Translations under genes and position numbers: made by a program
Part shown: positions 1-64,000 of the stretch, piece after piece
Layout of the letters: every line of letters begins with the position of its first letter
Position numbering within the stretch: position 1 is the stretch's first letter
The notes under the pieces: model-generated
Told to the model about the DNA's origin: nothing
The model's input: only the letters and a program-made list of their open reading frames with translations
Databases searched by the model: none
NCBI RefSeq assembly: GCF_000332075.2
Contig: NZ_KI966370.1
Location: 19,391 to 83,390, forward strand
Direction: 5' to 3'
Length of the DNA: 64,000 nt
From: Synechocystis sp. PCC 7509
GTDB taxonomy: Bacteria; Cyanobacteriota; Cyanobacteriia; Cyanobacteriales; Chroococcidiopsidaceae

Positions 1-240
1 AGGAGCAATTCTTCTCCCTATTGAAATATCCGAAAGCTATATCTAGTAAAGCTTTTAAACGAAGTGGCACCTTTTTACACGTATCTCGGCTCAATCCCTA
101 TTTCGCAGAAACCTGGCTGATGATTTGTCTATTGCCTCAAAAAGTCTGTAGTGCAATGCTAGATGGTAATTTCGTCACGCAGAAAATTATAGAGTTTTCC
201 CTCTAGGATAAGGCTCAGTTCCGATGGGAAATAGACCCAT
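1..240. other. Left-edge region without a convincing gene
   Basis: The only open frame (61 codons from 21) runs through a Tn3-type terminal repeat at 52-98 and resembles nothing I know, so I do not call it. The rest up to the regulator at 241 shows no recognisable signal. Confidence 0.5.
52..98 (-). repeat. Tn3-type terminal inverted repeat (solo end)
   Basis: Read on the minus strand from 98 it begins GGGATTGAGCCGAGATACGT, continues GTAAAAAGGTGCCACTTCGT and ends TTAAAAG (47 bp). The same sequence recurs at 62953 and, diverged, at 18228, 34556, 55005 and 55235. The GGG(G) start and the ..TAAG/AAAG end fit Tn3-family ends. Its outer G faces right, so the element it closed would extend left of the window. 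Confidence 0.7.
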
Positions 241-651
241 TCATCTGCTTGATTGTCTATAGTTAGTATCCACCAAGTGGGAGTCGGAAGGTCTCATGTC
301 TTCAGGTAAACCACTTACTCCATCACTCAAAGCCTTGAAAATGTCCACGAAAGCTTGGCGTATATAAGTAATAGTGTCAGTTTTCTCATTAGGGATACCA
401 GCCTGTATTCTGTCCTCATAAGCCAGAAGATAGAGCTGCACATGATGTACACCTATGACTGTTGACAATTTTTGCAAGGTACTCTCAGTGGGGTTTGTAC
501 CTTTAAGACAAGCCGCCCTTAACCCTGGCTGAGTGATTCCAGTTTGCTTCGCCAGTTTGTTCATGCTCAACTCATGATCCTCCATATACTGGAGGATCAG
601 TTGTCCTAGAGGCGAACAATCTTCTGGTTTTAGCTGTAAAACGAATTTCAT
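241..651 (-). CDS. XRE-type helix-turn-helix regulator
   Basis: A 136-residue protein. Residues about 14-70 form a Cro/C1-type helix-turn-helix: the segment LSMNKLAKQTGITQPGLRAA followed by TLQKLSTVIGV has the usual spacing of HTH helices 2-5. The C-terminal 60 residues are not recognised. It is divergent from the large replication-like gene at 912, with about 260 bp between them, so it could regulate that gene; this is inference from position only. It could equally be an orphan antitoxin-type or prophage-type regulator. ATG start at 651. Confidence 0.65.
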   Translation of the reverse strand: MKFVLQLKPEDCSPLGQLILQYMEDHELSMNKLAKQTGITQPGLRAACLKGTNPTESTLQKLSTVIGVHHVQLYLLAYEDRIQAGIPNEKTDTITYIRQAFVDIFKALSDGVSGLPEDMRPSDSHLVDTNYRQSSR

Positions 652-911
652 GATAAAAATACTCTATAATTAATTGCTAAATACTTATAGGGTATTGAGT
701 TAAATGGTGGAACGGGCTAGAGCCACTGCCACTACAGTAATACATCATCAGCCAGTGCGTAAAGTTTGGCGACCAAAACACTGAGCTGATGTCCAGTTAA
801 ATACAAGTGTAGGGTTTCGCCCGCCACTATATTTTAACTGTACATACCTATTTCTGGAAGACAGATGCTTAAACCTACTCCACGCAAGTTCTACAAGCGT
901 AGGAGGCTTTT

Positions 912-3335
912 ATGGCAGCGGTTTCTGCTGTCGCTCCTCAAGGTAAGCTGCCACCACTGCCAGCAGACCCCATCGGAGCGCGATTCTGTCAAATCTTTAA
1001 TCATCCTTGGAAATTTATAATCGCTCCAGTACCAGAGCCAGGGGAAAGACCCACCTGGAAGACCGAGAGCGCCTACCCGCTCCAGCCCCGTAACCTATGG
1101 GATACCTATTGCGATTCTTCGCACTTACTAGGACTGCGATTCGGCAAAGAAACCCGCTACGCTCTACTAGATATAGATAGAGGCAGCCGATATCATTTTT
1201 TAAACGACCTCAAACAATTCAAATCCATCCTAGAGATTTGCGAAGGAATTGGCTTATGCCGACCCCTAGTAATCCAATCCAGCGACAGTGGTGGCATCCA
1301 CATTTATTTCTTCTTGCCAGAGCCGATACCCACCTTCAAACTAGCTTGTGCAATCCGTTTTGCCCTCATTGAAGCCGGGGTATTGCTCCAACCAGGAGAA
1401 ATAGAAAGTTTCCCCAACGTCAAAGCTTATGCAAAAAATTTTCCCTCCAACTACAACGCCCACCGACTACCGCTCCAAGTCGGCTCAGTGTTGCTAGACG
1501 ACGATTTTGAACCACTAACTAACAACCTAGCTTGGTTTCTCGACCTAGCTGATACCGCAGCAGCCTGTCAAGACTTAACCGAACTCGCAGCCGCCATTTC
1601 CAAATCCTACCAGCGTCAAAGCCGAACCTACACCCCCAGCATATCCAACCGCGCCCAAGAGTGGAAGAGCCATTTAGAAAACCGCAGCATCCAAGGCTGG
1701 ACGGGTAAAAGTCAAACCAACGAACTGCTAAAAGACTTTGCTACCTATGGAGTAGTCTGGCTAGCCTTGAAAGGTCAAGCTTTAGTAGATCACGTAGTCG
1801 CCACCGCAATTAACGCCCCAGGATACCAGCAATTTTGCTCCCACCAGCACGAAACGAGGCAGCGAGCCATCGACTGGTCTAAGGCAGCAGAAACTTACTA
1901 TAGCCCGTACTGTTCCTACCCAAATAGAAACAATCCATACAAACAGACCTTTGACCCAAACCCAACTAACAACGCCGCTAACAACATAGTTGACTTTCCC
2001 AATCGAGCCAACGCCCAACGACATCAACAAACCCAAGAGCGAATCCGGCAAGTAGTAGCGTATCTAGAAGAAAAAGGCACGCTACCAGCAGCAGCCACCG
2101 CTCGTTCAACAGCGATCATCAGCGCATCCATTGCCCTGCATGGCATCGGGGTCAGCCAGACCACCCTGCATAAGCAAACTTATTTACCCCTATGGCATCC
2201 CAAACACCACGTCAAATTGGGTGTAATAACAACTCCAGAGCCAACTTCAGCAATTTCTACCCAGCTAGAAATTGAGCAAATCCCCGCTCTGACTCTAGAA
2301 CCAAAATCGCTACAAACCCCACTACGACAGGGAACAGGAGAAAATTACACTCAAAAGAGCTATATGAAGGTTTTGGCTTTATCTGCGGCAGAGTATGCGC
2401 CACAGGCGCAGTCCTCTGCTCTAAATTCCGAATCAGAATTAAATTTTTCAAACCTTTCTCAAACTACGACAGATAACAATTCCAAATCAGAATTAAACTC
2501 CTTAAACTTTCCTCAAACCACAACGTACAACTTGAAATTATCTTCAAATTCTTTAAACCTCTTTCCAACCACAACGTACAACTTGAAATTATCTTCAAAT
2601 TCTTTAAACCTCTTTCCAACCGAGATATATAAGAATTCCAAATCATCTTTAAATTTCGGCGCGGTCGATTTTGAGTATAAGCAACCCTTATCATTGGGGA
2701 CTGCTTATGCTCCTAGGATTGAAACCACCGACTTTGAGCGAATAACTAAGCTTAGGTTGCAGGCAATCTGCCACGCTCAAAAAACAGTGAAGCGGGAAGC
2801 GCTGATTACTGGTCGAATGATTACTGGGAGTGAGCGAGCCTATAAAGAGCAAATTGCCAAAATGCAGTTTTACTGGCAGTCGGGCGAACCATCGCTGATG
2901 TCTGAGGCATGGGAGTGGGCTTTCGCCACTCCTGGAGCATTGCTGGAAGCTTTTTCTCCTGCCAACTCTTCATCAGGAAATCTTGCCTTAGAACCACCGG
3001 ACGTGGCTACTACACTTAACTCCACCGAGTCAGCACCCCATCAATTACCAACTGCCGATAGTTCAGAGCGTGATTCATCATCTGCTACTGCATTAGTTGG
3101 GGAACCGCCCACAAAGCCATCGCCTACCACACCGCCATTCGACTGGCTAAATCCGCCAATTAATCGCAAGCTTCAGCCAGTCGAAATCCTGACAAGCGCA
3201 GGCAAGTGGTTAACTGGCTACTTCGTCCACAGTTGCATCGCTGTCGCCAATCTAATCGGCATTGAGCGAATGTTCACGCTGTTTGATGCCGATGGGCATA
3301 TGTATCGCTTTTTGGGACAGATTCGTCCGCTCTAG
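912..3335 (+). CDS. Putative plasmid replication protein, primase-polymerase (AEP) superfamily
   Basis: An 807-residue protein. Residues about 30-215 resemble an archaeo-eukaryotic primase (PrimPol) domain: the acidic pair in ALLDIDRG (motif I) is followed by the SxH-type motif in SSDSGGIHIYFFLP (motif II), and further downstream by VLLDDDF (a possible motif III). Such proteins act as replication initiators or primases on many plasmids; here the role is inferred from fold motifs and from the plasmid context (ParA loci, relaxase). No helicase Walker A motif was seen. The middle (about residues 490-590) is a low-complexity Ser/Asn/Leu stretch with tandem repeats; the C-terminal about 60 residues form a separate conserved-looking block. 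Start chosen at ATG 912, preceded by TAGGAGG at 900-906. The decayed Tn3 copy begins only 18 bp after the stop codon. Confidence 0.6.
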   Translation: MAAVSAVAPQGKLPPLPADPIGARFCQIFNHPWKFIIAPVPEPGERPTWKTESAYPLQPRNLWDTYCDSSHLLGLRFGKETRYALLDIDRGSRYHFLNDLKQFKSILEICEGIGLCRPLVIQSSDSGGIHIYFFLPEPIPTFKLACAIRFALIEAGVLLQPGEIESFPNVKAYAKNFPSNYNAHRLPLQVGSVLLDDDFEPLTNNLAWFLDLADTAAACQDLTELAAAISKSYQRQSRTYTPSISNRAQEWKSHLENRSIQGWTGKSQTNELLKDFATYGVVWLALKGQALVDHVVATAINAPGYQQFCSHQHETRQRAIDWSKAAETYYSPYCSYPNRNNPYKQTFDPNPTNNAANNIVDFPNRANAQRHQQTQERIRQVVAYLEEKGTLPAAATARSTAIISASIALHGIGVSQTTLHKQTYLPLWHPKHHVKLGVITTPEPTSAISTQLEIEQIPALTLEPKSLQTPLRQGTGENYTQKSYMKVLALSAAEYAPQAQSSALNSESELNFSNLSQTTTDNNSKSELNSLNFPQTTTYNLKLSSNSLNLFPTTTYNLKLSSNSLNLFPTEIYKNSKSSLNFGAVDFEYKQPLSLGTAYAPRIETTDFERITKLRLQAICHAQKTVKREALITGRMITGSERAYKEQIAKMQFYWQSGEPSLMSEAWEWAFATPGALLEAFSPANSSSGNLALEPPDVATTLNSTESAPHQLPTADSSERDSSSATALVGEPPTKPSPTTPPFDWLNPPINRKLQPVEILTSAGKWLTGYFVHSCIAVANLIGIERMFTLFDADGHMYRFLGQIRPL
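2410..2655 (+). repeat. Intragenic tandem repeats of 17-18 codons
   Basis: Inside the replication-like gene two exact 51-bp units lie side by side (unit phase CAACGTACAACTTGAAATTA at 2521 and again at 2572), flanked on both sides by diverged copies of 14-18 codons. The encoded unit is TTTYNLKLSSNSLNLFP. Unit lengths are multiples of three, so the frame is kept. Likely a flexible linker prone to slippage. Confidence 0.85.
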
Positions 3336-3354
3336 CTGGGGTACAGCCGGGATA

Positions 3355-3402
3355 GGGATTGCTACAGGATACGTGTAAAAACCTGCAAGATAGCCCTCTA
3401 AG
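3355..3402 (+). repeat. Tn3-type terminal inverted repeat of copy 1
   Basis: Starts GGGATTGCTACAGGATACGT, continues GTAAAAACCTGCAAGATAGC and ends CCTCTAAG (48 bp). It shares the GGGATTG start and the GATACGTGTAAAAA core with the ends at 98 and 62953, and ends in TAAG as Tn3-family ends commonly do. The partner copy lies at 42693-42740. Confidence 0.75.
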
Positions 3403-3413
3403 CTTTGCCTAGA

Positions 3414-3884
3414 CTAGCTTTGAAAATTAGCTTCAGCCTTGGAAGCAGTCCCACAAAAAGGACAGAACCGATGCTTGAGAGAAGTAATCCTCTCTTGGCA
3501 ATAGCTACAGCGCTCTCGGAGCGCAGAACCACACAAAAAGCAGTATTTAGCCCTCACCTCCATCCAGAGAGGATCTGGCGGCGTTCCAGGAGTCCAGCAC
3601 GGCGCACAGAATTTGAGTTGAGAGACAGCCACAATCGGAGTGCCACGACAGACCGCCTCTAAATATTCCACCGGAACTTGCAGCGCATTTGCCAAACCAC
3701 TTTTACTGTGAGAACTCAGTTTAGTTGTCAACCCGCGTTCGATTTTTCCCACGCTCTGCAAGTGAATCCCTGCGATAGCTGCCAGTTCCTTCTGGTTCAA
3801 ACCGAGCATTAATCGCATTCGTTTGACATAATCACCTACCGTCTCATTAGCGTTGGGCGATTTACTACTTTGAAGAATATTCAC
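3414..3884 (-). CDS. XRE-family regulator with C-terminal zinc ribbons (transposon copy 1)
   Basis: A 156-residue protein. Residues about 15-75 are a Cro/C1 helix-turn-helix (MLGLNQKELAAIAGIHLQSV, then KIERG). The C-terminal 65 residues carry paired cysteines, CAPC, CFLC, CSYC and CPFC, typical of two zinc-ribbon knuckles. GTG start at 3884. It is divergent from the recombinase, and the 83-bp gap between them holds TTTACTAGGTAAA (3943-3955), a small palindrome that could be an operator or recombinase core site. Probably the element's own regulator. The identical gene is at 42211-42681. Confidence 0.7.
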   Translation of the reverse strand: MNILQSSKSPNANETVGDYVKRMRLMLGLNQKELAAIAGIHLQSVGKIERGLTTKLSSHSKSGLANALQVPVEYLEAVCRGTPIVAVSQLKFCAPCWTPGTPPDPLWMEVRAKYCFLCGSALRERCSYCQERITSLKHRFCPFCGTASKAEANFQS

Positions 3885-3942
3885 AAAACGGTGTTTTAAA
3901 ATATGTTAACTCAGAACTATACTATGGAAAGTATTATTCAAC

Positions 3943-3955
3943 TTTACTAGGTAAA
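3943..3955. promoter_or_regulatory. Palindrome between divergent transposon genes
   Basis: TTTAC-TAG-GTAAA, perfect 5-bp arms, lies in the divergent promoter region of the regulator and the recombinase. In Tn4430-like elements the internal recombination site sits next to tnpI; whether this is that site or an operator cannot be decided here. The same site is present in copy 2 (42140-42152). Confidence 0.35.
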
Positions 3956-3967
3956 CTAACTGATAAA

Positions 3968-4876
3968 TTGTCTATCCCACTAGCTACAGTCGCTACTGAA
4001 TTCTTGGAGCGTCCAGGACTCGCTCGAAGCACCGTTCAATCCTACGAACTAAGTCTCATGCCGCTACTGGGAGAATACGGCAGTTATCCAATTGAAATCT
4101 TGAGCCGTAGGGCATTAGCCGATTACCTCGACAGCTTACCCCATCTAGCTTACACGACTCATCAACGACATCAAGCAATCTTACAAGCTCTATTCAACTT
4201 CGCCGTAGAGCAAGGTTACTTGAAAGTTAACCCTATCACCCGACTTCAACGACGCAAACCCAACCCTGAAAGGGGAGAGCATTTTTCAGATCGAGTGATT
4301 CGGTATCTATCCCTATCCCAAATCACCACACTTTACCAAGTAATCGACCGTCACAGTCGGATGAAAGCTCTGGTGTACTTGCTGCATCGCACTGGTGCCA
4401 GAATTGCCGAGGTCTTAGCACTAAACTTATCAGACCTCAATCTAAAGATGCGCAAATTTCAGGTGATTGGGAAAGGTAATAAAATCCGGTGGTGTTTCTA
4501 CAGTGAAGATGCAGCAACAGCATTAGAGAAATATCTAAAATACTACCGTCACCCAGAATCGGATGCCCTATTTACTGCCCAAAAACCCGTAACCAAATTA
4601 GTTACCCGCCTGAGTTATCGAACAGCACATCGAGACTGGACAAACTTGATTGAGAGCGCACCAGAACTCGATGGGATTAGGATGCACGATCTCAGGCACA
4701 CCTTTGCCACCGAACGAGTTGGCTTAATGGGCATCGAGGAGCTACGTGCTTTGATGGGACATACTAACATTGCGACCACATTACGCTACCAAAAAGTTAC
4801 TTCCGAACGAGCCGAGATTGTCGCTCAAGCAGCTTTAGATCGATTGCTACAAGGAGCAGAAAATAGTCAAATTTAG
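3968..4876 (+). CDS. Tyrosine recombinase, TnpI-like (transposon copy 1)
   Basis: A 302-residue phage-integrase-family recombinase. The N-terminal about 100 residues form the SAM-like core-binding domain. The catalytic domain shows the expected residues: Arg in RTGARIAEVLAL, Lys in GKGNKIRW, His/Arg in HDLRHTFATE, His in LMGHTNIATT and the nucleophile Tyr in LRYQK. TTG start at 3968. Placed between the regulator and the transposase relic, it probably served as the cointegrate resolvase. Its amino-acid sequence is the same as that of the copy at 41219-42127. Confidence 0.85.
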   Translation: MSIPLATVATEFLERPGLARSTVQSYELSLMPLLGEYGSYPIEILSRRALADYLDSLPHLAYTTHQRHQAILQALFNFAVEQGYLKVNPITRLQRRKPNPERGEHFSDRVIRYLSLSQITTLYQVIDRHSRMKALVYLLHRTGARIAEVLALNLSDLNLKMRKFQVIGKGNKIRWCFYSEDAATALEKYLKYYRHPESDALFTAQKPVTKLVTRLSYRTAHRDWTNLIESAPELDGIRMHDLRHTFATERVGLMGIEELRALMGHTNIATTLRYQKVTSERAEIVAQAALDRLLQGAENSQI

Positions 4877-4915
4877 TTGTTAATAAATTTACTTAAAATA
4901 CTGTTTGATTGGTAT

Positions 4916-4932
4916 CTGTCATAAATTGACAG
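4916..4932. promoter_or_regulatory. Inverted repeat just upstream of the transposase start
   Basis: CTGTCA-TAAAT-TGACAG ends three bases before the ATG at 4936, where a ribosome binding site would normally lie; no purine-rich site is seen. It could limit translation or serve as an operator. Also present in copy 2 (41163-41179). Confidence 0.3.
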
Positions 4933-4935
4933 AGT

Positions 4936-6198
4936 ATGGCTTATACTCTGCCTTGGACAACTGAGCAAAAGCCAGATCGATCTGGAATTCCCAACGGCTT
5001 TATGACCGCTATCGAACGCACGGCTTATCCTCGATTCAAATCTCAGGCAACCGTCAAGGAACTGACTGAACTTTATACTCCATCAGCATCGGAGCTAGCA
5101 TTTGCCCAAACACAGGTTAAAAGTAAACGCGGGCTGCTGCGCTTGTTAGTGATGCTCAAATCATTCCAGAGGTTGGGTTATTTCCCACCGTCGGAAGCAG
5201 TCCCACCAACGGTTGCCCTTCCTATTCGGTCTTGTTTGAATCTCAGTGCCAATGTCTGTGCCATCCCGCCCGAACGTTCGCGCTACTACTATGCTGAGGC
5301 AATTCGGGCTTACTTGGGCGTTAATCCATACGACCGTAAGGCTCAAACTGCCATTGCTACGGTTATCTCGCAAGCGGCTGAGGTGATGGAGTATCCTGCT
5401 GATTTAATCAATGTCGCAGTCGAAGAATTGGTCAAAGAAAGGTATGAATTACCAGCTTTTAGTACCTTAGATCGTTTAGTCGGTCATATTCGTACCGTTG
5501 TTAATAACCGCCTGTTTGGTCGGGTCGCTACCGCTATGACTTCTGCCCAGCAAGCATTTGTAGATGATTTGGTAGCTACTTTACCCGAATCAGGATTAAC
5601 CTTCAGTTTATTGAGATCGCCACCAAAAAGTGCGCGCCTGTCTCACGTTCAAGCATTACAAACTAAATTCGAGCAGATGCTCACCTGTGGGGATGTTCGC
5701 CAGTTGCTCGTTACCATCGCACCCGCTAAAGTTAAATCTTTTGCAGCTCAAGCCAAAGCCTTGTCTCTGACGGACTTGCGGGAGTTGAAACTAACCAAAC
5801 GTCGCGCTCTATTAGTTTGTCTGCTTTATCGCGTCCAAGTTAAAACTCGTGACCATTTGGTGGAAATGTTTCTCAAGCGAGTGCAGAAAATGCACTCCTG
5901 CGCCAAAGACAAGCTAGTAGAGTTACGCGAGCAACATTTAGCTCAGACGGAATCGATGCTGGGAGTCCTAGCTGAAATTTTACAGACATCAGCAGGAGAA
6001 AGCGATACAGCGCTCTTGGGCGAGCGAGTCCAGTCTGGTTTTTTTTGTAAGAACCCTCGGAAAGGGGGATTAGTAAAAAAAGAGGTTTGGTGTTACCTCC
6101 TTGTAATTCTTCCTAGCAAAGCTTTTCACTTGCAAAATACATCTCAAAAACTCTACTTTTTGAGACTCACCCATATTGTGTCTCTTTTTATATCTTAA
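4936..6198 (+). pseudogene. tnpA: Truncated Tn3-family transposase (N-terminal part, copy 1)
   Basis: The first about 365 residues match the N-terminal (DUF4158-type) region of Tn3-family transposases: FQRLGYFP, then YYAEAIRAYLGVNPYD, then ELPAFSTLDRLV followed by VNNRLF, and the helical segment before the catalytic core. Full-length Tn3 transposases are about 950-1000 residues; here the frame enters a MITE at about 6040 and stops at 6198, so the whole DDE domain is missing. The last about 55 codons (from GFFCKN) are MITE-derived. The fragment could in principle act as a dominant-negative DNA-binding protein, but decay is the simpler reading. Confidence 0.8.
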
Positions 6199-6335
6199 AA
6201 AGCAATCCTTAAATGCTTTAAAGAGTAATGATACTTTCCCAAACCCATAGCTCTCATTGGTTATGCGCTAATACAAGAGTAAAGTCCCATTCTAGGTTAA
6301 AATCCTTAATTACCCAAATCTAGGGTTTATACAAA
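6044..6335. mobile_element. MITE inserted in the Tn3 transposase (copy 1)
   Basis: Terminal inverted repeats: the left end reads TTTGTAAGAACCCTCGGAAA followed by GGGGGATTAG; the right end of copy 2, read inward, gives TTTGTATAAACCCTCGAAAA followed by GGGTGATTAG. About 292 bp, no coding capacity. The homologous element in copy 2 spans 39760-40051. No clear target duplication was found. Confidence 0.6.
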
Positions 6336-6441
6336 TAACTCCAAGTCGAAGGCTCTGTTAGTTGTTGTTGGTTTGTCGCTCCCCTAATAATTAGTAAATC
6401 TCTCGCTTGATTTGTAAACGCCGAGCCTAGGCGCTTAAGTG

Positions 6442-7044
6442 TCATCCCTGTGTTAAAGGATTTTTATTATGCACTACTGAACTTACAGTTTTCTCAATTC
6501 TATTTAACCTCGTTTCTGGACGTTTCGCACTATCAATCCAAAAGAGAATATTCTTCTTCAATGAATTATTAAACGCATCAAAATTCTGGTTGGCAGTCTC
6601 GTTTGCTTCTAATGCCTGCTTTAAGTCTGGCGGAATTATTAACGCTTCGATTGCATCTAAAATAGTCCACGAGCAATCTTGTTTTGCTGCATTAATCTTT
6701 GCTAGACCTACCGCCGTCATCAACCCTTGTTCTATCAGTTCTTCAATATATTGCTTATTTAATTTTGACCATACACTTTTTGGCTTTCGAGGTGTAAAGA
6801 TTTGCATATAACAGTCTTCGTCTAAAGATTTTACCTTACTATCAATCCAACCAAAACATAAGGCTTCTTTGACTGCTTCGCTATATCGGACACTCGGTTT
6901 GCCGCTTTTAACTTTGTAGTAAATCAACCAGATACCAGGCAAAATGCGATGATTCTTTTCTAACCATTCCCGCCATACTTGGCGATCTTTAGCATAAACA
7001 GTTTCTAATTGTTCCTCAAATTTCGGCATCGCAGAAGATAACAA
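6442..7044 (-). CDS. YdeI/OmpD-associated family protein
   Basis: A 200-residue protein. The order of blocks fits the YdeI family: an N-terminal region with REWLEKNHRILPGIWLIYYK, then YSEAVKEALCFGWIDSK, then FTPRKPKSVWSKLNK, and a C-terminal YdhG-like tail with FDAFNNSLKKNILFWIDSAK. Members have been linked to bacteriocin or peptide protection, but the biochemical role is poorly established. ATG at 7044, with another in-frame ATG at 7029. It stands alone on the minus strand between transposon copy 1 and the HEPN island. Confidence 0.75.
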   Translation of the reverse strand: MLSSAMPKFEEQLETVYAKDRQVWREWLEKNHRILPGIWLIYYKVKSGKPSVRYSEAVKEALCFGWIDSKVKSLDEDCYMQIFTPRKPKSVWSKLNKQYIEELIEQGLMTAVGLAKINAAKQDCSWTILDAIEALIIPPDLKQALEANETANQNFDAFNNSLKKNILFWIDSAKRPETRLNRIEKTVSSVVHNKNPLTQG

Positions 7045-7256
7045 GCAGTATTAACAATAAATACAAACAGATAACCTCAATATACCTTCCCCATCAATAA
7101 ACTAGGCAGATCAACGTTTCTGTTGAACCACTGCAAAACTACCAACTCTACTGCTCTGTTTGTCTAGCTTCCATGCAGTCAGCAAATGTACCCAGCGCTA
7201 AGTACCGACACCTGGAGTCAATGCAACAACTTGTTATTTTACCAAAAAGCTGTTTT

Positions 7257-7952
7257 TTATCCAACTGCATCCCCTAAAGTTCCAAGCTTGGCACAACTTT
7301 TTCTACCAACAAAGCGCTCCCCAGAGCCAGTTATAACATATGGAATTATCTGAACACTCTTACCTTGACGGTCCTCAAGCTTTTGGAACTCTTCGCAAGT
7401 TTTTTTAAGCCTTTGGCTGCCAACAAAACGTAAATTGTCGGCAGGAATTTCCTGCTTTTGGTAATTGCGGTATGCAGTTTTCATGCCAGAGTAATGTAGC
7501 AGAAATAAACCTAATGATTTGGGTGGTATGCTGCCAGGTAATCCCTCATATCTAATAACTCCTAGTGCATTATTTTGATTTCTGATATCCATATCTGCGT
7601 GAGGTAAACCAACAAGATTAACAAACTGTTTTTTTCTCCATAGCCCTCTAGAGACTGTAATACCTATTTCATTGATAACAACAGAAGTTGTTCCCTGATT
7701 GTAGACTTCAAATTTTAGATATTCTTCCCAAGGGTGTTGAAGTATAAGAGGACCATCATTGGCACGTTTAACAATCAAATCTAACTTTGTAGCGCCCTTA
7801 GTAAAATTTTTCCAGTTAATAATTAGTCCACCAACTGAAGCGAAGGCTCCAATAATTGCAGCGAATGCAGTTATCGATCTGAGTGGATCGCTTATTAAAG
7901 CAAACCAAAGTGTACTGAGGCTGTTTAGGAAAAAATTTACAATATTTGCCAT
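7257..7952 (-). CDS. Hypothetical membrane-anchored protein
   Basis: A 231-residue protein I do not recognise. Residues about 25-47 (SITAFAAIIGAFASVGGLII) form one clear hydrophobic segment; the remainder looks like a soluble, beta-rich cytoplasmic domain (LKFEVYNQGTTSVVINEIGI). One-helix anchors with a small sensor-like domain are common in accessory and defence islands, and the HEPN-motif genes begin about 300 bp away, but no function can be assigned. Confidence 0.55.
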   Translation of the reverse strand: MANIVNFFLNSLSTLWFALISDPLRSITAFAAIIGAFASVGGLIINWKNFTKGATKLDLIVKRANDGPLILQHPWEEYLKFEVYNQGTTSVVINEIGITVSRGLWRKKQFVNLVGLPHADMDIRNQNNALGVIRYEGLPGSIPPKSLGLFLLHYSGMKTAYRNYQKQEIPADNLRFVGSQRLKKTCEEFQKLEDRQGKSVQIIPYVITGSGERFVGRKSCAKLGTLGDAVG

Positions 7953-7982
7953 AAATATATTTAGAGATGAAGCTTTTAATCA

Positions 7983-8087
7983 CTAACCTACTAACCGCCC
8001 TAGTCCTGTTAGCTTACGCCCTAAGTCAGCCACTCTATGCTGCAAGTCAGCGTTCTCACCTTTAACGGCTGTGGGGTCAGTCTTCTT
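7983..8087 (-). pseudogene. C-terminal relic of an unknown coiled-coil protein
   Basis: The minus strand reads a 34-codon stretch LKKTDPTAVKGENADLQHRV ADLGRKLTGLGRLVG before a stop, with heptad-like Leu spacing. It is preceded by stops and has no start. The style fits the C-terminal tail of small proteins encoded beside recombinases, but this is a guess. The rest of the gap 7953-8264 shows nothing else. Confidence 0.4.
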
Positions 8088-8264
8088 TAAATACTAGCGC
8101 TTTCGCGGGATCTCAGAGTGCCTGAAATAACAGAAATATCCTCGGCTAGTTGAGTGTAATACCTATGGAAATTCTGGCATTAGAACTAGACAACAAATTT
8201 ATCTACGCATTCTGTTAGCGATCACAGTGTTCCGGGGAATAGTATAAAGGTTAACATCAACCAG

Positions 8265-9701
8265 ATGAGCGCTCCGTTCAATATGGAATCTGATACAACA
8301 CCATCGCCCGAAGATCGATATTGGTTGGAATATACAGACAGTTCGCCTCCCGCCCTAAGACCTGTTTACGCTACTCCTGATCCGAACCAACCTATTCTGC
8401 TGTATACAGGACATTTACAAATCACTCAGGAAATCAATCAACGCACAGTTGAAATGTATGGGCATGGAAGCGTAGAGTTTATATGGTTTCCATACCCATG
8501 TGTCAAGTTTGAATTATTGAATAATGAGTCAGCAAGTTGTTGGATAAATGTTTCAGTTGATTGTTCGCTAACCCTTGTAGAACTAGAAACCTCAGTAAAA
8601 GTGAGTGTTTCGAGATTCCACTCCCAAGACCGTGAAAATCTAATTTCAGGAATAATGAAAGAGCCACTCATTCAAGGCTCAAACGAAGACTTAGCTTACT
8701 TATTATTCCATGTAGCCAACTTTCATAACTTTATGGGGTCTTACACCACAATTCAGGATTCAGATGGATCATCTAACCGCAACAGAATTGTTTTGGAAGC
8801 AGAAAACTGGAAGCTAACTATAGATCAACTTAAACCTGCTGAAAGTGAAAGTTATGAAGAATTGTTGACTTCTCAAGGTGGATTTGCAGTAACGCACGTA
8901 GGGAAATTAGAAAAGTCTGATGGAGGAATATTTTCAGGAAGTGAGGCTAGAGCCTTCTTAGACAGTTTTGTTGCTTTTCTATCTTTTGCCAGAGGGTTCA
9001 GAGTACCTTTAATTCTTCTCTTGGGTTTTGATGCAGTGGGCAATCAAACGTGGAAATATTGGGCTTCATCAATCGGGCATTCTTGGCGAGGAGTCAATTC
9101 ATGGTTTCCCACCCAAGATGCAGGGAGGCTTGCGGATGTATTTCCTGGCTTTTTACGTTGGTGGCGCGATTGGGAAGATTCAGAGAAAATAGCTCTCTAT
9201 TGGTATTTAGAAGCTAATGCCAGTTTAGTAGTAGAACAACAAATTATCTTGGTACAAGTCGCTTTAGAATTGATTGCCTACAAACAAGGGCATACCAAAG
9301 GTACAGCTTCTAAGAAATTAAAAGCATTACTTGAAGAATGCGGAATTTCTCTGAACATACCTCCTGATAAAACTCATAACCCACCTCCTACTTTTGCTGA
9401 CGCATTTAGATCGCCATTGACTCTTTTAGAAGAACTACAGAAATTTAAGCAGTTCTTTGAAGAGGCAGAGCAAGACGGAGCCTATGTATTTACTCGAATA
9501 CGCAATGACATTGTTCATCCTAAGAAAGAATATAACTTTGAAAATTTTTCCTTAGTGAAACATGAAGCTTGTAATTTGGGTCTGTGGTATCTTGAGCTAG
9601 TATTACTTTGTATCTTTGATTATCAAGGGATCTACGCCAGTCGCCTTCCAAGACTTCGCTACAATGGCGAGACAGAACTTGTTCCTTGGGCTACCTCTTG
9701 A
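8265..9701 (+). CDS. HEPN-motif protein, paralogue of the 12124-13446 gene
   Basis: A 478-residue protein. The N-terminal about 200 residues look beta-rich; residues about 210-300 contain GGFAVTHVGKLEK and FARGFRVPLILLLGFDAVGN, matched in the paralogue by GGYGVTHICKIKR and FVRGIWIAPLLVSGFDSEGN. The helical C-terminus carries RNDIVH (about 413-418), an Rx4H motif as in HEPN ribonuclease domains. A beta-rich N-terminus plus C-terminal HEPN recalls ApeA-type abortive-infection proteins, but I cannot confirm homology. ATG at 8265; an alternative ATG is at 8283. No operon partner follows directly; a transposase relic starts 46 bp downstream. Confidence 0.6.
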   Translation: MSAPFNMESDTTPSPEDRYWLEYTDSSPPALRPVYATPDPNQPILLYTGHLQITQEINQRTVEMYGHGSVEFIWFPYPCVKFELLNNESASCWINVSVDCSLTLVELETSVKVSVSRFHSQDRENLISGIMKEPLIQGSNEDLAYLLFHVANFHNFMGSYTTIQDSDGSSNRNRIVLEAENWKLTIDQLKPAESESYEELLTSQGGFAVTHVGKLEKSDGGIFSGSEARAFLDSFVAFLSFARGFRVPLILLLGFDAVGNQTWKYWASSIGHSWRGVNSWFPTQDAGRLADVFPGFLRWWRDWEDSEKIALYWYLEANASLVVEQQIILVQVALELIAYKQGHTKGTASKKLKALLEECGISLNIPPDKTHNPPPTFADAFRSPLTLLEELQKFKQFFEEAEQDGAYVFTRIRNDIVHPKKEYNFENFSLVKHEACNLGLWYLELVLLCIFDYQGIYASRLPRLRYNGETELVPWATS

Positions 9702-9746
9702 GCAACCCCTTTGATAAATCTAGCTTGTTCGAGTTGATGACCGGAC

Positions 9747-9980
9747 GTGAAAACACAATTAAGGCGATTTTATGGAGTGTTTGGAACTGTTATTTTTGGT
9801 GAAGATGCAACTCCTTTTAAAGAATACAACACTGCTACCAACTGGTCATTCATCCGCACTATCGTCATCAATGTTGCTCGGATGTATGGCTGTGATTTTC
9901 TTTGCAAAGCCGAACATTTTCTGACCCATGACATCGACAAAATAATTTCCCTTTTACAAGGAGTTATCGCTGGGATTTGA
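9747..9980 (+). pseudogene. Transposase C-terminal relic (ISAs1/IS4-like)
   Basis: A 77-codon stretch. VIFGEDATPFKEYNTATNWS followed by FIRTIVINVA resembles the end of ISAs1-type transposases, where an F.ED motif precedes an Asn-rich segment and an LR..AxN helix. No start or upstream part exists, so this is debris. Confidence 0.5.
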
Positions 9981-10476
9981 CTTTTCCGTTCTGAGTGAGT
10001 GCCGTTCACGTCTCATTGAAGGAGGCGTTGTGGAAATTCTTTTAGATAAGTTCTTAGAACGATGCCTAGGGTTTATACAAAAAAAAACCAAGTCGGAGCT
10101 TGGCAGTAAGTATAAATGTTATTTTTTCCAGACCTCACCAGTTTTTGCAACACAACCTTCATTTGTGCCTGTTACTTAGCATAAAATTTTGGGAATTATA
10201 GATAAGACTTTAAAAAATTATTAGTCAGAGGTAGTTACTCATAATAGCGGCTAGGTTCTATATCCGTGTTGATTTCTGCAAGTATTGGATGCTTAAAAGT
10301 TAGTATCTGTTGAATATACGACCGCATCAACTTCTGTCGTTGTGGTCTTCTACAATCTTGCAAGTCCTCGTAAGCGCTTGGCTATTATTGTCGAAACATT
10401 GAACTTAGGGAAGAGTCAGCTTTATCGTTATTTAACTCCAAAAAAAAACTAGGAAAAACTAATAAAGGTATAAACA
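9981..10476. other. Intergenic debris between HEPN-island genes
   Basis: It contains a MITE-end fragment at 10067-10083 (CCTAGGGTTTATACAAA, as at the right end of the MITE at 6335) and a short minus-strand coding-like stretch at 10235-10381. A purine tract with AGGAAAAACT (10451-10460) lies upstream of the ATG at 10477. Confidence 0.5.
10235..10381 (-). pseudogene. Possible C-terminal coding relic
   Basis: The minus strand reads 48 codons without a stop, including AYEDLQDCRRPQRQKLMRSY and IQQILTFKHPILAEI, ending EPSRYYE-stop. The composition looks coding and two in-frame stops precede it. I do not recognise the family; chance is possible. Confidence 0.3.
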
Positions 10477-11904
10477 ATGGAATCATCTGATATAACACCA
10501 CAGAATTATAGTAAAGAGTTGAGTAGTTTTGAGTTAAGCGTGTTGAGATTCTTAGCGGAACAAGGGTTGCCAACTGAAGCTGTATTAGTACCAGTAAATG
10601 AGCGACTCACTATTTTTAGAAACCTTGTCGATGTACTCTCAAGGATAAATGACCAACAGAAACCGCATTCTATATACATATCGAAATTCGTAGCCGCAGT
10701 AGCATCAGGCTTGTTCGATGCTGCTTTGAATTATTTATGGGATGAAACAATTTTAGAATTAAGAAAGCGTGTTTCAACATACGATATTAGCTTTTTCTAT
10801 GACAACGCCGTAAACAGCCCTGAAAAACGCAAAAATCTTAAGGATGAGACAGATTTACATAAAATTAATGACAGTGAGTTAATTGAGGGTGCGAAGACAA
10901 TTGCTTTGATTTCAGATATTGGATATAACAACTTAAACAATATTAGATTTATGCGAAATTGGGTGAGTGCTGCCCATCCAAATCAAAATAAAATTACTGG
11001 TTTGCAACTTATAGCTTGGCTAGAAATCTGTATTATCGAAGTTATATCTTTACCTTTATCTAATGGAACAATAGCAATACAAAAATTTCTTACAAATATA
11101 AAAAAGAATATTCTCCTGGAAGAAGAAGCTAGAAAAATAGCTGCATTTTTTCTTGAACTTACTCCAGAGCAAACGAATAACTTCGCATCCGGATTATTTG
11201 GTATCTACACCCGAATAGATACGACATCACAGACAAAACAAAACGTTCATAGAGTAATACCTTATCTATGGGATAGAGTGGATGAGCAAACACGTCAACA
11301 GTTTGGTGTTAAGTATGGTAGGTTTATTGCAAATAATGATCAAGCAGAAGCAAGACTTGCTCTTGAGTTTTTGGAGTTAGTATCTGGGAAATCGTATATT
11401 CCTGAAACTCTTTTAACAGTGGAGATAGATACTGCTCTAGATAACTTAATAAATGCTCATAGGGGATGGGATAATTTCTCTAATGAGCCACCATTTTCAA
11501 AAGCGCTAAATGCACTTATTAATGATAGAGGCGAAGTTCCACTTTCGATACGTCAAAAGTATGTTTTGGGTTTGGTAGAAGTTTTTTTAACTAATGGAAA
11601 CGGAGTGTCTACTAACGCTGAAGCTATCTATCTATCTCTTGTTGAAAGATTCAACACAACTGAAGCAGTTATAGCCGTTTTGTCTTTCAATCACACAACT
11701 ATTGCTACTAAGCTGCAACAGGCTTTATGTCAGAAGAAATATCGTGAGCTTTTACAAATAATGAAAACTAAAGTCTCTGCTCCAGCAGTTAAAGAACTAA
11801 TAAATGAAATTGAATATTATAAAGGTCCATTGTTTAGGCTTAGAGAGCAATCAGAATTCAAGAGTAAAGTTGATAATATGCGAAAAATTATTTGGGATAA
11901 ATAA
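10477..11904 (+). CDS. Unknown helical protein with an Rx6H (HEPN-like) motif
   Basis: A 475-residue protein that I cannot name. Residues about 50-200 are helical and include NIRFMRNWVSAAHPNQ, where Arg160 and His167 form an Rx6H motif with the Asn and the trailing Pro often seen in HEPN domains. The C-terminal half is long alpha-helical, repeat-like sequence without catalytic motifs. It lies between two paralogous HEPN-motif genes, with no overlap with either. It is AT-richer than the neighbours to its right, in keeping with an acquired gene. A role as an RNase or its partner in defence is inference. Confidence 0.5.
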   Translation: MESSDITPQNYSKELSSFELSVLRFLAEQGLPTEAVLVPVNERLTIFRNLVDVLSRINDQQKPHSIYISKFVAAVASGLFDAALNYLWDETILELRKRVSTYDISFFYDNAVNSPEKRKNLKDETDLHKINDSELIEGAKTIALISDIGYNNLNNIRFMRNWVSAAHPNQNKITGLQLIAWLEICIIEVISLPLSNGTIAIQKFLTNIKKNILLEEEARKIAAFFLELTPEQTNNFASGLFGIYTRIDTTSQTKQNVHRVIPYLWDRVDEQTRQQFGVKYGRFIANNDQAEARLALEFLELVSGKSYIPETLLTVEIDTALDNLINAHRGWDNFSNEPPFSKALNALINDRGEVPLSIRQKYVLGLVEVFLTNGNGVSTNAEAIYLSLVERFNTTEAVIAVLSFNHTTIATKLQQALCQKKYRELLQIMKTKVSAPAVKELINEIEYYKGPLFRLREQSEFKSKVDNMRKIIWDK

Positions 11905-11943
11905 TGATGAATTTGTAAAATCTCATTAACTACCCTCAACTTG

Positions 11944-12100
11944 CCTGAAGATGAGGCGGTAGTCGGCAGTTCTCATGGCGCAGCCATGCTTCAATCTTGA
12001 AGAATCCGGTGGCGATGTCGAGGAGATGTCGAGGATGTGTTGGTTCTCCTCAATTAATTGTTTAAGGATGGATTCTAGGGTGTATTGAAAGTTGTCGATT
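11944..12100 (-). pseudogene. Relic of a PLD-like/helicase-type N-terminal domain, frameshifted
   Basis: The minus strand reads YTLESILKQLIEENQHILDI and then shifts frame; the next frame reads ATGFFKIEAWLRHENCRLP. Removing one copy of an exact 11-bp tandem duplication (GATGTCGAGGA at 12014-12024 and 12025-12035) restores one frame, HILDIATGFFKIEAW. The DIATGFF block is characteristic of the PLD-like N-terminal domain of SNF2-type helicases found in restriction and defence loci (family recollection, not a search). Confidence 0.5.
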
Positions 12101-12123
12101 TAGTCATGGAATGGGCATTTATT

Positions 12124-13446
12124 TTAATCTATAGAATATGGATAATCAAAGAGCTTTAGTAAGCATTTAAATAAGTATGTATGACTAATTTGAAATGCCT
12201 CCTGCGTTACTTTTTCAGATGGAAATTGCGATTTATTAGAAGTCTTAACTTGGGGATGTACAATAGCATTTCTAATTTCAGTTATTGCGGCTATACTATC
12301 TTTCCAATTAAGTTCCTTAGCTTTTTTGTGTATTTCTGTGTATTGGTCTAGCGGCTCTAGAGGAATATTAAGAAATTTAAGTAAAAGTTTAATTTGTCCA
12401 GATGCCTTCAGTCCGTTAAATCCATCAGAAGTGACACATTCGTTAACTGTCAGGAATGTCCAAGCTGTTTTTTCTAAAGCTGCTTGTAACAAAATAATAG
12501 AGCTATTCTGTCCATTAGAATGTTTTAAGCTTTCGATATACCACTGAATAGCATTTTGAATAACCTCTTTCCACTTTTGTTCTTGCCACTTTTTCATAAA
12601 ACCAATGAACGGTGCAATGATTTCTGTGCTTGAGTCAACATCAAACCAGTGATATCCATGTTGCCATGAATCGCCTTGAATAATAGGATTACGCCATTCT
12701 TCTAATAATTGATTGCCTTCACTGTCAAAACCAGATACTAAAAGGGGTGCTATCCAAATACCTCTTACAAATGATAAATAATAAATAAAGGCTTCAATTA
12801 TTTGATAAGCTTGTTCTAGAGTAAATGTAGCATTATCTAAACGCTTTATTTTGCAAATATGGGTAACACCATAGCCACCTTCAAACGTCAGCAATTCTTC
12901 TAAGTCATGACAATTATCTAAAGTTGATAAAACAATGTGCCAAGGATCGTGATCAAATATAAACTGACCATCAAATGATAACCAGCTTTCTCGTTCTATT
13001 TCTATTTCATTGCCATGCTCATCTTCTTCATAGCCAAAGTCATTAGAAATATTAAAACCCCAAAAATTAGTAATATGGAAAACTACTGAAGATAAGTTAT
13101 CCGTTGTTCCTTGAATAAATTGCTCAGTTAAATGCCCCAAAAGTTGATTCTTTTTATTGCCCCGATATTGACCATAAGATATGTGGGCTTTCAAACGGCG
13201 TTGTGGGACTAGCTCAGTTAGCTTTAACTGGAGATTGTCTTGATTATCCAAGTCAGTTCTGTCCTCACCATGATAGAGAAACTTAAAATTAATGTTAGGG
13301 AATGGATGCCAATCTATTTTGACAAAAACTTTACCTTCAATAACTTGTTCATTATTAATCAGTTCAGCAAAACCTTGATAAAGAAAAACGTGCTGATTAG
13401 GAATTTTTTGGGTAATTCTTTTTGGTTCGGGCTGCCATTCAATCAT
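12124..13446 (-). CDS. HEPN-motif protein, paralogue of the 8265-9701 gene
   Basis: A 440-residue protein. Shared with the 8265 gene are the block GGYGVTHICKIKR, the helix YYLSFVRGIWIAPLLVSGFD, a Trp-rich segment near residue 250 and the C-terminal RNAIVHP (Arg392, His397; Rx4H HEPN motif). Catalytic HEPN domains cleave RNA through this Arg/His pair (family knowledge). The N-terminal half appears beta-rich. It is convergent with the 475-residue gene and separated from it by the PLD-type relic. ATG at 13446. Having two diverged paralogues in 5 kb suggests duplication, or two related systems trapped side by side. Confidence 0.6.
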   Translation of the reverse strand: MIEWQPEPKRITQKIPNQHVFLYQGFAELINNEQVIEGKVFVKIDWHPFPNINFKFLYHGEDRTDLDNQDNLQLKLTELVPQRRLKAHISYGQYRGNKKNQLLGHLTEQFIQGTTDNLSSVVFHITNFWGFNISNDFGYEEDEHGNEIEIERESWLSFDGQFIFDHDPWHIVLSTLDNCHDLEELLTFEGGYGVTHICKIKRLDNATFTLEQAYQIIEAFIYYLSFVRGIWIAPLLVSGFDSEGNQLLEEWRNPIIQGDSWQHGYHWFDVDSSTEIIAPFIGFMKKWQEQKWKEVIQNAIQWYIESLKHSNGQNSSIILLQAALEKTAWTFLTVNECVTSDGFNGLKASGQIKLLLKFLNIPLEPLDQYTEIHKKAKELNWKDSIAAITEIRNAIVHPQVKTSNKSQFPSEKVTQEAFQISHTYLFKCLLKLFDYPYSID

Positions 13447-13914
13447 AAAAATGATTAGTTTAAATTGCTAGAACTAATTAAGATAATTCTACACCTTGAC
13501 CTTTGCTATTAAGGCATTGTTAGGAACACCAATAACTTTCAGTACGGGATCTTGTTTTAAGTATTCCTATAGAATTAGGTTTTCAATCAGCTAGGGATAA
13601 AGTTGCTTCGTTTTTGAGGTAAGGATGTCGATGGGAGGCATCTTGGCAGGGCATCACTCTTAACCCATCGCTTCGTGCAATCGTACCCCAGTTAGCAGAC
13701 AACAAAAACTGAATCAATAAAATACCCTCCTACGCGGCATGGCGTTGAGGAGGGCAATAGTTGAATCAGGTGTGAGGAGCAAGCATTGCAAGCATTGTCC
13801 CTGCTCATATCAACAGCTTAAATCGTAAGTATGACAGCACTGTGACAGCCGAAGCGCAATGCTATGACAAAGGGTGCAGCAAAGTATGCAATTACTTCCT
13901 CATTTACCCTGTTG
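13447..13914. other. Gap with a hairpin
   Basis: CCCTCCT (13725-13731) pairs with AGGAGGG (13748-13754). The hairpin has no strong T-tract. Nothing else is recognised before the operator at 13915. Confidence 0.5.
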
Positions 13915-13983
13915 TTACCTAGATACTACCTTGACACTGCCCAAATTACAGTTTTACACTTTATCTAATACTTATCTAGGTAA
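13915..13983 (+). promoter_or_regulatory. Promoter flanked by an 11-bp inverted operator repeat
   Basis: TTACCTAGATA (13915-13925) and its exact reverse complement TATCTAGGTAA (13973-13983) enclose a good promoter: TTGACA at 13931-13936, 18 bp, TACACT at 13955-13960. The gene starts at 13993. The layout suggests repression by a dimer binding both arms, most simply by the gene's own product. Confidence 0.6.
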
Positions 13984-13992
13984 TACCAAGAC

Positions 13993-14571
13993 ATGAGTAA
14001 TACAGGGCGGAGCAAGAAATTAGCCTCCTTCAACTGCGATGAGAATCTGTGGCTAGAATTTAGGCATCGCTGTCAGGAGCAAGGCACAACCGCGACCGCT
14101 ACACTTACTAGCTTCATCCAACTTTACCTGGATGGCTCTCTTGATAACCTGGACGTAAACCCATTAGATAAGCGTTTTGATCAGCAAGTTAGAGCCAGCG
14201 TGGATGCGTATTTAGCTACTCGCCTCGATTCGCTGCATAGTCTGGTCACGGCTTTGTCTGAGAAGGTGGCATTTTTAGAAGGTTTAGAAACCGCTACTCA
14301 ATTACCCCGTAGCAATAAGAAGGCAGCGATCGCCAAAAAAGAACCGGAGTTTTGGTTTATTCAGCAACGAGTTAAACATTTAGGATTAGAAATCAGTGCC
14401 AACCAAAGGATGAAAATCGAGATGTGGGCAAATGAATCCTACAAAGAACGGCACGGACAAATCCCCAAGAAGCAACCCTTTCGCGGCACTCAAGCAAGTG
14501 CTTACCCCACCGCAGACTTAGATTTATTAGATGCCACTATTAAGGGTGTAGTCGCACAAGGTCATAGTTAA
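13993..14571 (+). CDS. Small plasmid-type protein, possible ribbon-helix-helix regulator
   Basis: A 192-residue protein. The N-terminal about 50 residues (KLASFNCDENLWLEFRHRCQ followed by TATATLTSFIQLYLDG) have the strand-helix-helix pattern of ribbon-helix-helix DNA-binding proteins. A helical middle follows, then a conserved-looking C-terminal block containing WFIQQRVKHLGLEISANQRM. It is preceded by a promoter inside a perfect inverted repeat, which fits autoregulation. A tyrosine recombinase gene follows 283 bp later. The function is unknown; copy control or partition are possible. Confidence 0.5.
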   Translation: MSNTGRSKKLASFNCDENLWLEFRHRCQEQGTTATATLTSFIQLYLDGSLDNLDVNPLDKRFDQQVRASVDAYLATRLDSLHSLVTALSEKVAFLEGLETATQLPRSNKKAAIAKKEPEFWFIQQRVKHLGLEISANQRMKIEMWANESYKERHGQIPKKQPFRGTQASAYPTADLDLLDATIKGVVAQGHS

Positions 14572-14654
14572 GTGCTGTGGGCTGGAAAACAAAACCCTCC
14601 GGTACTGCATTTATCCGCCCTCGCAATGCTGCGTTAAGTAGATAAAAACAACCG

Positions 14655-14740
14655 TCGCTAATTATAGCCGCTTGTTGTAACGATAAAACAGGTATAAGCA
14701 AACATCATCTAAATGCCCCAAACCCTCATTCTCTCGTCAA
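14655..14740. repeat. Diverged repeat shared with 55335-55420
   Basis: GTATAAGCAAACATCATCT ... CAAACCCTCATTCT here corresponds to GTATAAGCAAATATCATCA ... CAAACCCTGATTCT near 55375, and an upstream TAGCTAAnTATAGC-like segment also aligns. No coding sense. It may be a remnant of a common ancestral plasmid segment. Confidence 0.5.
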
Positions 14741-14811
14741 GGGATTGATAAGCTTTGATTAACCGTTGGTTTTAACAATCATTCCCTTACGCAGAAACAA
14801 GGGTTTTAGCC

Positions 14812-14845
14812 GTTACACCGACAAAATGCTCTATTCCGGTGTAAC
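14812..14845. promoter_or_regulatory. 9-bp inverted repeat upstream of the recombinase
   Basis: GTTACACCG (14812-14820) and CGGTGTAAC (14837-14845) are perfect arms 16 bp apart, ending ten bases before the ATG at 14855. It could be an operator or a recombinase core site. Confidence 0.4.
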
Positions 14846-14854
14846 CTGAAGAAT

Positions 14855-15421
14855 ATGAAAATAGACCGTCACGACCAAGCTAAAATTCTATCACCATTGG
14901 AGCTATCAAGAATTTTCACCACTGGGTTGAAATTGCCACGCGATCGCGCTTTGTTTGGAGTCTGTCTCTACACCGGGACTCGGATTGCGGAAGCTTGTTC
15001 GCTGCACACTAAAGATGTATACGCCATTGACGGCAGCATCAGACCCCGCGTTACCATCCGTAAAGGGACGACTAAGGGCAAGATAGAAACTCGCTCGGTT
15101 CCGGTCAATCAACAGCTAAAAGCCTTGCTGGAAGACTACTCATCGTCTAAGGTGTATCTATTTCCAGGTAGGCACGGGTTGGGACACATTCACCCCGATT
15201 CGGCAGACAAGATTCTCCGGGCAGCATTTATAGATTTGGGAATTGAGGGAGCGAGTACCCACAGCTTCCGCCGCACTTGCCTAACCCAGATGCACCGCTC
15301 TGGCGTACCATTGAAGGTGATTCAGGAAATATCCGGGCATAAAACCCTCTCGGCTTTGCAGAAGTATTTAGCGGTGATGGATGAAGATTTGGAATCCGCC
15401 GTTGCTACTCTTTGTTTTTAA
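14855..15421 (+). CDS. Tyrosine recombinase, catalytic domain only
   Basis: A 188-residue protein of the phage-integrase family lacking the N-terminal SAM-like DNA-binding domain. All catalytic positions are present: Arg in YTGTRIAEACSL, Lys in KGTTKGK, HxxR in THSFRRTCLT, His in ISGHKTLSALQ and Tyr in KYLAV. Domain-only recombinases of this size are frequent in cyanobacteria and their substrates are unknown. Start at ATG 14855, ten bases after the inverted repeat. A Uma2 gene follows about 40 bp after its stop. Confidence 0.75.
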   Translation: MKIDRHDQAKILSPLELSRIFTTGLKLPRDRALFGVCLYTGTRIAEACSLHTKDVYAIDGSIRPRVTIRKGTTKGKIETRSVPVNQQLKALLEDYSSSKVYLFPGRHGLGHIHPDSADKILRAAFIDLGIEGASTHSFRRTCLTQMHRSGVPLKVIQEISGHKTLSALQKYLAVMDEDLESAVATLCF

Positions 15422-15461
15422 CAGTTGATTGTACCCACCGCGCCTTACTGGAGCGATCGCT

Positions 15462-16043
15462 ATGACGACATCCCCAACCAAAAACTTAACTATAGAGGAG
15501 TATCTAATTTACGATGACGGGACAGATAACCGTTACGAGCTTGTGGATGGAAAATTGATCATGGTTCCCCTGCCAACGGCTGACCACTCCGATGAAATTG
15601 ATTTGCTTCTAGAAGTTTTTAGGGCAGAAATTAACCAACAGAAATTACTTTGGCAAGCCAAACGCGATGTAGGAGTATACATCGGGAAATCTTTAAACAC
15701 AGGCAGAGATTATTCACGTAGTCCTGACGTTTGTATTCTCTTGTCCGAGGATTGGGCAAAACTTAAAGCTGAAAAAGGAGCAGCAGTTTTAAGAACTGTC
15801 CCTCTGATGGTTGTTGAGGTTGTATCAACTAACCGAAAAGATGACTATGTGGACAAGGTGGAGGAGTACCAGGGTCTAGGCATTCCTGAGTATTGGATTG
15901 TAGATGGGCGCGATAAATTAGTTTCAGTCCTGCTGTTAGATGATGGACGTTATCACAGGACTGAATTTAGAGGCGGTGAACGGATTATCTCACGGGCTTT
16001 CCCATTGTTAGTTTTGACAGCAGAGCAGGTGTTATCAGCATAA
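15462..16043 (+). CDS. Uma2 family (DUF820) putative endonuclease
   Basis: A 193-residue protein from the ATG at 15462 (GGAG eight bases upstream, overlapping a HIP1-like GCGATCGC); an upstream start at 15429 is less likely. Typical Uma2 blocks are visible: LTIEEYLIYDD and NRYELVDGKLI near the N-terminus, SPDVCIL with its acidic residue, VVEVVSTNRKDDYVDKVEEY and the IPEYWIVD motif of the restriction-endonuclease-like fold. Cyanobacteria carry many such genes and the role is not settled (nuclease, possibly linked to mobile elements). Confidence 0.8.
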   Translation: MTTSPTKNLTIEEYLIYDDGTDNRYELVDGKLIMVPLPTADHSDEIDLLLEVFRAEINQQKLLWQAKRDVGVYIGKSLNTGRDYSRSPDVCILLSEDWAKLKAEKGAAVLRTVPLMVVEVVSTNRKDDYVDKVEEYQGLGIPEYWIVDGRDKLVSVLLLDDGRYHRTEFRGGERIISRAFPLLVLTAEQVLSA

Positions 16044-16116
16044 AGGAAGTTACTCTGACCGTTTGCCTTCGGTAGTACAGGTTTTGTTGAACTTAAGTTC
16101 AATTTCTCTAAATGAG

Positions 16117-18210
16117 CTAAAATTTTCCAGGATTGTCATCCAAGGAAAGTAAGAAATTAATCAGGTCAGTCTGCTGTCTAAAAGTAAAACCAGCAGCTTT
16201 GTCAACATAAAAGCTATGACCCGTGCCATCAAGGTTACTCCGTACTAAAGCCGAGCTTGCCCGATTAGCTGCAACTACTTGTTCGCGGAGTTGACGATCT
16301 ATTAGCGCCCATAAGCTGCTGGTACTATCAGCAGGCTGGCCTTGGCTAAGAGTTCCAGCTAACCCTAAACCGCTTGGGTCAGTCACACTAACGCCATTTC
16401 TGCCCACCTGCAAACTATCTGCCCTAACGGCTACTCCACCATCATGCAAATAAGGTGCGCTGAGATCGAGTCCAAGCAAAGAGGTGGTTTTATAACCACC
16501 ATCAGGGAACAGCCCATTTGGTAAACTGGTTGGGCTAGGAGCAATCCCCTCCGTTGGTACATCTATTACTTCAGCACCAGCAGGAACAGGTACAGGATTA
16601 TTAAAGGTATACAGCTTAGGCGGTACCAGTAGATTGTTGAGGTCAAGACGACTTTGAGCGCGAGCCGGGTTAGTTTCTAATTCACTAATCGGGTGGATCT
16701 TGTTGTCAGTAAAGAAAGGTGACTTATGGCAACTCAGACATTGGGCTTGCTCAAAAACTTTAGCACCACGTTGGACAGAATTAGTTTTAAGTGCTACCAG
16801 GTTTTGGCGAGTCTGATTTGGCGGTGGCACAAGGCTGTTTTGAAAGGCAGCCATAGCATTAGCTGCAAACAAGAAAGGTCCACTAGCTGAATCGCCTTGA
16901 GTTGAAGTATTGGGACTGAAGACCAAACCATTGTAAGTAAAAAGGCTTGGTCGAAGATTAGGATAAGTACCCGTGCCAGGAGCCGGAATCTGGTCTTGAA
17001 GTTCTGCTTGATAAGCATCTGGAGCCACTTGGCGCAGCCACTGTGAAGGTTTAACTGGTACTCCTTCTTGTAAGCGCAGGCGCTCATCGGCGGCATTTTG
17101 AAGGGCAATGCCTAAATAAACTTCAGGATCTATGCCTATAGTTTCAGCACTTAATTGCGCTGCTGCTAGTAGATTAATTTCTGAGGAGTGAACTGCATTA
17201 GTAATCGCGCTTAGTCCCGCAAAAGGGCCTATAGCAAACTGACCATCCGCTAAATAAGGATTATTCTTAAAGGTGAAAAGGCTGGGAATTTGAGTCGTGT
17301 TGTTGATACCATCAGGTGAACTTTCAAAGTTACCTACAGGTACATCAAGCATTGCATTATCAAAAGCTGATTCAAACTTTTGTGGATCTGGCAGGGTTAC
17401 TAGCTGATTATGACTATCGATGATGGTCTTGCCATTACCTTGATATTGGGGGTCTATAGGATTGAGGCTTAAGCGCGCAAAACCTGCCGTTGTATTAGGC
17501 GATAAAGCAATTAATAAAAAAATGTTTAGATCGCCGTTGGGTACACCTTTAAGGAGTTTACCTGTTTTAGATACCACAGCATGGCACGCGGCGCAGGTGA
17601 AATTACCATCCCTTGTCAAACCCACGGGTAATTTAGCTCCTCTCTCTAGGTCGAAGCCAGTATCAATAACGCTTCCCTTAGAATAAGTCCGAGTACCTAA
17701 CTTTAAATCTTGTTCGAGGGTAATGCGTAAGTTACTTGTGGGCTGACCATGCAAGTTTATAATCGCTTTTTCTAGCGCTGGTTGGATTTGAGCTACACCC
17801 AAGCCAAAGCCTAACACACCTTGAAGACCAAAGGTGTCACCGATTTTACGGTTGAAAAATATGTTCTCACCGCTATCTAGTAAGTCTTGCGTAATTTGCA
17901 CCGCTCCAATTCTCCCAGCAGCACCTGGGGACTTTGGATCGATCCCTTGTTTACGAACTAATTTATCTACTTCTCGCTGTGTAAGCAATTTTCCAAAATA
18001 GTCGTAGTTACCTAACGGCTGCTGAGGAGCAGGCTGAAGCAGAGAGCTATTGGCTAGAGTTGTCTGCGTTGCTATCAAGCTATCTGATACGAGTACAGCA
18101 GCTAAACTAGACACTAAAATCAGAACAAACACGATGAACTGCCTATGCCAACTCACATTTGCCTCTTTTGACAATATTTGTCGTAAAGATGAAGCGGTAC
18201 TTTTTTTCAC
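16117..18210 (-). CDS. Di-haem cytochrome c (peroxidase-like) exported protein
   Basis: Up to 697 residues. Two haem-binding CxxCH motifs are seen: CAACH (about 206-210) and CLSCH (about 490), the second in a domain related to bacterial cytochrome c peroxidase/MauG. Residues about 23-48 form a hydrophobic export or anchor segment (FIVFVLILVSSLAAVLV). The 5' end is uncertain: the most upstream start, GTG at 18210, lies inside a Tn3-type terminal repeat, so the native N-terminus may have been replaced, or translation may start at the GTG of VSWHRQ (about 18153). The gene follows leuA by 17 bp on the same strand but may have been joined to it by transposition. Confidence 0.75.
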   Translation of the reverse strand: MKKSTASSLRQILSKEANVSWHRQFIVFVLILVSSLAAVLVSDSLIATQTTLANSSLLQPAPQQPLGNYDYFGKLLTQREVDKLVRKQGIDPKSPGAAGRIGAVQITQDLLDSGENIFFNRKIGDTFGLQGVLGFGLGVAQIQPALEKAIINLHGQPTSNLRITLEQDLKLGTRTYSKGSVIDTGFDLERGAKLPVGLTRDGNFTCAACHAVVSKTGKLLKGVPNGDLNIFLLIALSPNTTAGFARLSLNPIDPQYQGNGKTIIDSHNQLVTLPDPQKFESAFDNAMLDVPVGNFESSPDGINNTTQIPSLFTFKNNPYLADGQFAIGPFAGLSAITNAVHSSEINLLAAAQLSAETIGIDPEVYLGIALQNAADERLRLQEGVPVKPSQWLRQVAPDAYQAELQDQIPAPGTGTYPNLRPSLFTYNGLVFSPNTSTQGDSASGPFLFAANAMAAFQNSLVPPPNQTRQNLVALKTNSVQRGAKVFEQAQCLSCHKSPFFTDNKIHPISELETNPARAQSRLDLNNLLVPPKLYTFNNPVPVPAGAEVIDVPTEGIAPSPTSLPNGLFPDGGYKTTSLLGLDLSAPYLHDGGVAVRADSLQVGRNGVSVTDPSGLGLAGTLSQGQPADSTSSLWALIDRQLREQVVAANRASSALVRSNLDGTGHSFYVDKAAGFTFRQQTDLINFLLSLDDNPGKF

Positions 18211-18228
18211 AAATCTTGGCTCAATCCC
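18182..18228 (-). repeat. Tn3-type terminal repeat abutting leuA
   Basis: Read from 18228 on the minus strand: GGGATTGAGCCAAGATTTGT, then GAAAAAAAGTACCGCTTCAT. It is a diverged copy of the repeat at 98. Its first G is the third base of the leuA stop codon, and it covers the annotated start of the downstream cytochrome gene. Confidence 0.6.
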
Positions 18229-19853
18229 TAAATGATTGAATTTAGTTTTAACAGATTCGATACAAGAGGAAATTTCCTAACTGCCACATATGTCGCAGTT
18301 TCCTCAGACTGCGGATGATACCGAGCCACTGGGTTCATGACTTTGTTTAAGGCATTGATATAAGCTTTAGCGGATGCGGCGATGACATCCGTATCCACTC
18401 CTTGCCCGTTTACAGTACGACCAGCATTGTCCAGGCGGACGGTAACTTCGCCTAGTGCATCAGTGCCGGTCGTGAGCGCATTGACTGAGTACAGCAGTAA
18501 AGTACAACCGCTATCGACAATACTTTCTATCGCCTTGAACGTCGCATCGACCGGACCGCTGCCCTCCGCCGTATGCGAACGCTCTTCACCGTTTATCCAC
18601 AACGTGATCTTGGACTTGGGGCTTTCACCAGTCTCAGAATAAACGCATAGAGAAACCCACTTCACGCGCTCGTTGCTGACAGCGAGGTCGGCTTCAGTCA
18701 CTAGGGCTTGCAAATCTTCATCGTAGATTTCGTGCTTCCGGTCGGCAAGAGCCTTAAAACGCCTGAAGGCTTCATTTAGGTCTTCCTCACGACTAAACTC
18801 TACGCCCAGTTCACGCAAGCGCGTACGGAAGGCATTGCGTCCCGAGTGCTTACCAAGCACTATGCGGTTGGCATGCCAACCGACATCTTCAGCCCGCATT
18901 ATCTCGTAGGTCTCGCGATTCTTGAGTACGCCATCTTGATGAATACCCGACTCGTGCGCGAATGCATTGGCACCAACGATGGCTTTATTAGGTTGTACGG
19001 GGAATCCGGTGATATTGGACACCAGTCGTGAACAGTATACTATCTGCGTCGTGTCGAGTCTAACGTCGCAAGGGAAGACATCTCGGCGTGTGCGCACCGC
19101 CATTACGATCTCTTCAAGTGCCGCGTTACCAGCGCGCTCGCCGAGACCATTGACCGTGCATTCAACCTGCCTGGCACCACTTAACACTCCGGAGAGCGAA
19201 TTTCCAACCGCAAGACCTAAGTCGTTATGGCAATGTACGGAAAAGACAGCCTTGTCGCTGTTTGGGATGCGCTCGATGAGAGTCTTGATCAAGCTACCGA
19301 ATTGATTAGGGAGATTATAGCCAACCGTGTCGGGAATATTTACCGTGGTAGCACCAGCGGCGATTGCAGATTCAATGATGCGGCAAAGAAAGTCGATGTC
19401 GGAACGTCCTGCATCCTCCGCAGAGAACTCGACATCATCGGTATAACGCCGCGCGCGCTTAACTGCCGCCACTGCTTGCTCAATGACTTGCTCCGGTTCC
19501 ATGCGTAGCTTCATTTTCATGTGGATGGGAGAAGTCGCGATGAATGTATGAATGCGCCTGGAACTGGCAGGCTTAAGTGCCTCCGCAGCCGTGTCGATGT
19601 CACGGTTCAGCGCCCGCGCCAATCCGCAGACAGTGCTATTCTTCACCACTGTAGCGACTGCCTTTACAGCATCGAAGTCACCAATGCTCGCGATGGGAAA
19701 TCCCGCTTCTATGACATCTACTCCCATGCGCTCAAGTGCTTTGGCGATGCGTATTTTTTCCTCGCGGGTCATAGAGGCACCGGGACTCTGCTCTCCATCG
19801 CGTAAAGTGGTATCAAAAATTATCAATTTGTCAGTCATGGTTATTTTGCTCAA
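18228..19853 (-). CDS. leuA: 2-isopropylmalate synthase-type enzyme
   Basis: A 541-residue enzyme that condenses acetyl-CoA with a 2-oxo acid (classically 2-oxoisovalerate, for leucine). [20 protein letters not shown] carries the acid/metal residues, [13 protein letters not shown] the metal histidines, and a C-terminal LeuA regulatory domain (about 385-520) is present. ATG at 19853, with a second ATG five codons later (MTDKLIIF). The sequence resembles proteobacterial, especially betaproteobacterial, LeuA more than the cyanobacterial housekeeping form, and the gene is GC-richer than its neighbours, which suggests transfer. In the cluster it may extend an amino-acid-derived 2-oxo acid, as methylthioalkylmalate synthases do; true leucine synthesis is the alternative. 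Confidence 0.85.
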
Positions 19854-20178
19854 GCAGAAAACTCATATAAAACCGGGCTGTACATAAATTAGACATCTTG
19901 CACTACTACTTAGTATTTGTTTCAATTTCCATATATTTACGCCTATGCTCTTTTAAGCTTTTCGGGACGTTGGGTATAAATAGCTTGCTTCGCACTGTAC
20001 AGTGAACGTTACATTTGACTCATACCTTATGAGTAATCAGAAGAGTTGACTATTGTCTGCCGTTCACCCCACAGGTCGACCACCGCTTCCCCACCAAGGC
20101 TGGAATTTATCCAACAACAAATAAAATTTTTCTAAACCGTATCGCCAGAGTTCCGTGTGATAATTACATAAAATTGGG
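19854..20178. promoter_or_regulatory. Gap upstream of leuA with a 12-bp palindrome
   Basis: CACTGTACAGTG (19993-20004) is a perfect palindrome and a candidate operator for leuA. CTCATAC-CTTATGAG nearby is a weaker inverted repeat. No coding sequence is seen. Confidence 0.4.
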
Positions 20179-21015
20179 TCACTCCTGTCCACCTGATTTC
20201 GGATCTAAGCTATGACCGTCCTGCATCAGGCGATCCTTAATGAAAGCAACAGTCTGAGACTCGGCCACTACAGTCGGATGGTTTGGTTCATCAACATGAT
20301 GCACGCCTAATACCGAATGTGCAAATTGATTAATCCCATGACAATTGCCTCGGGACGAATCGATTTCGATAGCCTGAAAGTTAGTGCCAAATTCCTCATA
20401 GAGCCGATGAAAACGCTCATTTGGTACGAAAATATCGGCGGTGAATCGCAGGCCGAGGACACAGATGCCTTGTTCCGCACTTCTCTTTTTCGCTTGGAAA
20501 AGCGTATCCTCATCAATACCGAGATCCCGTTTACGATCCGGTGTTAGAGCAAAAGGAAGCGACGGATTGCAAACTACAGGTGCTAAAACAGCTTCTTCTA
20601 CCATCATAGCCAAGGCAAATCCTCCAGTTATGCACATACCGATTGCCCCGACTCCTGGACCGCCGCATTCAGTATGGGCGTGTCTAGCTAAACATCGTAA
20701 CCAAGATGTCACGGGACTGTTTTTGGAAGTTGCTAATACAGTAAACTCATGCATAACACAACCACGAATTAAAGACGCGGCGATGTAATAGGCATTTACC
20801 TCTTTACTGGGCTTACCAAACAATGAAGGCAGCCAAACTGTTAAGCCAGCGTCGCATAGGGCGTTGGCTAGACGAATAACACCTGGGTGAAGACCTGGAA
20901 CCTCGTGCATGACAATCACGCCTGGTCCCTTACCCTTGCGAAAAACGCTGCGGGTCTCATTTTCAAAAGTTAGTTCAAGCTGCTCAAAATCGGACAAATC
21001 TTGTAACATAGTCAC
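20179..21015 (-). CDS. Dienelactone hydrolase family protein
   Basis: A 278-residue alpha/beta hydrolase. The nucleophile is Cys128 in GAIGMCITGGFAL, as in dienelactone hydrolases; Glu38 in MHEVPGL matches the conserved active-site Glu, and the late Asp (RFTADIFVP) and His (NCHGINQF) complete the Cys-His-Asp triad. The family hydrolyses lactones or esters of small molecules. It sits between leuA and the PEP-CTERM gene on the same strand, about 70 bp from the latter, so it is probably part of the cluster as a tailoring or lactone-opening enzyme. The substrate is unknown. Confidence 0.75.
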   Translation of the reverse strand: MTMLQDLSDFEQLELTFENETRSVFRKGKGPGVIVMHEVPGLHPGVIRLANALCDAGLTVWLPSLFGKPSKEVNAYYIAASLIRGCVMHEFTVLATSKNSPVTSWLRCLARHAHTECGGPGVGAIGMCITGGFALAMMVEEAVLAPVVCNPSLPFALTPDRKRDLGIDEDTLFQAKKRSAEQGICVLGLRFTADIFVPNERFHRLYEEFGTNFQAIEIDSSRGNCHGINQFAHSVLGVHHVDEPNHPTVVAESQTVAFIKDRLMQDGHSLDPKSGGQE

Positions 21016-21086
21016 TTTGTTTTAGTTGAGAAATTGTTTAAGTCTCGTCAGAAGCTAGATCTCTTAACTTTTTGAGTCTGGAAGCT

Positions 21087-21827
21087 TTACCTAGGTAGCT
21101 TCTTAAGCTTCTTGCGCTTGTTGACCGCATAGCCTACACAAAAAACACTAAACAAAGCCAAGCCAGCATTTGTTGTCGGCTCAGGCACAACTTGCAGCGA
21201 GCCGTTGTAAGGAACTGGACCAAGGAAGTTGTCGGGAGTGAATTGACTTAACTTAATCCCTGGAGGAATGTTGGGAATAAAACTTCCTACTGCGATTTGA
21301 ACCTCATTAGTTTCCAAATCAGTTAGTGTCCCCGTAAGCCGAGATGAGATCTTAAGAATCGAAGGATCCAAGGGATCGGAGTTAGGATCGATTTCAGCAA
21401 CTCGATTAATGGTTTCTAACTGAAATGTGAAGTTAACGGAGTTAGAAGTAGTAAGGCTCAGAAAGTTTGGCACATAAAAATTCGGGTTATCCGAGCCGTT
21501 AAACAACGGACCTGATTGCATAATTAATCCAGAGGAGCTTCCTTGGTGGACATCGCGAATTGTTCCAAGTTGTGAAGGGAATGTAAGCGCAGGGCTAAAA
21601 GAGCCGCTAGCATCAAGAACTTGGAAACTGCCATCTACATTAGGATTAGATATTACAGGAAAAGTAGAGGAGTCAACATAATCAAACTGAGTAGAACTAC
21701 CAAAAACATAGCCAGAAAAGTTAATACTGCTACCAATTGTTGCTGCATTGACAAAGCTAGTGCTTGTTACTACACCCGCTACAATGAGTGGAATCGTTGC
21801 CATTGAATGAAGAAGTTTCGTTGTCAT
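21087..21827 (-). CDS. PEP-CTERM sorted extracellular protein
   Basis: A 246-residue protein with an N-terminal signal peptide (IPLIVAGVVTSTSFVNAA) and a C-terminal PEP-CTERM signal: VPEPTT, then a hydrophobic helix, then RKKLKKLPR. Exosortase cleaves such proteins in the envelope (family knowledge). The middle is Ser/Asn/Thr-rich and not assigned. Its ATG overlaps the stop of the PP-loop gene (ATGA at 21825-21828), so the two are translationally coupled. That is odd for a surface protein in a biosynthetic operon; it could be a later joiner. Confidence 0.8.
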   Translation of the reverse strand: MTTKLLHSMATIPLIVAGVVTSTSFVNAATIGSSINFSGYVFGSSTQFDYVDSSTFPVISNPNVDGSFQVLDASGSFSPALTFPSQLGTIRDVHQGSSSGLIMQSGPLFNGSDNPNFYVPNFLSLTTSNSVNFTFQLETINRVAEIDPNSDPLDPSILKISSRLTGTLTDLETNEVQIAVGSFIPNIPPGIKLSQFTPDNFLGPVPYNGSLQVVPEPTTNAGLALFSVFCVGYAVNKRKKLKKLPR

Positions 21828-22927
21828 CAGGTTCTCTCTTTACTACCAGCCATCGATTTTTCAACCCGAACAGTTTTGTTGTCTTGTATGCGAAGCTCAT
21901 CAGGCTGCAAGTCCAGCCACTGTAGCGATCGCTCAATATGCCGACCCAAGAAGACTTTTTTTTGCGCCATAAAATCCATGAGAAAAAAGAGGACTCGCCA
22001 GACTGAGCGTTGAGCTTTTCCTTCGCGAATCAACTGGGAAAACTCCGGCTTATAGGGGTTATAGCCCAAGTTTTTGAGATCGGAATAAATTAAGAGCCAA
22101 TTCAAAGTAAAGTTGCTCAAAACGGGATTCACATACCAGCGATTCTTTGCCAAACCCAGTTCCACAACACGTTCCATAACCTCTTCTTGGTTATAGTCCC
22201 AAACATGAAAAGGTGCGATAATTCGCGGGAATTTTGCACCGTGAGCGTAGCGATAGGGATTCCAGAATAAAGACCGCTCAGAATCATTGAATAAACCGTT
22301 GTCAAATAATTCGTGAGGAGTCCAATCTGCTTTTGATATTCGTTCTTGAGGCATCTCGTAAAGCATCCGCTCAGGGTCAGGTTGACCTGGAGAATATCCT
22401 GTCAAAATCAGCGGGATGTTCTTCTCCATAGCCAAGCGAAGAATGTCTCCCTCTCGGATATCTAACCAAAAATAGCAAACTGTATGCACGGCTCCACGCT
22501 TATTTTGGTTGCACAAAAGATAGCGAATGAATCGCTTATAGATATCTTTAGACGGAGTCTCCACGTGATGGTCGACATTTAGATGCCGCACTGTACGGTG
22601 GATATTGTCCCAGGTATTCGGAGGAATATCAAAATCACTTGTGTAGGCTAGAACCCGCAGTTTGTATTCCTTGACAAGTTTGTATAGCAAGTAGCAGCTA
22701 TCTTTGCCCCCGCTAAACGACAAGATGCAGTCGTATTCGCCCTGTAACGATGGATTTCGTAGTGTTTCTTCTAAATCGCCTCGTAGTGCAGCACGATCGC
22801 TTTCTTGCTTCTGTCTATCTTCTGTTTGCATCTCCCACTCTCTGCACAGGTTACATACTCCATCGTTATCGAAGCTGACTCCTGCAACTTGTGTGGTTAA
22901 CAAGCATCTTTTACATGTCTTAGTCAT
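21827..22927 (-). CDS. PP-loop ATPase, amidotransferase/sulfurtransferase type
   Basis: A 366-residue protein. The N-terminus has two Cys pairs, CKRC (5-8) and CNLC (25-28), as in N-acetyl sugar amidotransferases (WbpG/PseA-like), followed by the PP-loop SGGKDS (72-77) that binds ATP pyrophosphate. Such enzymes adenylate a substrate carbonyl and replace oxygen with nitrogen or sulfur. No partner glutaminase (HisH-like) is nearby, so ammonia or sulfide may come from elsewhere in the cluster: the ThiF-like protein or the PLP lyase are candidates (inference). ATG at 22927; the next gene upstream ends about 165 bp away. Confidence 0.75.
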   Translation of the reverse strand: MTKTCKRCLLTTQVAGVSFDNDGVCNLCREWEMQTEDRQKQESDRAALRGDLEETLRNPSLQGEYDCILSFSGGKDSCYLLYKLVKEYKLRVLAYTSDFDIPPNTWDNIHRTVRHLNVDHHVETPSKDIYKRFIRYLLCNQNKRGAVHTVCYFWLDIREGDILRLAMEKNIPLILTGYSPGQPDPERMLYEMPQERISKADWTPHELFDNGLFNDSERSLFWNPYRYAHGAKFPRIIAPFHVWDYNQEEVMERVVELGLAKNRWYVNPVLSNFTLNWLLIYSDLKNLGYNPYKPEFSQLIREGKAQRSVWRVLFFLMDFMAQKKVFLGRHIERSLQWLDLQPDELRIQDNKTVRVEKSMAGSKERT

Positions 22928-23092
22928 ATGTCAATTCCTTGTACTTTTATTCTCCCTTCCTGGCTTAAAATTACCTGCTACCAGATGGCTGAACCTATGG
23001 CTTTTGTAAGGAAATACAATAGGTATTCTGCTGGCAGGAAGGGAGTAACACAAACTGAGCCTTAGTTCGAGAGCAAATACGGGAAATGATTG

Positions 23093-23860
23093 CTACGCCC
23101 TCACCTCAGAAACGCGAGTGTAAACTTTCTTAGCATAGTTAAGCGCATCGTCAAGAAAGTCTGCGTATGAATTAAGAGCATCACCCGCCGTTTTCACAAG
23201 GGTATCTGTATACTCAGGATGTTGAGCAAGAAGCTTGTGGACAACTTCAAAGTTCGTTTCAGTATGACCAACATCAGCACGCACGTGTTCATGAAGAAAG
23301 CTAATACTTGGTAACGAGTCTTGCCCCATGCAATCAATCCAGTTTTTCAAAAGGAGAGGTCCATAGGTCGTCGATATCAATTCGATCTCCACATCAATTG
23401 CTAATTCATCCCATGGAGAATTCCCTTCGATAACGTGTTCATGTAACTGATGATAGCGTTTGACGGCAGGACTCATTTTCTCATTAAGTAACTCTTTTGA
23501 ATCGAGCTGAAAGTTAGGCTCTTCTCGATTCCAAGCTTCAACGAGCTTTTTGACATCTTCTGTTGCCCAGTTATCATGGCCTTCTTCTTCCTCTTCGTGT
23601 TCGTAGAAAAACTCTGCCATCTCCTTCAAGCCTTTTTCTTCACAGCGCTGACCTGCGCGCTGCAAATAGTTGGGGATTGGTTCGGTAAGACCTGCGCTTA
23701 AGGCACTCCAATGAATCATGAAGAGTTTGAGAAGCTTAGGATCGATATTTTCTGTAAATATCTCTCTTACAACCTTTCTCACTGAAAACTCCTTGCGTGC
23801 TGGCTCGCATCTTCTTTGGTATTCGTTTTGATAGACCTGTGTATTTTCTAATGTCGTCAT
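23093..23860 (-). CDS. Haem-oxygenase-like diiron oxygenase (HDO) candidate
   Basis: A 255-residue, all-helical protein related to the TenA/PqqC/haem-oxygenase fold. Likely metal ligands occur in the pattern of HDO enzymes: the acidic cluster with His95-Asp96 (EEGHDNWA), Glu158/Glu160 (DVEIELIS) and the late His192..Asp196..His199 (EHVRADVGH). Known HDOs perform N-oxygenation, oxidative decarboxylation or C-C cleavage of amino or fatty acids. ATG at 23860. It is in line with the GST and PP-loop genes. The substrate is unknown; a non-catalytic homologue is possible but the ligands look intact. Confidence 0.7.
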   Translation of the reverse strand: MTTLENTQVYQNEYQRRCEPARKEFSVRKVVREIFTENIDPKLLKLFMIHWSALSAGLTEPIPNYLQRAGQRCEEKGLKEMAEFFYEHEEEEEGHDNWATEDVKKLVEAWNREEPNFQLDSKELLNEKMSPAVKRYHQLHEHVIEGNSPWDELAIDVEIELISTTYGPLLLKNWIDCMGQDSLPSISFLHEHVRADVGHTETNFEVVHKLLAQHPEYTDTLVKTAGDALNSYADFLDDALNYAKKVYTRVSEVRA

Positions 23861-23976
23861 AGTATCTTTCTCCTATCTTTATTATCGAATTGTGTATGTA
23901 TTAGCTAGCACCCACTGCGTTTCGTGTTGATGGTTCGCCAAATGCGATCGCTTCCATTAACTCTCGCTCAACTTTC

Positions 23977-24669
23977 TTAAGTCTTCTGCGGATTCACACC
24001 AAATAGTAAGTGACGTGCTTCGTCATCCATCTGTTCTTCGCCTTTAATAGGTTCTCCTACTTCATAGGCTCGTTTTACGGCTGGACGTTCGCCGATCCGG
24101 GCTACCCACTCTGCAACTCTTGGAAAATCGGCAAGCGGAATGCCGATCAAATCTGAAAATTGGATCCAGGGATAGCAAGCCATATCAGCAATTGAGTAAT
24201 CACCTGTAAGATAGTCTCGCTCGCTCAATTGTTTTTCCATTACTCCGAACAAACGTTTCACTTCATTCGCGTAGCGTTTTTTGCCATAGGGAATATCTTC
24301 TGGAGCGTACTGAATAAAATGATTTGCTTGCCCCATCATGGGGCCAACCCCGCCCATTTGCCACATTAGCCATTGAATTGTTTGGTGGCGATTGCGTAAA
24401 TCTGACGATAAAAACTGATCGGTTTTCTCTGCTAAATAGATAAGTATGCTACCAGATTCAAATAAGGCTAGGGGTTCATCTCCATCAGCAGGAGCGCTAT
24501 CAACGATAGCAGGTATGCGATTATTGAGCGCGATCACCAAAAAATTTGGTTTAAATTGCTCCCCTCGCATAATATTTATAGGTTGGATTTGGTATGCAAG
24601 TGTACTTTCTTCGAGAAAAATAAGGGGTTTATAACCATTAGGGGTCGGCCAGAAATAGAGATCGATCAT
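23977..24669 (-). CDS. Glutathione S-transferase, YfcG/Ure2p-like
   Basis: A 230-residue cytosolic GST. The thioredoxin-fold N-domain shows WPTPNGYKPLIFLEE, the cis-Pro region NNRIPAIVD and the gamma-Glu site FESGSILIYLAEK. The helical C-domain contains GDYSIADMACYPWI, the GST N-capping and hydrophobic staple motif. YfcG-type enzymes act on glutathione disulfide or conjugates. In this cluster it could attach glutathione to an electrophilic intermediate that a lyase later cleaves. ATG at 24669, 47 bp after the PLP-lyase gene. Confidence 0.85.
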   Translation of the reverse strand: MIDLYFWPTPNGYKPLIFLEESTLAYQIQPINIMRGEQFKPNFLVIALNNRIPAIVDSAPADGDEPLALFESGSILIYLAEKTDQFLSSDLRNRHQTIQWLMWQMGGVGPMMGQANHFIQYAPEDIPYGKKRYANEVKRLFGVMEKQLSERDYLTGDYSIADMACYPWIQFSDLIGIPLADFPRVAEWVARIGERPAVKRAYEVGEPIKGEEQMDDEARHLLFGVNPQKT

Positions 24670-24716
24670 TTGAGAGCATCCTCCAATATTTTCTTTCTAA
24701 GCACTGCCAACCGACT

Positions 24717-26003
24717 TTATGTCACAGGTCGATAATGCGACCTCATGAATCCCGTCAAGCCTGGGTATTTTTTGACGATCTCAAGCCCTTGGATACTATC
24801 TTTGTCCGCGAGAACGGCTGAAATATCATCAGCGGCTTTTGCGATTTCTTCTACACTTAATCCCATAATGGGTAGAGCAAAACGAACAAAGCTGATATTA
24901 TTGGCTATCTGCGCTGGGGAGCTATGATTTACAGAGCCGCGAATACCATAGTCGCTAAATAGTCGATGAAGGAAAGCCTGTTCCGGGTGTAGTTGATGCG
25001 GAATTCCTAGATTCTGTGTACTGGCATTGAGAAATATAGCATGCCCCCCGGCGGGTCGAGCCACTACAGGATGAGCTTGGAGAGCATCATGTAGTTTCTT
25101 TACAATATTCATTCGTTTGCGTACTCGCTCAAAAACATCATCCATATTGTTCATTGCATAGGCGAGATTCTCCTTAGCAACATGACTCAAGCCACTACCT
25201 AAAAGCGCAACTTGATCTACGCAGCGATAAAATAGTTCTGGATCTCGGGTAGCAAAAAATCCACCTATTGAAGTCGGAAAATCTTTGGTTGCGCTCATTG
25301 TACAACCATCTGCATAAGAGCAGAATTCACGAATAATCTCACCTACCGGAGTGTTTCGATATTGATCTTCTCGCTCCTGAATCAGATATGCATTATCAAT
25401 AATCCGGCAGGCATCTAAATATACGGGGATGTGGTAATGATGGGCTAAATCGGCAACGGCTCGCATATTCTCTAGCGATATAGGATGTCCGCCGACAGCG
25501 TTGTTACAGGGTTCAACACAAATGTAGGGAATCCAGCGGGGATGGTAAGTTTGAATTACTTGCTCAAGAGCCGCAATATCAATATTTCCCTTAAATGGAT
25601 ATGGGCTAGCTACGTCCAAAGACTCAGCGCTCATGACTTCTACAGGTGTTGCACCGTTTCGTTCTTGATGAACTTTAGTAGTAGGAAAGAGGGAGCTACC
25701 AGGAATATAATGACCATTTCGGATCGTAGCATGACTTAAAATTGCTTCGGCCAGCCTACCTTGAGAAACAGCCATAACATAAGGAAAACCAAAGTATCGG
25801 CTGAAGATATCCTCAACACTGATGTTGCTGTGACATCGCTCTTGGTGGAATTCAGACCCGTAACCTACTGGGGGAAGGGACTTGTGCATGAGGCTATCGC
25901 TCTGAAGATCCAGCGTAATCTTCTCACTTGGAATAATATCGAGATTATGCCCAGCCAGTTCCAAAACTTGCATCCTATGAGAACGAGCCTCAGTCAGATT
26001 CAT
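24717..26003 (-). CDS. PLP-dependent beta-eliminating lyase, tryptophanase family
   Basis: A 428-residue fold-type I PLP enzyme. Lys240 in SATKDFPTSIGGFF is the likely Schiff-base lysine, and Asp197 in YLDACR would pair with the pyridine nitrogen, as in tryptophanase and tyrosine phenol-lyase. These enzymes cleave the C-beta bond of amino acids, including C-S bonds. Length is slightly below tryptophanase (about 470). The gene overlaps the E1-like gene by 4 bp, so the two products are probably made together. A C-S lyase role with the GSTs is a hypothesis; an aldolase or transferase reaction on the same fold is an alternative. Confidence 0.75.
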   Translation of the reverse strand: MNLTEARSHRMQVLELAGHNLDIIPSEKITLDLQSDSLMHKSLPPVGYGSEFHQERCHSNISVEDIFSRYFGFPYVMAVSQGRLAEAILSHATIRNGHYIPGSSLFPTTKVHQERNGATPVEVMSAESLDVASPYPFKGNIDIAALEQVIQTYHPRWIPYICVEPCNNAVGGHPISLENMRAVADLAHHYHIPVYLDACRIIDNAYLIQEREDQYRNTPVGEIIREFCSYADGCTMSATKDFPTSIGGFFATRDPELFYRCVDQVALLGSGLSHVAKENLAYAMNNMDDVFERVRKRMNIVKKLHDALQAHPVVARPAGGHAIFLNASTQNLGIPHQLHPEQAFLHRLFSDYGIRGSVNHSSPAQIANNISFVRFALPIMGLSVEEIAKAADDISAVLADKDSIQGLEIVKKYPGLTGFMRSHYRPVT

Positions 26004-26839
26004 TGCTGTTCTCCTTCAAACTGTGTCCGAATCTCGCTAACATCAATAATTTGATAGCTCATCCGAAATAAATCGAAGAACATTCCTTTGGGCAACACAA
26101 TCGGTTTTCTAGAACCAGGTATTATACCGTCTAGAAGGTGCGCGATACACTCAGTAGCCAGTAGGGAACTAGCAATAGCTGGACCTACTGCGAGGGTGGG
26201 AATCTTCCCAATTTTTAGACTCTGCCCTATAATATCAATCTGCTCAGGCATAAACCATTCTTTGAAAATGCTAGGTAGTGCGGTGGATTGCTTGGCGTTA
26301 CGAAAAGTACGTGTCCAAAATTCCATACTCATGCCTAGTGGTGAAGAACACAAAGCAAAGCAGCCAAATCCCAAAATTGGGGCGACTACGCTAAATACTC
26401 CTAGATCGCGTGCCTTCTGATGCATAGTTTCTCTTAATTCATAAGGTACCCCGGCATCCAAGCAGTCCACAAGAATATCGGTACCTTGCAGAAATTCATC
26501 CTGATTATCATTGGTAAGACCTTCGGTAAATACTTGAACTTGAGCATCAGGGTTTATGTCCAAAATTAAGTCTCGATAAACCTCTGCCTTATTTCTGTCC
26601 ATAGTCGAACCGAGCGCGCCCCACTGCCGATTCATATCTGGTGGATCGAAAATAGCCGGATCTGCCAAATGGAAAGAGCCGATTCCCATGCGACACATAG
26701 TTAATGCCATCGCGCCTCCAACACCACCACATCCAGCAACAACAAGTTTTCGGGAGGCTAAATACTCAACGCCTGCGCTAGTGAGCAGAGGTATACTTCG
26801 ATTCAGAAAATGGTCTTGTGAACTAATTGAGAGAGTCAT
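26000..26839 (-). CDS. ThiF/MoeB-like E1 adenylyltransferase
   Basis: A 279-residue protein with the Rossmann nucleotide loop GCGGVGG (36-42), the MNRQWG segment that corresponds to the ATP-contacting Arg of E1 enzymes, and DILVDCLDAGVPYELRE, the conserved Asp/DN-type block. No rhodanese domain and no clear CxxC zinc pairs are seen, so it is a short form. E1-like enzymes adenylate a carboxylate, usually a carrier-protein C-terminus but sometimes a free acid or peptide, for sulfur or amine transfer. No small carrier protein is visible in the cluster. Overlap with the PLP lyase indicates co-expression. Confidence 0.8.
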   Translation of the reverse strand: MTLSISSQDHFLNRSIPLLTSAGVEYLASRKLVVAGCGGVGGAMALTMCRMGIGSFHLADPAIFDPPDMNRQWGALGSTMDRNKAEVYRDLILDINPDAQVQVFTEGLTNDNQDEFLQGTDILVDCLDAGVPYELRETMHQKARDLGVFSVVAPILGFGCFALCSSPLGMSMEFWTRTFRNAKQSTALPSIFKEWFMPEQIDIIGQSLKIGKIPTLAVGPAIASSLLATECIAHLLDGIIPGSRKPIVLPKGMFFDLFRMSYQIIDVSEIRTQFEGEQQ

Positions 26840-27103
26840 TGCCGTATGCCAAGTATATGATTCTATTCATTACAGGTGCTAAATTCGCACATTTGTGCTT
26901 TTAGTAAAAGATGACAGCAAATAATTGACCAGATCAGATTCCTCTATCTCTTTCCTTTTGTTTTTAGAAAGTAGTTGAAAACTTCTGCTGCTCTGCACCA
27001 ACACAATTGCATATTCTTCTACTCATTCTATGACCCATATTTTCATCTACTTTTGAAAGTAATTTGTGCCATAAGGTATGAAAACCGCTCTGAACTTAAC
27101 TAA

Positions 27104-27790
27104 TTAATTCATTAATAATGCAACTGGTAATGCACTATCGGGAAATAAAGACCTAATACCTTTATCGTACTTACCGAAGTCTTTGCCAAAACAGACATCA
27201 TCGCGGGTCATATACACAAATTGAGCTTTGACGTTGTGGATTGTGATCAGTCCCCCGGGCATATCCTTCATTCCTAGTCGAGCCAATGTACGGTGGTTTC
27301 CAGAGGCTATCAAAGGCATCCCCATAAGCAGATCGAATTCTGGTCGCTTCTCGTATAGGGCAATTGCCGCGCCCGGTAAAGCCACAGAAAGAAACAGCCC
27401 CCCTACCATGGCTCGCCGATAATGCCTGCCTACTATGTTGTAAGAAGATGTCATGATCGTCTTGAACCCATTGTTGAAGATAAACGCCATCGCTTCATCG
27501 GGCAGCGTCTTCAAATACGAGATGTCCCTGTAAGCAGCAAAGTTAAGATCTATGTGATTAATCAGTGCAAGAGCAGCAATATTTTGACCCTCTCGCAACA
27601 CCAGAATCTCATCAGCACTAATGAATTTATCCGAAATATTGACAGACAGACCCTCCAAGCTGAGGTCGTTGATGGCTGTAATCCATTCCTGTTGCCAAAA
27701 CTCATAGGCATTGTTGTATGCGAGTCTATTCACCTGCTTCTTCTTGTCGAGCAATTCCATGCTAACAAAGCCGTATTCTTTGATATTCAT
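27104..27790 (-). CDS. Unknown cluster protein, possible acyltransferase-like fold
   Basis: A 228-residue protein I do not recognise with confidence. Alternating strand and helix pattern, the segment GRHYRRAMVGGLFLSVALP and an N-terminal half with FISADEILVLREGQNIAALA recall GNAT or autoinducer-synthase-like folds, but no diagnostic motif is visible. It lies between the MAPEG gene (42 bp) and a 264-bp gap, in the same direction as its neighbours. A role in the same pathway is inferred from position only. Confidence 0.45.
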   Translation of the reverse strand: MNIKEYGFVSMELLDKKKQVNRLAYNNAYEFWQQEWITAINDLSLEGLSVNISDKFISADEILVLREGQNIAALALINHIDLNFAAYRDISYLKTLPDEAMAFIFNNGFKTIMTSSYNIVGRHYRRAMVGGLFLSVALPGAAIALYEKRPEFDLLMGMPLIASGNHRTLARLGMKDMPGGLITIHNVKAQFVYMTRDDVCFGKDFGKYDKGIRSLFPDSALPVALLMN

Positions 27791-27832
27791 ACACTTGCAC
27801 CTAACATCATATTGACTATGGATCTGGCTGGT

Positions 27833-28264
27833 CTAGCCTAACCCATATAAAACTGCACCTATGTTCCAACTCATCCCCAGTAAACAAAGGATTCCCACCG
27901 CATACGCAATAGTTCGCCAAGGCTGCAAGCCGAGCAGGTAAGTTAACGTATGAAGAATCCGCGCGACTGTAAAAGTAGAAAACAGCCAGGTTGCTGCCTT
28001 AGGCGATGCTCCAACCAGCACATAGGCTATTCCGAGACCAAGAAATATGGGAATGTTCTCCAAGTCATTCAGCCAAGCTTTGGCCGCACGTTGGACTTGT
28101 GGCACTTCCGCCTCGGCAGGCGGCTTATTGAATACTTGAGCGTCCTCAGGGTTCATAAATGTACGTCTGCTAAGGCGATAAAAACCTTGATAAGCTGAAA
28201 TCGCAAACATTTTCAAAAACAGTGCTATGACGCACAACGAATACCAGTCAATAGCGGTTTTCAT
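27833..28264 (-). CDS. MAPEG family membrane protein
   Basis: A 143-residue protein with four hydrophobic helices. The loop motif RAAKAWLNDLENIPIFLGLG is the diagnostic RA..NDLENIP signature of microsomal glutathione transferase 1/prostaglandin E synthase-type MAPEG proteins. They use glutathione at the membrane for conjugation, isomerisation or peroxide reduction. It is the second glutathione-linked protein in this cluster. ATG at 28264; 60 bp separate it from the oxygenase gene upstream. Confidence 0.85.
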   Translation of the reverse strand: MKTAIDWYSLCVIALFLKMFAISAYQGFYRLSRRTFMNPEDAQVFNKPPAEAEVPQVQRAAKAWLNDLENIPIFLGLGIAYVLVGASPKAATWLFSTFTVARILHTLTYLLGLQPWRTIAYAVGILCLLGMSWNIGAVLYGLG

Positions 28265-28323
28265 AGTTCCGTGAATGGAGATTACTGTTATCTAGTAGTC
28301 CCTACACTACCTTAAGCGCAGTT

Positions 28324-29457
28324 CTAGACAGATATCCTTCTAATAAATTCTGCCTGATCGAACTCGAAGGCAAGTTTTGCCCCAGAAGCTGCGTCCGAAC
28401 CCCATCCATCTTTAAGGCATGTTAGAACAGTTTTGCGAAATCGACTTGAGGTGATCCACATGAGTGAGAATAAATCATGACCCATGACTAGCTTGTTGAT
28501 AGCTCGGGAGGCAATTCCAATCGATGGTTCAGGAGTATTCACGCAGTGCCACCACCAGTGAGGAGAAAACAGGACATCTCCGGGTTCTAAGGTTACAGTG
28601 AATTTAGGGATGTAACGATACAAGGGATAACCATCTGTCTCAATCTCATCATTGCTCTTCTTCCAATCAAGCATAGTGGCGGTATAAAACATATCCTTGC
28701 GTGTGATTGGATGCATCCACATGGAATGTTGGGGATGCACCAATGTCCATTCCTTACGCCCATATACCATCGTAAACAGGTTTGGTCCTCCTGTGGCATG
28801 CCACCCTGAGCGCACCCCTCCTCCAGACAGAAACATCTGAGTTGACATGATTCGCTTATCTCTGGTACTCAGATATTTCCCTAGGGTTTCGAGATCAAGC
28901 GCATTGCGTAGCGTAGGATTTTTATTAAACAGATCCTCCGTGTGACCAGGATAATACGTTCCACCGTTTTGGATATTCTCCACTACCTCGGACAATGGTA
29001 TATCTACATAACGGTACGCCTCTTCGTTGAGTTGGTTAGCGCGAACACGTGTGGAGACTAGTTCGTGACCATAATTGGCTTCAAAAAACTCCGGTGTCCA
29101 TGTCTGTAAAGCTTCCCAGTGTTTTGCCATCTTCCGAAAAACAACTGGAGTATTAGGTTTGAGATACACTTCGTGAAATTCTTCAGCAGAAATATCATCA
29201 ATCGTCAGCTCAGGAACTGGCAGCGTCGGTGCGTCCCCGTAAGAGATAGATTGGGACTTGATGGTATCTTCAATTCTCTGCGTTTTTTCCGCACACCAAG
29301 GCGGTCCATAAGGACCATGTTGGGCGCGACCTACAAAGTAGTAACGGTATAGAAAATGTGACCAATACTTTAGCCGCGTGATCCTGTCGACCTTTGGTGA
29401 CGAACTAATATCGATCGTCGGAAATGTTTGTGGATATTGTGCAATGCTAACTACCAT
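28324..29457 (-). CDS. JmjC/cupin_8-type Fe(II)/2-oxoglutarate oxygenase with altered HxD motif
   Basis: A 377-residue protein of the cupin_8/JmjC hydroxylase group. The first iron-binding region reads SGWHATGGPNLFTMVYGRKE followed by WTLVHP; aligned to family members, His220 is kept but the position of the iron-binding Asp of HxD is Thr222. The distal His is present in LEPGDVLFSPHWWWHCV (His304). Loss of that carboxylate is known from Fe/2-oxoglutarate halogenases, where Gly or Ala frees a site for halide; Thr is unusual. It may thus be a modified oxygenase, a halogenase-like enzyme or inactive. First gene of the cluster, downstream of the 70-bp repeats. Confidence 0.75.
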   Translation of the reverse strand: MVVSIAQYPQTFPTIDISSSPKVDRITRLKYWSHFLYRYYFVGRAQHGPYGPPWCAEKTQRIEDTIKSQSISYGDAPTLPVPELTIDDISAEEFHEVYLKPNTPVVFRKMAKHWEALQTWTPEFFEANYGHELVSTRVRANQLNEEAYRYVDIPLSEVVENIQNGGTYYPGHTEDLFNKNPTLRNALDLETLGKYLSTRDKRIMSTQMFLSGGGVRSGWHATGGPNLFTMVYGRKEWTLVHPQHSMWMHPITRKDMFYTATMLDWKKSNDEIETDGYPLYRYIPKFTVTLEPGDVLFSPHWWWHCVNTPEPSIGIASRAINKLVMGHDLFSLMWITSSRFRKTVLTCLKDGWGSDAASGAKLAFEFDQAEFIRRISV

Positions 29458-29527
29458 AACTCCTCTGTATCACTTACATCAAAAAAACATGACAAGCGAA
29501 GAAGCTAACCTAGGGCGTGTCTGCAAA

Positions 29528-29716
29528 CTGCAAACTTAACGATCTTGAGCTTCTAATTACGTAAGCACACTGGAATATGAAGCAGATTCAAGGGAGCCTG
29601 CAAACTTAACGATCTTGAGCTTCTAATTACGTAGGCACACTGGAATATGAAGCAGATTCAAGGGAGCCTGCAAACTTAACGATCTTGAGCTTCTAATTAC
29701 GTAGGCACACTGAAAT
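29528..29716. repeat. 70-bp tandem repeats upstream of the biosynthetic cluster
   Basis: CTGCAAACTTAACGATCTTG begins at 29528, 29598 and 29668, giving a period of 70 bp and about 2.7 copies that are nearly identical (one A/G change and one change near the end). They lie 70-260 bp upstream of the first cluster gene, in its probable promoter region. The remainder of 29458-29880 shows no gene. Confidence 0.85.
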
Positions 29717-29974
29717 AATACCTTGCTTTCAGAAAAAGGTCAGCTTTCGCAAAAAATCTTAACAAACTGATTTTATAGAACGCATTTGAGATCTTAAGAA
29801 GGGGTAATGGTTCAGACGTGTTGATATAGCTGCGAAATTATGCTGCAATCAGATAAAGTATCTAATATGAGAGTTCAGTAATGGTTTTAGAGCCAGTTCC
29901 CTGCCCGAATTGTAGCAGTATCAACGTAGTCAGACATGGGAAAACAGCACAAAAAAAGCAGCGTTACCAGTGTC

Positions 29975-30878
29975 GGTAGTGCGTCAATTCAATGTGGGAT
30001 GATATAGTGACAGGGTGGTTTTAAACTCGAAGCATCTCTATGGATTGTCCTCTGTGTGGTCACATTAAAGCCCATAAACATGGCAAGATGCCGAACGGAC
30101 ATCAACGTTACCTGTGTCCCGCTTGCCATCAAACGTTCTCGGAATCCTTCGACAGTTTGTACTATCGTCGACATATTAGTCCTGAACAAATTCGCCAAGT
30201 GTTGCAAGCACATAGTGAGGGCAGTAGTTTACGAGGGATTAGTAGAACAACTGGGCTTGCCTACAACACAGTTGTGAGTATTGTTCGCGCTGCCAGTCAA
30301 AAAGCCCAATTGGTTCACAATGCCGAAGTCCAAGCTGTACAAACAGAGGAGGTAAGTGCCGATGAGATGTGGTCATTTGTCTCAAAAAACAGAAACAGTG
30401 TTGCGCTCAAGAACTAGAAGTCGGGGATTGTTGGATCGGTCTGAGTCTTGCCGATTCAAGTGGCTTAATTCTGGCGGCGCGAGTTGGCAAACACACTGAT
30501 GAACTGATTGGTCAGTTAGTCCTCAACACCGAGGGAAAAACAAATTGCAAGCAATTTAACAGTGATGCTTGGGGCGGGTATGAGCGAGTTCTACCTCCTG
30601 AAATTCACCACTACATTGGCAAAGACAAAACGCAGCGATTAGAACGTACTAATGGTACTGTGCGACAACAAACCGGAAGATGGCATCGACGACAGAACAA
30701 GTTTGGTAAGGTGTGGGAACAGACAAAAGTGACAACTCGATTAGTGGTGAGTTACTTCAACTGGATTTGGCAGCATAGCCGATTCAAAACAACTGCTGCA
30801 CAACGAGCCGGATTAGCAACGAGAGCGTGGAGTTGGCATGATATTGCTACCTATCCCACATTAATTTGATGCATCACC
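29975..30878 (+). mobile_element. IS1-family insertion sequence with 8-bp target duplication
   Basis: Length 904 bp. Terminal repeats of 26 bp match at 21 positions: left GGTAGTGCGTCAATTCAATG then TGGGAT, right (inward) GGTGATGCATCAAATTAATG then TGGGAT. The target repeat CCAGTGTC occurs at 29967-29974 and 30879-30886. Both transposase frames are intact, so the element looks recent and possibly active. Confidence 0.9.
30040..30869 (+). CDS. IS1-family transposase made by -1 frameshifting (InsA/InsB')
   Basis: The first frame (30040-30417) gives an InsA-like protein with zinc finger CPLCGHI..CPACHQTF and a helix-turn-helix. The second frame (open from 30369, ends 30869) gives the DDE part, with WIGLSLADSSG, SDAWGGYE and the C-terminal LVVSYFNWIW. 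They overlap at A AAA AAC (30384-30390), a classical -1 slippery heptamer; slipping joins DEMWSFVSK to KQKQCCAQELEV. The product is the 276-residue fusion transposase expected for the family. Confidence 0.85.
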
Positions 30879-30934
30879 CCAGTGTCTTAATCCGTTATGT
30901 TGTCGCCGCACATTTATCCAGGAATATACCTATC

Positions 30935-31522
30935 TGTAGCGACCCGAAATCATAATCGCTCCGACCCGAAATCATCGGGTTTTTGAGACCACATTAAACG
31001 AGAATAAGCAGGTGGTTGAGACCGCATTAACAGAGAATAGAACCACATTAAACGATAACAGACCGAAATCATAAATCTCAGACCACATTAACTGAGAATA
31101 AAAAGTGGGAGGAAAAGCAGTAAAGAAAATGTTCGTTTTCTTTACTGCTGTGGGGAAAGTCGCAGCAAAATGACAATCTGTCATTCTCTAGGGCAAGAAA
31201 CTTAGTAATTATATCAATTGCAAAATATGATTGATGAAAACGAGTTTATTTACTCTAAGCGATGATAGTTGGTTATGCCTGCGTACCAACAGATGACAAG
31301 AGCTAACCGCAGGTTCATCAATTTGAATCACTCAATTATTTCTACTTAAATGCAACATTGCTCATTTAATCTGGTCTGAAATTTATGATTTCGGTCTGGT
31401 TTCAATTAATGTGGTTCTATTCTTACTTAATGTGGTCTCAATCACCCTTTTGTTCTCATTTAATGTGGTCTCAAAAACGCGATGATTTCGGGTCGAAGCG
31501 ATTATAATATCGGGTCGTTACA
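30935..31522. mobile_element. End-only Tn7/Tn402-like element with subterminal repeats
   Basis: 588 bp, starting TGTAGCGACCCGAAATCATA and ending with the inverse of TGTAACGACCCGATATTATA. Both ends carry three to four copies of a GAGACCACATTAA-like repeat over about 170 bp, arranged as inverted copies, as TnsB/TniA-type transposases require (family knowledge). The inside has a perfect hairpin CAGTAAAGAAAA-TGTTCG-TTTTCTTTACTG (about 31119-31148) and a short stretch reading IVGYACVPTDDKS, which resembles a serine resolvase N-terminus. No transposase remains. No target duplication was found. Confidence 0.65.
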
Positions 31523-31557
31523 GGTAGGCGGGTGATTTGCGATCGCCCAGGATCTAG

Positions 31558-31581
31558 GTTAGGCAAGTAGCCTTGCCTAAC
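31558..31581. terminator. Strong hairpin upstream of the toxin-antitoxin operon
   Basis: GTTAGGCAAG-TAGC-CTTGCCTAAC, a perfect 10-bp stem with a 4-base loop. There is no T-tract, so it may be a terminator-like or boundary hairpin. Confidence 0.4.
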
Positions 31582-31650
31582 AGATCGAATGTTAGCGCTC
31601 CTTCTGCGTGTTGATTTGGGGTGAAATTCACACCAACCCCCATCTGTTGC

Positions 31651-31681
31651 TATAATTATGTACAGAAAAGCTGTACATAAT
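31651..31681 (+). promoter_or_regulatory. yefM-yoeB type promoter and palindromic operator
   Basis: TATAAT at 31651-31656 overlaps the perfect 11-bp inverted repeat ATTATGTACAG-AAAAG-CTGTACATAAT (31655-31681), ending five bases before the antitoxin ATG. YefM-type antitoxins bind palindromes with TGTACA cores (established for yefM-yoeB), and both arms here contain it. Confidence 0.75.
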
Positions 31682-31685
31682 TCTT

Positions 31686-31988
31686 ATGCTGACTTCGGAG
31701 ACTACATACACAGAAGCTCGCAACAACCTTGCAAGCCTTCTTGACCAGGTTGTTGATGATAAAGAAGTAATCGTAATAAAGCGTCGAGATCGCGGGAATG
31801 TTGCACTGATAGCAGAATCGGAACTTTCCAGCCTTCTTGAGACAGCTTATCTGCTACGTTCGCCTAAGAATGCTGCTCGGCTATTAAGTGCATTAGAGCG
31901 CTCCAAAGCCCGTACAACAGAGCCAATGTCCGTTGACCAATTGTGCGAGGAGTTAGGGATTGGCAAGCAAGAAAAAGCAGAGCAATAA
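31686..31988 (+). CDS. Phd/YefM family antitoxin
   Basis: A 100-residue protein. The N-terminal about 55 residues (TYTEARNNLASLLDQVVDDK, then EVIVIKRRDRGNVALI) are the Phd/YefM DNA-binding and dimer fold; the C-terminus is the flexible toxin-binding part. It overlaps the toxin frame by 29 bp. It represses its own promoter at the TGTACA palindrome directly upstream, with the toxin as co-repressor, as known for the family. Stabilisation of the plasmid is the usual role for such pairs. Confidence 0.9.
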   Translation: MLTSETTYTEARNNLASLLDQVVDDKEVIVIKRRDRGNVALIAESELSSLLETAYLLRSPKNAARLLSALERSKARTTEPMSVDQLCEELGIGKQEKAEQ

Positions 31989-32289
31989 GCATCCCTTGAC
32001 CTCTCAAACAGAGCTTGAGAAAACTACTCATCGTGTCCCAGTATTTGAGGAAGAATTTAGGGAAGACCTGGGCTGGTGGTATAAACATGACCTTCAAAAA
32101 GCGTATAAGGTACTAGACCTAGTTCAGGCTATATTACTTGACCCCTTTACTGGAATTGGGAAGCCGGAACCACTTAAGTACCTAGATGCTGATACCTGGT
32201 CGCGCCGCATTGACTTAGAGCATCGAGTTGTATATACAGTCACGCACGACCGGATAAATTTTCTACAAGCTCGGTATCATTACGACTGA
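31960..32289 (+). CDS. Txe/YoeB family toxin (ribosome-dependent mRNA endonuclease)
   Basis: A 109-residue frame; the YoeB domain covers about residues 25-109. Signature blocks are FREDLGWWYKHD, PFTGIGKPEPLKYLDADTWS, RRIDLEHRVVYTV and the terminal ARYHYD. The catalytic Glu, Arg and His-Tyr of YoeB appear retained (the EHRVVY block and the C-terminal HY). The first about 20 residues have no family counterpart, so the actual start may be internal or this is an N-terminal extension. It pairs with the antitoxin upstream. Confidence 0.9.
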   Translation: MASKKKQSNKHPLTSQTELEKTTHRVPVFEEEFREDLGWWYKHDLQKAYKVLDLVQAILLDPFTGIGKPEPLKYLDADTWSRRIDLEHRVVYTVTHDRINFLQARYHYD

Positions 32290-32296
32290 CCGATGA

Positions 32297-32626
32297 TTAT
32301 TCATCAACATCTGTCAGTGCCTCATCCAGTAATAAGCGCACTATATCAGCTTTCTTCCTGCCAGTTTTTGCCGCCAGCATGGTCAGCTTCCGGTGCATCG
32401 ATTCCGCTAGGTCTACGGTGAAGCGCACTGTTGGTTCTTTGGCTGGGGTCTGGAGCTTAGACATTAAATCGGTTTCCTTTGATGGTTTTGGTTTTACAGG
32501 TTCCGGCGGTACTGGCACTTCTTCAGCCGCCAAAGCCGCATTTTCTTCTGGTTGCTCCTGACTACCATAAACAAATTGACTTGCTAGGGTATCCTGCAAT
32601 GACTTTCTTGGCTTTTTGGTACTCAT
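32297..32626 (-). CDS. Ribbon-helix-helix partition partner of ParA
   Basis: A 109-residue protein. A Pro/Glu-rich flexible N-terminal half precedes a C-terminal ribbon-helix-helix (VRFTVDLAESMHRKLTMLAA followed by KADIVRLLLDEAL). This tail-plus-RHH layout matches ParG/CopG-type centromere-binding proteins. Its ATG overlaps the ParA stop (ATGA). With the large palindrome upstream of parA it forms a complete partition locus. It converges on the toxin gene, 7 bp away. Confidence 0.75.
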   Translation of the reverse strand: MSTKKPRKSLQDTLASQFVYGSQEQPEENAALAAEEVPVPPEPVKPKPSKETDLMSKLQTPAKEPTVRFTVDLAESMHRKLTMLAAKTGRKKADIVRLLLDEALTDVDE

Positions 32627-33267
32627 GGCAGCAGCCCCAAAATCTCTTTAAACAAACGTTGGTATTCCCTGGCAGACTCCGCCGCAGGTCGCCCAGGTAA
32701 ATCCCAAACTGTTGTCCCTTGACCACTGGCATCCGCGATCGCCTGCTTTTGGTGAATTACGGTATGCAGCAGGCGCAGTTCGGGAAAGTTGCTCAATAGT
32801 TGCAAGGCTTCTTCCTTGAGCTTCGTCCCTTTTATAGCTCGGTTCAAAAACAAGGCAGCCTTGGGCGGACCAGAGCGTACTGATTGCGCTTGGCGGATCA
32901 GTCGCACGGCGTTAGAAGCCGAACGCAAGTCTAGACCCGTAGGCTGACACGGCACTATAGCTAGATCGGTGCGAAACAAAATTGCACGAGTTGCTTCCGA
33001 TAAACCCGCAGGACCATCGACTACCAGGTATTCACAGCCCGTTGCTAAATCCGGCAGGGATTCTAGTAAATCGTCTGGTTGGATTAACACTTGATAGGGG
33101 AGAGAGTTATCCATTGACTTTAACCACTCGGAGCTACTAACTTGCGTATCAGCGTCCACCAGTAGAACGGTCGCGCCTTGCGCTCTTAGCCAGCAAGCAA
33201 AATGGACGGCAGAAGTGGACTTCCCCGAACCCCCTTTTTCATTGACAAATCCTATTACAGTCCCCAT
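32623..33267 (-). CDS. ParA family partition ATPase (short, type Ib-like)
   Basis: A 214-residue Walker-type ATPase: deviant Walker A KGGSGKSTSAVHFA near the N-terminus, Walker A' VDADTQ and Walker B-type LVVDGPAGLSEATR. There is no N-terminal HTH, as expected for type Ib ParA. The enzyme positions plasmid copies through ATP-dependent nucleoid binding. It is co-transcribed with the RHH gene; the 36-bp palindrome at 33288-33323 lies 21 bp upstream of its start and should be operator and/or centromere. Confidence 0.85.
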   Translation of the reverse strand: MGTVIGFVNEKGGSGKSTSAVHFACWLRAQGATVLLVDADTQVSSSEWLKSMDNSLPYQVLIQPDDLLESLPDLATGCEYLVVDGPAGLSEATRAILFRTDLAIVPCQPTGLDLRSASNAVRLIRQAQSVRSGPPKAALFLNRAIKGTKLKEEALQLLSNFPELRLLHTVIHQKQAIADASGQGTTVWDLPGRPAAESAREYQRLFKEILGLLP

Positions 33268-33287
33268 TTGATTAATTGGGTAATGCT

Positions 33288-33323
33288 TTACTTACTGCAT
33301 TATTGCAGTAATGCAGTAAGTAA
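33288..33323. promoter_or_regulatory. 36-bp palindrome upstream of parA, candidate centromere/operator
   Basis: TTACTTACTGCATTA (33288-33302) and TAATGCAGTAAGTAA (33309-33323) are perfect 15-bp inverted arms around TTGCAG. The sub-motif GCAGTAA is repeated within. It is well placed for binding by the RHH protein. Confidence 0.65.
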
Positions 33324-33490
33324 TCAATAGTTGTAGATAATCTCGGAGATCGCCCATATAAAAAACTTTTTAGAATAAGGCATCCATTTAGCGCTCGGTG
33401 ACGTAATAGATTTAGTCCAAACCCGTTGGACTTGCTGACTAATGAATAGCAGCAATAATTCTACTTAATCAACACTCGGTAATTCCTGCA

Positions 33491-34432
33491 ATGAACTCAA
33501 CTAAACTTAGTTTAATCGTTACTGCAATAGGTGTATCCGCTCTTAGTGTATTCGTTAACACCCAGGCTCAAGCTGTTAGTCTACTTGGCTTAACTGAAGA
33601 TAATACTCTAGTTAGTTTTGACTCGGATTCGCCTAGCTTTACCAGTAGTGTAAGAGTAACTGGCTCCGATCTAGTGGGTACTTTAATCGGCATCGACTAT
33701 CGTCCAGCCAATGGTCAGCTATACGGTGTTGCCAATGATAATAATCTTTTCACCATTAATCCCCAAACTGGTGTTGCTACTCGTGTAAGTACCCTCGATA
33801 CTCCATTTACAGCTGGCGGCTTCTCAGGAGTGGATTTCAATCCCGCCGCCGACCGTCTGCGAGTCAATGGCACTAACGAGCAAAATTTTCGGATTAATGT
33901 AGATAATGGTGCAACTACTGTTGACGGAACCTTAGCCTATACTGCCTCAGATCCTAACGCTGGTACTAGCCCGACTATTACTGCTGCTGCCTACCTCAAC
34001 AGCTTTGCGGGACCACCTGCAAGTGTAGCTCCCCGGACAACTCAATTGTTTGGGATTGACTCTAATCTTGATGTATTGGCTTTACAAAACCCACCCAACG
34101 AAGGTGGGTTAGCAACCGTAGGCTCCCTTGGCGTTGATTTCGGCTCCGTTGGAGGATTTGATATTTTTTCTCCCCTTGATGGTGTAAATACTGCCTACGC
34201 TGCCTTCGGTTCGCCTAGTGACGACACTAGAGCCGCTTCTTTATACTCAATTGATTTGAATACTGGTGCTGCTACCTCACTAGGTCAAATTGGTGGAGGT
34301 GCTGGCTCCAATTTGATTGGTCTTGCAGCTAAACCTGTACCTGAACCTTCTTCTATCTTGGGTTCGCTGGCTCTGGGTGCGTTAGGCACATTTTCTCTAT
34401 TGAAGCGCAAGCAGCATCATGTTAAGGCTTAG
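33491..34432 (+). CDS. DUF4394 protein with PEP-CTERM signal
   Basis: A 313-residue exported protein: N-terminal signal peptide ending near QAQA, then a DUF4394 domain (LVGTLIGIDYRPANGQLYGV, NPAADRLRVNGTNEQNFRIN, GATTVDGTLAY) predicted to form a beta-propeller-like fold, and a C-terminal PEP-CTERM signal (VPEPSS, hydrophobic helix, LKRKQHH). It is probably anchored and cleaved by exosortase. A paralogue without the sorting signal lies at 38435-39250. No biochemical function is established. Followed by a strong terminator. Confidence 0.85.
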   Translation: MNSTKLSLIVTAIGVSALSVFVNTQAQAVSLLGLTEDNTLVSFDSDSPSFTSSVRVTGSDLVGTLIGIDYRPANGQLYGVANDNNLFTINPQTGVATRVSTLDTPFTAGGFSGVDFNPAADRLRVNGTNEQNFRINVDNGATTVDGTLAYTASDPNAGTSPTITAAAYLNSFAGPPASVAPRTTQLFGIDSNLDVLALQNPPNEGGLATVGSLGVDFGSVGGFDIFSPLDGVNTAYAAFGSPSDDTRAASLYSIDLNTGAATSLGQIGGGAGSNLIGLAAKPVPEPSSILGSLALGALGTFSLLKRKQHHVKA

Positions 34433-34485
34433 TTAAAGCTAGTACGGTCAATAGGTAATAAGTATCAGCTATCAACTTTCTGGTG

Positions 34486-34522
34486 ACGGCTATGCCTTTA
34501 CTGAAGAACATAGCCGTTTTTT
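34486..34522 (+). terminator. Rho-independent terminator after the DUF4394 gene
   Basis: ACGGCTATG (34486-34494) pairs with CATAGCCGT (34509-34517), followed by T6. Stem of 9 bp, loop of 14. Confidence 0.85.
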
Positions 34523-34555
34523 GATGTTGTATATTTTTTTGTTGTGTTGCAAAAA

Positions 34556-34601
34556 GGGATTGAGCCGAGATAGCTGTAAAAAGTGCTACTTACGTGTAAA
34601 G
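34556..34601 (+). repeat. Tn3-type terminal repeat (solo end)
   Basis: GGGATTGAGCCGAGATAGCT, then GTAAAAAGTGCTACTTACGT and GTAAAG (46 bp). Same family as the ends at 98 and 62953. The remaining gap up to 34903 has no other recognised feature. Confidence 0.65.
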
Positions 34602-34903
34602 AATAGCTCCACTGTAAAATTACGGCTTGAAATTAGTTGACTGAACGTAAGCAAGTAAAATTACGGATTTCTGACCTAGTTAACCTAGCTTAGGATGAGA
34701 CGAACCGTGTACCTTTTTCGAGTTTTGTAGTTTATAAATTCTGCACAGCAAGCATTTGAGGATAAATACCACCCTTTTAGCTCAACAACAAAGCAACTAA
34801 AACAAAGTGCGATTGGGGTGAACAAATCCCTTGCACTAGACAAACCATTGTGAAGTACCAACAGGTAACCCAACGAATAAGTAATTTTTTAGGAGACATC
34901 AAA

Positions 34904-35629
34904 ATGAACGAAGGGAAGTTATCTTCCACCTCTCGGCGTAATCTGCTCAAATGGGGTCTTGTTAGTCTTGGCACATTAGCATTAACTACCGTACCAACAG
35001 TAGTAACGGCACAGCCCAGAAGCAGGATTAGAACTTTGACGTTTAATGCTGATGACATTGGTATCCTCAACTTTGCTTTACTACTAGAAGAACTAGAAGC
35101 CGCATTTTATGCAGGCGTTGTGAAGTCTAGAAAGATTAGTAATAGCAAAGAACTCGAATACATGAGAGCTTTAGGCGCTCAGGAAACTGCTCATGTCAAG
35201 TTCTTGCGGCAAGTTTTAGGCAAAGATGTCCTATTTAAAACCTCAGACTTGAGCTTTAATAGTCCTGGGTTAGCTGCCGTAATGACCGACCGCAACACTA
35301 TACTCAATATGGCTGTCGCCTTGGAGGATGCGGGTGTACACGCTTACAATGGCGCGGGTACAAGCCTAACAAATCCAACTTATCTTCTAGCTGCTGGTTC
35401 AATTGTATCTGTGGAAGCTCGTCACACCGCAGGCGTGCGAGCGTTATTGGGGCGTTCAACTACGGAACTTGATAGCGAGCGCTCGGTCAATGATGCTGAC
35501 TTGTTCGCCTCACTTAATCCCGTTAAAGGACGTGCTTACGATGAGTTGTACACGCCTAAACAAATTGTGGAGATTGTCGGCTCTTTGAAAATATTAAACA
35601 ATCCCATCAACGGGGCGCTTGTTGCTTAA
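34904..35629 (+). CDS. Ferritin-like domain protein with Tat-type signal
   Basis: A 241-residue protein from the ATG at 34904, chosen because AGGAG lies 8-12 bases upstream; a longer frame from 34850 lacks a binding site. RRNLLKWGLVSLGTLALT looks like a Tat signal (RR plus hydrophobic core). The mature part is a ferritin_2-type four-helix domain with carboxylate/His motifs LLEELEAAFYAG, QETAHVKFLRQVL, ALEDAGVHAY and VEARHTAGVRALLG, a likely di-metal site. Related to the adjacent gene at 35694. Stress or desiccation-linked roles are reported for such proteins, but the function is unproven. Confidence 0.8.
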   Translation: MNEGKLSSTSRRNLLKWGLVSLGTLALTTVPTVVTAQPRSRIRTLTFNADDIGILNFALLLEELEAAFYAGVVKSRKISNSKELEYMRALGAQETAHVKFLRQVLGKDVLFKTSDLSFNSPGLAAVMTDRNTILNMAVALEDAGVHAYNGAGTSLTNPTYLLAAGSIVSVEARHTAGVRALLGRSTTELDSERSVNDADLFASLNPVKGRAYDELYTPKQIVEIVGSLKILNNPINGALVA

Positions 35630-35693
35630 TTCAACAAGCAAGTAAACTTGAAAATTTCTTTTAAACTTAGCGGCGAAGCAAACGATTAAAACT

Positions 35694-36515
35694 ATGCAAA
35701 AACCTCTCTCCAACTTTATCACACTCACTTTTGGCGGCTATTTGCAGCGAGTTATCCACCCCTGGAGCAAATTACTAATTTTGCCATTATTACTACTATT
35801 AGTATTTGCTACTTCAATTCCATCCGCTTATGCTCAAAGCGCGGTACTGACACCTAGGCAAGTTGTGGAATATGCCCTAACTTTAGAAAAGCTAGAAAGT
35901 GATTTTTATACGAAAGCGATCGCTGCGGCTCAAAGCGGTGGTTTAGCAAATGCCCCACAAATAGCTAAAGATGCAATCACAGCCTATGGCGCAGATGAAG
36001 CCCAGCACGTAACTGATCTTTCTGCCGTACTATCCTCTCTAGGAGGCGACCCAGAAGCAATTGCTATTCCCGCTAACCCCAATTACAGCGCTATCTTGAA
36101 ACGAGATCCTTTTGCTAATCCCCAAGATTTTCTCCTAGCAGGGCAGTATGTTGAGGATTTAGGAGTAGCTGCTTATAAAGGGCAAGTGCAGAACTTGTTA
36201 GCGGCGGGGGAAGCGGGTAAACCTGTATTGGCTGCTGCTTTAGCAATTCATAGCGTAGAAGCTCGTCATGCTGCGGGCATCCGCAGTCTACGTCAAAGCC
36301 TCCTTGGCGCTAATGTGCGACCCTGGATTAGAGATGCAAATGAAGTAATTTATCAAGAGAACCGCAGTAATTCGCCTATTCCATTCAACTTGGATGCCTT
36401 CGATGGTTATGCTACAAGAGATGAGGTACTAGCACTGGTAGCTCCTATTCTGACAACAAGCCAGCCCTCTACTAATAGGAGTAATATGACTCGTCCAGTT
36501 AGAGCATTGTGGTAA
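35694..36515 (+). CDS. Ferritin-like domain exported protein
   Basis: A 273-residue paralogue of the preceding gene. Residues about 28-48 (LLILPLLLLLVFATSIPSAY) are a signal peptide ending AYAQ. The ferritin-like domain shows ALTLEKLESDFYTKA, ADEAQHVTDLSAVL, YVEDLGVAAYKGQ and VEARHAAGIRSLRQ with the expected Glu/His ligands. It follows its paralogue by 64 bp on the same strand, so they are probably one operon ending at the terminator at 36550. The ECF sigma/anti-sigma pair on the other strand is a plausible regulator (inference). Confidence 0.8.
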   Translation: MQKPLSNFITLTFGGYLQRVIHPWSKLLILPLLLLLVFATSIPSAYAQSAVLTPRQVVEYALTLEKLESDFYTKAIAAAQSGGLANAPQIAKDAITAYGADEAQHVTDLSAVLSSLGGDPEAIAIPANPNYSAILKRDPFANPQDFLLAGQYVEDLGVAAYKGQVQNLLAAGEAGKPVLAAALAIHSVEARHAAGIRSLRQSLLGANVRPWIRDANEVIYQENRSNSPIPFNLDAFDGYATRDEVLALVAPILTTSQPSTNRSNMTRPVRALW

Positions 36516-36549
36516 TGCTCAAAATTTAGGTAGTCCTGAACTATCCCCT

Positions 36550-36585
36550 CCTCGCCCACCAGGGCGGGGTGGTTTATTTATTTGT
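36550..36585 (+). terminator. Terminator after the ferritin-like pair
   Basis: CCTCGCCC-ACCA-GGGCGGGG followed by a T-rich tail (TGGTTTATTTATTTG). GC-rich 8-bp stem with one G-T pair. Confidence 0.75.
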
Positions 36586-36742
36586 CTTGCTATTAAAAAT
36601 GCCTGAAACACTGTAAGAGAGGTATTAATATTTTTTCTTGTTTGAAGTGTTTGCTGGTTTCATTTCACTACGCTTCTTCTCTCCGGTGAATTGTGAAGTT
36701 CGCTAACAGTATCAGGAATAGAACAGAAACTTACGTTAAGTC

Positions 36743-37480
36743 TCACAATCTTACGATCAAGATTGGCGCTCCTGCGTGTTTAGCAGGAGCCGCAGCATCT
36801 TCCATAGTTACAGCAATGGCTGTAACTACGTCTTCGGTACGATAGGCTTTAGGAACGGTAATCTGCTTAGAAACATTCCCCTGAGCATCAACCTTGAATA
36901 CTTCTGTCAAAATTGCGTTTTTGTTGTCCGTTGTGAAGGGCGCACCTGGCTTTAACACTGTCCATAGCACGTAAACTTTACCTGATGGCAACGGGGGTAA
37001 ATTCTCAACGTTCAATGTAGCTTCTAACTTATTGGGGTTCACTGCTACGGTAGCTGACGAGAGACTTGCATTTTTTGCTCGCAGCGAGTAAGTCAAAAAT
37101 TCATCCTGTCGGCTTTGGGCTTGGATAACCTGTAAACTTCGCCACAAATGATAGTTGCTAATGCCCAAAGCAACTATCAGCACGGCGGCGGCTGCCCCTA
37201 TTGTCCAAACAGATAAAAACGGACGGGCTAACTTCGTGACCGGGCGGGGGCTATTTCTTGGAATAGCTTGATGTGCTTCCATAATTGCCAAGCGCAAATG
37301 ACTTGGCGGACTCACTTCTGGGGGGGCGTAAGATGTCTCCAATACTTGTTGCATTTGTGCTACTTCTTGGGCAATTGCCGAATTAGTTGCTAGAAGTTGC
37401 TCAAACTCCTCTGCTTCTTCGGAACTAAGATCGCCGAGGACGTACCCAGCAACTAATAACTGTAACTGTTCTGAAAGCAT
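36743..37480 (-). CDS. Anti-sigma factor, RskA/zinc-less type
   Basis: A 245-residue membrane protein. The N-terminal about 60 residues (VAGYVLGDLSSEEAEEFEQL) form the anti-sigma domain that holds the sigma factor. One transmembrane helix follows near residues 92-110 (LSVWTIGAAAAVLIVALGIS), then a periplasmic RskA C-terminal domain with LEATLNVENLPPLPSGKVYV and LWTVLKPGAPF. It lies 20 bp after its sigma gene on the same strand. Release of the sigma by regulated proteolysis is expected from the family. Confidence 0.85.
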   Translation of the reverse strand: MLSEQLQLLVAGYVLGDLSSEEAEEFEQLLATNSAIAQEVAQMQQVLETSYAPPEVSPPSHLRLAIMEAHQAIPRNSPRPVTKLARPFLSVWTIGAAAAVLIVALGISNYHLWRSLQVIQAQSRQDEFLTYSLRAKNASLSSATVAVNPNKLEATLNVENLPPLPSGKVYVLWTVLKPGAPFTTDNKNAILTEVFKVDAQGNVSKQITVPKAYRTEDVVTAIAVTMEDAAAPAKHAGAPILIVRL

Positions 37481-37500
37481 CGACTAAACCATAGGTAGTA

Positions 37501-38085
37501 TTATCCAACGTAATCTCTGAGGGTTTGACGCAATTTGAGCAGACCTCGCCTAGCTCTAGCTTTCACTGTACCGAGAGGAATTTGCAGTTGCTTGGCAATT
37601 TCTGATTGGCTCAGACCATCATAATAAGCCATCTGAAGAATTTGCTGCTGAGGGTCGGATAATTGGGCGAGCGCATCTCTTACCTCTTGAGACTGTTCGC
37701 TGCGGGATACTTGTTCAAAAGGAGCATCCGTAGCAGTTTGTTGCTGGTTATCTTGCCATTGTCCGAGAACCTTACGGGTGTTGTTGCGCGAACGCACTCG
37801 GTCAATAGCTCGCGAGCGGGTCAAAATTGCTAGAAACGTTCTTAGCGACCCTCTAGTTGGTTCGTAGGAGGACGAGCTAGCAATACTGAGAAAAACATCC
37901 TGGGTTAAGTCTTCTGCCTCTTGAGAATTGCCAAGAATTTTGAGGGCTATCCCATAAACTAATCCAGCATGACGGTCGTAAATAATGCCGAAAGCATCAT
38001 CCCGACCAGATTTCAGTGCTAGGTATAGTTCAATATCTGTCTGTCCAGATAAGCGATCGCTATTGGTGGGTTGCTCAGAAGGCAT
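37501..38085 (-). CDS. ECF RNA polymerase sigma factor, SigK-like
   Basis: A 194-residue ECF sigma factor. Region 2: FGIIYDRHAGLVYGIALKIL followed by EAEDLTQDVFL; region 4: QQQILQMAYYDGLSQSEIAK, then GTVKARARRGLLKLRQTL. The SigK/RskA type is usually linked to envelope or redox stress. It is followed by its anti-sigma gene and divergent from the 38435-39250 gene's neighbourhood; likely targets are its own operon and the exported proteins nearby (inference). Confidence 0.9.
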   Translation of the reverse strand: MPSEQPTNSDRLSGQTDIELYLALKSGRDDAFGIIYDRHAGLVYGIALKILGNSQEAEDLTQDVFLSIASSSSYEPTRGSLRTFLAILTRSRAIDRVRSRNNTRKVLGQWQDNQQQTATDAPFEQVSRSEQSQEVRDALAQLSDPQQQILQMAYYDGLSQSEIAKQLQIPLGTVKARARRGLLKLRQTLRDYVG

Positions 38086-38238
38086 TTTACCTAGTAAAGA
38101 AAAGTGCTTTAGGAGTTGATTGTATGATTAATCTCCTATAACTCAAGATAAACAAATGAAAATTCTTTACTATTTTTTAAAGGATGCTGATTTTAAGCAA
38201 ACAATTTATTTTGTAAAACTTATGATTCGATTCCCGTT

Positions 38239-38265
38239 CCTGGCTCAATTCCCTACTGAGCCAGG
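38239..38265. terminator. Perfect hairpin in the sigma-factor upstream region
   Basis: CCTGGCTCA-ATTCCCTAC-TGAGCCAGG, 9-bp arms. No T-tract. It lies between the sigma gene start (38085) and the stop of the second DUF4394 gene (38435). Confidence 0.45.
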
Positions 38266-38289
38266 AGTCGTAAGAGATAATGTCATCTC

Positions 38290-38335
38290 TTTAGATAAGA
38301 CCCTCGACTCAATTTAGATAAGACCCTCGACTCAA
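38290..38335. repeat. 23-bp exact tandem repeat, two copies
   Basis: TTTAGATAAGACCCTCGACT plus CAA occurs at 38290-38312 and 38313-38335 without change. Noncoding. Confidence 0.9.
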
Positions 38336-38434
38336 TTTTCTAAAGTATTTTATGCACTCTCAAATACTAAAGCGAATGCTAGGTACTACCCCACTGCTAT
38401 GTTTAACAGGGTTTTTGTTTAGTTTTAAATATGG

Positions 38435-39250
38435 CTATTTCTTATCAGAAGTAAGAGAAACAGCAACTCCAATTAAATTACCTTCCCGCAAGTTGCCCAT
38501 CATTTTAGCTGCTCCGGTTGATAAATCTACTGTATACAAAGATTTGCCAGCCGCAATAAATCCAACATTCTCTCCTTTATTATTAGTAACAACATCAAAT
38601 CCTGCTACTGGAGGTAGGTTGAATCCTAACAACCCTACAGCAGTCAATTTACCCTCGTTAGGAGGAGCTTGGCTTACTAAGGCATCAGAATCATAGTCTA
38701 GATTAAAAAGCATAGTGGCAGTAGCTCCTTTTCTAGAATTAATATATGCAGAAGCGGTAACACCTAAGTCTTGAGCCGGGTCGTAGTTGAGAAGTGTATC
38801 GACAGTAACCATTCCTGTATCAACATTAATTCTATAGTTCTGACCGTTACTTGCTACTACTCGTAGACGATCGACAACTGGGTTGAAATCTACACCCGAT
38901 TGAAATCCACCACTAAAGCTGACTGATAAATTACTAACAAAAGTAGCAACGCCGTTGTCACAATTAATTGTATATATCTTGTCTGTATCTGTAAGGGCAT
39001 AAAGCATCCCGTTAGCAGGGCGGTAATCTATGCCTAAAACATTTCCATCTAATTTGGTAATATTGATAGTCTGGTTAGGACGACGCGAACGAGAATTAGA
39101 ATTAGAACCATACTTTACTAGGGTATTATTGCTAGTTAACCCAATTATTTTGTACATTTCTGCACTCTTAGCTGGAGTACCAATAAAAGTCTGTAGACAA
39201 GCCGACAAAGATATTGCTACCGCGATTTTAGTCAACTGATTAAGTTTCAT
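38435..39250 (-). CDS. DUF4394 protein without PEP-CTERM signal
   Basis: A 271-residue exported paralogue of the 33491-34432 protein. A signal peptide (KIAVAISLSACLQTFIGTPA) precedes the DUF4394 domain, with LDGNVLGIDYRPANGMLYAL, FNPVVDRLRVVASNGQNYRI and the Gly-Phe-Asp strand near VAGFDVVTNNKGE. It lacks the C-terminal sorting motif and ends ..SLTSDKK, so it is probably released or held differently. ATG at 39250. The pair of paralogues brackets the sigma/anti-sigma and ferritin-like genes. Confidence 0.8.
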   Translation of the reverse strand: MKLNQLTKIAVAISLSACLQTFIGTPAKSAEMYKIIGLTSNNTLVKYGSNSNSRSRRPNQTINITKLDGNVLGIDYRPANGMLYALTDTDKIYTINCDNGVATFVSNLSVSFSGGFQSGVDFNPVVDRLRVVASNGQNYRINVDTGMVTVDTLLNYDPAQDLGVTASAYINSRKGATATMLFNLDYDSDALVSQAPPNEGKLTAVGLLGFNLPPVAGFDVVTNNKGENVGFIAAGKSLYTVDLSTGAAKMMGNLREGNLIGVAVSLTSDKK

Positions 39251-39754
39251 TCGCCCTCCAATGGACTTGTTTTTTTAGTGATAAGTGAGTTACTGCTACT
39301 GATTAATCAGCGCGTTCAATTGGCTTGAATGACTCTAGTACGTGACTAACTCCAAATTGGATGCACTATCTCTAAAAAATCTTTGATATTTTTTCCTAGT
39401 AGCTGCATGGGCGAAATGAGCAACCGTACAGAAAGTTATGCGCTTGGCTGATAAGCGATCGCGTATACAGAGAGTTTCACCCAGGAGGTGAATGATTACA
39501 GGTGAAATGAAGTCCAAGGTCAATCGGCTTTAGACTACCTTTAGGAATAACGGACTTAGTAACCCCCTTTGAGTAATTGAGCAAATTTCCTACTTACTAT
39601 TTATTAAGCGCTTAGATGACTTGGAACTGACCAAGGAGCGCAAAGCGCAACAGCTAAATAGACCTGTCAGCGAGCCAATTTTCTCTGTTGAGCAGCAGTG
39701 TTGTTGCTGGTCGAATTTTAAAAATCTTACTGACTCTGAGGATTAATAGTTTGG
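39251..39754. other. Intergenic gap before transposon copy 2
   Basis: About 500 bp with a HIP1 site near 39455 and no convincing gene. A 62-codon minus-strand frame (39335-39523) has no recognisable family. Confidence 0.5.
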
Positions 39755-39759
39755 GGTTA

Positions 39760-40051
39760 TTTGTATAAACCCTCGAAAAGGGTGATTAGGGATTTTAACC
39801 TAGAATGGGACTTTACTCTGGAGTTAGCGCATAACCAATGAGAGCTATAGGTTTGGGAGAGTCTCATTACTCCTTAAAGCATTTAAGAATTGCCTTTTGA
39901 GACATGAAAAAAGACACAATATAGGTGAGTCTCAAAAAGTAGAGTTTTTGAGATGTATTTTGCAAGTGAAAAGCTTTGCTAGGAAGAATTACAAGGAGGT
40001 AACACCAAACCTCTTTTTTTACTAATCCCCCTTTCCGAGGGTTCTTACAAA
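39760..40051. mobile_element. MITE in the Tn3 transposase (copy 2)
   Basis: Same element as at 6044-6335. Here its outer end is the better-preserved one: TTTGTATAAACCCTCGAAAA then GGGTGATTAG, matching the inner end by inverted repetition. Confidence 0.6.
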
Positions 40052-41159
40052 AAAAACCAGACTGGACTCGCTCGCCCAAGAGCGCTGTATCGCTTTCTCC
40101 TGCTGATGTCTGTAAAATTTCAGCTAGGACTCCCAGCATCGATTCCGTCTGAGCTAAATGTTGCTCGCGTAACTCTACTAGCTTGTCTTTGGCGCAGGAG
40201 TGCATTTTCTGCACTCGCTTGAGAAACATTTCCACCAAATGGTCACGAGTTTTAACTTGGACGCGATAAAGCAGACAAACTAATAGAGCGCGACGTTTGG
40301 TTAGTTTCAACTCCCGCAAGTCCGTCAGAGACAAGGCTTTGGCTTGAGCTGCAAAAGATTTAACTTTAGCGGGTGCGATGGTAACGAGCAACTGGCGAAC
40401 ATCCCCACAGGTGAGCATCTGCTCGAATTTAGTTTGTAATGCTTGAACGTGAGACAGGCGCGCACTTTTTGGTGGCGATCTCAATAAACTGAAGGTTAAT
40501 CCTGATTCGGGTAAAGTAGCTACCAAATCATCTACAAATGCTTGCTGGGCAGAAGTCATAGCGGTAGCGACCCGACCAAACAGGCGGTTATTAACAACGG
40601 TACGAATATGACCGACTAAACGATCTAAGGTACTAAAAGCTGGTAATTCATACCTTTCTTTGACCAATTCTTCGACTGCGACATTGATTAAATCAGCAGG
40701 ATACTCCATCACCTCAGCCGCTTGCGAGATAACCGTAGCAATGGCAGTTTGAGCCTTACGGTCGTATGGATTAACGCCCAAGTAAGCCCGAATTGCCTCA
40801 GCATAGTAGTAGCGCGAACGTTCGGGCGGGATGGCACAGACATTGGCACTGAGATTCAAACAAGACCGAATAGGAAGGGCAACCGTTGGTGGGACTGCTT
40901 CCGACGGTGGGAAATAACCCAACCTCTGGAATGATTTGAGCATCACTAACAAGCGCAGCAGCCCGCGTTTACTTTTAACCTGTGTTTGGGCAAATGCTAG
41001 CTCCGATGCTGATGGAGTATAAAGTTCAGTCAGTTCCTTGACGGTTGCCTGAGATTTGAATCGAGGATAAGCCGTGCGTTCGATAGCGGTCATAAAGCCG
41101 TTGGGAATTCCAGATCGATCTGGCTTTTGCTCAGTTGTCCAAGGCAGAGTATAAGCCAT
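39867..41159 (-). pseudogene. tnpA: Truncated Tn3-family transposase (N-terminal part, copy 2)
   Basis: Same protein as copy 1 for the first about 409 residues, including the transposase-like N-terminal about 365. The MITE-derived tail differs (it ends ..SQKAILKCFKE instead of ..SLFIS) because the two MITE copies have diverged. The DDE catalytic domain is absent. Confidence 0.8.
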
Positions 41160-41218
41160 ACTCTGTCAATTTATGACAGATACCAATCAAACAGTATTTT
41201 AAGTAAATTTATTAACAA

Positions 41219-42127
41219 CTAAATTTGACTATTTTCTGCTCCTTGTAGCAATCGATCTAAAGCTGCTTGAGCGACAATCTCGGCTCGTTCGGAAGTAACT
41301 TTTTGGTAGCGTAATGTGGTCGCAATGTTAGTATGTCCCATCAAAGCACGTAGCTCCTCGATGCCCATTAAGCCAACTCGTTCGGTGGCAAAGGTGTGCC
41401 TGAGATCGTGCATCCTAATCCCATCGAGTTCTGGTGCGCTCTCAATCAAGTTTGTCCAGTCTCGATGTGCTGTTCGATAACTCAGGCGGGTAACTAATTT
41501 GGTTACGGGTTTTTGGGCAGTAAATAGGGCATCCGATTCTGGGTGACGGTAGTATTTTAGATATTTCTCTAATGCTGTTGCTGCATCTTCACTGTAGAAA
41601 CACCACCGGATTTTATTACCTTTCCCAATCACCTGAAATTTGCGCATCTTTAGATTGAGGTCTGATAAGTTTAGTGCTAAGACCTCGGCAATTCTGGCAC
41701 CAGTGCGATGCAGCAAGTACACCAGAGCTTTCATCCGACTGTGACGGTCGATTACTTGGTAAAGTGTGGTGATTTGGGATAGGGATAGATACCGAATCAC
41801 TCGATCTGAAAAATGCTCTCCCCTTTCAGGGTTGGGTTTGCGTCGTTGAAGTCGGGTGATAGGGTTAACTTTCAAGTAACCTTGCTCTACGGCGAAGTTG
41901 AATAGAGCTTGTAAGATTGCTTGATGTCGTTGATGAGTCGTGTAAGCTAGATGGGGTAAGCTGTCGAGGTAATCGGCTAATGCCCTACGGCTCAAGATTT
42001 CAATTGGATAACTGCCGTATTCTCCCAGTAGCGGCATGAGACTTAGTTCGTAGGATTGAACGGTGCTTCGAGCGAGTCCTGGACGCTCCAAGAATTCAGT
42101 AGCGACTGTAGCTAGTGGGATAGACAA
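41219..42127 (-). CDS. Tyrosine recombinase, TnpI-like (transposon copy 2)
   Basis: A 302-residue protein identical to the 3968-4876 product, with the full R-K-HxxR-H-Y catalytic set. TTG start at 42127. Both copies may be active. If they recognise the palindrome region between regulator and recombinase, recombination between the two inverted sites would invert the segment between them; homologous recombination could do the same. Confidence 0.85.
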   Translation of the reverse strand: MSIPLATVATEFLERPGLARSTVQSYELSLMPLLGEYGSYPIEILSRRALADYLDSLPHLAYTTHQRHQAILQALFNFAVEQGYLKVNPITRLQRRKPNPERGEHFSDRVIRYLSLSQITTLYQVIDRHSRMKALVYLLHRTGARIAEVLALNLSDLNLKMRKFQVIGKGNKIRWCFYSEDAATALEKYLKYYRHPESDALFTAQKPVTKLVTRLSYRTAHRDWTNLIESAPELDGIRMHDLRHTFATERVGLMGIEELRALMGHTNIATTLRYQKVTSERAEIVAQAALDRLLQGAENSQI

Positions 42128-42210
42128 TTTATCAGTTAGTTTACCTAGTAAAGTTGAATAATACTTTCCATAGTATAGTTCTGAGTTAACATATTTTAAA
42201 ACACCGTTTT

Positions 42211-42681
42211 GTGAATATTCTTCAAAGTAGTAAATCGCCCAACGCTAATGAGACGGTAGGTGATTATGTCAAACGAATGCGATTAATGCTCGGTTTGAAC
42301 CAGAAGGAACTGGCAGCTATCGCAGGGATTCACTTGCAGAGCGTGGGAAAAATCGAACGCGGGTTGACAACTAAACTGAGTTCTCACAGTAAAAGTGGTT
42401 TGGCAAATGCGCTGCAAGTTCCGGTGGAATATTTAGAGGCGGTCTGTCGTGGCACTCCGATTGTGGCTGTCTCTCAACTCAAATTCTGTGCGCCGTGCTG
42501 GACTCCTGGAACGCCGCCAGATCCTCTCTGGATGGAGGTGAGGGCTAAATACTGCTTTTTGTGTGGTTCTGCGCTCCGAGAGCGCTGTAGCTATTGCCAA
42601 GAGAGGATTACTTCTCTCAAGCATCGGTTCTGTCCTTTTTGTGGGACTGCTTCCAAGGCTGAAGCTAATTTTCAAAGCTAG
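42211..42681 (+). CDS. XRE regulator with zinc ribbons (transposon copy 2)
   Basis: A 156-residue protein identical to that at 3414-3884: N-terminal Cro/C1 HTH and four CxxC pairs at the C-terminus. GTG start at 42211, divergent from the recombinase. Confidence 0.7.
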   Translation: MNILQSSKSPNANETVGDYVKRMRLMLGLNQKELAAIAGIHLQSVGKIERGLTTKLSSHSKSGLANALQVPVEYLEAVCRGTPIVAVSQLKFCAPCWTPGTPPDPLWMEVRAKYCFLCGSALRERCSYCQERITSLKHRFCPFCGTASKAEANFQS

Positions 42682-42692
42682 TCTAGGCAAAG

Positions 42693-42740
42693 CTTAGAGG
42701 GCTATCTTGCAGGTTTTTACACGTATCCTGTAGCAATCCC
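42693..42740 (-). repeat. Tn3-type terminal repeat of copy 2
   Basis: Exact inverse of 3355-3402. Flanking bases differ between the copies (ATA before GGGATT at copy 1, TTA at copy 2), which marks the outer boundary at this end. Confidence 0.75.
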
Positions 42741-42942
42741 TAATAGGGGTAAAGCTAGCGAGCGTGTCATGAGGGGCAAGATAGTACAAATTTACCTAAA
42801 ACGAGGTTTGTCGTATGCTAATTACAGGACTGAAACCCTTATTCTTTCATTACAGCCTTGTCTAACAAGGCTTAGATGATTTATCTAAAAGCGATGGGCA
42901 AAAAGCTTATGCAGCAATACTCTCAGCCTATCTTGCCCCTAG

Positions 42943-43041
42943 TATCAGCTACGCTATATCTACCCCTACTACCAGGTTCCGGCACGAGAGGAGCTAATTG
43001 CCAAGTTGAGAGAAAGGGGAATCGACCCAGATACCCTCTAG
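42943..43041 (+). pseudogene. Relic of a Uma2-type C-terminus
   Basis: A frame without start reads YPYYQVPAREELIAKLRERG followed by IDPDTL and a stop. The closing ..LRERGIDPDTL is characteristic of the C-terminal tail of Uma2 (DUF820) proteins. The rest of the gap 42743-43116 has no recognised feature; a 78-codon frame at 42876-43112 overlaps the relic in another frame and is not credible. Confidence 0.45.
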
Positions 43042-43116
43042 CAGCAGCCAAAAGGGTAAGGAACCCGAAGCATAAAAACTTATCTAATAGTATTAGACAA
43101 TTAATATATTAGCTTT

Positions 43117-43506
43117 TTATAGCTTTAGCTGTTGCCGTAAATCATCTATATTTCTAATAGTGTTCCAATCAATATCGGTGGAATGTAGTAAATCAATGGC
43201 TACACCAATGAGGTGCTGAGGGAACACGCGATCGCTTGGAGCAACAGGAGTGTCGTTGTTATCGCGCACGGTACGTGCTGTTTGGGATAACCAGGTTTGT
43301 GAGGTGCGAGTAATTTTGACATTGATGTTTACAAGTTTCTCCGGCTCTGGTTGTTTTTGTCTAACTGAAGGCGAAACTTCTAGTTCTGAGGAAGAAACTT
43401 TTTCTGGTGATGAGATCGCCTCTGGCTCTTGCTTTGGCTTGCTTGTTTTACCAAAGTCACTTAGCTTACCTAAACCGCCCATTCGAGAGCCTTTTCTATC
43501 CGTCAT
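43117..43506 (-). CDS. Partition partner of the second ParA
   Basis: A 129-residue protein from the ATG at 43506, which overlaps the ParA stop (ATGA). An upstream start at 43530 would lie inside parA and is less likely. The N-terminal part is Ser/Glu/Pro/Lys-rich and flexible; the C-terminal about 70 residues (VNINVKITRTSQTWLSQTAR, then PQHLIGVAIDLLHSTDID) could form a strand plus helices of a small DNA-binding domain. Position and size identify it as the ParB-like component; the fold is not certain. Confidence 0.6.
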   Translation of the reverse strand: MTDRKGSRMGGLGKLSDFGKTSKPKQEPEAISSPEKVSSSELEVSPSVRQKQPEPEKLVNINVKITRTSQTWLSQTARTVRDNNDTPVAPSDRVFPQHLIGVAIDLLHSTDIDWNTIRNIDDLRQQLKL

Positions 43507-44231
43507 GACACCTTCCACAGTTTGCTGCATTCTTTAGCAAGAGATTGATAAGCTTTTGCGCCACTAGAATTAGAGGCGTAGTCAAGAATCGATTTTTGCA
43601 CCGCGATAGACTCCGCCACGCTGATATTTTCAGGAATTACAGCGTGTAGAAGCCGATAGTCCATCTCCACAGAGGATTCAATCAGTAAATCGTCCGCCTC
43701 GCGGGTCAAAACTAATCGCGGTTTATAGCGTACCCGTAAAGCTTCAATGGGCATATCTGGTCTTTCATCTCGAATTAGCGTTATCGCTTCAGAAAAACCC
43801 CGCAAGGCAGCAGGTTCGCACAAAGTTGGTACCAAAACGCGATCGCTGCTCAGAAGTGCCTGCACGGATGCAACACTCAGGCTAGGCGGACAGTCCATCA
43901 ATACCAAATCGAAAAAGCCAGTCAGCCTCGACAGTGCAGGAGTAAACAAGTCGGATTCGGTCGCCAGGCGAAACATCCCAATATCCCCAGGAATCAGGGA
44001 CAGGTTTTTTGTGGCTGTAGATAGGGGAGTAAATAGCCCTTCTGAAGTCAACCAATCGAGTGCTGTAGGAGTCTGTCCATCCATACCTAATCCGAATGAA
44101 AGCGTCCTCTGTCCATCAAGGTCAATTACCAACACTCGACGCTTGGGACAAGCCAATGCTGCACCTAAGTTCAAAGCTGTCGTACTTTTTCCAGTCCCGC
44201 CTTTGAGATTGAATACAGCTACCTTCAACAT
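43503..44231 (-). CDS. parA: ParA family partition ATPase (second locus)
   Basis: A 242-residue ParA/Soj-like ATPase: FNLKGGTGKSTTALNLGAAL (deviant Walker A), VIDLDGQRTLSFGLG (Walker A') and LVLMDCPPSLSVASVQALL (Walker B). It differs clearly from the short ParA at 32623 and resembles chromosomal or plasmid type Ib/Soj forms. Repeats of TTAAnGGTATTA (44264-44380) upstream are the likely operator or centromere. Two unrelated ParA loci in one molecule suggest plasmid fusion. Confidence 0.85.
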   Translation of the reverse strand: MLKVAVFNLKGGTGKSTTALNLGAALACPKRRVLVIDLDGQRTLSFGLGMDGQTPTALDWLTSEGLFTPLSTATKNLSLIPGDIGMFRLATESDLFTPALSRLTGFFDLVLMDCPPSLSVASVQALLSSDRVLVPTLCEPAALRGFSEAITLIRDERPDMPIEALRVRYKPRLVLTREADDLLIESSVEMDYRLLHAVIPENISVAESIAVQKSILDYASNSSGAKAYQSLAKECSKLWKVS

Positions 44232-44263
44232 ACATAATACTTAGATTGTTTTATTGTTTAAGT

Positions 44264-44380
44264 GCATTAAGGTATTAGACCTTTATACAATTAATTCAAT
44301 TTCGGATTCCGCTCTCCGGGCAGATTATACTTATTATTGTCTTAAATAATAATACCGTTAATGCTTAAAGGTATTATACC
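44264..44380. promoter_or_regulatory. Iterated GGTATTA motifs upstream of parA
   Basis: GCATTAAGGTATTA (44264-44277), its near-inverse TAATACCGTTAATGC (44350-44364) and TTAAAGGTATTATACC (44365-44380) share one core in both orientations. Candidate centromere or operator of the second partition locus. Confidence 0.5.
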
Positions 44381-44488
44381 ATTAAATTTTAATATGATTA
44401 CTCAAGGCGTAAAGAAGACCGATGCTGTATTAACTCTAAAAAGTACTATTAATTATCTTAAACCGAACGTAAGCGTGGAGTCTAAAGC

Positions 44489-44608
44489 TTAAACATGAGC
44501 GTGTTCCATTAGAAAGCTCTCAAACGCTTTAAAGTCCGCAGAATTAGGAAATGGAATCTTAAGGTTAACCCTTGACGGTTTTTCCCTTGCTTGCCCTACC
44601 GATTTAGG
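44489..44608 (-). pseudogene. Possible coding relic
   Basis: The minus strand reads about 39 codons including REKPSRVNLKIPFPNSADFK then AFESFLMEHAHV and a stop, with coding-like composition but no start (a stop directly precedes). Not recognised. Confidence 0.3.
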
Positions 44609-44652
44609 CTATTAGTAGGTAAGCTTTCGGGCCTTGCATTCCGCTAATTTCA

Positions 44653-44826
44653 TTACTTACTTTCAGCGTAGACGGGGTCAATGACCCTTTTACGTAGGAA
44701 CGGAGAGAAGAAAATCTCCGGAGAGAAGAAAATCTCAGTCACATAGCGCGGATGCGCCTGATACACAACTTTCACGTCGCACGCCCCTAATAACAGCTTC
44801 CGTAACTTTACCCCATATTGAATCAT
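44653..44826 (-). CDS. Small hypothetical protein, possibly a gene remnant
   Basis: ATG at 44826, 57 codons: MIQYGVKLRKLLLGACDVKV, then VYQAHPRYVTEIFFSPEIFF, then SPFLRKRVIDPVYAESK. An exact 18-bp tandem duplication (44701-44718 and 44719-44736) duplicates EIFFSP in frame. No strong ribosome binding site. The family is unknown; the rest of the gap 44381-44905 shows nothing else. Confidence 0.35.
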   Translation of the reverse strand: MIQYGVKLRKLLLGACDVKVVYQAHPRYVTEIFFSPEIFFSPFLRKRVIDPVYAESK

Positions 44827-44905
44827 GCCCAACGGTAGGAGTTTATTGTTAATCCTACTCCTTTTTGAGATGTCTCATTTGAATTCGCTAACAGTGTCTT
44901 CGCGC

Positions 44906-45298
44906 TTATTTACCCCTATCAGGCAAATCTACGACTTTTTTCAACTGTGTTGAGATTGCCGCCAGCAGCTCGTCTGCGGAAAAGGGCTTAGAGAGAAAAT
45001 CATCGGCTCCCAGTTCCATCCCTTGGTGGAGATCGGCATAACTTGCTTTGGCGGTGGTAAAAATAAAGGGAATTGCTGAGGTAAGTGGATTTTGACGCAA
45101 CGCGACTAGCACACCGTAGCCATCTAGTTCGGGCATCATCACATCACAAAGGATCAAATCAGGGAGCTGTTCCTGTGCCAACTGCACGCCAAGCAGACCG
45201 TTTTCTGCTTCAATGGTATGGAAATCCTCAAATGAGAGGATTTGAACAGTGTTAGCTCGCAGTAGTACCTCGTCTTCAATCACTAGAATTTTCATCAT
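44906..45298 (-). CDS. Single-domain response regulator
   Basis: A 130-residue CheY-like receiver. VIEDEVLLRANTVQI gives the acidic pocket, LPDLILCDVMMPELDGYGVL the phosphoacceptor Asp (about 52), FIFTTAKAS the conserved Thr/Ser and DDFLSKPFS the Lys. There is no output domain, so it probably acts as a phosphate shuttle or through protein contacts. It overlaps the stop of the cyanobacteriochrome kinase gene by 23 bp, indicating cotranscription and a cognate pair. Confidence 0.9.
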   Translation of the reverse strand: MMKILVIEDEVLLRANTVQILSFEDFHTIEAENGLLGVQLAQEQLPDLILCDVMMPELDGYGVLVALRQNPLTSAIPFIFTTAKASYADLHQGMELGADDFLSKPFSADELLAAISTQLKKVVDLPDRGK

Positions 45299-47099
45299 CT
45301 ATTTCTACCTGTTTGCTGCCCAATGGTAGCGTGACTGTAAATGTTGTGCCAACTCCAACTTCACTATGCATGGCAATCTTGCCACCATGTAAGTCTACGG
45401 ATTTTTTGACAATGGCTAGTCCTAGCCCTGTGCCGGAGATTGTGCCGACATTGCTGGCTCTATAAAACGAATCAAACAATTGGGCTTGATCTGCTGCGGA
45501 AATGCCGATGCCTTCGTCTTGAATATGGAAAATTACTTCTTCCGGCTGGCAAATAACCTCAAAATAGACAGTGCCACCTTGAGGTGAGTACTTAATGGCA
45601 TTGGAGAGTAAATTGCTCAGGATATGTCGCAGTAGTTTTTCATCAATGCAAGCATTGGTGGACTCACCCTGATTCACCAATGCAATTGTGTGGCGGTCAT
45701 TGCTCAGGCGTAAATCTTTAACCAGAACTTGACAGAATCCTACTAAATCTAGTGATGCTGGGTTGCACTCTAGTTTTCCCGCTTCGGCTTTGCCAATTAA
45801 CAGCACATCATTTAACAACTGAGTCATATGCTTGACAGTTGTTTGAATTTGCTGGAGATGGGTGAATTTTTGCTCCTCACGCAGTCTGTGGCTGTACTTT
45901 TGCAGTAAATCAGCAGAAGATAAGATAGTGGCTAAGGGGGTGCGGAACTCGTGGGAGGTCATCGTCACAAAATGGGATTTAAGTTCATTTAGTTCTTTTT
46001 CTTTCTCTAAAGCGTTGCGAATGTCTTCTTCTGCCTGCATGCGCTCTGTAATATCTTCAACAAACCCTTCGTAGTACAGCAGGATATCTTTAGAGTCATA
46101 AACAGCCCTGGCGTTCTCAGAAATCCAAATCCTCCTGCCATCTTGACGATAAACCTGAGACTTAAACTCCGACACAAGTTTGTATTTCTGCATTAAGCAA
46201 ATAAACTCTGAACGACGGTTAGGATCGACATAAAGTTGATGTTCTATGTCTGTAATGTTCGTGAGCAGTTCTTGGGGGCATACATAGCCATAGATTTTTG
46301 CTAAGGCAGGATTAGCACTGAGATAACGCCCATCAGGGGTAGTTTGGAAAATGCCCTCCGTAGCATTTTGAAAAATGTCCCGATATTTATGTTCTGCCTG
46401 CCGTAAGGATAGCTCTATCCGTTGCCGCTCGGTGACTTCAGCCTGTAACTCAGCCAGGATTTCTGCTTGTTGGACTGCTATACCAAATTGCTCACCAATT
46501 TGAGTTAATACCTTTACATCTGCTGCTTGCCAGCAACGAGGTGCAGAGTTTTGATAGGCTACCAGTAACCCCCAGAGCCGATCCTTGATCATAATTGGGG
46601 CGATGGCATAAGCCTTAGCCTGAAATTGCTCTAAAAGTTCAACGTGACAAGAATGGAAACCCATTTTGTAAATATCATCAACCGCAAACGTTTCATTGTT
46701 GCGGTAGCGACCCCCTTGAGTTTCTTGTAAATTAGTATCTACCCAAAGCTTCGTAACCTCTGGTTTCACCAGTTTTACCCAGCCAGGGGTGACAAATTCA
46801 GCTACAAAGTGACCATCCCAGTTGGGAGTGAAGCGATAGACAGCGACCCGGTCAGCCTCTAATAATTGGCAAACTTCCTTGGTAGTTGTCTGGAAAATAG
46901 CATCAATGTCTAGGAGTCCCCGAATCTGATTGATCGCCCTAGCCAGAGCTTTCTGCTGCTCTAGCTGGTATTGAGACAGGACAATCAACTCCTCATACTC
47001 TGAATAGCTAAGTTCTGTAGCCAGAATCTGCTTCAACCGCTCAAACGTTACCTCGCCTTGAGAAAAACTCTGCAATTTTGCCAACTTTTCAGTACTCAT
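45276..47099 (-). CDS. Cyanobacteriochrome-type GAF-PAS histidine kinase
   Basis: A 607-residue sensor. Residues about 55-215 are a GAF domain with the bilin-attachment pattern of cyanobacteriochromes: LQETQGGRYRNNETFAVDDI, then KMGFHSCHVELL with Cys151-His152, then LWGLLVAYQNSAPR. That set resembles the red/green type (family recollection). A PAS domain (about 240-355), HisKA ([14 protein letters not shown]) and HATPase ([25 protein letters not shown]) follow. It probably senses light through a covalent bilin and phosphorylates the receiver encoded next. ATG at 47099. Confidence 0.85.
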   Translation of the reverse strand: MSTEKLAKLQSFSQGEVTFERLKQILATELSYSEYEELIVLSQYQLEQQKALARAINQIRGLLDIDAIFQTTTKEVCQLLEADRVAVYRFTPNWDGHFVAEFVTPGWVKLVKPEVTKLWVDTNLQETQGGRYRNNETFAVDDIYKMGFHSCHVELLEQFQAKAYAIAPIMIKDRLWGLLVAYQNSAPRCWQAADVKVLTQIGEQFGIAVQQAEILAELQAEVTERQRIELSLRQAEHKYRDIFQNATEGIFQTTPDGRYLSANPALAKIYGYVCPQELLTNITDIEHQLYVDPNRRSEFICLMQKYKLVSEFKSQVYRQDGRRIWISENARAVYDSKDILLYYEGFVEDITERMQAEEDIRNALEKEKELNELKSHFVTMTSHEFRTPLATILSSADLLQKYSHRLREEQKFTHLQQIQTTVKHMTQLLNDVLLIGKAEAGKLECNPASLDLVGFCQVLVKDLRLSNDRHTIALVNQGESTNACIDEKLLRHILSNLLSNAIKYSPQGGTVYFEVICQPEEVIFHIQDEGIGISAADQAQLFDSFYRASNVGTISGTGLGLAIVKKSVDLHGGKIAMHSEVGVGTTFTVTLPLGSKQVEIDDENSSD

Positions 47100-47308
47100 C
47101 AGTTTGATTTAATAAAATTTGAATTTGAATAAATAGCTACTACGAGCAACTATAGCGATCGCTGCAAACTGCGGTGTTGAAGACTGATATTTAAGTTTTG
47201 ACTACTGAGCAGTTTGACTATATTTAGTATTCCCATCTACTACCAAGTTTGAACATCGTCAGAACGCAAAAGATTAAATCGATTAGCTATTCTCGCACTA
47301 GCTATATT

Positions 47309-47357
47309 GGGATAGCGACCGGATATATATAAAAACCTGCTTAATGGTACTCAAAAG
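47309..47357 (+). repeat. Possible diverged Tn3-type end
   Basis: GGGATAGCGACCGGATATAT then ATAAAAACCTGC matches the transposon end at 3355 (GGGATTGCTACAGGATACGT then GTAAAAACCTGC) at most positions. The rest of the gap 47100-47560 shows a HIP1 site near 47155 and no gene. Confidence 0.4.
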
Positions 47358-47560
47358 TTCATGCGCTCCTCGGCTTCAACAGTAAAACAAACTAAAATGC
47401 AAAATTCTGAAAGGATTTTAAATCAAAGCTTTCAGGAAGTTGTTGCATATCTTTGCACGGACCCGGTTCCAATCTCTGGAAGCTGTACGCGCTCCCATTT
47501 TTTCCAAGCGGAGGGTGAGTAAGCAGTCACTGGAGTACAACTGAATACTACGAAATCTTG

Positions 47561-48265
47561 TTATTCAGTTGTACTGCTAACTAGATGAAATTGACTTAGG
47601 ATGTTGAAGTTTTCAGGAGTCAAAACATCTTGTAAGTCGGGCATTTGATTGAGCAGCATAATTTCTTCCTTACACAACTGTTGCAAAACTTCTAAGCAGC
47701 GATCGCGTTGTGTTCCTGGTTGGAGGTCTTTTAGGAGATAAATTGCCATATTTAGCTTAGGTATTACATTAAGCACCTCTCGCGGGAACTGTTTTAAGAG
47801 TTTATTGTTAGTATCAACATGGTGCTGTAACTGTTGTACTTCTTGTTTCAATGCTTCATTTTTTTGCCGCTCGTCGTTATACTGTTGCATCACAACTTCA
47901 TGTTTAGCAAACCGAGTAGAGATTGCTGCCAGTAACTCGTCTGTAGTGAATGGTTTGGTAAGATAATCGTCTGCGCCTAATTCCATAGCACGTCTTCTAT
48001 CAGAGTAATCGGCCATAGCAGTGAGAAAAATAAACGGGATTGTTGCCGTCATCTGATTTTGACGTAAAGCGCTCAGGACTTCGTAACCATTGATTTCTGG
48101 CATCATTACATCACAAATAACTAAGTCTGGTAAGTATTCCTGCGCCCACAGAGCGCCAATCAAGCCATTCTCAGCGCTAACAGCATCGAACTGTTCAAAC
48201 TCAAGTATTTCTAAAATATTACTTCTAACTGTTGCTTCGTCTTCAATTACAAGAATCTTTTTCAT
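47561..48265 (-). CDS. Response regulator with helical C-terminal extension
   Basis: A 234-residue protein: an N-terminal receiver (VIEDEATVRSNILEI, LPDLVICDVMMPEINGYEVL with the phosphoacceptor Asp, DDYLTKPFT) and a C-terminal about 110-residue helical, coiled-coil-like region (QYNDERQKNEALKQEVQQLQ). No DNA-binding or enzymatic output domain is recognised. It follows the FHA kinase gene by 10 bp and is presumably its partner. Confidence 0.85.
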   Translation of the reverse strand: MKKILVIEDEATVRSNILEILEFEQFDAVSAENGLIGALWAQEYLPDLVICDVMMPEINGYEVLSALRQNQMTATIPFIFLTAMADYSDRRRAMELGADDYLTKPFTTDELLAAISTRFAKHEVVMQQYNDERQKNEALKQEVQQLQHHVDTNNKLLKQFPREVLNVIPKLNMAIYLLKDLQPGTQRDRCLEVLQQLCKEEIMLLNQMPDLQDVLTPENFNILSQFHLVSSTTE

Positions 48266-48275
48266 TTGTTTGTAC

Positions 48276-50273
48276 CTAATTATTTAATGGAAGTGTAACT
48301 ACGAAAATCGTGCCAACCTCAACTTCGCTCTCAACAAAGATTGAGCCATTATGCAATCCTACAGATTTTTTAACAATGGCAAGTCCCAATCCTGTACCAG
48401 AAATATTGCCAACATTGCTAGCTCTATGAAAAGCATCAAATAATTTGGTTTGGTCTCCTACAGGAATACCAATGCCTTCATCTTGAATACGAAAGATAGC
48501 TAAATCTTGTTTGCCAATTAAGTCAAAATGTACAATACCGCCTTGAGGCGAATACTTAATAGCATTTGAAAGTAGATTACTCAATATTTGCCGTAGCAAC
48601 TTTTTATCTAAGCAAGCATTGACGAATTGCTCTTGAGTACAAAAGGTAATCTTGTGAGAACTGGTGGTAAGTTGGATCTCCTCTACCAAGTCGTGACAGA
48701 ATTTTACAAGTTCAAGTGGTATTGGTTGAAACTCCAACTTGCCTGCTTCTGCTTTGCCAATTAACAATACGTCATTTAATAAATCCGTTGTGTGTTTGAC
48801 AGATGATTGAATACGTTGGAAATGTTCAACTTTTTTCTCCTGACTTAATTTATGATTGTAACGTTCAAGAATTTCTGTAGAGGATAAAATTGTAGCTAAA
48901 GGAGTACGAAACTCATGGGATGCCATAGTAACAAAACGTGATTTGAGTTCCCCTAGTTCTCTTTCCTTCTCTAAAGCTTTTAAAATACTTTCCTCTGCTC
49001 GCTTGCGCTTAGTAATATCAGTAGAAATTCCGCAAATTGCATAAATACTTTCATCAGCGTCATAAAGTGGAAACTTAATTGATAAGTATGTATGAAAACC
49101 ATCATCTTGATGAAATACTTCTTCCGACTCTAAAGCAGCTTGAGCTTCCAAGACTCTTTGGTCGTTGACTTGATATATTTCTGCCATCGCTTTTGGAAAT
49201 AAATCATAGTCTGTCTTACCTTTCACATCCTCTTTACTAATTTGAAAAACTGTTTTATACCATTGATTAACTAAAATGTATTGACCTTGAGTATTTTTAA
49301 CGGAAATTAGTGCTGTAGAGTTATCTAATATCGCTTGCAGTTGCTGCTCACTTGCTCTTAACGCCTGCTCTACTCGCTGGCGCTCGACGATTTCATTTCT
49401 CAACTCCTTATTAACCTCGTTTAATTGAGCAGTACGTTGTGCCACTCTACTTTCTAGTTCGTCATGAGCTTGTTTTAGTGCTGTTTCTATTTGCTTGCGC
49501 TCAGTAACGTCTACAACATAACTTCGGATTAAATCGCTCTCAGCAATGTAGTGTATGGATTGTTCAAAAACTCGTTCGCTATATTTAACCTCACGAATAA
49601 AAAACTTTGCTTTATTATTTTGAACTTGTGCTACTAACCCGGCTAACATTGGGTGCTGTAATTGTGCTTCCCTCAGACCTGGAAATTGCACGGTAGCGGC
49701 TGGATTGAGGTAAGTTATTGTGCCATCTAAAGTAATTTCAATAATTGGATTAGATAATAATTCAGGAAAAGAAGCTAATCGAACAAGTGCTGATTCGATT
49801 GAGTTTTCAAATTCAATGTCTACTCCAATTAAAGTTTGAAAAGGGTTGCTTAAGTTGGACAATAAGTCTGAAACCTCATCAGCTTTACTAGATGTCACTA
49901 GGTCTACATCGGAAAGACTAGAACTAGCATAGTACTTTGCTTCTACATCCCCGGCAAATACAATCACATCACCATGTTTAAGATCATGGGAGAAACAGCG
50001 TTGCTCATTAATAATGATGCCATTGGTACTTCTGTCTCCCTGTAAGTTGCCATCAATTATCCGAAATAAGTAACTAGCAGTTTCGGGAATAGCAATCCGT
50101 AGTAAAATAGCGTGCTGGCGAGAAACTAATTTAGAGTGCAGCACAATAGAGTTGGTTGAATCGCGACCAATTGAACAGGTACTATCTTCTAACTTAATTA
50201 CACGTTTTCCCTGTTTATCTTCAACCACTAGGAGATGTTGAATTTGTTGTTCACTTTTTATCGCATTTTTCAT
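48276..50273 (-). CDS. FHA-PAS-PAS histidine kinase
   Basis: A 665-residue sensor. The N-terminal FHA domain (about 25-110: SIGRDSTNSIVLHSKLVSRQ then HAILLRI, and NGIIIN) is expected to read phosphothreonine. PAS domains follow (about 165-265 and 305-425), then HisKA ([20 protein letters not shown]) and HATPase_c ([24 protein letters not shown]). The FHA-kinase combination links two-component to Ser/Thr kinase signalling. The kinase core is closely similar to those at 45276 and 52156. Confidence 0.85.
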   Translation of the reverse strand: MKNAIKSEQQIQHLLVVEDKQGKRVIKLEDSTCSIGRDSTNSIVLHSKLVSRQHAILLRIAIPETASYLFRIIDGNLQGDRSTNGIIINEQRCFSHDLKHGDVIVFAGDVEAKYYASSSLSDVDLVTSSKADEVSDLLSNLSNPFQTLIGVDIEFENSIESALVRLASFPELLSNPIIEITLDGTITYLNPAATVQFPGLREAQLQHPMLAGLVAQVQNNKAKFFIREVKYSERVFEQSIHYIAESDLIRSYVVDVTERKQIETALKQAHDELESRVAQRTAQLNEVNKELRNEIVERQRVEQALRASEQQLQAILDNSTALISVKNTQGQYILVNQWYKTVFQISKEDVKGKTDYDLFPKAMAEIYQVNDQRVLEAQAALESEEVFHQDDGFHTYLSIKFPLYDADESIYAICGISTDITKRKRAEESILKALEKERELGELKSRFVTMASHEFRTPLATILSSTEILERYNHKLSQEKKVEHFQRIQSSVKHTTDLLNDVLLIGKAEAGKLEFQPIPLELVKFCHDLVEEIQLTTSSHKITFCTQEQFVNACLDKKLLRQILSNLLSNAIKYSPQGGIVHFDLIGKQDLAIFRIQDEGIGIPVGDQTKLFDAFHRASNVGNISGTGLGLAIVKKSVGLHNGSIFVESEVEVGTIFVVTLPLNN

Positions 50274-50354
50274 ATAAATATTTAAGGTCTTAATCAGATT
50301 GTTCCCATTTTTGAGTAGAAAACTACTTTATTTAGGAAAAAACTATGTAAAGAT

Positions 50355-52145
50355 TTAATCAACAGAATTTTGATGTATTTGGTTGATGAGCGATAAGCTT
50401 TCTTCATCTGGTGTGATGGAAGAAAACTGTAGAGTTTTATTTACAGCGAGCAATTTCGTAAATTCTGCAACTGGTATTGGACGGCTAAATAGATAGCCTT
50501 GGATCTGATCACATTGTTGTTGCCGAAGCAAAAAAAGTTCAGCCTCGGTTTCTACACCTTCAGCAATCGTTTTTAGATTCATACCGTGTGCCATTTGAAT
50601 AATTGCTGTGGCGAGTGCTGCGATTTTTGCATCGTCTACAATACCATTAACAAAGCAACGATCTATTTTTAGCGTGTTCACGGAAAATTTATTTAAATAG
50701 TTTAAAGATGAGTAACCAGTACCAAAATCGTCAATTGCTATTTGAATTCCTAGAGCTTGTAATTCCTTCAATATTATGTTTACAGGCTCGGCATCTTTAA
50801 TAAAGATGCTCTCAGTAAGCTCCAATTCTAAATATTTAGGCTCCAAACCAGCTTTTTCTAAGATATTAACTAGGCTTTTACTAAAATTTGGTTGATTAAA
50901 GTAACGACCTGACAAATTCACTGCTATTCGTAAAGGCGGAAACTTGGCTATTTGCCAAAGTTTATTTTGCTTACAGGCAGTCATCAATACCCATTTAGTA
51001 ATAGGAATTATCAAACCATTTTCTTCAGCTATAGGAATAAAATCTGCTGGCGAAACTACTCCTATTTCTGGATGATGCCAGCGCAATAATGCTTCTGCAC
51101 CAACAATCTTTCCTGTTTGTAGCTCGACCTGGGGTTGGTAGTAGAGTTGGAGTTCTTTTCGTTCTAATGCGTAGTGTAGTTTAGTATCCAACGAGAGGTT
51201 ATTGGTACAAGCTCTATTAATTACCTCTTTGTAAAATTGATAACTATTTGATGTTTGCTCTCTAGCAAAATTCATAGCTATGTTAGCGTACTTCATTAAG
51301 GTAATTGTATCTTTACTATCCTTTGGATAGAGAGCAATCCCAATATTAACAGTAACAAAAACTTCTTGATCTTCTAGAATGAAAGGCTGAGATAAACTGT
51401 GAAGTATAGTTTGAGCTACATTAACTATTTCTTGTTTTTGCTTAACATTCTCCAAAAGGATAGCGAATTGCTCTACTTGTAACCGAGCTACAGTTTGATT
51501 TTCGTCAAGACAGCTTATTAATCTCTGAGCTACAGCTTTAAGTAACAAATCGCCAACTAAATGTCCTAAAACACTACTAATCTGGTTAAACCGCTCTAGT
51601 TTAAGTAGAAAAATTGGGACTAGGGTATCTTCACAATCAGCTTGAATTATTAGTTGATTGAGTCGCTCTTGTAATAGAAATTGGTTAGGTAGGTTTGTTA
51701 AACTATCGTAGTGAATTAGATGGTGCAGTTGTTCTTCAGCGTGCTTGAGTTCGGCAACACAACTTTGGGAGAAGGTTGCTTGTCTTTCTAGGCGAGTAGC
51801 AATCGCACTTAGGAGTTCGTCTGCGGTAATAGGCTTAGTGAGATAATCATCTGCTCCCAAATTCATCCCTTGACGGAGGTCAGCTTTGCTGGCTTTAGCT
51901 GTAGTAAAAATGAAGGGAATATTTGCAGTATTTGGGTTTTGACGTAATGCACTTAATACACCATATCCATCGACTTCCGGCATCATTACGTCGCAAAGTA
52001 TTAAATCGGGCAGATGTTCTTGAGCTAACTTAATTCCCAAAGAACCATTGTTAGCTTCAATAGTGATAAAATCCTCAAGTTCAAGAATTTGTACAGTGTT
52101 AGCTCGCAGTAGTTTTTCGTCTTCAATCACAAGAATCTTTTTCAT
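50355..52145 (-). CDS. Receiver-GGDEF-EAL protein (c-di-GMP signalling)
   Basis: A 596-residue protein from the ATG at 52145 (MKKILVIEDEKLLRANTVQI); a longer frame from 52232 would overlap the kinase gene and is rejected. Receiver at about 1-120. The GGDEF domain (about 165-325) is degenerate: the signature position reads RLQVEQFAIL, so cyclase activity is doubtful. The EAL domain (about 340-585) keeps EALLRWHHP, NLSGRYF, ELELTES, DDFGTGYSSLNYL and KIDRCFV, consistent with phosphodiesterase activity. It lies 10 bp after its kinase gene. Confidence 0.85.
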   Translation of the reverse strand: MKKILVIEDEKLLRANTVQILELEDFITIEANNGSLGIKLAQEHLPDLILCDVMMPEVDGYGVLSALRQNPNTANIPFIFTTAKASKADLRQGMNLGADDYLTKPITADELLSAIATRLERQATFSQSCVAELKHAEEQLHHLIHYDSLTNLPNQFLLQERLNQLIIQADCEDTLVPIFLLKLERFNQISSVLGHLVGDLLLKAVAQRLISCLDENQTVARLQVEQFAILLENVKQKQEIVNVAQTILHSLSQPFILEDQEVFVTVNIGIALYPKDSKDTITLMKYANIAMNFAREQTSNSYQFYKEVINRACTNNLSLDTKLHYALERKELQLYYQPQVELQTGKIVGAEALLRWHHPEIGVVSPADFIPIAEENGLIIPITKWVLMTACKQNKLWQIAKFPPLRIAVNLSGRYFNQPNFSKSLVNILEKAGLEPKYLELELTESIFIKDAEPVNIILKELQALGIQIAIDDFGTGYSSLNYLNKFSVNTLKIDRCFVNGIVDDAKIAALATAIIQMAHGMNLKTIAEGVETEAELFLLRQQQCDQIQGYLFSRPIPVAEFTKLLAVNKTLQFSSITPDEESLSLINQIHQNSVD

Positions 52146-52155
52146 TTGTTGTTTT

Positions 52156-54795
52156 CTAGTTATTTGAGGGAATAGTGACAATAAAAGTAGTACCAACTCC
52201 GACTTCACTGTTGACCGCGATATTGCCGCCATGCAAGTCCACAGATTTTTTGACTATCGCTAGTCCTAGTCCTGTCCCTGAAATAGTGCCAACGTTGGTA
52301 GCTCGATGAAAGGAGCCAAATAAATTAGCTTGGTCAGCAGTTGGAATACCAATGCCCCGATCTTGAACGCGAAAAATTGCTTCTTGTTGTTCGCAAATCA
52401 GGTCAAAATTGACAATACCGCCAGAGGGTGAATATTTAATAGCATTCGACAATAGATTGCCGAGAATATGACGTAGCAGTTTTTCATCCATGCCAACCGT
52501 TGGGCATTCTCCTTGCTGATGAAAAGATATTGTGTGGGTGTTAGTAGTAATTTGCATCTCTTCGACTAGGTTGCGGCAAAACTGTACAAGCTCAAGTGGT
52601 GTGGGCTTGCACTCTAGTTTTCCCGCTTCAGCTTTACCAATTAACAGCACATCATTTAATAGCTGAGTCATATTTTTGACCGTTGCCTGAATGCAGCCCA
52701 GGTGATAGAGTTTTTTCTCCTCACTCAACTTATGGTGGTAACGTTGCAAGATATCGGCGGAAGATAAGATGGTGCTTAAGGGAGTGCGAAATTCGTGAGA
52801 AGTTATAGTCACAAAGCGGGATTTGAGTTCTCCTAGTTCTTGTTCCTTTGCCAAAGCACTACGAATTTCTTCTTCTGCCTGCTTGCGTTTAGTGATGTCA
52901 GTGATAAAACCTTCAAGACCAAGTACCTCTCCTTTGCTATCAAATACTCCACTGCCTTTTTCCCACAGCCATTTCTCCTGAGCGGATTTAGTGTAAATCC
53001 TATATTCCACTACATAAGGTTGTTGTTTGGCGATCGCACGTTCAATTACCCGATTAACTTCGGCTAAATCTTCAGCATGAATAATGGTGTTGTACGAACT
53101 TCTACCATTACCAACAAGTTCTTCGCTTGTATACCCAGTGAGAGCGAGGCAGCCTTCACTTAGGTATTTCATTGACCACGGAGAGTTTTTGTTACAAGAG
53201 AAGACAATACCTGGCAGGGAATCAATTAAGGTAGCTAATCTTCGTTGACTTTCCCGTAGCGCCTCCTCCGTCCGCTTGCGATCGCACACTTCCATTGCTA
53301 GAGAAACTAAGTCTGCGATAGAGCCAGCAAAATTCTGTTCTTCTAACGCCCATTGGCGCGTAGCTCCTATATGCTCGTGGCATACAACTCCTACCATCTG
53401 ACCACCTAGCCAAATTGGTGCATCCAGCATGGATGTAATGCCGAGGGTAGATAGATAAAACTCGGAAAATTCTTTGGTTCTAGAATCAATTTGGGCATCG
53501 TGCGCTGCAATAGTCCGCTCAACTTGTAATGCCTGAAAATAGGCTGGATAATCTACCGCCGACAACTCAGTCCCTTTGGTATAACTATCTATACTCTGTT
53601 GATACAGATTGAGGCAGTGAATCTTCGAGCGATCGTCGTTATATAACCACACGCTGACCCGTTCAATGTCAAGGGTAAAAGCTGCTGCTTTCGTAATTTC
53701 TTCCAAAGCAGCATTAAAATCTCCAAAATTTAGGGTTTCGCGTCTTGCCAGTTCTACAAGTACTTGATTCTGTTTTTGCAGACGTTTTTGGCTTACACGC
53801 AAAGCTTCTTCTACCTGCTTACGCTCAACAATTTCTCTTTCTAATACTTGTTTGGCGGATTCTGCCACTTTCACTCGCAACAGTACCTCTTCGGCTTGCT
53901 TGCGTTTGGTGATATCTCTAAACACAATCTGTATCGCCGATCTACTTTGATAGACAATTGGTATTCCTTTTAGCTCAACATCTATAACTTGACTGTCAAG
54001 CTGAACGAACTTGCCTTCAATAAGTTCTGTCTGCTGACCTTCTTGTTGAGTTGACCAAACTTTTGTCTCAATGATTTCCTGCGAGTCTGGATGAACGAAA
54101 TTTAATACAGGTTTGTCGATAATTTCCTCTGCAATAGTTGCACCGAGAAGTTTTACACCAGTCGTATTTATATAAATAAGTTTTCCTTCGCTACAAACAG
54201 CGATCGCTTCAGGAGAAAACTCTACTAAACGGCGATAGCGTTCTTCGCTTTCTTTTAATGCTTCCTCTGACTGTTTACTTTGAGTAATAGCTCTCTCCAA
54301 AACGGCTAAATTACGTCGTAACTCCATTTGCGTCATTACCTGACGAGCCAAAATTTGTAAGGCTTCTTTCTGTTCGCAACTCAAATTTCGCGGCACATAA
54401 TCAATCGCACATAAGGTTCCTAAAGCAAGCCCTGCTGTAGTAGTTAAAGGCGCACCAGCATAAAATCTAATGTTAGGGTTTTCAGTCACCAAGGGATTAT
54501 TCGTAAACCGCACATCCTGGGCAGCATCCTGAACCACAAACAAGTCAGGCTGTAAAATAGCATGGGCGCAAAAGGCAACATCTCTGGGAGTTTGTGAAGC
54601 TTCTAAGCCCACCTTTGACTTAAACCATTGTCGCTTACTGTCAATTAAACTAACTAGCGCAATTGGAGTTCCACAAATTTGTGCAACTAGGCGGGTAAGA
54701 TCGTCGAAGGCTGCTTCGGCGGGAGTGTCAAGAATTTCATATTGATGCAGTGTATCAAGCCTGCAAGCTTCGTTATCAGGCAATGGAGCTTTCAT
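52156..54795 (-). CDS. GAF-PAS-GAF-PAS histidine kinase
   Basis: An 879-residue sensor. The order is GAF (about 15-170, with [20 protein letters not shown]), PAS (about 185-300), coiled linker, GAF (about 350-505, no bilin Cys-His pattern seen), PAS (about 515-635), HisKA ([20 protein letters not shown]) and HATPase_c ([25 protein letters not shown]). The first gene of the three-kinase array on this strand. Ligands are unknown. It probably signals to the receiver-GGDEF-EAL protein encoded next. Confidence 0.85.
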
Positions 54796-55004
54796 TGTCT
54801 TATGTTTACTCTTACTAAACTATGACTTTTGTGGTTTTGCCCAATAGAGGAGTGATCCACTCGGCTTTACTCAATTAGTATTCCCAACAACTAGCTCATA
54901 GTTATCACTGCCTCTACCAATACGGTTAAATAAAGCCGTTACTGACTGAGAGTACAATTCAAGCTAAAAGGGGATGGCTTGAAAATGTGAGGTCGTGCAT
55001 TAAT

Positions 55005-55235
55005 GGGGTCGAGCCGAGATAGCTGTAAAAAAGTGCCACGAACCTTCGCCGCCATGAATGCGCGGGGTTTTTGAGCAGCGATCTTCAGACATAAAACCCT
55101 TTTTTGAGTCAATTTACATCTGCTAATCTTAGTTAGCAGGCATTATCCGAGCAAAACGGACTATGACGGAAATCTACAAATAGCAAGTCTTAAGAGCGAA
55201 GTGGCACTAAACCACACGTATCCCGGCTCAACCCC
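55005..55235. mobile_element. Tn3-derived miniature element (TIME-like), 231 bp
   Basis: Left end GGGGTCGAGCCGAGATAGCT then GTAAAAAAGTGCCAC; right end read inward GGGGTTGAGCCGGGATACGT then GTGGTTTAGTGCCACTTCGC and TCTTAAG. The ends match at about 32 of the first 40 positions and belong to the dispersed Tn3-type family. There is no gene inside. Flanking pentamers (TTAAT and AACTA) do not match. Confidence 0.65.
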
Positions 55236-55315
55236 AACTACGCGCATAGCAGTTTTGGAGCAACGAAGAAGGACACCATCGCCCATGCGCGATGAAACTA
55301 TCCCCGCTCGCTCTG

Positions 55316-55339
55316 CTACCCAAGATGCCTCTTGGGTAG
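55316..55339. terminator. Perfect 10-bp hairpin
   Basis: CTACCCAAGA-TGCC-TCTTGGGTAG. No T-tract. It lies just before the repeat shared with 14655. Confidence 0.45.
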
Positions 55340-55420
55340 CTAACTATAGCTAGAAGCGGTCATTCGGCAGCCTGTATAAGCAAATATCATCAAAACTAGC
55401 TCAAACCCTGATTCTATTGG
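55335..55420. repeat. Diverged repeat shared with 14655-14740
   Basis: Contains GTATAAGCAAATATCATCA and CAAACCCTGATTCT, aligning with the copy upstream of the recombinase at 14855. Here it lies downstream of the PIN toxin gene. Confidence 0.5.
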
Positions 55421-55472
55421 AAAGCGGCGTGGCAAATGCTTGAGCAGTAGAGTACGACTGCCTGCACCCGGA

Positions 55473-55940
55473 TCAGGGATGATGATTGGGATTATCGGTC
55501 AGCAATCCAAGAGACTTCGCAATAGCGCTCAGGCGGTCGTCAGCTGTGAGAAAAATCAATTGAGCAGATTGCGTAGTAGTAGCGAAAGCGGGTTGAAGGA
55601 GTAGCACTGATGCTAGTTGTACCGCATCATAAGCGCGTAGAGGGTATTGCCCGACCAGTTGTCCTGCCGTTTCCGCTAGTGTGGCATCGAGTTCAATGAC
55701 TTGGTACTGATTATTCAGATCAGAGCGAAACCTTTGGATAATCAGCTTTCTATCCGTGGGAGTCAAACTACCTTCTCGTTCCCGACGGGCGATCGCACTT
55801 CTGACTTCTACCCAAGTGATTCGGGCAATAAACAATGAGTTGCCGGGATTGGGAGCCGAGAGCGCTCTTATCCAGGCACTACCAGTTTCCGGCACGTACC
55901 GTTTTACCAGGGCGCTACTATCCAGAAAATAGGCGGTCAC
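55473..55940 (-). CDS. PIN domain ribonuclease (VapC-like toxin)
   Basis: A 155-residue PIN protein. The acidic residues are in place: Asp in YFLDSSALVKRYV, Glu in ITWVEVRSAIARRE, Asp in LRAYDAVQLASVL and the late Asp in FLTADDRLSAIAKSLGL. Such toxins cleave tRNA, rRNA or mRNA. Its ATG overlaps the antitoxin stop (ATGA). Together they form a second toxin-antitoxin module beside the mobilization genes, likely for maintenance. Confidence 0.85.
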   Translation of the reverse strand: MTAYFLDSSALVKRYVPETGSAWIRALSAPNPGNSLFIARITWVEVRSAIARREREGSLTPTDRKLIIQRFRSDLNNQYQVIELDATLAETAGQLVGQYPLRAYDAVQLASVLLLQPAFATTTQSAQLIFLTADDRLSAIAKSLGLLTDNPNHHP

Positions 55941-56230
55941 ATTGGACCCCGTTCTTCAATAATGATTTCTGAGAGCGGCTTACCTGGAGATGCCTCTAGT
56001 CTTTGGGTTAGTTCGCGCCATGCTTCTTCGGAGACTGCTTCAACATCGCCGCGACGGGGAGGAGGCGTGACCAGTCCCGCGTCCACTAGAGACTGAATTA
56101 CCTGTTCGGTTGAACTAGAAGTTTCTTCCGTCAAAACTTGCAGCCGCACAGTTTGCCCATCAGTTAGGGACAAAGGATTTTGGGGGCGCAGCATCCCGTT
56201 AGAGTAGACAGCAGTAATAATTTCTGACAT
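55937..56230 (-). CDS. Antitoxin, DUF104/AF2212-like
   Basis: A 97-residue protein from the ATG at 56230 (MSEIITAVYSNGMLRPQNPL), the usual start of AF2212-like antitoxins; a longer frame from 56302 adds 24 residues with no family counterpart. DGQTVRLQVL follows as a short beta segment, and a helical C-terminus (EAWRELTQRLEA) probably binds the toxin. It is coupled to the PIN gene. Confidence 0.8.
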   Translation of the reverse strand: MSEIITAVYSNGMLRPQNPLSLTDGQTVRLQVLTEETSSSTEQVIQSLVDAGLVTPPPRRGDVEAVSEEAWRELTQRLEASPGKPLSEIIIEERGPM

Positions 56231-56302
56231 AGTTAGCGTACTTTTCTGCGAAGCGTTGTTATGAGGCTGAATTTGAGGTAAAAATGGCAAGGCTGTATCC
56301 AA

Positions 56303-56625
56303 TTGCTACGAAACGGCGATAAACATTGCCCTCCAAAGCTTGCCAAAAAATCCTAGCAATTAGTCTAATTTGTTCTATTTTCAAACTCAAAAGATCCATA
56401 AATTGTCTCCCTCTGGATTGACCTCAAAAACTGAAAAGAAACAATTAGCTAATTGACGAGCAGAGGTATAGCTAGATTATCAGCCATAAACAAGCAAAAC
56501 GAAAGCATAAGTAAATCGTGCTGTGCAGAAGTTACACCTCGCTTTAGAGTCTACAAGTATGACTTGACCAGAGAGGTAATAAATTCTTCAATATCGCACT
56601 GCTTCCAAATCATCAACCCAGTTTG
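56303..56625. other. Gap between the toxin-antitoxin and mobilization genes
   Basis: No reliable gene or structured element seen; plus-strand frames here run antisense into the mobilization gene. Confidence 0.5.
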
Positions 56626-57237
56626 CTATTCCTCCGGCATCGGCAACTGCCACGAAGGACAAGTGTACCAACCATTCTTATCCGGGTCAGAAGCTCTATT
56701 CGTATTGCACTCCTCAATCACCTGCCGATTACGCTCCAGCAGCAATCGCTTTGATGCCCCCAAATTCCAGGCAAAGACAAAGCCCAACACCCCAAGAGTC
56801 GCCATCAGCCCTCCCACCACCACCAGCAAATTTTGATGCTTAAAAATAGCCGCCAGCGCCGCCCCAATCCCCCGCCAACCCGACTGGGCAATACTAGCGT
56901 CAATTATTGCCACCGCCCGCAATTCCTTAATCAACTCATCCGTTGCAATCCGCGCGCGACCAACTTCCTCCAAGTATGGCCTCAGCACCAACCCCATAGA
57001 ATTCTTCAACTGTTCGGGATGAATCTCTAGACTGCTATCAGTTTGTCTCAGTTGCGCCCTCAGTTCAGCAATTTCAACTCTAGTCAGAGCCGTTTCCACC
57101 ACCCAAGGGAAAATCTTATCCGTTGCGGGAATTCCGCTTGCTTGGAGAATTTGGCAAAGTTTCTGTTTCCTGTCCGTTGGCATCTCTGGATGCCTCTGGT
57201 TCAAAAAACGCACTATCGGCGAGTCGTTCGGCTCCAT
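56626..57237 (-). CDS. Mobilization-block membrane protein
   Basis: A 203-residue protein from MEPNDSPIVRFLNQRHP at 57237 (earlier starts at 57249 and 57297 are possible). The N-terminal half is helical and charged; one transmembrane helix lies near residues 140-163 (LLVVVGGLMATLGVLGFVFA), with a short tail containing two Cys. It overlaps the 3' end of the ATPase gene by about 120 bp in another frame, unusually long. Its position in the relaxase operon suggests a membrane mobilization factor of the MobE/TraM kind, but homology is not established. Confidence 0.5.
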   Translation of the reverse strand: MEPNDSPIVRFLNQRHPEMPTDRKQKLCQILQASGIPATDKIFPWVVETALTRVEIAELRAQLRQTDSSLEIHPEQLKNSMGLVLRPYLEEVGRARIATDELIKELRAVAIIDASIAQSGWRGIGAALAAIFKHQNLLVVVGGLMATLGVLGFVFAWNLGASKRLLLERNRQVIEECNTNRASDPDKNGWYTCPSWQLPMPEE

Positions 57238-57931
57238 CGAGTTGAGCATAGAAATCTTCCAAATAAGTTTGAATTTCCTGCTGTCCCAAAATCCCAAAAT
57301 CGGGATAATCCCGCGCCTCCCCCCAAGTCAACAATTGCTTTTGGGGATTACGCCCATCAACTACCTTCTTCATTTCCAGGTCGAACAAACCCAGCCGCAC
57401 CACAGGCACTCGATAACTCTCCAGCAACCCCTGAAAACTAGAGGACTCAAAAAACTCCAAATCCGTTGTATTGCGCCCCAGATTAGCCACAAAGATCATC
57501 GGCATATATTGACCAATAGTTTCTGCTGTCGGTCTAAACAAATTTAAAGAATCATTATCCAAATCGCTCACAAACAGATAACGCATCCTAATCCCCAAAC
57601 GAACAGCAGTTGGCATTACCTTTTTCGTCACCAGCCAAGTAAGCAAACTTTCATTAGTCCCCGCCCGACAATTAGCCACAACAGGACGAAGTAAAGCCGC
57701 ATCTAACAAAGAATTTGCCGTACTCGCTCTGGAAGCATCCTCACTAAAAAACGCCTGCCTATCGAACTTATGGTTGCCGTAATAATTGCTCGTCGTCGCA
57801 TTACTCTTATCAGTGTCAATCAAAAAAAATTCCTGCTGGCGATCCAAATGCCGTTGGCAATCCAACCGCGCGACAAAAGACTTACCAGTACCCCCCTTTT
57901 CTCCACCCCAGAGATTAATCGCATTACTCAC
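57116..57931 (-). CDS. ParA-like/TraL-type ATPase of the mobilization block
   Basis: A 271-residue protein from the GTG at 57931, preceded by AGGAG 9-13 bases upstream; a frame from 57976 is less likely. NLWGGEKGGTGKSFVARLDC is a P-loop of the MinD/ParA class, and FFLIDTDKSNATTSNYY is the A' region. In MOBP-type plasmids StbB/MobD/TraL-like ATPases of this kind are encoded near the origin of transfer (family knowledge). It is not paired with a centromere protein, so transfer rather than partition is likely. Confidence 0.65.
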   Translation of the reverse strand: MSNAINLWGGEKGGTGKSFVARLDCQRHLDRQQEFFLIDTDKSNATTSNYYGNHKFDRQAFFSEDASRASTANSLLDAALLRPVVANCRAGTNESLLTWLVTKKVMPTAVRLGIRMRYLFVSDLDNDSLNLFRPTAETIGQYMPMIFVANLGRNTTDLEFFESSSFQGLLESYRVPVVRLGLFDLEMKKVVDGRNPQKQLLTWGEARDYPDFGILGQQEIQTYLEDFYAQLDGAERLADSAFFEPEASRDANGQETETLPNSPSKRNSRNG

Positions 57932-57950
57932 AACTGATATACTCCTAATC

Positions 57951-58346
57951 CTAGAAATTAACAGCAGAATTAGCACTTGTACTAGCAGGAGAATCAGATT
58001 TAACCGACGACTTAGTAGCTGATGGCTTAGAACTTACAGCTTGGGTTGGCTCCGACGACACCTTAGCATTCAATCTTTGCCAATACTTCCGAAACGTACT
58101 CGGCTGAACTTTAATTCCGTAAGTAGCCGCCAGCCGACAAATATCTTCCGCACCATAACCCTGAGACAAAGCAAGAGCAAACTTCTCTTGATTAGTCTCC
58201 AGCAGCTTCTCAAAAGAAGCAGGATTAGGCTTAGACCCCCAAGAATTAAGCTCCGTTAAAAACCCATCAGGATCTGGTTGAACATCTGACACCTGAACTT
58301 CATCAACAGAAGCAGCAGACTTTTTCGACTTAGAATCAGTTGGCAT
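57951..58346 (-). CDS. TraK-like/HTH accessory mobilization protein
   Basis: A 131-residue protein from the ATG at 58346 (MPTDSKSKKSAASVDEV). The core NQEKFALALSQGYGAEDICR followed by LAATYGIKVQPSTFRKYWQR reads as a small HTH domain, seen in oriT-binding TraK/StbA-like proteins. Ser/Lys-rich tails flank it. An upstream in-frame extension to 58652 crosses the likely transfer origin region and has no ribosome binding site. It is 19 bp before the ATPase gene. Confidence 0.6.
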   Translation of the reverse strand: MPTDSKSKKSAASVDEVQVSDVQPDPDGFLTELNSWGSKPNPASFEKLLETNQEKFALALSQGYGAEDICRLAATYGIKVQPSTFRKYWQRLNAKVSSEPTQAVSSKPSATKSSVKSDSPASTSANSAVNF

Positions 58347-58690
58347 AACTAGCAGCCCAGAAGATATTATTGCATCCAAAAAGTGATAATTATCTAATAT
58401 TACAGCAATATCTGAATCTGAAAAAGATAAATTACTATTAATAACATTACCCCCAGTAAGTGCCAGCCAACAGATGAAGCCAAGCGACACCCCCGTGAAT
58501 ACGCCTACGGGCAAACCCTCACCCCTGGTACAATCCAATTCCTGACCCCGCCCTTGGACAAGCTGTGAACTTTCGGTAAATAAGCTCCGCTCATTTACCT
58601 CATCGCTGCGCGACCGTTCAAGCTTGCCAGGGGAGTACCCCTGAACCCCCAACCCCCGGACACCCTACTAGCTAAACCCAAAAACCTGCC
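58347..58690. other. Divergent region between mobilization genes, candidate oriT
   Basis: The about 340-bp space between divergent accessory and MobC/relaxase genes is the usual site of oriT. It contains the hairpin CAGGGG-AGTA-CCCCTG (about 58628-58643) and the following C-rich stretch AACCCCCAACCCCCGGACAC. The nick site cannot be told from sequence alone. Confidence 0.45.
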
Positions 58691-59149
58691 GTGACTAACC
58701 GCCCCCCTCTAGATGAGATATTGCAAGGAGTATTTAATAACTCTCAGATAGAGCTACCTGGAAAAATAGAACGAAAAAACAAACTTAGTTTTGTCGTCAG
58801 CGACGAAGAATTAGAACTCCTCAATGCTGCACGAGGGGGAATGAAGTTAAGTGAATACCTCCGCTCTGCCATCTTCAAGCAGCAACTACCCATTCCTCGC
58901 GCCACCGTTCCTGCTATCAACCGCGAAACCTTAGTTAGGTTAAACCGGATTGGCGCACTGCTCAATCAACAAGCTAGGGCTTTGAATACTGCAAAATGCC
59001 TTAATAGCTTTTCGGGAATATCAAGCGAATATCTCCAGCAGTGTCTCGAACAACTGCAACAACTAGAGCGAGAATTAAAACAACTCGGTCGGGCAATTGT
59101 TCTATTAAACGCTAGAAATAGGAGCGAGAATGATTGGGAAGATATCTAA
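58691..59149 (+). CDS. mobC: MobC-like relaxosome protein
   Basis: A 152-residue protein with a GTG start at 58691. The N-terminal strand-helix part (KLSFVVSDEELELLNAARGG then MKLSEYLRSAIF) is the RHH-like region of MobC/MbeC proteins; the C-terminal half is helical (ETLVRLNRIGALLNQQARAL). MobC helps the relaxase open DNA at oriT. It overlaps the relaxase gene by 20 bp. Confidence 0.75.
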   Translation: MTNRPPLDEILQGVFNNSQIELPGKIERKNKLSFVVSDEELELLNAARGGMKLSEYLRSAIFKQQLPIPRATVPAINRETLVRLNRIGALLNQQARALNTAKCLNSFSGISSEYLQQCLEQLQQLERELKQLGRAIVLLNARNRSENDWEDI

Positions 59150-60719
59150 AAGCGGTAGCTTCAAGCAGCTAGTCGAGTACCTAGATAAAGAAGATTCCGT
59201 TATCCTGGGAACAAATATGTATGGTCAGAGCATTAGAGAACTAACTGCTGAATTTATGACTATCCGCGACCTAAACCCCAGTATCAAACAACCTGTATTA
59301 CACGCCTCCTTATCGCTATTACCTGGAGAATCCCTAAGCGACGAACAATTTAGAGAAGTATGCGAAACATGGATGGAGAAGATGGGCTTTGACTTAACTA
59401 AAAATCAATATCTAATTGTCCGTCATAAAGACACAGAACACGAACACGCCCACCTTGCTATCAACCGAATAGATATGCTTACTACCAAGGTAGTAATTGA
59501 TAGCTTTGAGCGTTACCGAAGCCAGGAAATTATTCGTCAGTTAGAGCAGAATTATGATTTAGAACAAGTTGCTCCTAGTTGGCAGACCTTTAAGAATTCT
59601 GAGCATGAGATAGAGCCTAATTTACAACGAGCTAGTCGCAAAGGATTGACTCATGAAATAGAAATAGCTGCTATTGATAATCCAACGATGCCAGAATTTT
59701 TCCACCGCTTGGTAGAGCGGCAGATTCGATCTGAAGTGGGATTTACCCGTAATGGCAAGCCCAAGGGCATCACCTACAAAGTAGCAGATGGTGAGAAAGT
59801 AGCTGGGAATGCCTTGGGTAAAGCCTATAGCTTCCCAGGATTGCAGAAGTATCTGAAAGTAACCTATGACCCGACTAGAGACAACCAGAAACTAGCTGAA
59901 TTTGTCCAAAGCACACAACAACAAAATCAGGAATTACAACAAGAGAGAGAACCTGCGCGAGAGGAACTAGAAGTACAGACTCCTCACTCCTCCTTGGAAG
60001 CTATAGAAGAACAAAGCATACCGGAGCCGAAAATTCAGCAGATTTGGTCGTCACAATATGGAATTCCCGCTATAGAGGACTTGGTAAAAGCTATTCCAGA
60101 AAACCTAAGAGAGACACAAGCTGAAACCCCCGAAAGAGATCGCAGACAACGAGAAAAAGCCCAAGCTATTTATCAACAATGGGATAGCCTTACTAGGGCG
60201 ATTTATCAAGTTGAAGACCCAAAAGACATCGACCCGCGAATTGCGTTTTTGATGCAGTCGCAGCAGCAGACCTCCAAGCAGATTACTCAGGTCTTAGCAC
60301 AAAGCCCCGCCGTGCAGGAGTTACTCAAGCGCGACTTCACCTACGCTCAAAGCTATTCCCAATTCTGCCAGTCTCAAGCTTGTGACAATCAGACAACCTG
60401 GCAGCCTGATCTTGACCAGTACCGTAGGGCTGTGGAGCTAGAGCGCCAGCAGCAGGAAGAGCGGCGTATCGCCAGCGAGCGTCAGCAACAGCAGCAGCAA
60501 GAACGACAACATAATTTGAAACTGCTCTTGCAGTGGCAGGAAACAGCGATCGCTTTGGGCAGACCTGCATCCTATGTGGAGCGAATTCGTGAGGTGACGG
60601 CAGACTACCAGCGTGGTCTACCGTTATCAGAGAAGACCATTGCGGCAAGGCAACAGGATTTAGCTGCTAAAGAGCGACAGCAAAAGGCGCAACGTCCGCA
60701 GGGAGAATTGAGTTTATGA
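59130..60719 (+). CDS. Relaxase/mobilization nuclease (MobA/VirD2 type)
   Basis: A 529-residue relaxase. Residues 1-200 form the catalytic domain: KSGSFKQLVEYLDKED near the N-terminus, Tyr residues at about 18 and 31 as candidate nicking residues, HASLSLLPGESLSDEQF, and the metal-binding HEHAHLAINRI (the three-His motif). The C-terminal half is Gln/Glu-rich and helical, with no primase or helicase domain. AGGAG precedes the ATG at 59130. It makes the molecule mobilizable; no coupling protein or type IV secretion genes are seen here, so a helper would be needed. Confidence 0.85.
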   Translation: MIGKISKSGSFKQLVEYLDKEDSVILGTNMYGQSIRELTAEFMTIRDLNPSIKQPVLHASLSLLPGESLSDEQFREVCETWMEKMGFDLTKNQYLIVRHKDTEHEHAHLAINRIDMLTTKVVIDSFERYRSQEIIRQLEQNYDLEQVAPSWQTFKNSEHEIEPNLQRASRKGLTHEIEIAAIDNPTMPEFFHRLVERQIRSEVGFTRNGKPKGITYKVADGEKVAGNALGKAYSFPGLQKYLKVTYDPTRDNQKLAEFVQSTQQQNQELQQEREPAREELEVQTPHSSLEAIEEQSIPEPKIQQIWSSQYGIPAIEDLVKAIPENLRETQAETPERDRRQREKAQAIYQQWDSLTRAIYQVEDPKDIDPRIAFLMQSQQQTSKQITQVLAQSPAVQELLKRDFTYAQSYSQFCQSQACDNQTTWQPDLDQYRRAVELERQQQEERRIASERQQQQQQERQHNLKLLLQWQETAIALGRPASYVERIREVTADYQRGLPLSEKTIAARQQDLAAKERQQKAQRPQGELSL

Positions 60720-60909
60720 ACTAATGCATAATTTTTTCAATCATGCCTGGTAAGTATATGGGCAGATACCTGCTTCGGCAGAGTAATGTACCTATTGCCG
60801 CCTTCACTAGATGTGTTCAACTCGATTAGTTAAGCAAATCCAGACTAAACAGTGCTATAAGGTGCTTTCCAGGGAACAATAAGAACGCCCCCATTTCTTT
60901 CCTACATCT

Positions 60910-61098
60910 ATGGAGCAACATCTGCGCCAACTCATTGAAGAGGTGTGTCAGCACCCACTTAAAAACCCGAAAAGACAGAAGGCTATGAATAAGCTGCTCA
61001 TTGAAATTCAACGATTACCAGGATTAGGCAAATCCTCCCACCCAGACTATTTAGATGCCTTGAATCAAACCTGGGAGGTTCTTCCGAGCTTTTGGTGA
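60910..61098 (+). pseudogene. N-terminal remnant of a sigma-factor-like gene cut by an ISL3 element
   Basis: The frame reads MEQHLRQLIEEVCQHPLKNP, then KRQKAMNKLLIEIQ and YLDALNQTWE, and enters the insertion sequence at 61077. The pattern (..LIEE..HP...RQKA.N.LL..IQ.....YLDALNQTW) resembles the N-terminus of cyanobacterial ECF-like sigma factors, but the rest is gone: sequence after the element at 62875 does not continue the frame. Confidence 0.5.
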
Positions 61099-62874
61099 TC
61101 TAGTCATAAAGCTGGATAATTCTAGGAGGATAAGACACCTTTAAAGCTTATGACTGTGCAATTCTTCCAATACCTACTTCCTGATTGCAACCTGCTCCGT
61201 TTAGAAGACTGTGAAATCGACACGGATAACTATCTGATTACTTTGAACGTATCCTCAACCCAGATATCAGCCCAATGCCCACTCTGCGCTACGTCAACGC
61301 AGCGCATCCATAGCCGTTATAAACGAACACTAGCAGACATTCCTTGTGTGAGCTTCAGTTTGACCTTAGCACTCCAAGTCTGTAAGTTCTTTTGCGATAA
61401 TTGCGCTTGTGTCCGTCGTATTTTCACCGAGCGGATTGGGGGAGTCGCTGCTCCTTGGGCAAGAAAGACCGTTCGCTTGGTGCATTGGTTGCAGAGCATT
61501 GGTTTAGCTTTAGGAGGTGCCGCCGGGACACGTCTGGCGCACCAACTGGGCATTCAAGCTTGTGGAAGTACCCTGTTGAACCACCTCAAACAGTTACCCT
61601 TACCACAATTGGAGGTGACAAAACTGCTGGGGGTGGATGATTTTGCTTTTCGTAAGGGACGGCAATATGGCACTATCTTGGTGGATCTAGAGCAGCATCA
61701 ACCGATAGCTCTACTGGCAGATCGCAAAGCCGAAACGTTGGCACAGTGGTTATTGCACCATCCTGGGGTGGAAGTTGTGTCGCGCGACCGTTCTAAGGTC
61801 TATCGAAGTGGGATAAACCAAGGCGCACCGGATGCTTTGCAAGTGGCTGACCGATTTCATCTAGTGCAAAACTTAGTTGAAACCTTGGAAAAAGTATTTA
61901 GCAGCTATAGTGCTGAACTCAAAGCCATTGAGCAACGGCAGCGCCCCAATGTCACTGCACCGAAGCCAGCGATTGTCAAGGCTAAACCAACGGCAACCGT
62001 AACGGCTCAAGCCCAGACCCAGACTGCTTATGAGCGAAGGGTGGAGCAACAGCAGCAGGTAAAGAAACTCCACCAGCAACAATGGTCTCAAATCGCTATT
62101 GCCCAAGCCCTTGGGGTTAGTGTTCGGACGATACATCGTTACCTGACGCGGCCAAACTTACCAGCAACACTGCCTCGGCGCAAATCCTTTGGCAGAAGTG
62201 TACTTGACTCTCACAAGCAGCTTCTTTTAGAGTGGTGGAATGGGGGCATCCGGCAGCCTAAACTGCTGGTGAGCTTGCTGCAACAGCAGGGATACAGTGG
62301 CAGCGAGCGGACTGTGACTCGCTACATTAGTCAACTGCGTCAGGCTCAGGGGCTGCTTGCAAAACCTGGGCATTCTGCTCAAAGCCTAACCAAAGTGATT
62401 GACGAGCAGTCTCCGCCTTTGACGGCTCGTCGAGCCAGCTATTTAGTTGTGAAGCGCCAGGAGAATCGAGCGTGCGAAGACATCGAACTGTTGGGGCAGC
62501 TAGTAGCACAGCACCCAGACTTAGCAATGGCAGTAGAGTTAGCAGAGGAGTTTTTACGACTGCTACGCCAGCGACAAGGTGAGGCGTTTGCAGCTTGGTT
62601 GACTAAGGCTCTCAAAAGTTCATTGCAGCCCTTTCAATCACTTGCATCAGGTCTTTTTGATGACTTTGCAGCTGTTAAGGCAAGCATGATGTTAAGCGTG
62701 AGTAATGGTCCAGTGGAAGGATTGAATAATCGATTAAAGATGTTGAAACGACAGATGTATGGACGCGCTGGATTAGCATTACTCAGCAAACGCTTTATTC
62801 TGTCTCAGTAAGCCATATCCAAGCATCATCAGTTCCTCACATTATGACTAGATCACCAAAAGCTCGGAAGAACC
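61077..62874 (+). mobile_element. ISL3-family insertion sequence
   Basis: 1798 bp with perfect 33-bp terminal inverted repeats (61077-61109 and 62842-62874, starting GGTTCTTCCGAGCTTTTGGT). No 8-bp target duplication is evident at the flanks, so one side may have been rearranged after insertion, consistent with the lost 3' end of the interrupted gene. Confidence 0.85.
61150..62811 (+). CDS. ISL3-family transposase
   Basis: A 553-residue transposase. The N-terminal zinc-binding region has CPLCATSTQRIHSRY and CDNCACVRRIFTER; the DDE core shows LGVDDFAFRKGRQYGTILVD, EVVSRDRSKVYRSGI, ALQVADRFHLVQNL and, near the C-terminus, SNGPVEGLNNRLKMLKRQMY. A helix-turn-helix insertion (WSQIAIAQALGVSVRTIHRY) is present in the middle, as in long ISL3 forms. 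Full length, so probably active. Confidence 0.9.
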   Translation: MTVQFFQYLLPDCNLLRLEDCEIDTDNYLITLNVSSTQISAQCPLCATSTQRIHSRYKRTLADIPCVSFSLTLALQVCKFFCDNCACVRRIFTERIGGVAAPWARKTVRLVHWLQSIGLALGGAAGTRLAHQLGIQACGSTLLNHLKQLPLPQLEVTKLLGVDDFAFRKGRQYGTILVDLEQHQPIALLADRKAETLAQWLLHHPGVEVVSRDRSKVYRSGINQGAPDALQVADRFHLVQNLVETLEKVFSSYSAELKAIEQRQRPNVTAPKPAIVKAKPTATVTAQAQTQTAYERRVEQQQQVKKLHQQQWSQIAIAQALGVSVRTIHRYLTRPNLPATLPRRKSFGRSVLDSHKQLLLEWWNGGIRQPKLLVSLLQQQGYSGSERTVTRYISQLRQAQGLLAKPGHSAQSLTKVIDEQSPPLTARRASYLVVKRQENRACEDIELLGQLVAQHPDLAMAVELAEEFLRLLRQRQGEAFAAWLTKALKSSLQPFQSLASGLFDDFAAVKASMMLSVSNGPVEGLNNRLKMLKRQMYGRAGLALLSKRFILSQ

Positions 62875-62952
62875 CAGGATAGTTGACATTTGACACTCCG
62901 CTTTGTTTAATAGTGTACAGGCAGCGCCAGTTACACCTGTAGCGCAATATTT

Positions 62953-62999
62953 GGGATTGAGCCGAGATACGTGTAAAAAGGTGCCACTTCATCGGAAAT
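62953..62999 (+). repeat. Tn3-type terminal repeat beside the TnpI-like gene
   Basis: GGGATTGAGCCGAGATACGT then GTAAAAAGGTGCCACTTC, identical over its first 38 positions to the end at 98-61 (inverse). Its outer G faces left, so the element it opens extends right through the recombinase and out of the window. Confidence 0.75.
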
Positions 63000-63021
63000 C
63001 CTTGCTAGATGGTCATTTAGT

Positions 63022-63948
63022 TCACTCCCAAGCTATTTTCTCTATCTCTGTTTGAAGGTCACTCTGTGTTCCACGAACGTAGATCATTGTGGTGTCAAGA
63101 GAATCATGACCCATAATTTGAGCGAGTCGATGCAGTGGAACCACTTGAGCCATTCGATATCCAAACCGATGACGCAAATCATGTGGACTGACATCAATGA
63201 GCGAAGCTAAATGAGTATATTTTTTGACCAAGTACCCCAAGGCTCTCTCCGTCAGAGCCTCGCCCGTTTTTTCGGAAAGAAATAGATAACTTATTTCTTG
63301 TGTCCGAGTCTTGAAATACTCCACTAACACCGATCTAGCTGTTGCATTCAATGGTACGTCGCGGTATTTATTGCGTTTGCCATGTACTTGTAAAATGCCG
63401 CTACGTTTCCCTAAGTGAACCTGTTGTTGTTGAAGTGTACAAACTTCTTGGGAACGTAGTCCAGTATGAAGCATCAAGACAATTATTGTTCGGTCTCTGA
63501 GGCTACCAGAATGCGTAACTGCCGCAACCAAAGCAGATTCCTCCGCATCAGAGAGATGACGTGGCGCTGAACCAACAAAAGGGATTAACTTAACAATCTG
63601 TGCAGGGTTATTGTTAACTAACCCAGTTTCCATAGCCCAAGCAAAATAGCACTTAAGTGTCACTAAATATCGGTTTACAGAAGCTGGTTTGAGTTGCAGT
63701 GAATTTTGTAAGTAAGAACGATAACTTGTTATTGTCGGGGTAGCAATCGTATTTAGTAAAAAAGATTTGGGAATTTCTTGGCCTTCAGAGGAGGATTCCT
63801 CCCACCAGAATATAAACTGGCGAAGATCGCTCTTGTAGTTACGAATAGTTACCAGGCTGACATCCGCCACTGAGCCTAAATAGGATTCATACTGTGCTAA
63901 AGTTTGCTCTCCCGATTTTGAGATTGCTGGGATACTGTTACGTTTCAT
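63022..63948 (-). CDS. Tyrosine recombinase, TnpI-like
   Basis: A 308-residue phage-integrase-family protein. SAM-like N-terminal domain (about 15-115), then the catalytic residues: Arg in HTGLRSQEVCTL, Lys in HGKRNKYRDV, HxxR in PHDLRHRFGYRM, His in IMGHDSLDTTMIY and that Tyr. It differs clearly from the 302-residue recombinase of the duplicated transposon. A Tn3-type end lies 22 bp beyond its stop, so it is probably the resolvase of another Tn3-family element whose transposase would be outside the window. ATG at 63948. Confidence 0.85.
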   Translation of the reverse strand: MKRNSIPAISKSGEQTLAQYESYLGSVADVSLVTIRNYKSDLRQFIFWWEESSSEGQEIPKSFLLNTIATPTITSYRSYLQNSLQLKPASVNRYLVTLKCYFAWAMETGLVNNNPAQIVKLIPFVGSAPRHLSDAEESALVAAVTHSGSLRDRTIIVLMLHTGLRSQEVCTLQQQQVHLGKRSGILQVHGKRNKYRDVPLNATARSVLVEYFKTRTQEISYLFLSEKTGEALTERALGYLVKKYTHLASLIDVSPHDLRHRFGYRMAQVVPLHRLAQIMGHDSLDTTMIYVRGTQSDLQTEIEKIAWE

Positions 63949-64000
63949 GGCACATTACACCCTCAATTTTTAGTTAAGATAGCCTAACGGCACGTGTAAA
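63949..64000. other. Window edge upstream of the recombinase
   Basis: 52 bp with the recombinase promoter region; it ends CACGTGTAAA, which resembles part of the Tn3-type end but is too short to call. Confidence 0.3.

Follow-up and report, generated by a model that had tools for sequence, protein, structure and literature searches.

The window, a stretch of 64,000 nucleotides from Synechocystis sp. PCC 7509, encodes a Cupin_8 protein with a real, conserved and unusual active-site change. The protein belongs to a branch of the family that has lost the iron-binding carboxylate, carries a threonine at that position, and is encoded within a cyanobacterial gene cluster. We read it as a functional two-histidine Fe(II)/2-oxoglutarate (2OG) enzyme, most likely an aliphatic halogenase or a close radical-transfer variant, which performs a tailoring step for a small conserved biosynthetic cluster. 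This is the explanation we favour, though its chances fall somewhat short of even. The enzyme probably carries out unusual radical chemistry towards a natural product. What makes an Fe/2OG enzyme halogenate rather than hydroxylate has long been in question, and the usual rule for natural enzymes is that HxD/E hydroxylates and HxG/A halogenates. A conserved HxT clade falls outside this rule.

Active-site residues of the Cupin_8 protein

The 377 aa protein is encoded by a minus-strand ORF at 28324..29457 (ATG start, stop codon included). It matched the Pfam model Cupin_8 (PF13621) with an E-value of 1.1e-26 and 94.7 bits, against a curated cut-off of 27.4, which bears out the Cupin_8/JmjC family call of the initial annotation. 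The only other Pfam match up to E 1 was a sub-threshold JmjC_2, and no NCBIfam model matched at E 1. The translation reads GGVRSGWH220-A-T222-GGPN226LFTMVYGRK235EW, then PGDVLFSPHWWWH304C, with R318 further on. H220-A-T222, G233-R234-K235-E236-W237 and H304 were all found where the initial annotation had placed them, the codons of H220-A221-T222 being CAT GCC ACA (28792-28800, minus strand).

In the alignment with JMJD5, T222 faces the Asp of the HQD iron triad, confirming that a threonine stands in place of the iron-binding aspartate, and no Asp or Glu occupies the HxD position of the third ligand. H220, K235 and H304 face the His, Lys and distal His of JMJD5, respectively. Among the rows of our family alignment, the metal-binding histidines assigned in this way were invariant (63 of 63 for H220, and 62 of the 62 rows with a residue there for H304), and the JMJD5 Lys equivalent, K235, was kept in 63 of 63. 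In Cupin_8/JmjC proteins the lysine at this position binds the distal carboxylate of 2OG. On the Pfam and alignment evidence we assign the protein as a Cupin_8/JmjC-fold Fe(II)/2OG-type enzyme. It does not have the Gly or Ala of the HxG/A halogenase motif, all five known copies carrying Thr, and it shows the AspH-like combination of an absent carboxylate with both histidines kept. AlphaFold2, run on a three-row alignment of the window protein and two orthologues, returned a pLDDT of 29.6.

Conservation of Thr222 among orthologues

Orthologues were rare. A scan of a collection of 84,980 species, covering close relatives only, recovered copies in Nostoc flagelliforme FACHB-838 (91% identity) and Microcystis aeruginosa LEGE 91341 (81%). 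Whole-genome searches gave matches at E <1e-200 in 2 of 386 genomes across the phylum (the window genome and G097) and in 4 of 388 genomes across the order (the window genome, G430, G097 and G580). In the window's own genus, five further genomes, of 65-99% completeness, gave no cupin match at E 1e-20. The G097 copy (L003) was counted together with that of Microcystis LEGE 91341 (L032), the two cupins being identical. This left four orthologues, 80-91% identical to the window cupin, and five distinct copies in all: the window, N. flagelliforme (L031), M. aeruginosa (L032), G430 (L033) and G580 (L034).

In that order the motif reads HAT, HAT, HCT, HST and HAT. All five copies thus keep Thr222 although residue 221 differs among them (A, A, C, S, A). 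This settles in favour of fixation the question that the initial annotation had raised about Thr222. A random substitution was rejected on the same grounds. The Thr222 codon is ACA in four copies and ACC in one. Nor is it a sequence error, because all five genomes have this Thr and one of them encodes it by a synonymous codon. The idea that the window copy is a pseudogene was also rejected, as its frame is open and its dN/dS is low. Nei-Gojobori dN/dS values for the cupin were 0.083 against L031, 0.090 against L033 and 0.054 against L032, the last covering 319 codons only and dS being 1.3-1.8 for the L033 and L032 comparisons. On codon alignments these values lie near the bottom of the range for seven cluster genes.

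The gene is intact in 3 of the 5 copies (the window, N. flagelliforme and G430). In the Microcystis copy the first ~40 codons lie in another frame, and a single in-frame TAG interrupts that of G580, in a cluster whose MAPEG gene is in two pieces. The cluster is decaying in some hosts.

A branch of Cupin_8 proteins lacking the carboxylate

The tree was built from 61 Cupin_8 rows from the window and the collected loci (74 collected, 13 duplicates dropped) and two PDB chains, with residue columns 219-224 and 318 excluded. For each locus the best-scoring open frame was taken, and neighbouring paralogues in G358 and G430 were collapsed. Three rows are incomplete: L003, without its N-terminus, and the partial L034 and L094. 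The sample comes nearly all from the window's own phylum, the rows from outside it being a Burkholderia plasmid (L087) and the two PDB chains.

The 22 rows lacking the carboxylate (16 HxA, 5 HxT and a single HxG, PDB 8a82) separated from the 41 HxD rows, JMJD5 included, as a single branch with 99/99 support. All HxT proteins fell into a single clade (100/100 support) that is nested inside the HxA rows and whose branch measures 1.09 changes per site. The four motif states require three changes on this tree, the minimum possible. From this unrooted tree we infer, as the simplest history and order of events, that Asp would have been lost once to Ala (or Gly), and that Ala would later have changed once to Thr. 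Several rows sit on long branches, among them 8a82 (2.67), whose position within the carboxylate-less branch is unsure.

Other residues followed the same division. Arg318 was found in all 21 carboxylate-less rows with a residue there, as against 1 of 41 HxD rows; JMJD5 has Trp. Asn226 was shared by 21 of the 22 carboxylate-less rows, the exception being 8a82 with Ser, and by 12 of 41 HxD rows. F209 and F228 likewise differ between the two groups. The co-conservation of Arg318 suggests a site occupied by an anion or in need of charge balance. Among the HxD rows, Arg318 occurs only in L026 from G024, which sits on a very long branch (3.23) and may be misaligned or belong to another lineage. Together, the branch and Arg318 mark cyanobacterial Cupin_8 genes that classical halogenase models might miss.

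The plasmid search returned 12 distant records and no orthologue, the best match being an HxA relative. No relative of the cupin was found in phages, nor in viral contigs scanned with two alignments.

The gene cluster and its genomic setting

The cupin gene is the first of a series of genes on the same strand, all with minus-strand coordinates. It is followed by a MAPEG-family membrane protein (27833..28264, Pfam), present in all five clusters, and by an ORF for a conserved 228 aa protein of unknown family (27104..27790), which measures 217-233 aa across the clusters and for which Pfam and NCBIfam gave no match at E 1 and the PDB profile search none better than E 0.15. A ThiF/E1-like adenylating-type enzyme of 279 aa (26000..26839) comes after it. 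Next is a PLP enzyme of 428 aa like tyrosine phenol-lyase (TPL) and tryptophanase (24717..26003), whose best solved relative was tyrosine phenol-lyase (E 1.6e-76). Its PDB matches include 9cen, labelled 'Polyketide Synthase Protein', which we take to be a PLP thiocysteine lyase domain of a polyketide synthase (PKS). Such lyases occur as PKS domains in the leinamycin family, according to an excerpt of PMC8479088.

The series continues with a glutathione S-transferase (GST; 23977..24669), nearest to GSH-dependent disulfide-bond oxidoreductases below the model cut-off, and a haem-oxygenase-like iron enzyme (23093..23860), a candidate diiron oxidase that matched Haem_oxygenas_2 above cut-off and found no convincing match in the PDB profile search. 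A PP-loop ATP pyrophosphatase-type protein (21827..22927) was nearest to the N-acetyl sugar amidotransferase WbuX, below cut-off. Then come an exported-type protein without a Pfam match (21087..21827), the C-terminal end of which we take to be PEP-CTERM-like, and a dienelactone-hydrolase-like protein (20179..21015). The exported-type gene has two copies in L031 and L050 and one in L051. The dienelactone-hydrolase-like gene also lies near the cluster in L031 and L051 and was not found in 20 kb of L050.

Gene order from the cupin to the PP-loop gene was identical in the window, L031, L032/L052, L050 and L051, as compared by BLAST (L050-L052) and by ORF lists (L031, L032 and L050). Farther along the window lie isopropylmalate synthase and cytochrome-type genes, for which BLAST found no match in L050-L052 (17-20 kb). 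A 70-bp tandem repeat (29528..29717, no strand; 2.7 copies, 98% match) lies directly upstream of the cupin gene, and the upstream regions of three orthologues, when aligned, showed no counterpart of it. The matches listed by a search of open-licence PMC literature, a weak negative, included neither an HxT Fe/2OG enzyme nor this cluster.

An inverted repeat of 2992 bp, 99% complementary (3353-6344 and 39751-42742), surrounds 33.4 kb that hold the whole cluster. Judged by eye, the ORFs in each arm (156, 302 and 420-430 aa) are helix-turn-helix-like and tyrosine-recombinase-like. The segment between the repeats may be able to invert, or may have been moved as one piece. An IS1-like transposase (by eye) in two overlapping frames (30040-30869) adjoins the cupin gene. 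ORFs resembling relaxase and ParA by eye are found at 59130-60719, 32623-33267 and 43503-44231, and suggest that the 86,542-base contig is a plasmid.

Neighbourhoods of the HxA relatives

The surroundings of 10 of the 16 HxA rows (L053-L061 and L086) were examined, some neighbours of each being classified by Pfam or record annotation. Biosynthetic-type genes lay near the cupin in 6 of the 10. They comprise an AMP-binding/acyl-CoA dehydrogenase fusion and a P450 in L054; a P450 and a glycosyltransferase in L055; a squalene-hopene cyclase with squalene epoxidase, a P450, two Rieske oxygenases and an ERG2-like gene in L056; a squalene-hopene-cyclase-like gene, a squalene/phytoene synthase and three P450s in L057; and AMP-binding, phosphopantetheinyl transferase and ABC transporter genes in L058. 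On a Planktothrix agardhii plasmid (L086), where the cupin motif is HCA, the neighbours are P450s, a squalene/phytoene synthase and prenyltransferase/squalene oxidase repeats. The HxA cupins of L056, L057 and L086 lie in triterpenoid-like clusters and are candidates for terpenoid halogenation. Several Cupin_8 genes of this branch sit in triterpenoid-like and other uncharacterised clusters.

The genes tested at the other four loci were of non-biosynthetic type: pilin and rRNA methyltransferase genes in L053, a transposase in L059, GGDEF and phosphoesterase genes in L060, and flagellar hook and pilin-type genes in L061. In L060 (12172-15457) the HxA cupin lies between response-regulator/GGDEF and phosphoesterase genes, a signalling-type setting.

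Proposed reaction and alternative readings

We infer the details of the fold, the binding of metal and halide, and the reaction as follows. H220 and H304 would hold Fe(II), and K235 would anchor 2OG with N226 nearby. An anion, with chloride the likeliest, would fill the coordination site freed by the loss of Asp. A haloferryl species would then form from O2 and 2OG and abstract a hydrogen from the substrate before rebound of the halide. Thr222 would line the anion site as a second-shell residue, perhaps with a hydrogen bond to the anion or its water. Arg318 would place a conserved positive charge near the site.

Lacking the literal HxG/A motif, the window protein is not classed here as a halogenase, but it probably works like one. 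Halogenation, which the initial annotation had named as one possibility and which is putative for the HxA and HxT proteins alike, gained support because the protein falls among HxA proteins and the HxG protein 8a82. Against it, Thr is unlike Gly or Ala, and a side chain of its size, with a hydroxyl, could keep halide out or hold water. The known copies number only five, and two of these are damaged. Among the ten HxA neighbourhoods, the six with biosynthetic-type genes speak for the reading and the other four against it. Nor does loss of the carboxylate prove halogenation, since AspH hydroxylates with water in that site, and changing Asp414 of prolyl 4-hydroxylase to Ala or Gly does not turn it into a halogenase (PMC2767507).

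A water-filled site is the alternative to which we give most weight. In an AspH-like two-histidine oxygenase, the Thr222 hydroxyl would hold water in the carboxylate site and the enzyme would hydroxylate, desaturate or cyclise its substrate without halide, Thr instead of Ala selecting water over halide. AspH itself works with two His ligands and water and does not halogenate (PMC13168262, in part), and a Thr fixed in one clade nested among the sampled HxA rows is what would be expected if the outcome had changed. However, the same excerpt reports that AspH needs second-shell residues to keep its water, and the nearest relatives of the HxT proteins are HxA and HxG, the halogenase type. We consider this reading possible but unlikely. 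A halide-independent radical group transfer or oxidative cleavage, for which the vacated site would take another anion or the substrate itself (a carboxylate or thiolate) to yield a C-S, C-N or cleaved product, seems improbable to us. The cluster is rich in glutathione- or sulfur-type enzymes (GST, MAPEG, ThiF-like, PP-loop and TPL-like lyase), and Arg318 could hold an anionic substrate. Yet this Arg is common to the HxA relatives, whose gene neighbours differ, and ligation by a substrate is hypothetical.

The inactive protein that the initial annotation had also allowed for would be a catalytically dead one that is retained to serve the cluster as a scaffold or regulator. An incomplete canonical triad and a frame change or stop in 2 of the 5 copies are in keeping with this, but both histidines, the 2OG lysine, Asn226 and Arg318 are retained, dN/dS (0.054-0.090) is among the lowest of the seven cluster genes, and the broken MAPEG gene of G580 points to decay of the whole cluster. 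Inactivity is made unlikely by the purifying selection and the kept lysine, and we put its chances as low. Still less credible, and in our view very improbable, is a third ligand supplied by an Asp or Glu elsewhere, with Thr222 a bystander, or a reading error. The alignment showed no acidic column specific to the branch: E157 (19 of 22 carboxylate-less and 33 of 41 HxD rows) and D294 (21 of 21 and 40 of 41) are not replacements that arose with the loss of the carboxylate, because they are acidic in most HxD rows too. The ligand elsewhere that the initial annotation had considered therefore finds no counterpart in the branch as a whole, while acids confined to the HxT clade do occur, such as E236 beside K235. 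The five HxT rows share E145, E146, E174, E236, D255 and others, mostly missing from HxA and HxD rows, but this is weak evidence because these rows are ~80% or more alike and share most residues anyway.

The halogenase-type reading can be carried further, to a proposal that we regard as a long shot. The HxT clade may represent a novel kind of Fe(II)/2OG active site, with a fixed Thr hydroxyl that shapes the vacated site or binds weakly at it, and cryptic halogenation may feed a glutathione-dependent sulfur pathway. Since GST and MAPEG belong to glutathione-linked families and a C-S lyase role is conceivable for the TPL-like enzyme, the chlorine on a carbon chlorinated by the cupin may be displaced by glutathione through GST or MAPEG and the adduct cleaved to release a thiol. 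The ThiF-like, PP-loop and haem-oxygenase-like enzymes would then finish a cyanobacterial product. No peptidase for glutathione trimming was recognised in the cluster series.

Comparison with known enzymes

Searched against the PDB with the branch profile, the best match was 8a82 (E 1.6e-41), ahead of JMJD5 (2.5e-32) and FIH (8.9e-29). A single HxA protein (L036) also gave 8a82 as best (4.1e-20), while with the window protein alone JMJD5 (1.7e-16) ranked ahead of 8a82 (2.9e-13). The entry 8a82 is labelled 'Cupin_8 domain-containing protein', and we take it to be OocP, the Fe(II)/2OG halogenase of oocydin biosynthesis. OocP is described as an Fe(II)/2OG halogenase in an excerpt of PMC11260071, and as carrying a cupin-like domain in one of PMC4552970. 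Like the window protein, 8a82 has a Cupin_8 domain in which the carboxylate is missing and both His, the Lys, W237 and R318 are kept. It differs in being HxG (HQG) and in having Ser for Asn at 226. OocP works within a polyketide synthase module with a partner, OocQ (PMC11260071, in part), whereas no PKS gene was recognised among the ORFs read around the window cluster.

The 16 HxA rows from cyanobacteria (L004-L008, L023, L035-L038, L049, L086 and L091-L094) are 28-34% identical to the window protein locally and 19-29% over the alignment (11 of the 16 rows). They share with it the loss of the carboxylate and Arg318 (15 of 15 rows with a residue there), and differ in having Ala for Thr and, where examined, other gene neighbours. 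We know of no activity for any of them. The JmjC hydroxylases JMJD5/KDM8 and FIH have the same domain as the window protein, and JMJD5 also has both His and the Lys, but their HxD triad is complete, and JMJD5 has Trp where the window protein has Arg318.

Human AspH is from a different protein family than Cupin_8. It resembles the window protein in having two His ligands and no carboxylate; its vacated site holds water and it hydroxylates without halogenating, as far as the cited part of PMC13168262 goes. The Pfam matches of the window protein up to E 1, Cupin_8 and the sub-threshold JmjC_2, place it outside the AspH family. The classical Fe/2OG halogenases SyrB2, WelO5 and BesD also stand apart, in other subfamilies of the fold. 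If the window protein is a halogenase, they would share its principle of two His and a vacated carboxylate site (PMC4019311, in part), differing in that they have Ala or Gly rather than Thr (PMC8407142, in part). The same review, in excerpt, states that halogenases usually swap the carboxylate for Ala or Gly, and HXG/A serves as a halogenase mark in a recent pipeline (PMC12871659) and in PMC12171316, both cited from excerpts. Set beside these enzymes, the HxT clade inside the HxA/HxG branch is a natural test of a polar residue in the halide pocket.
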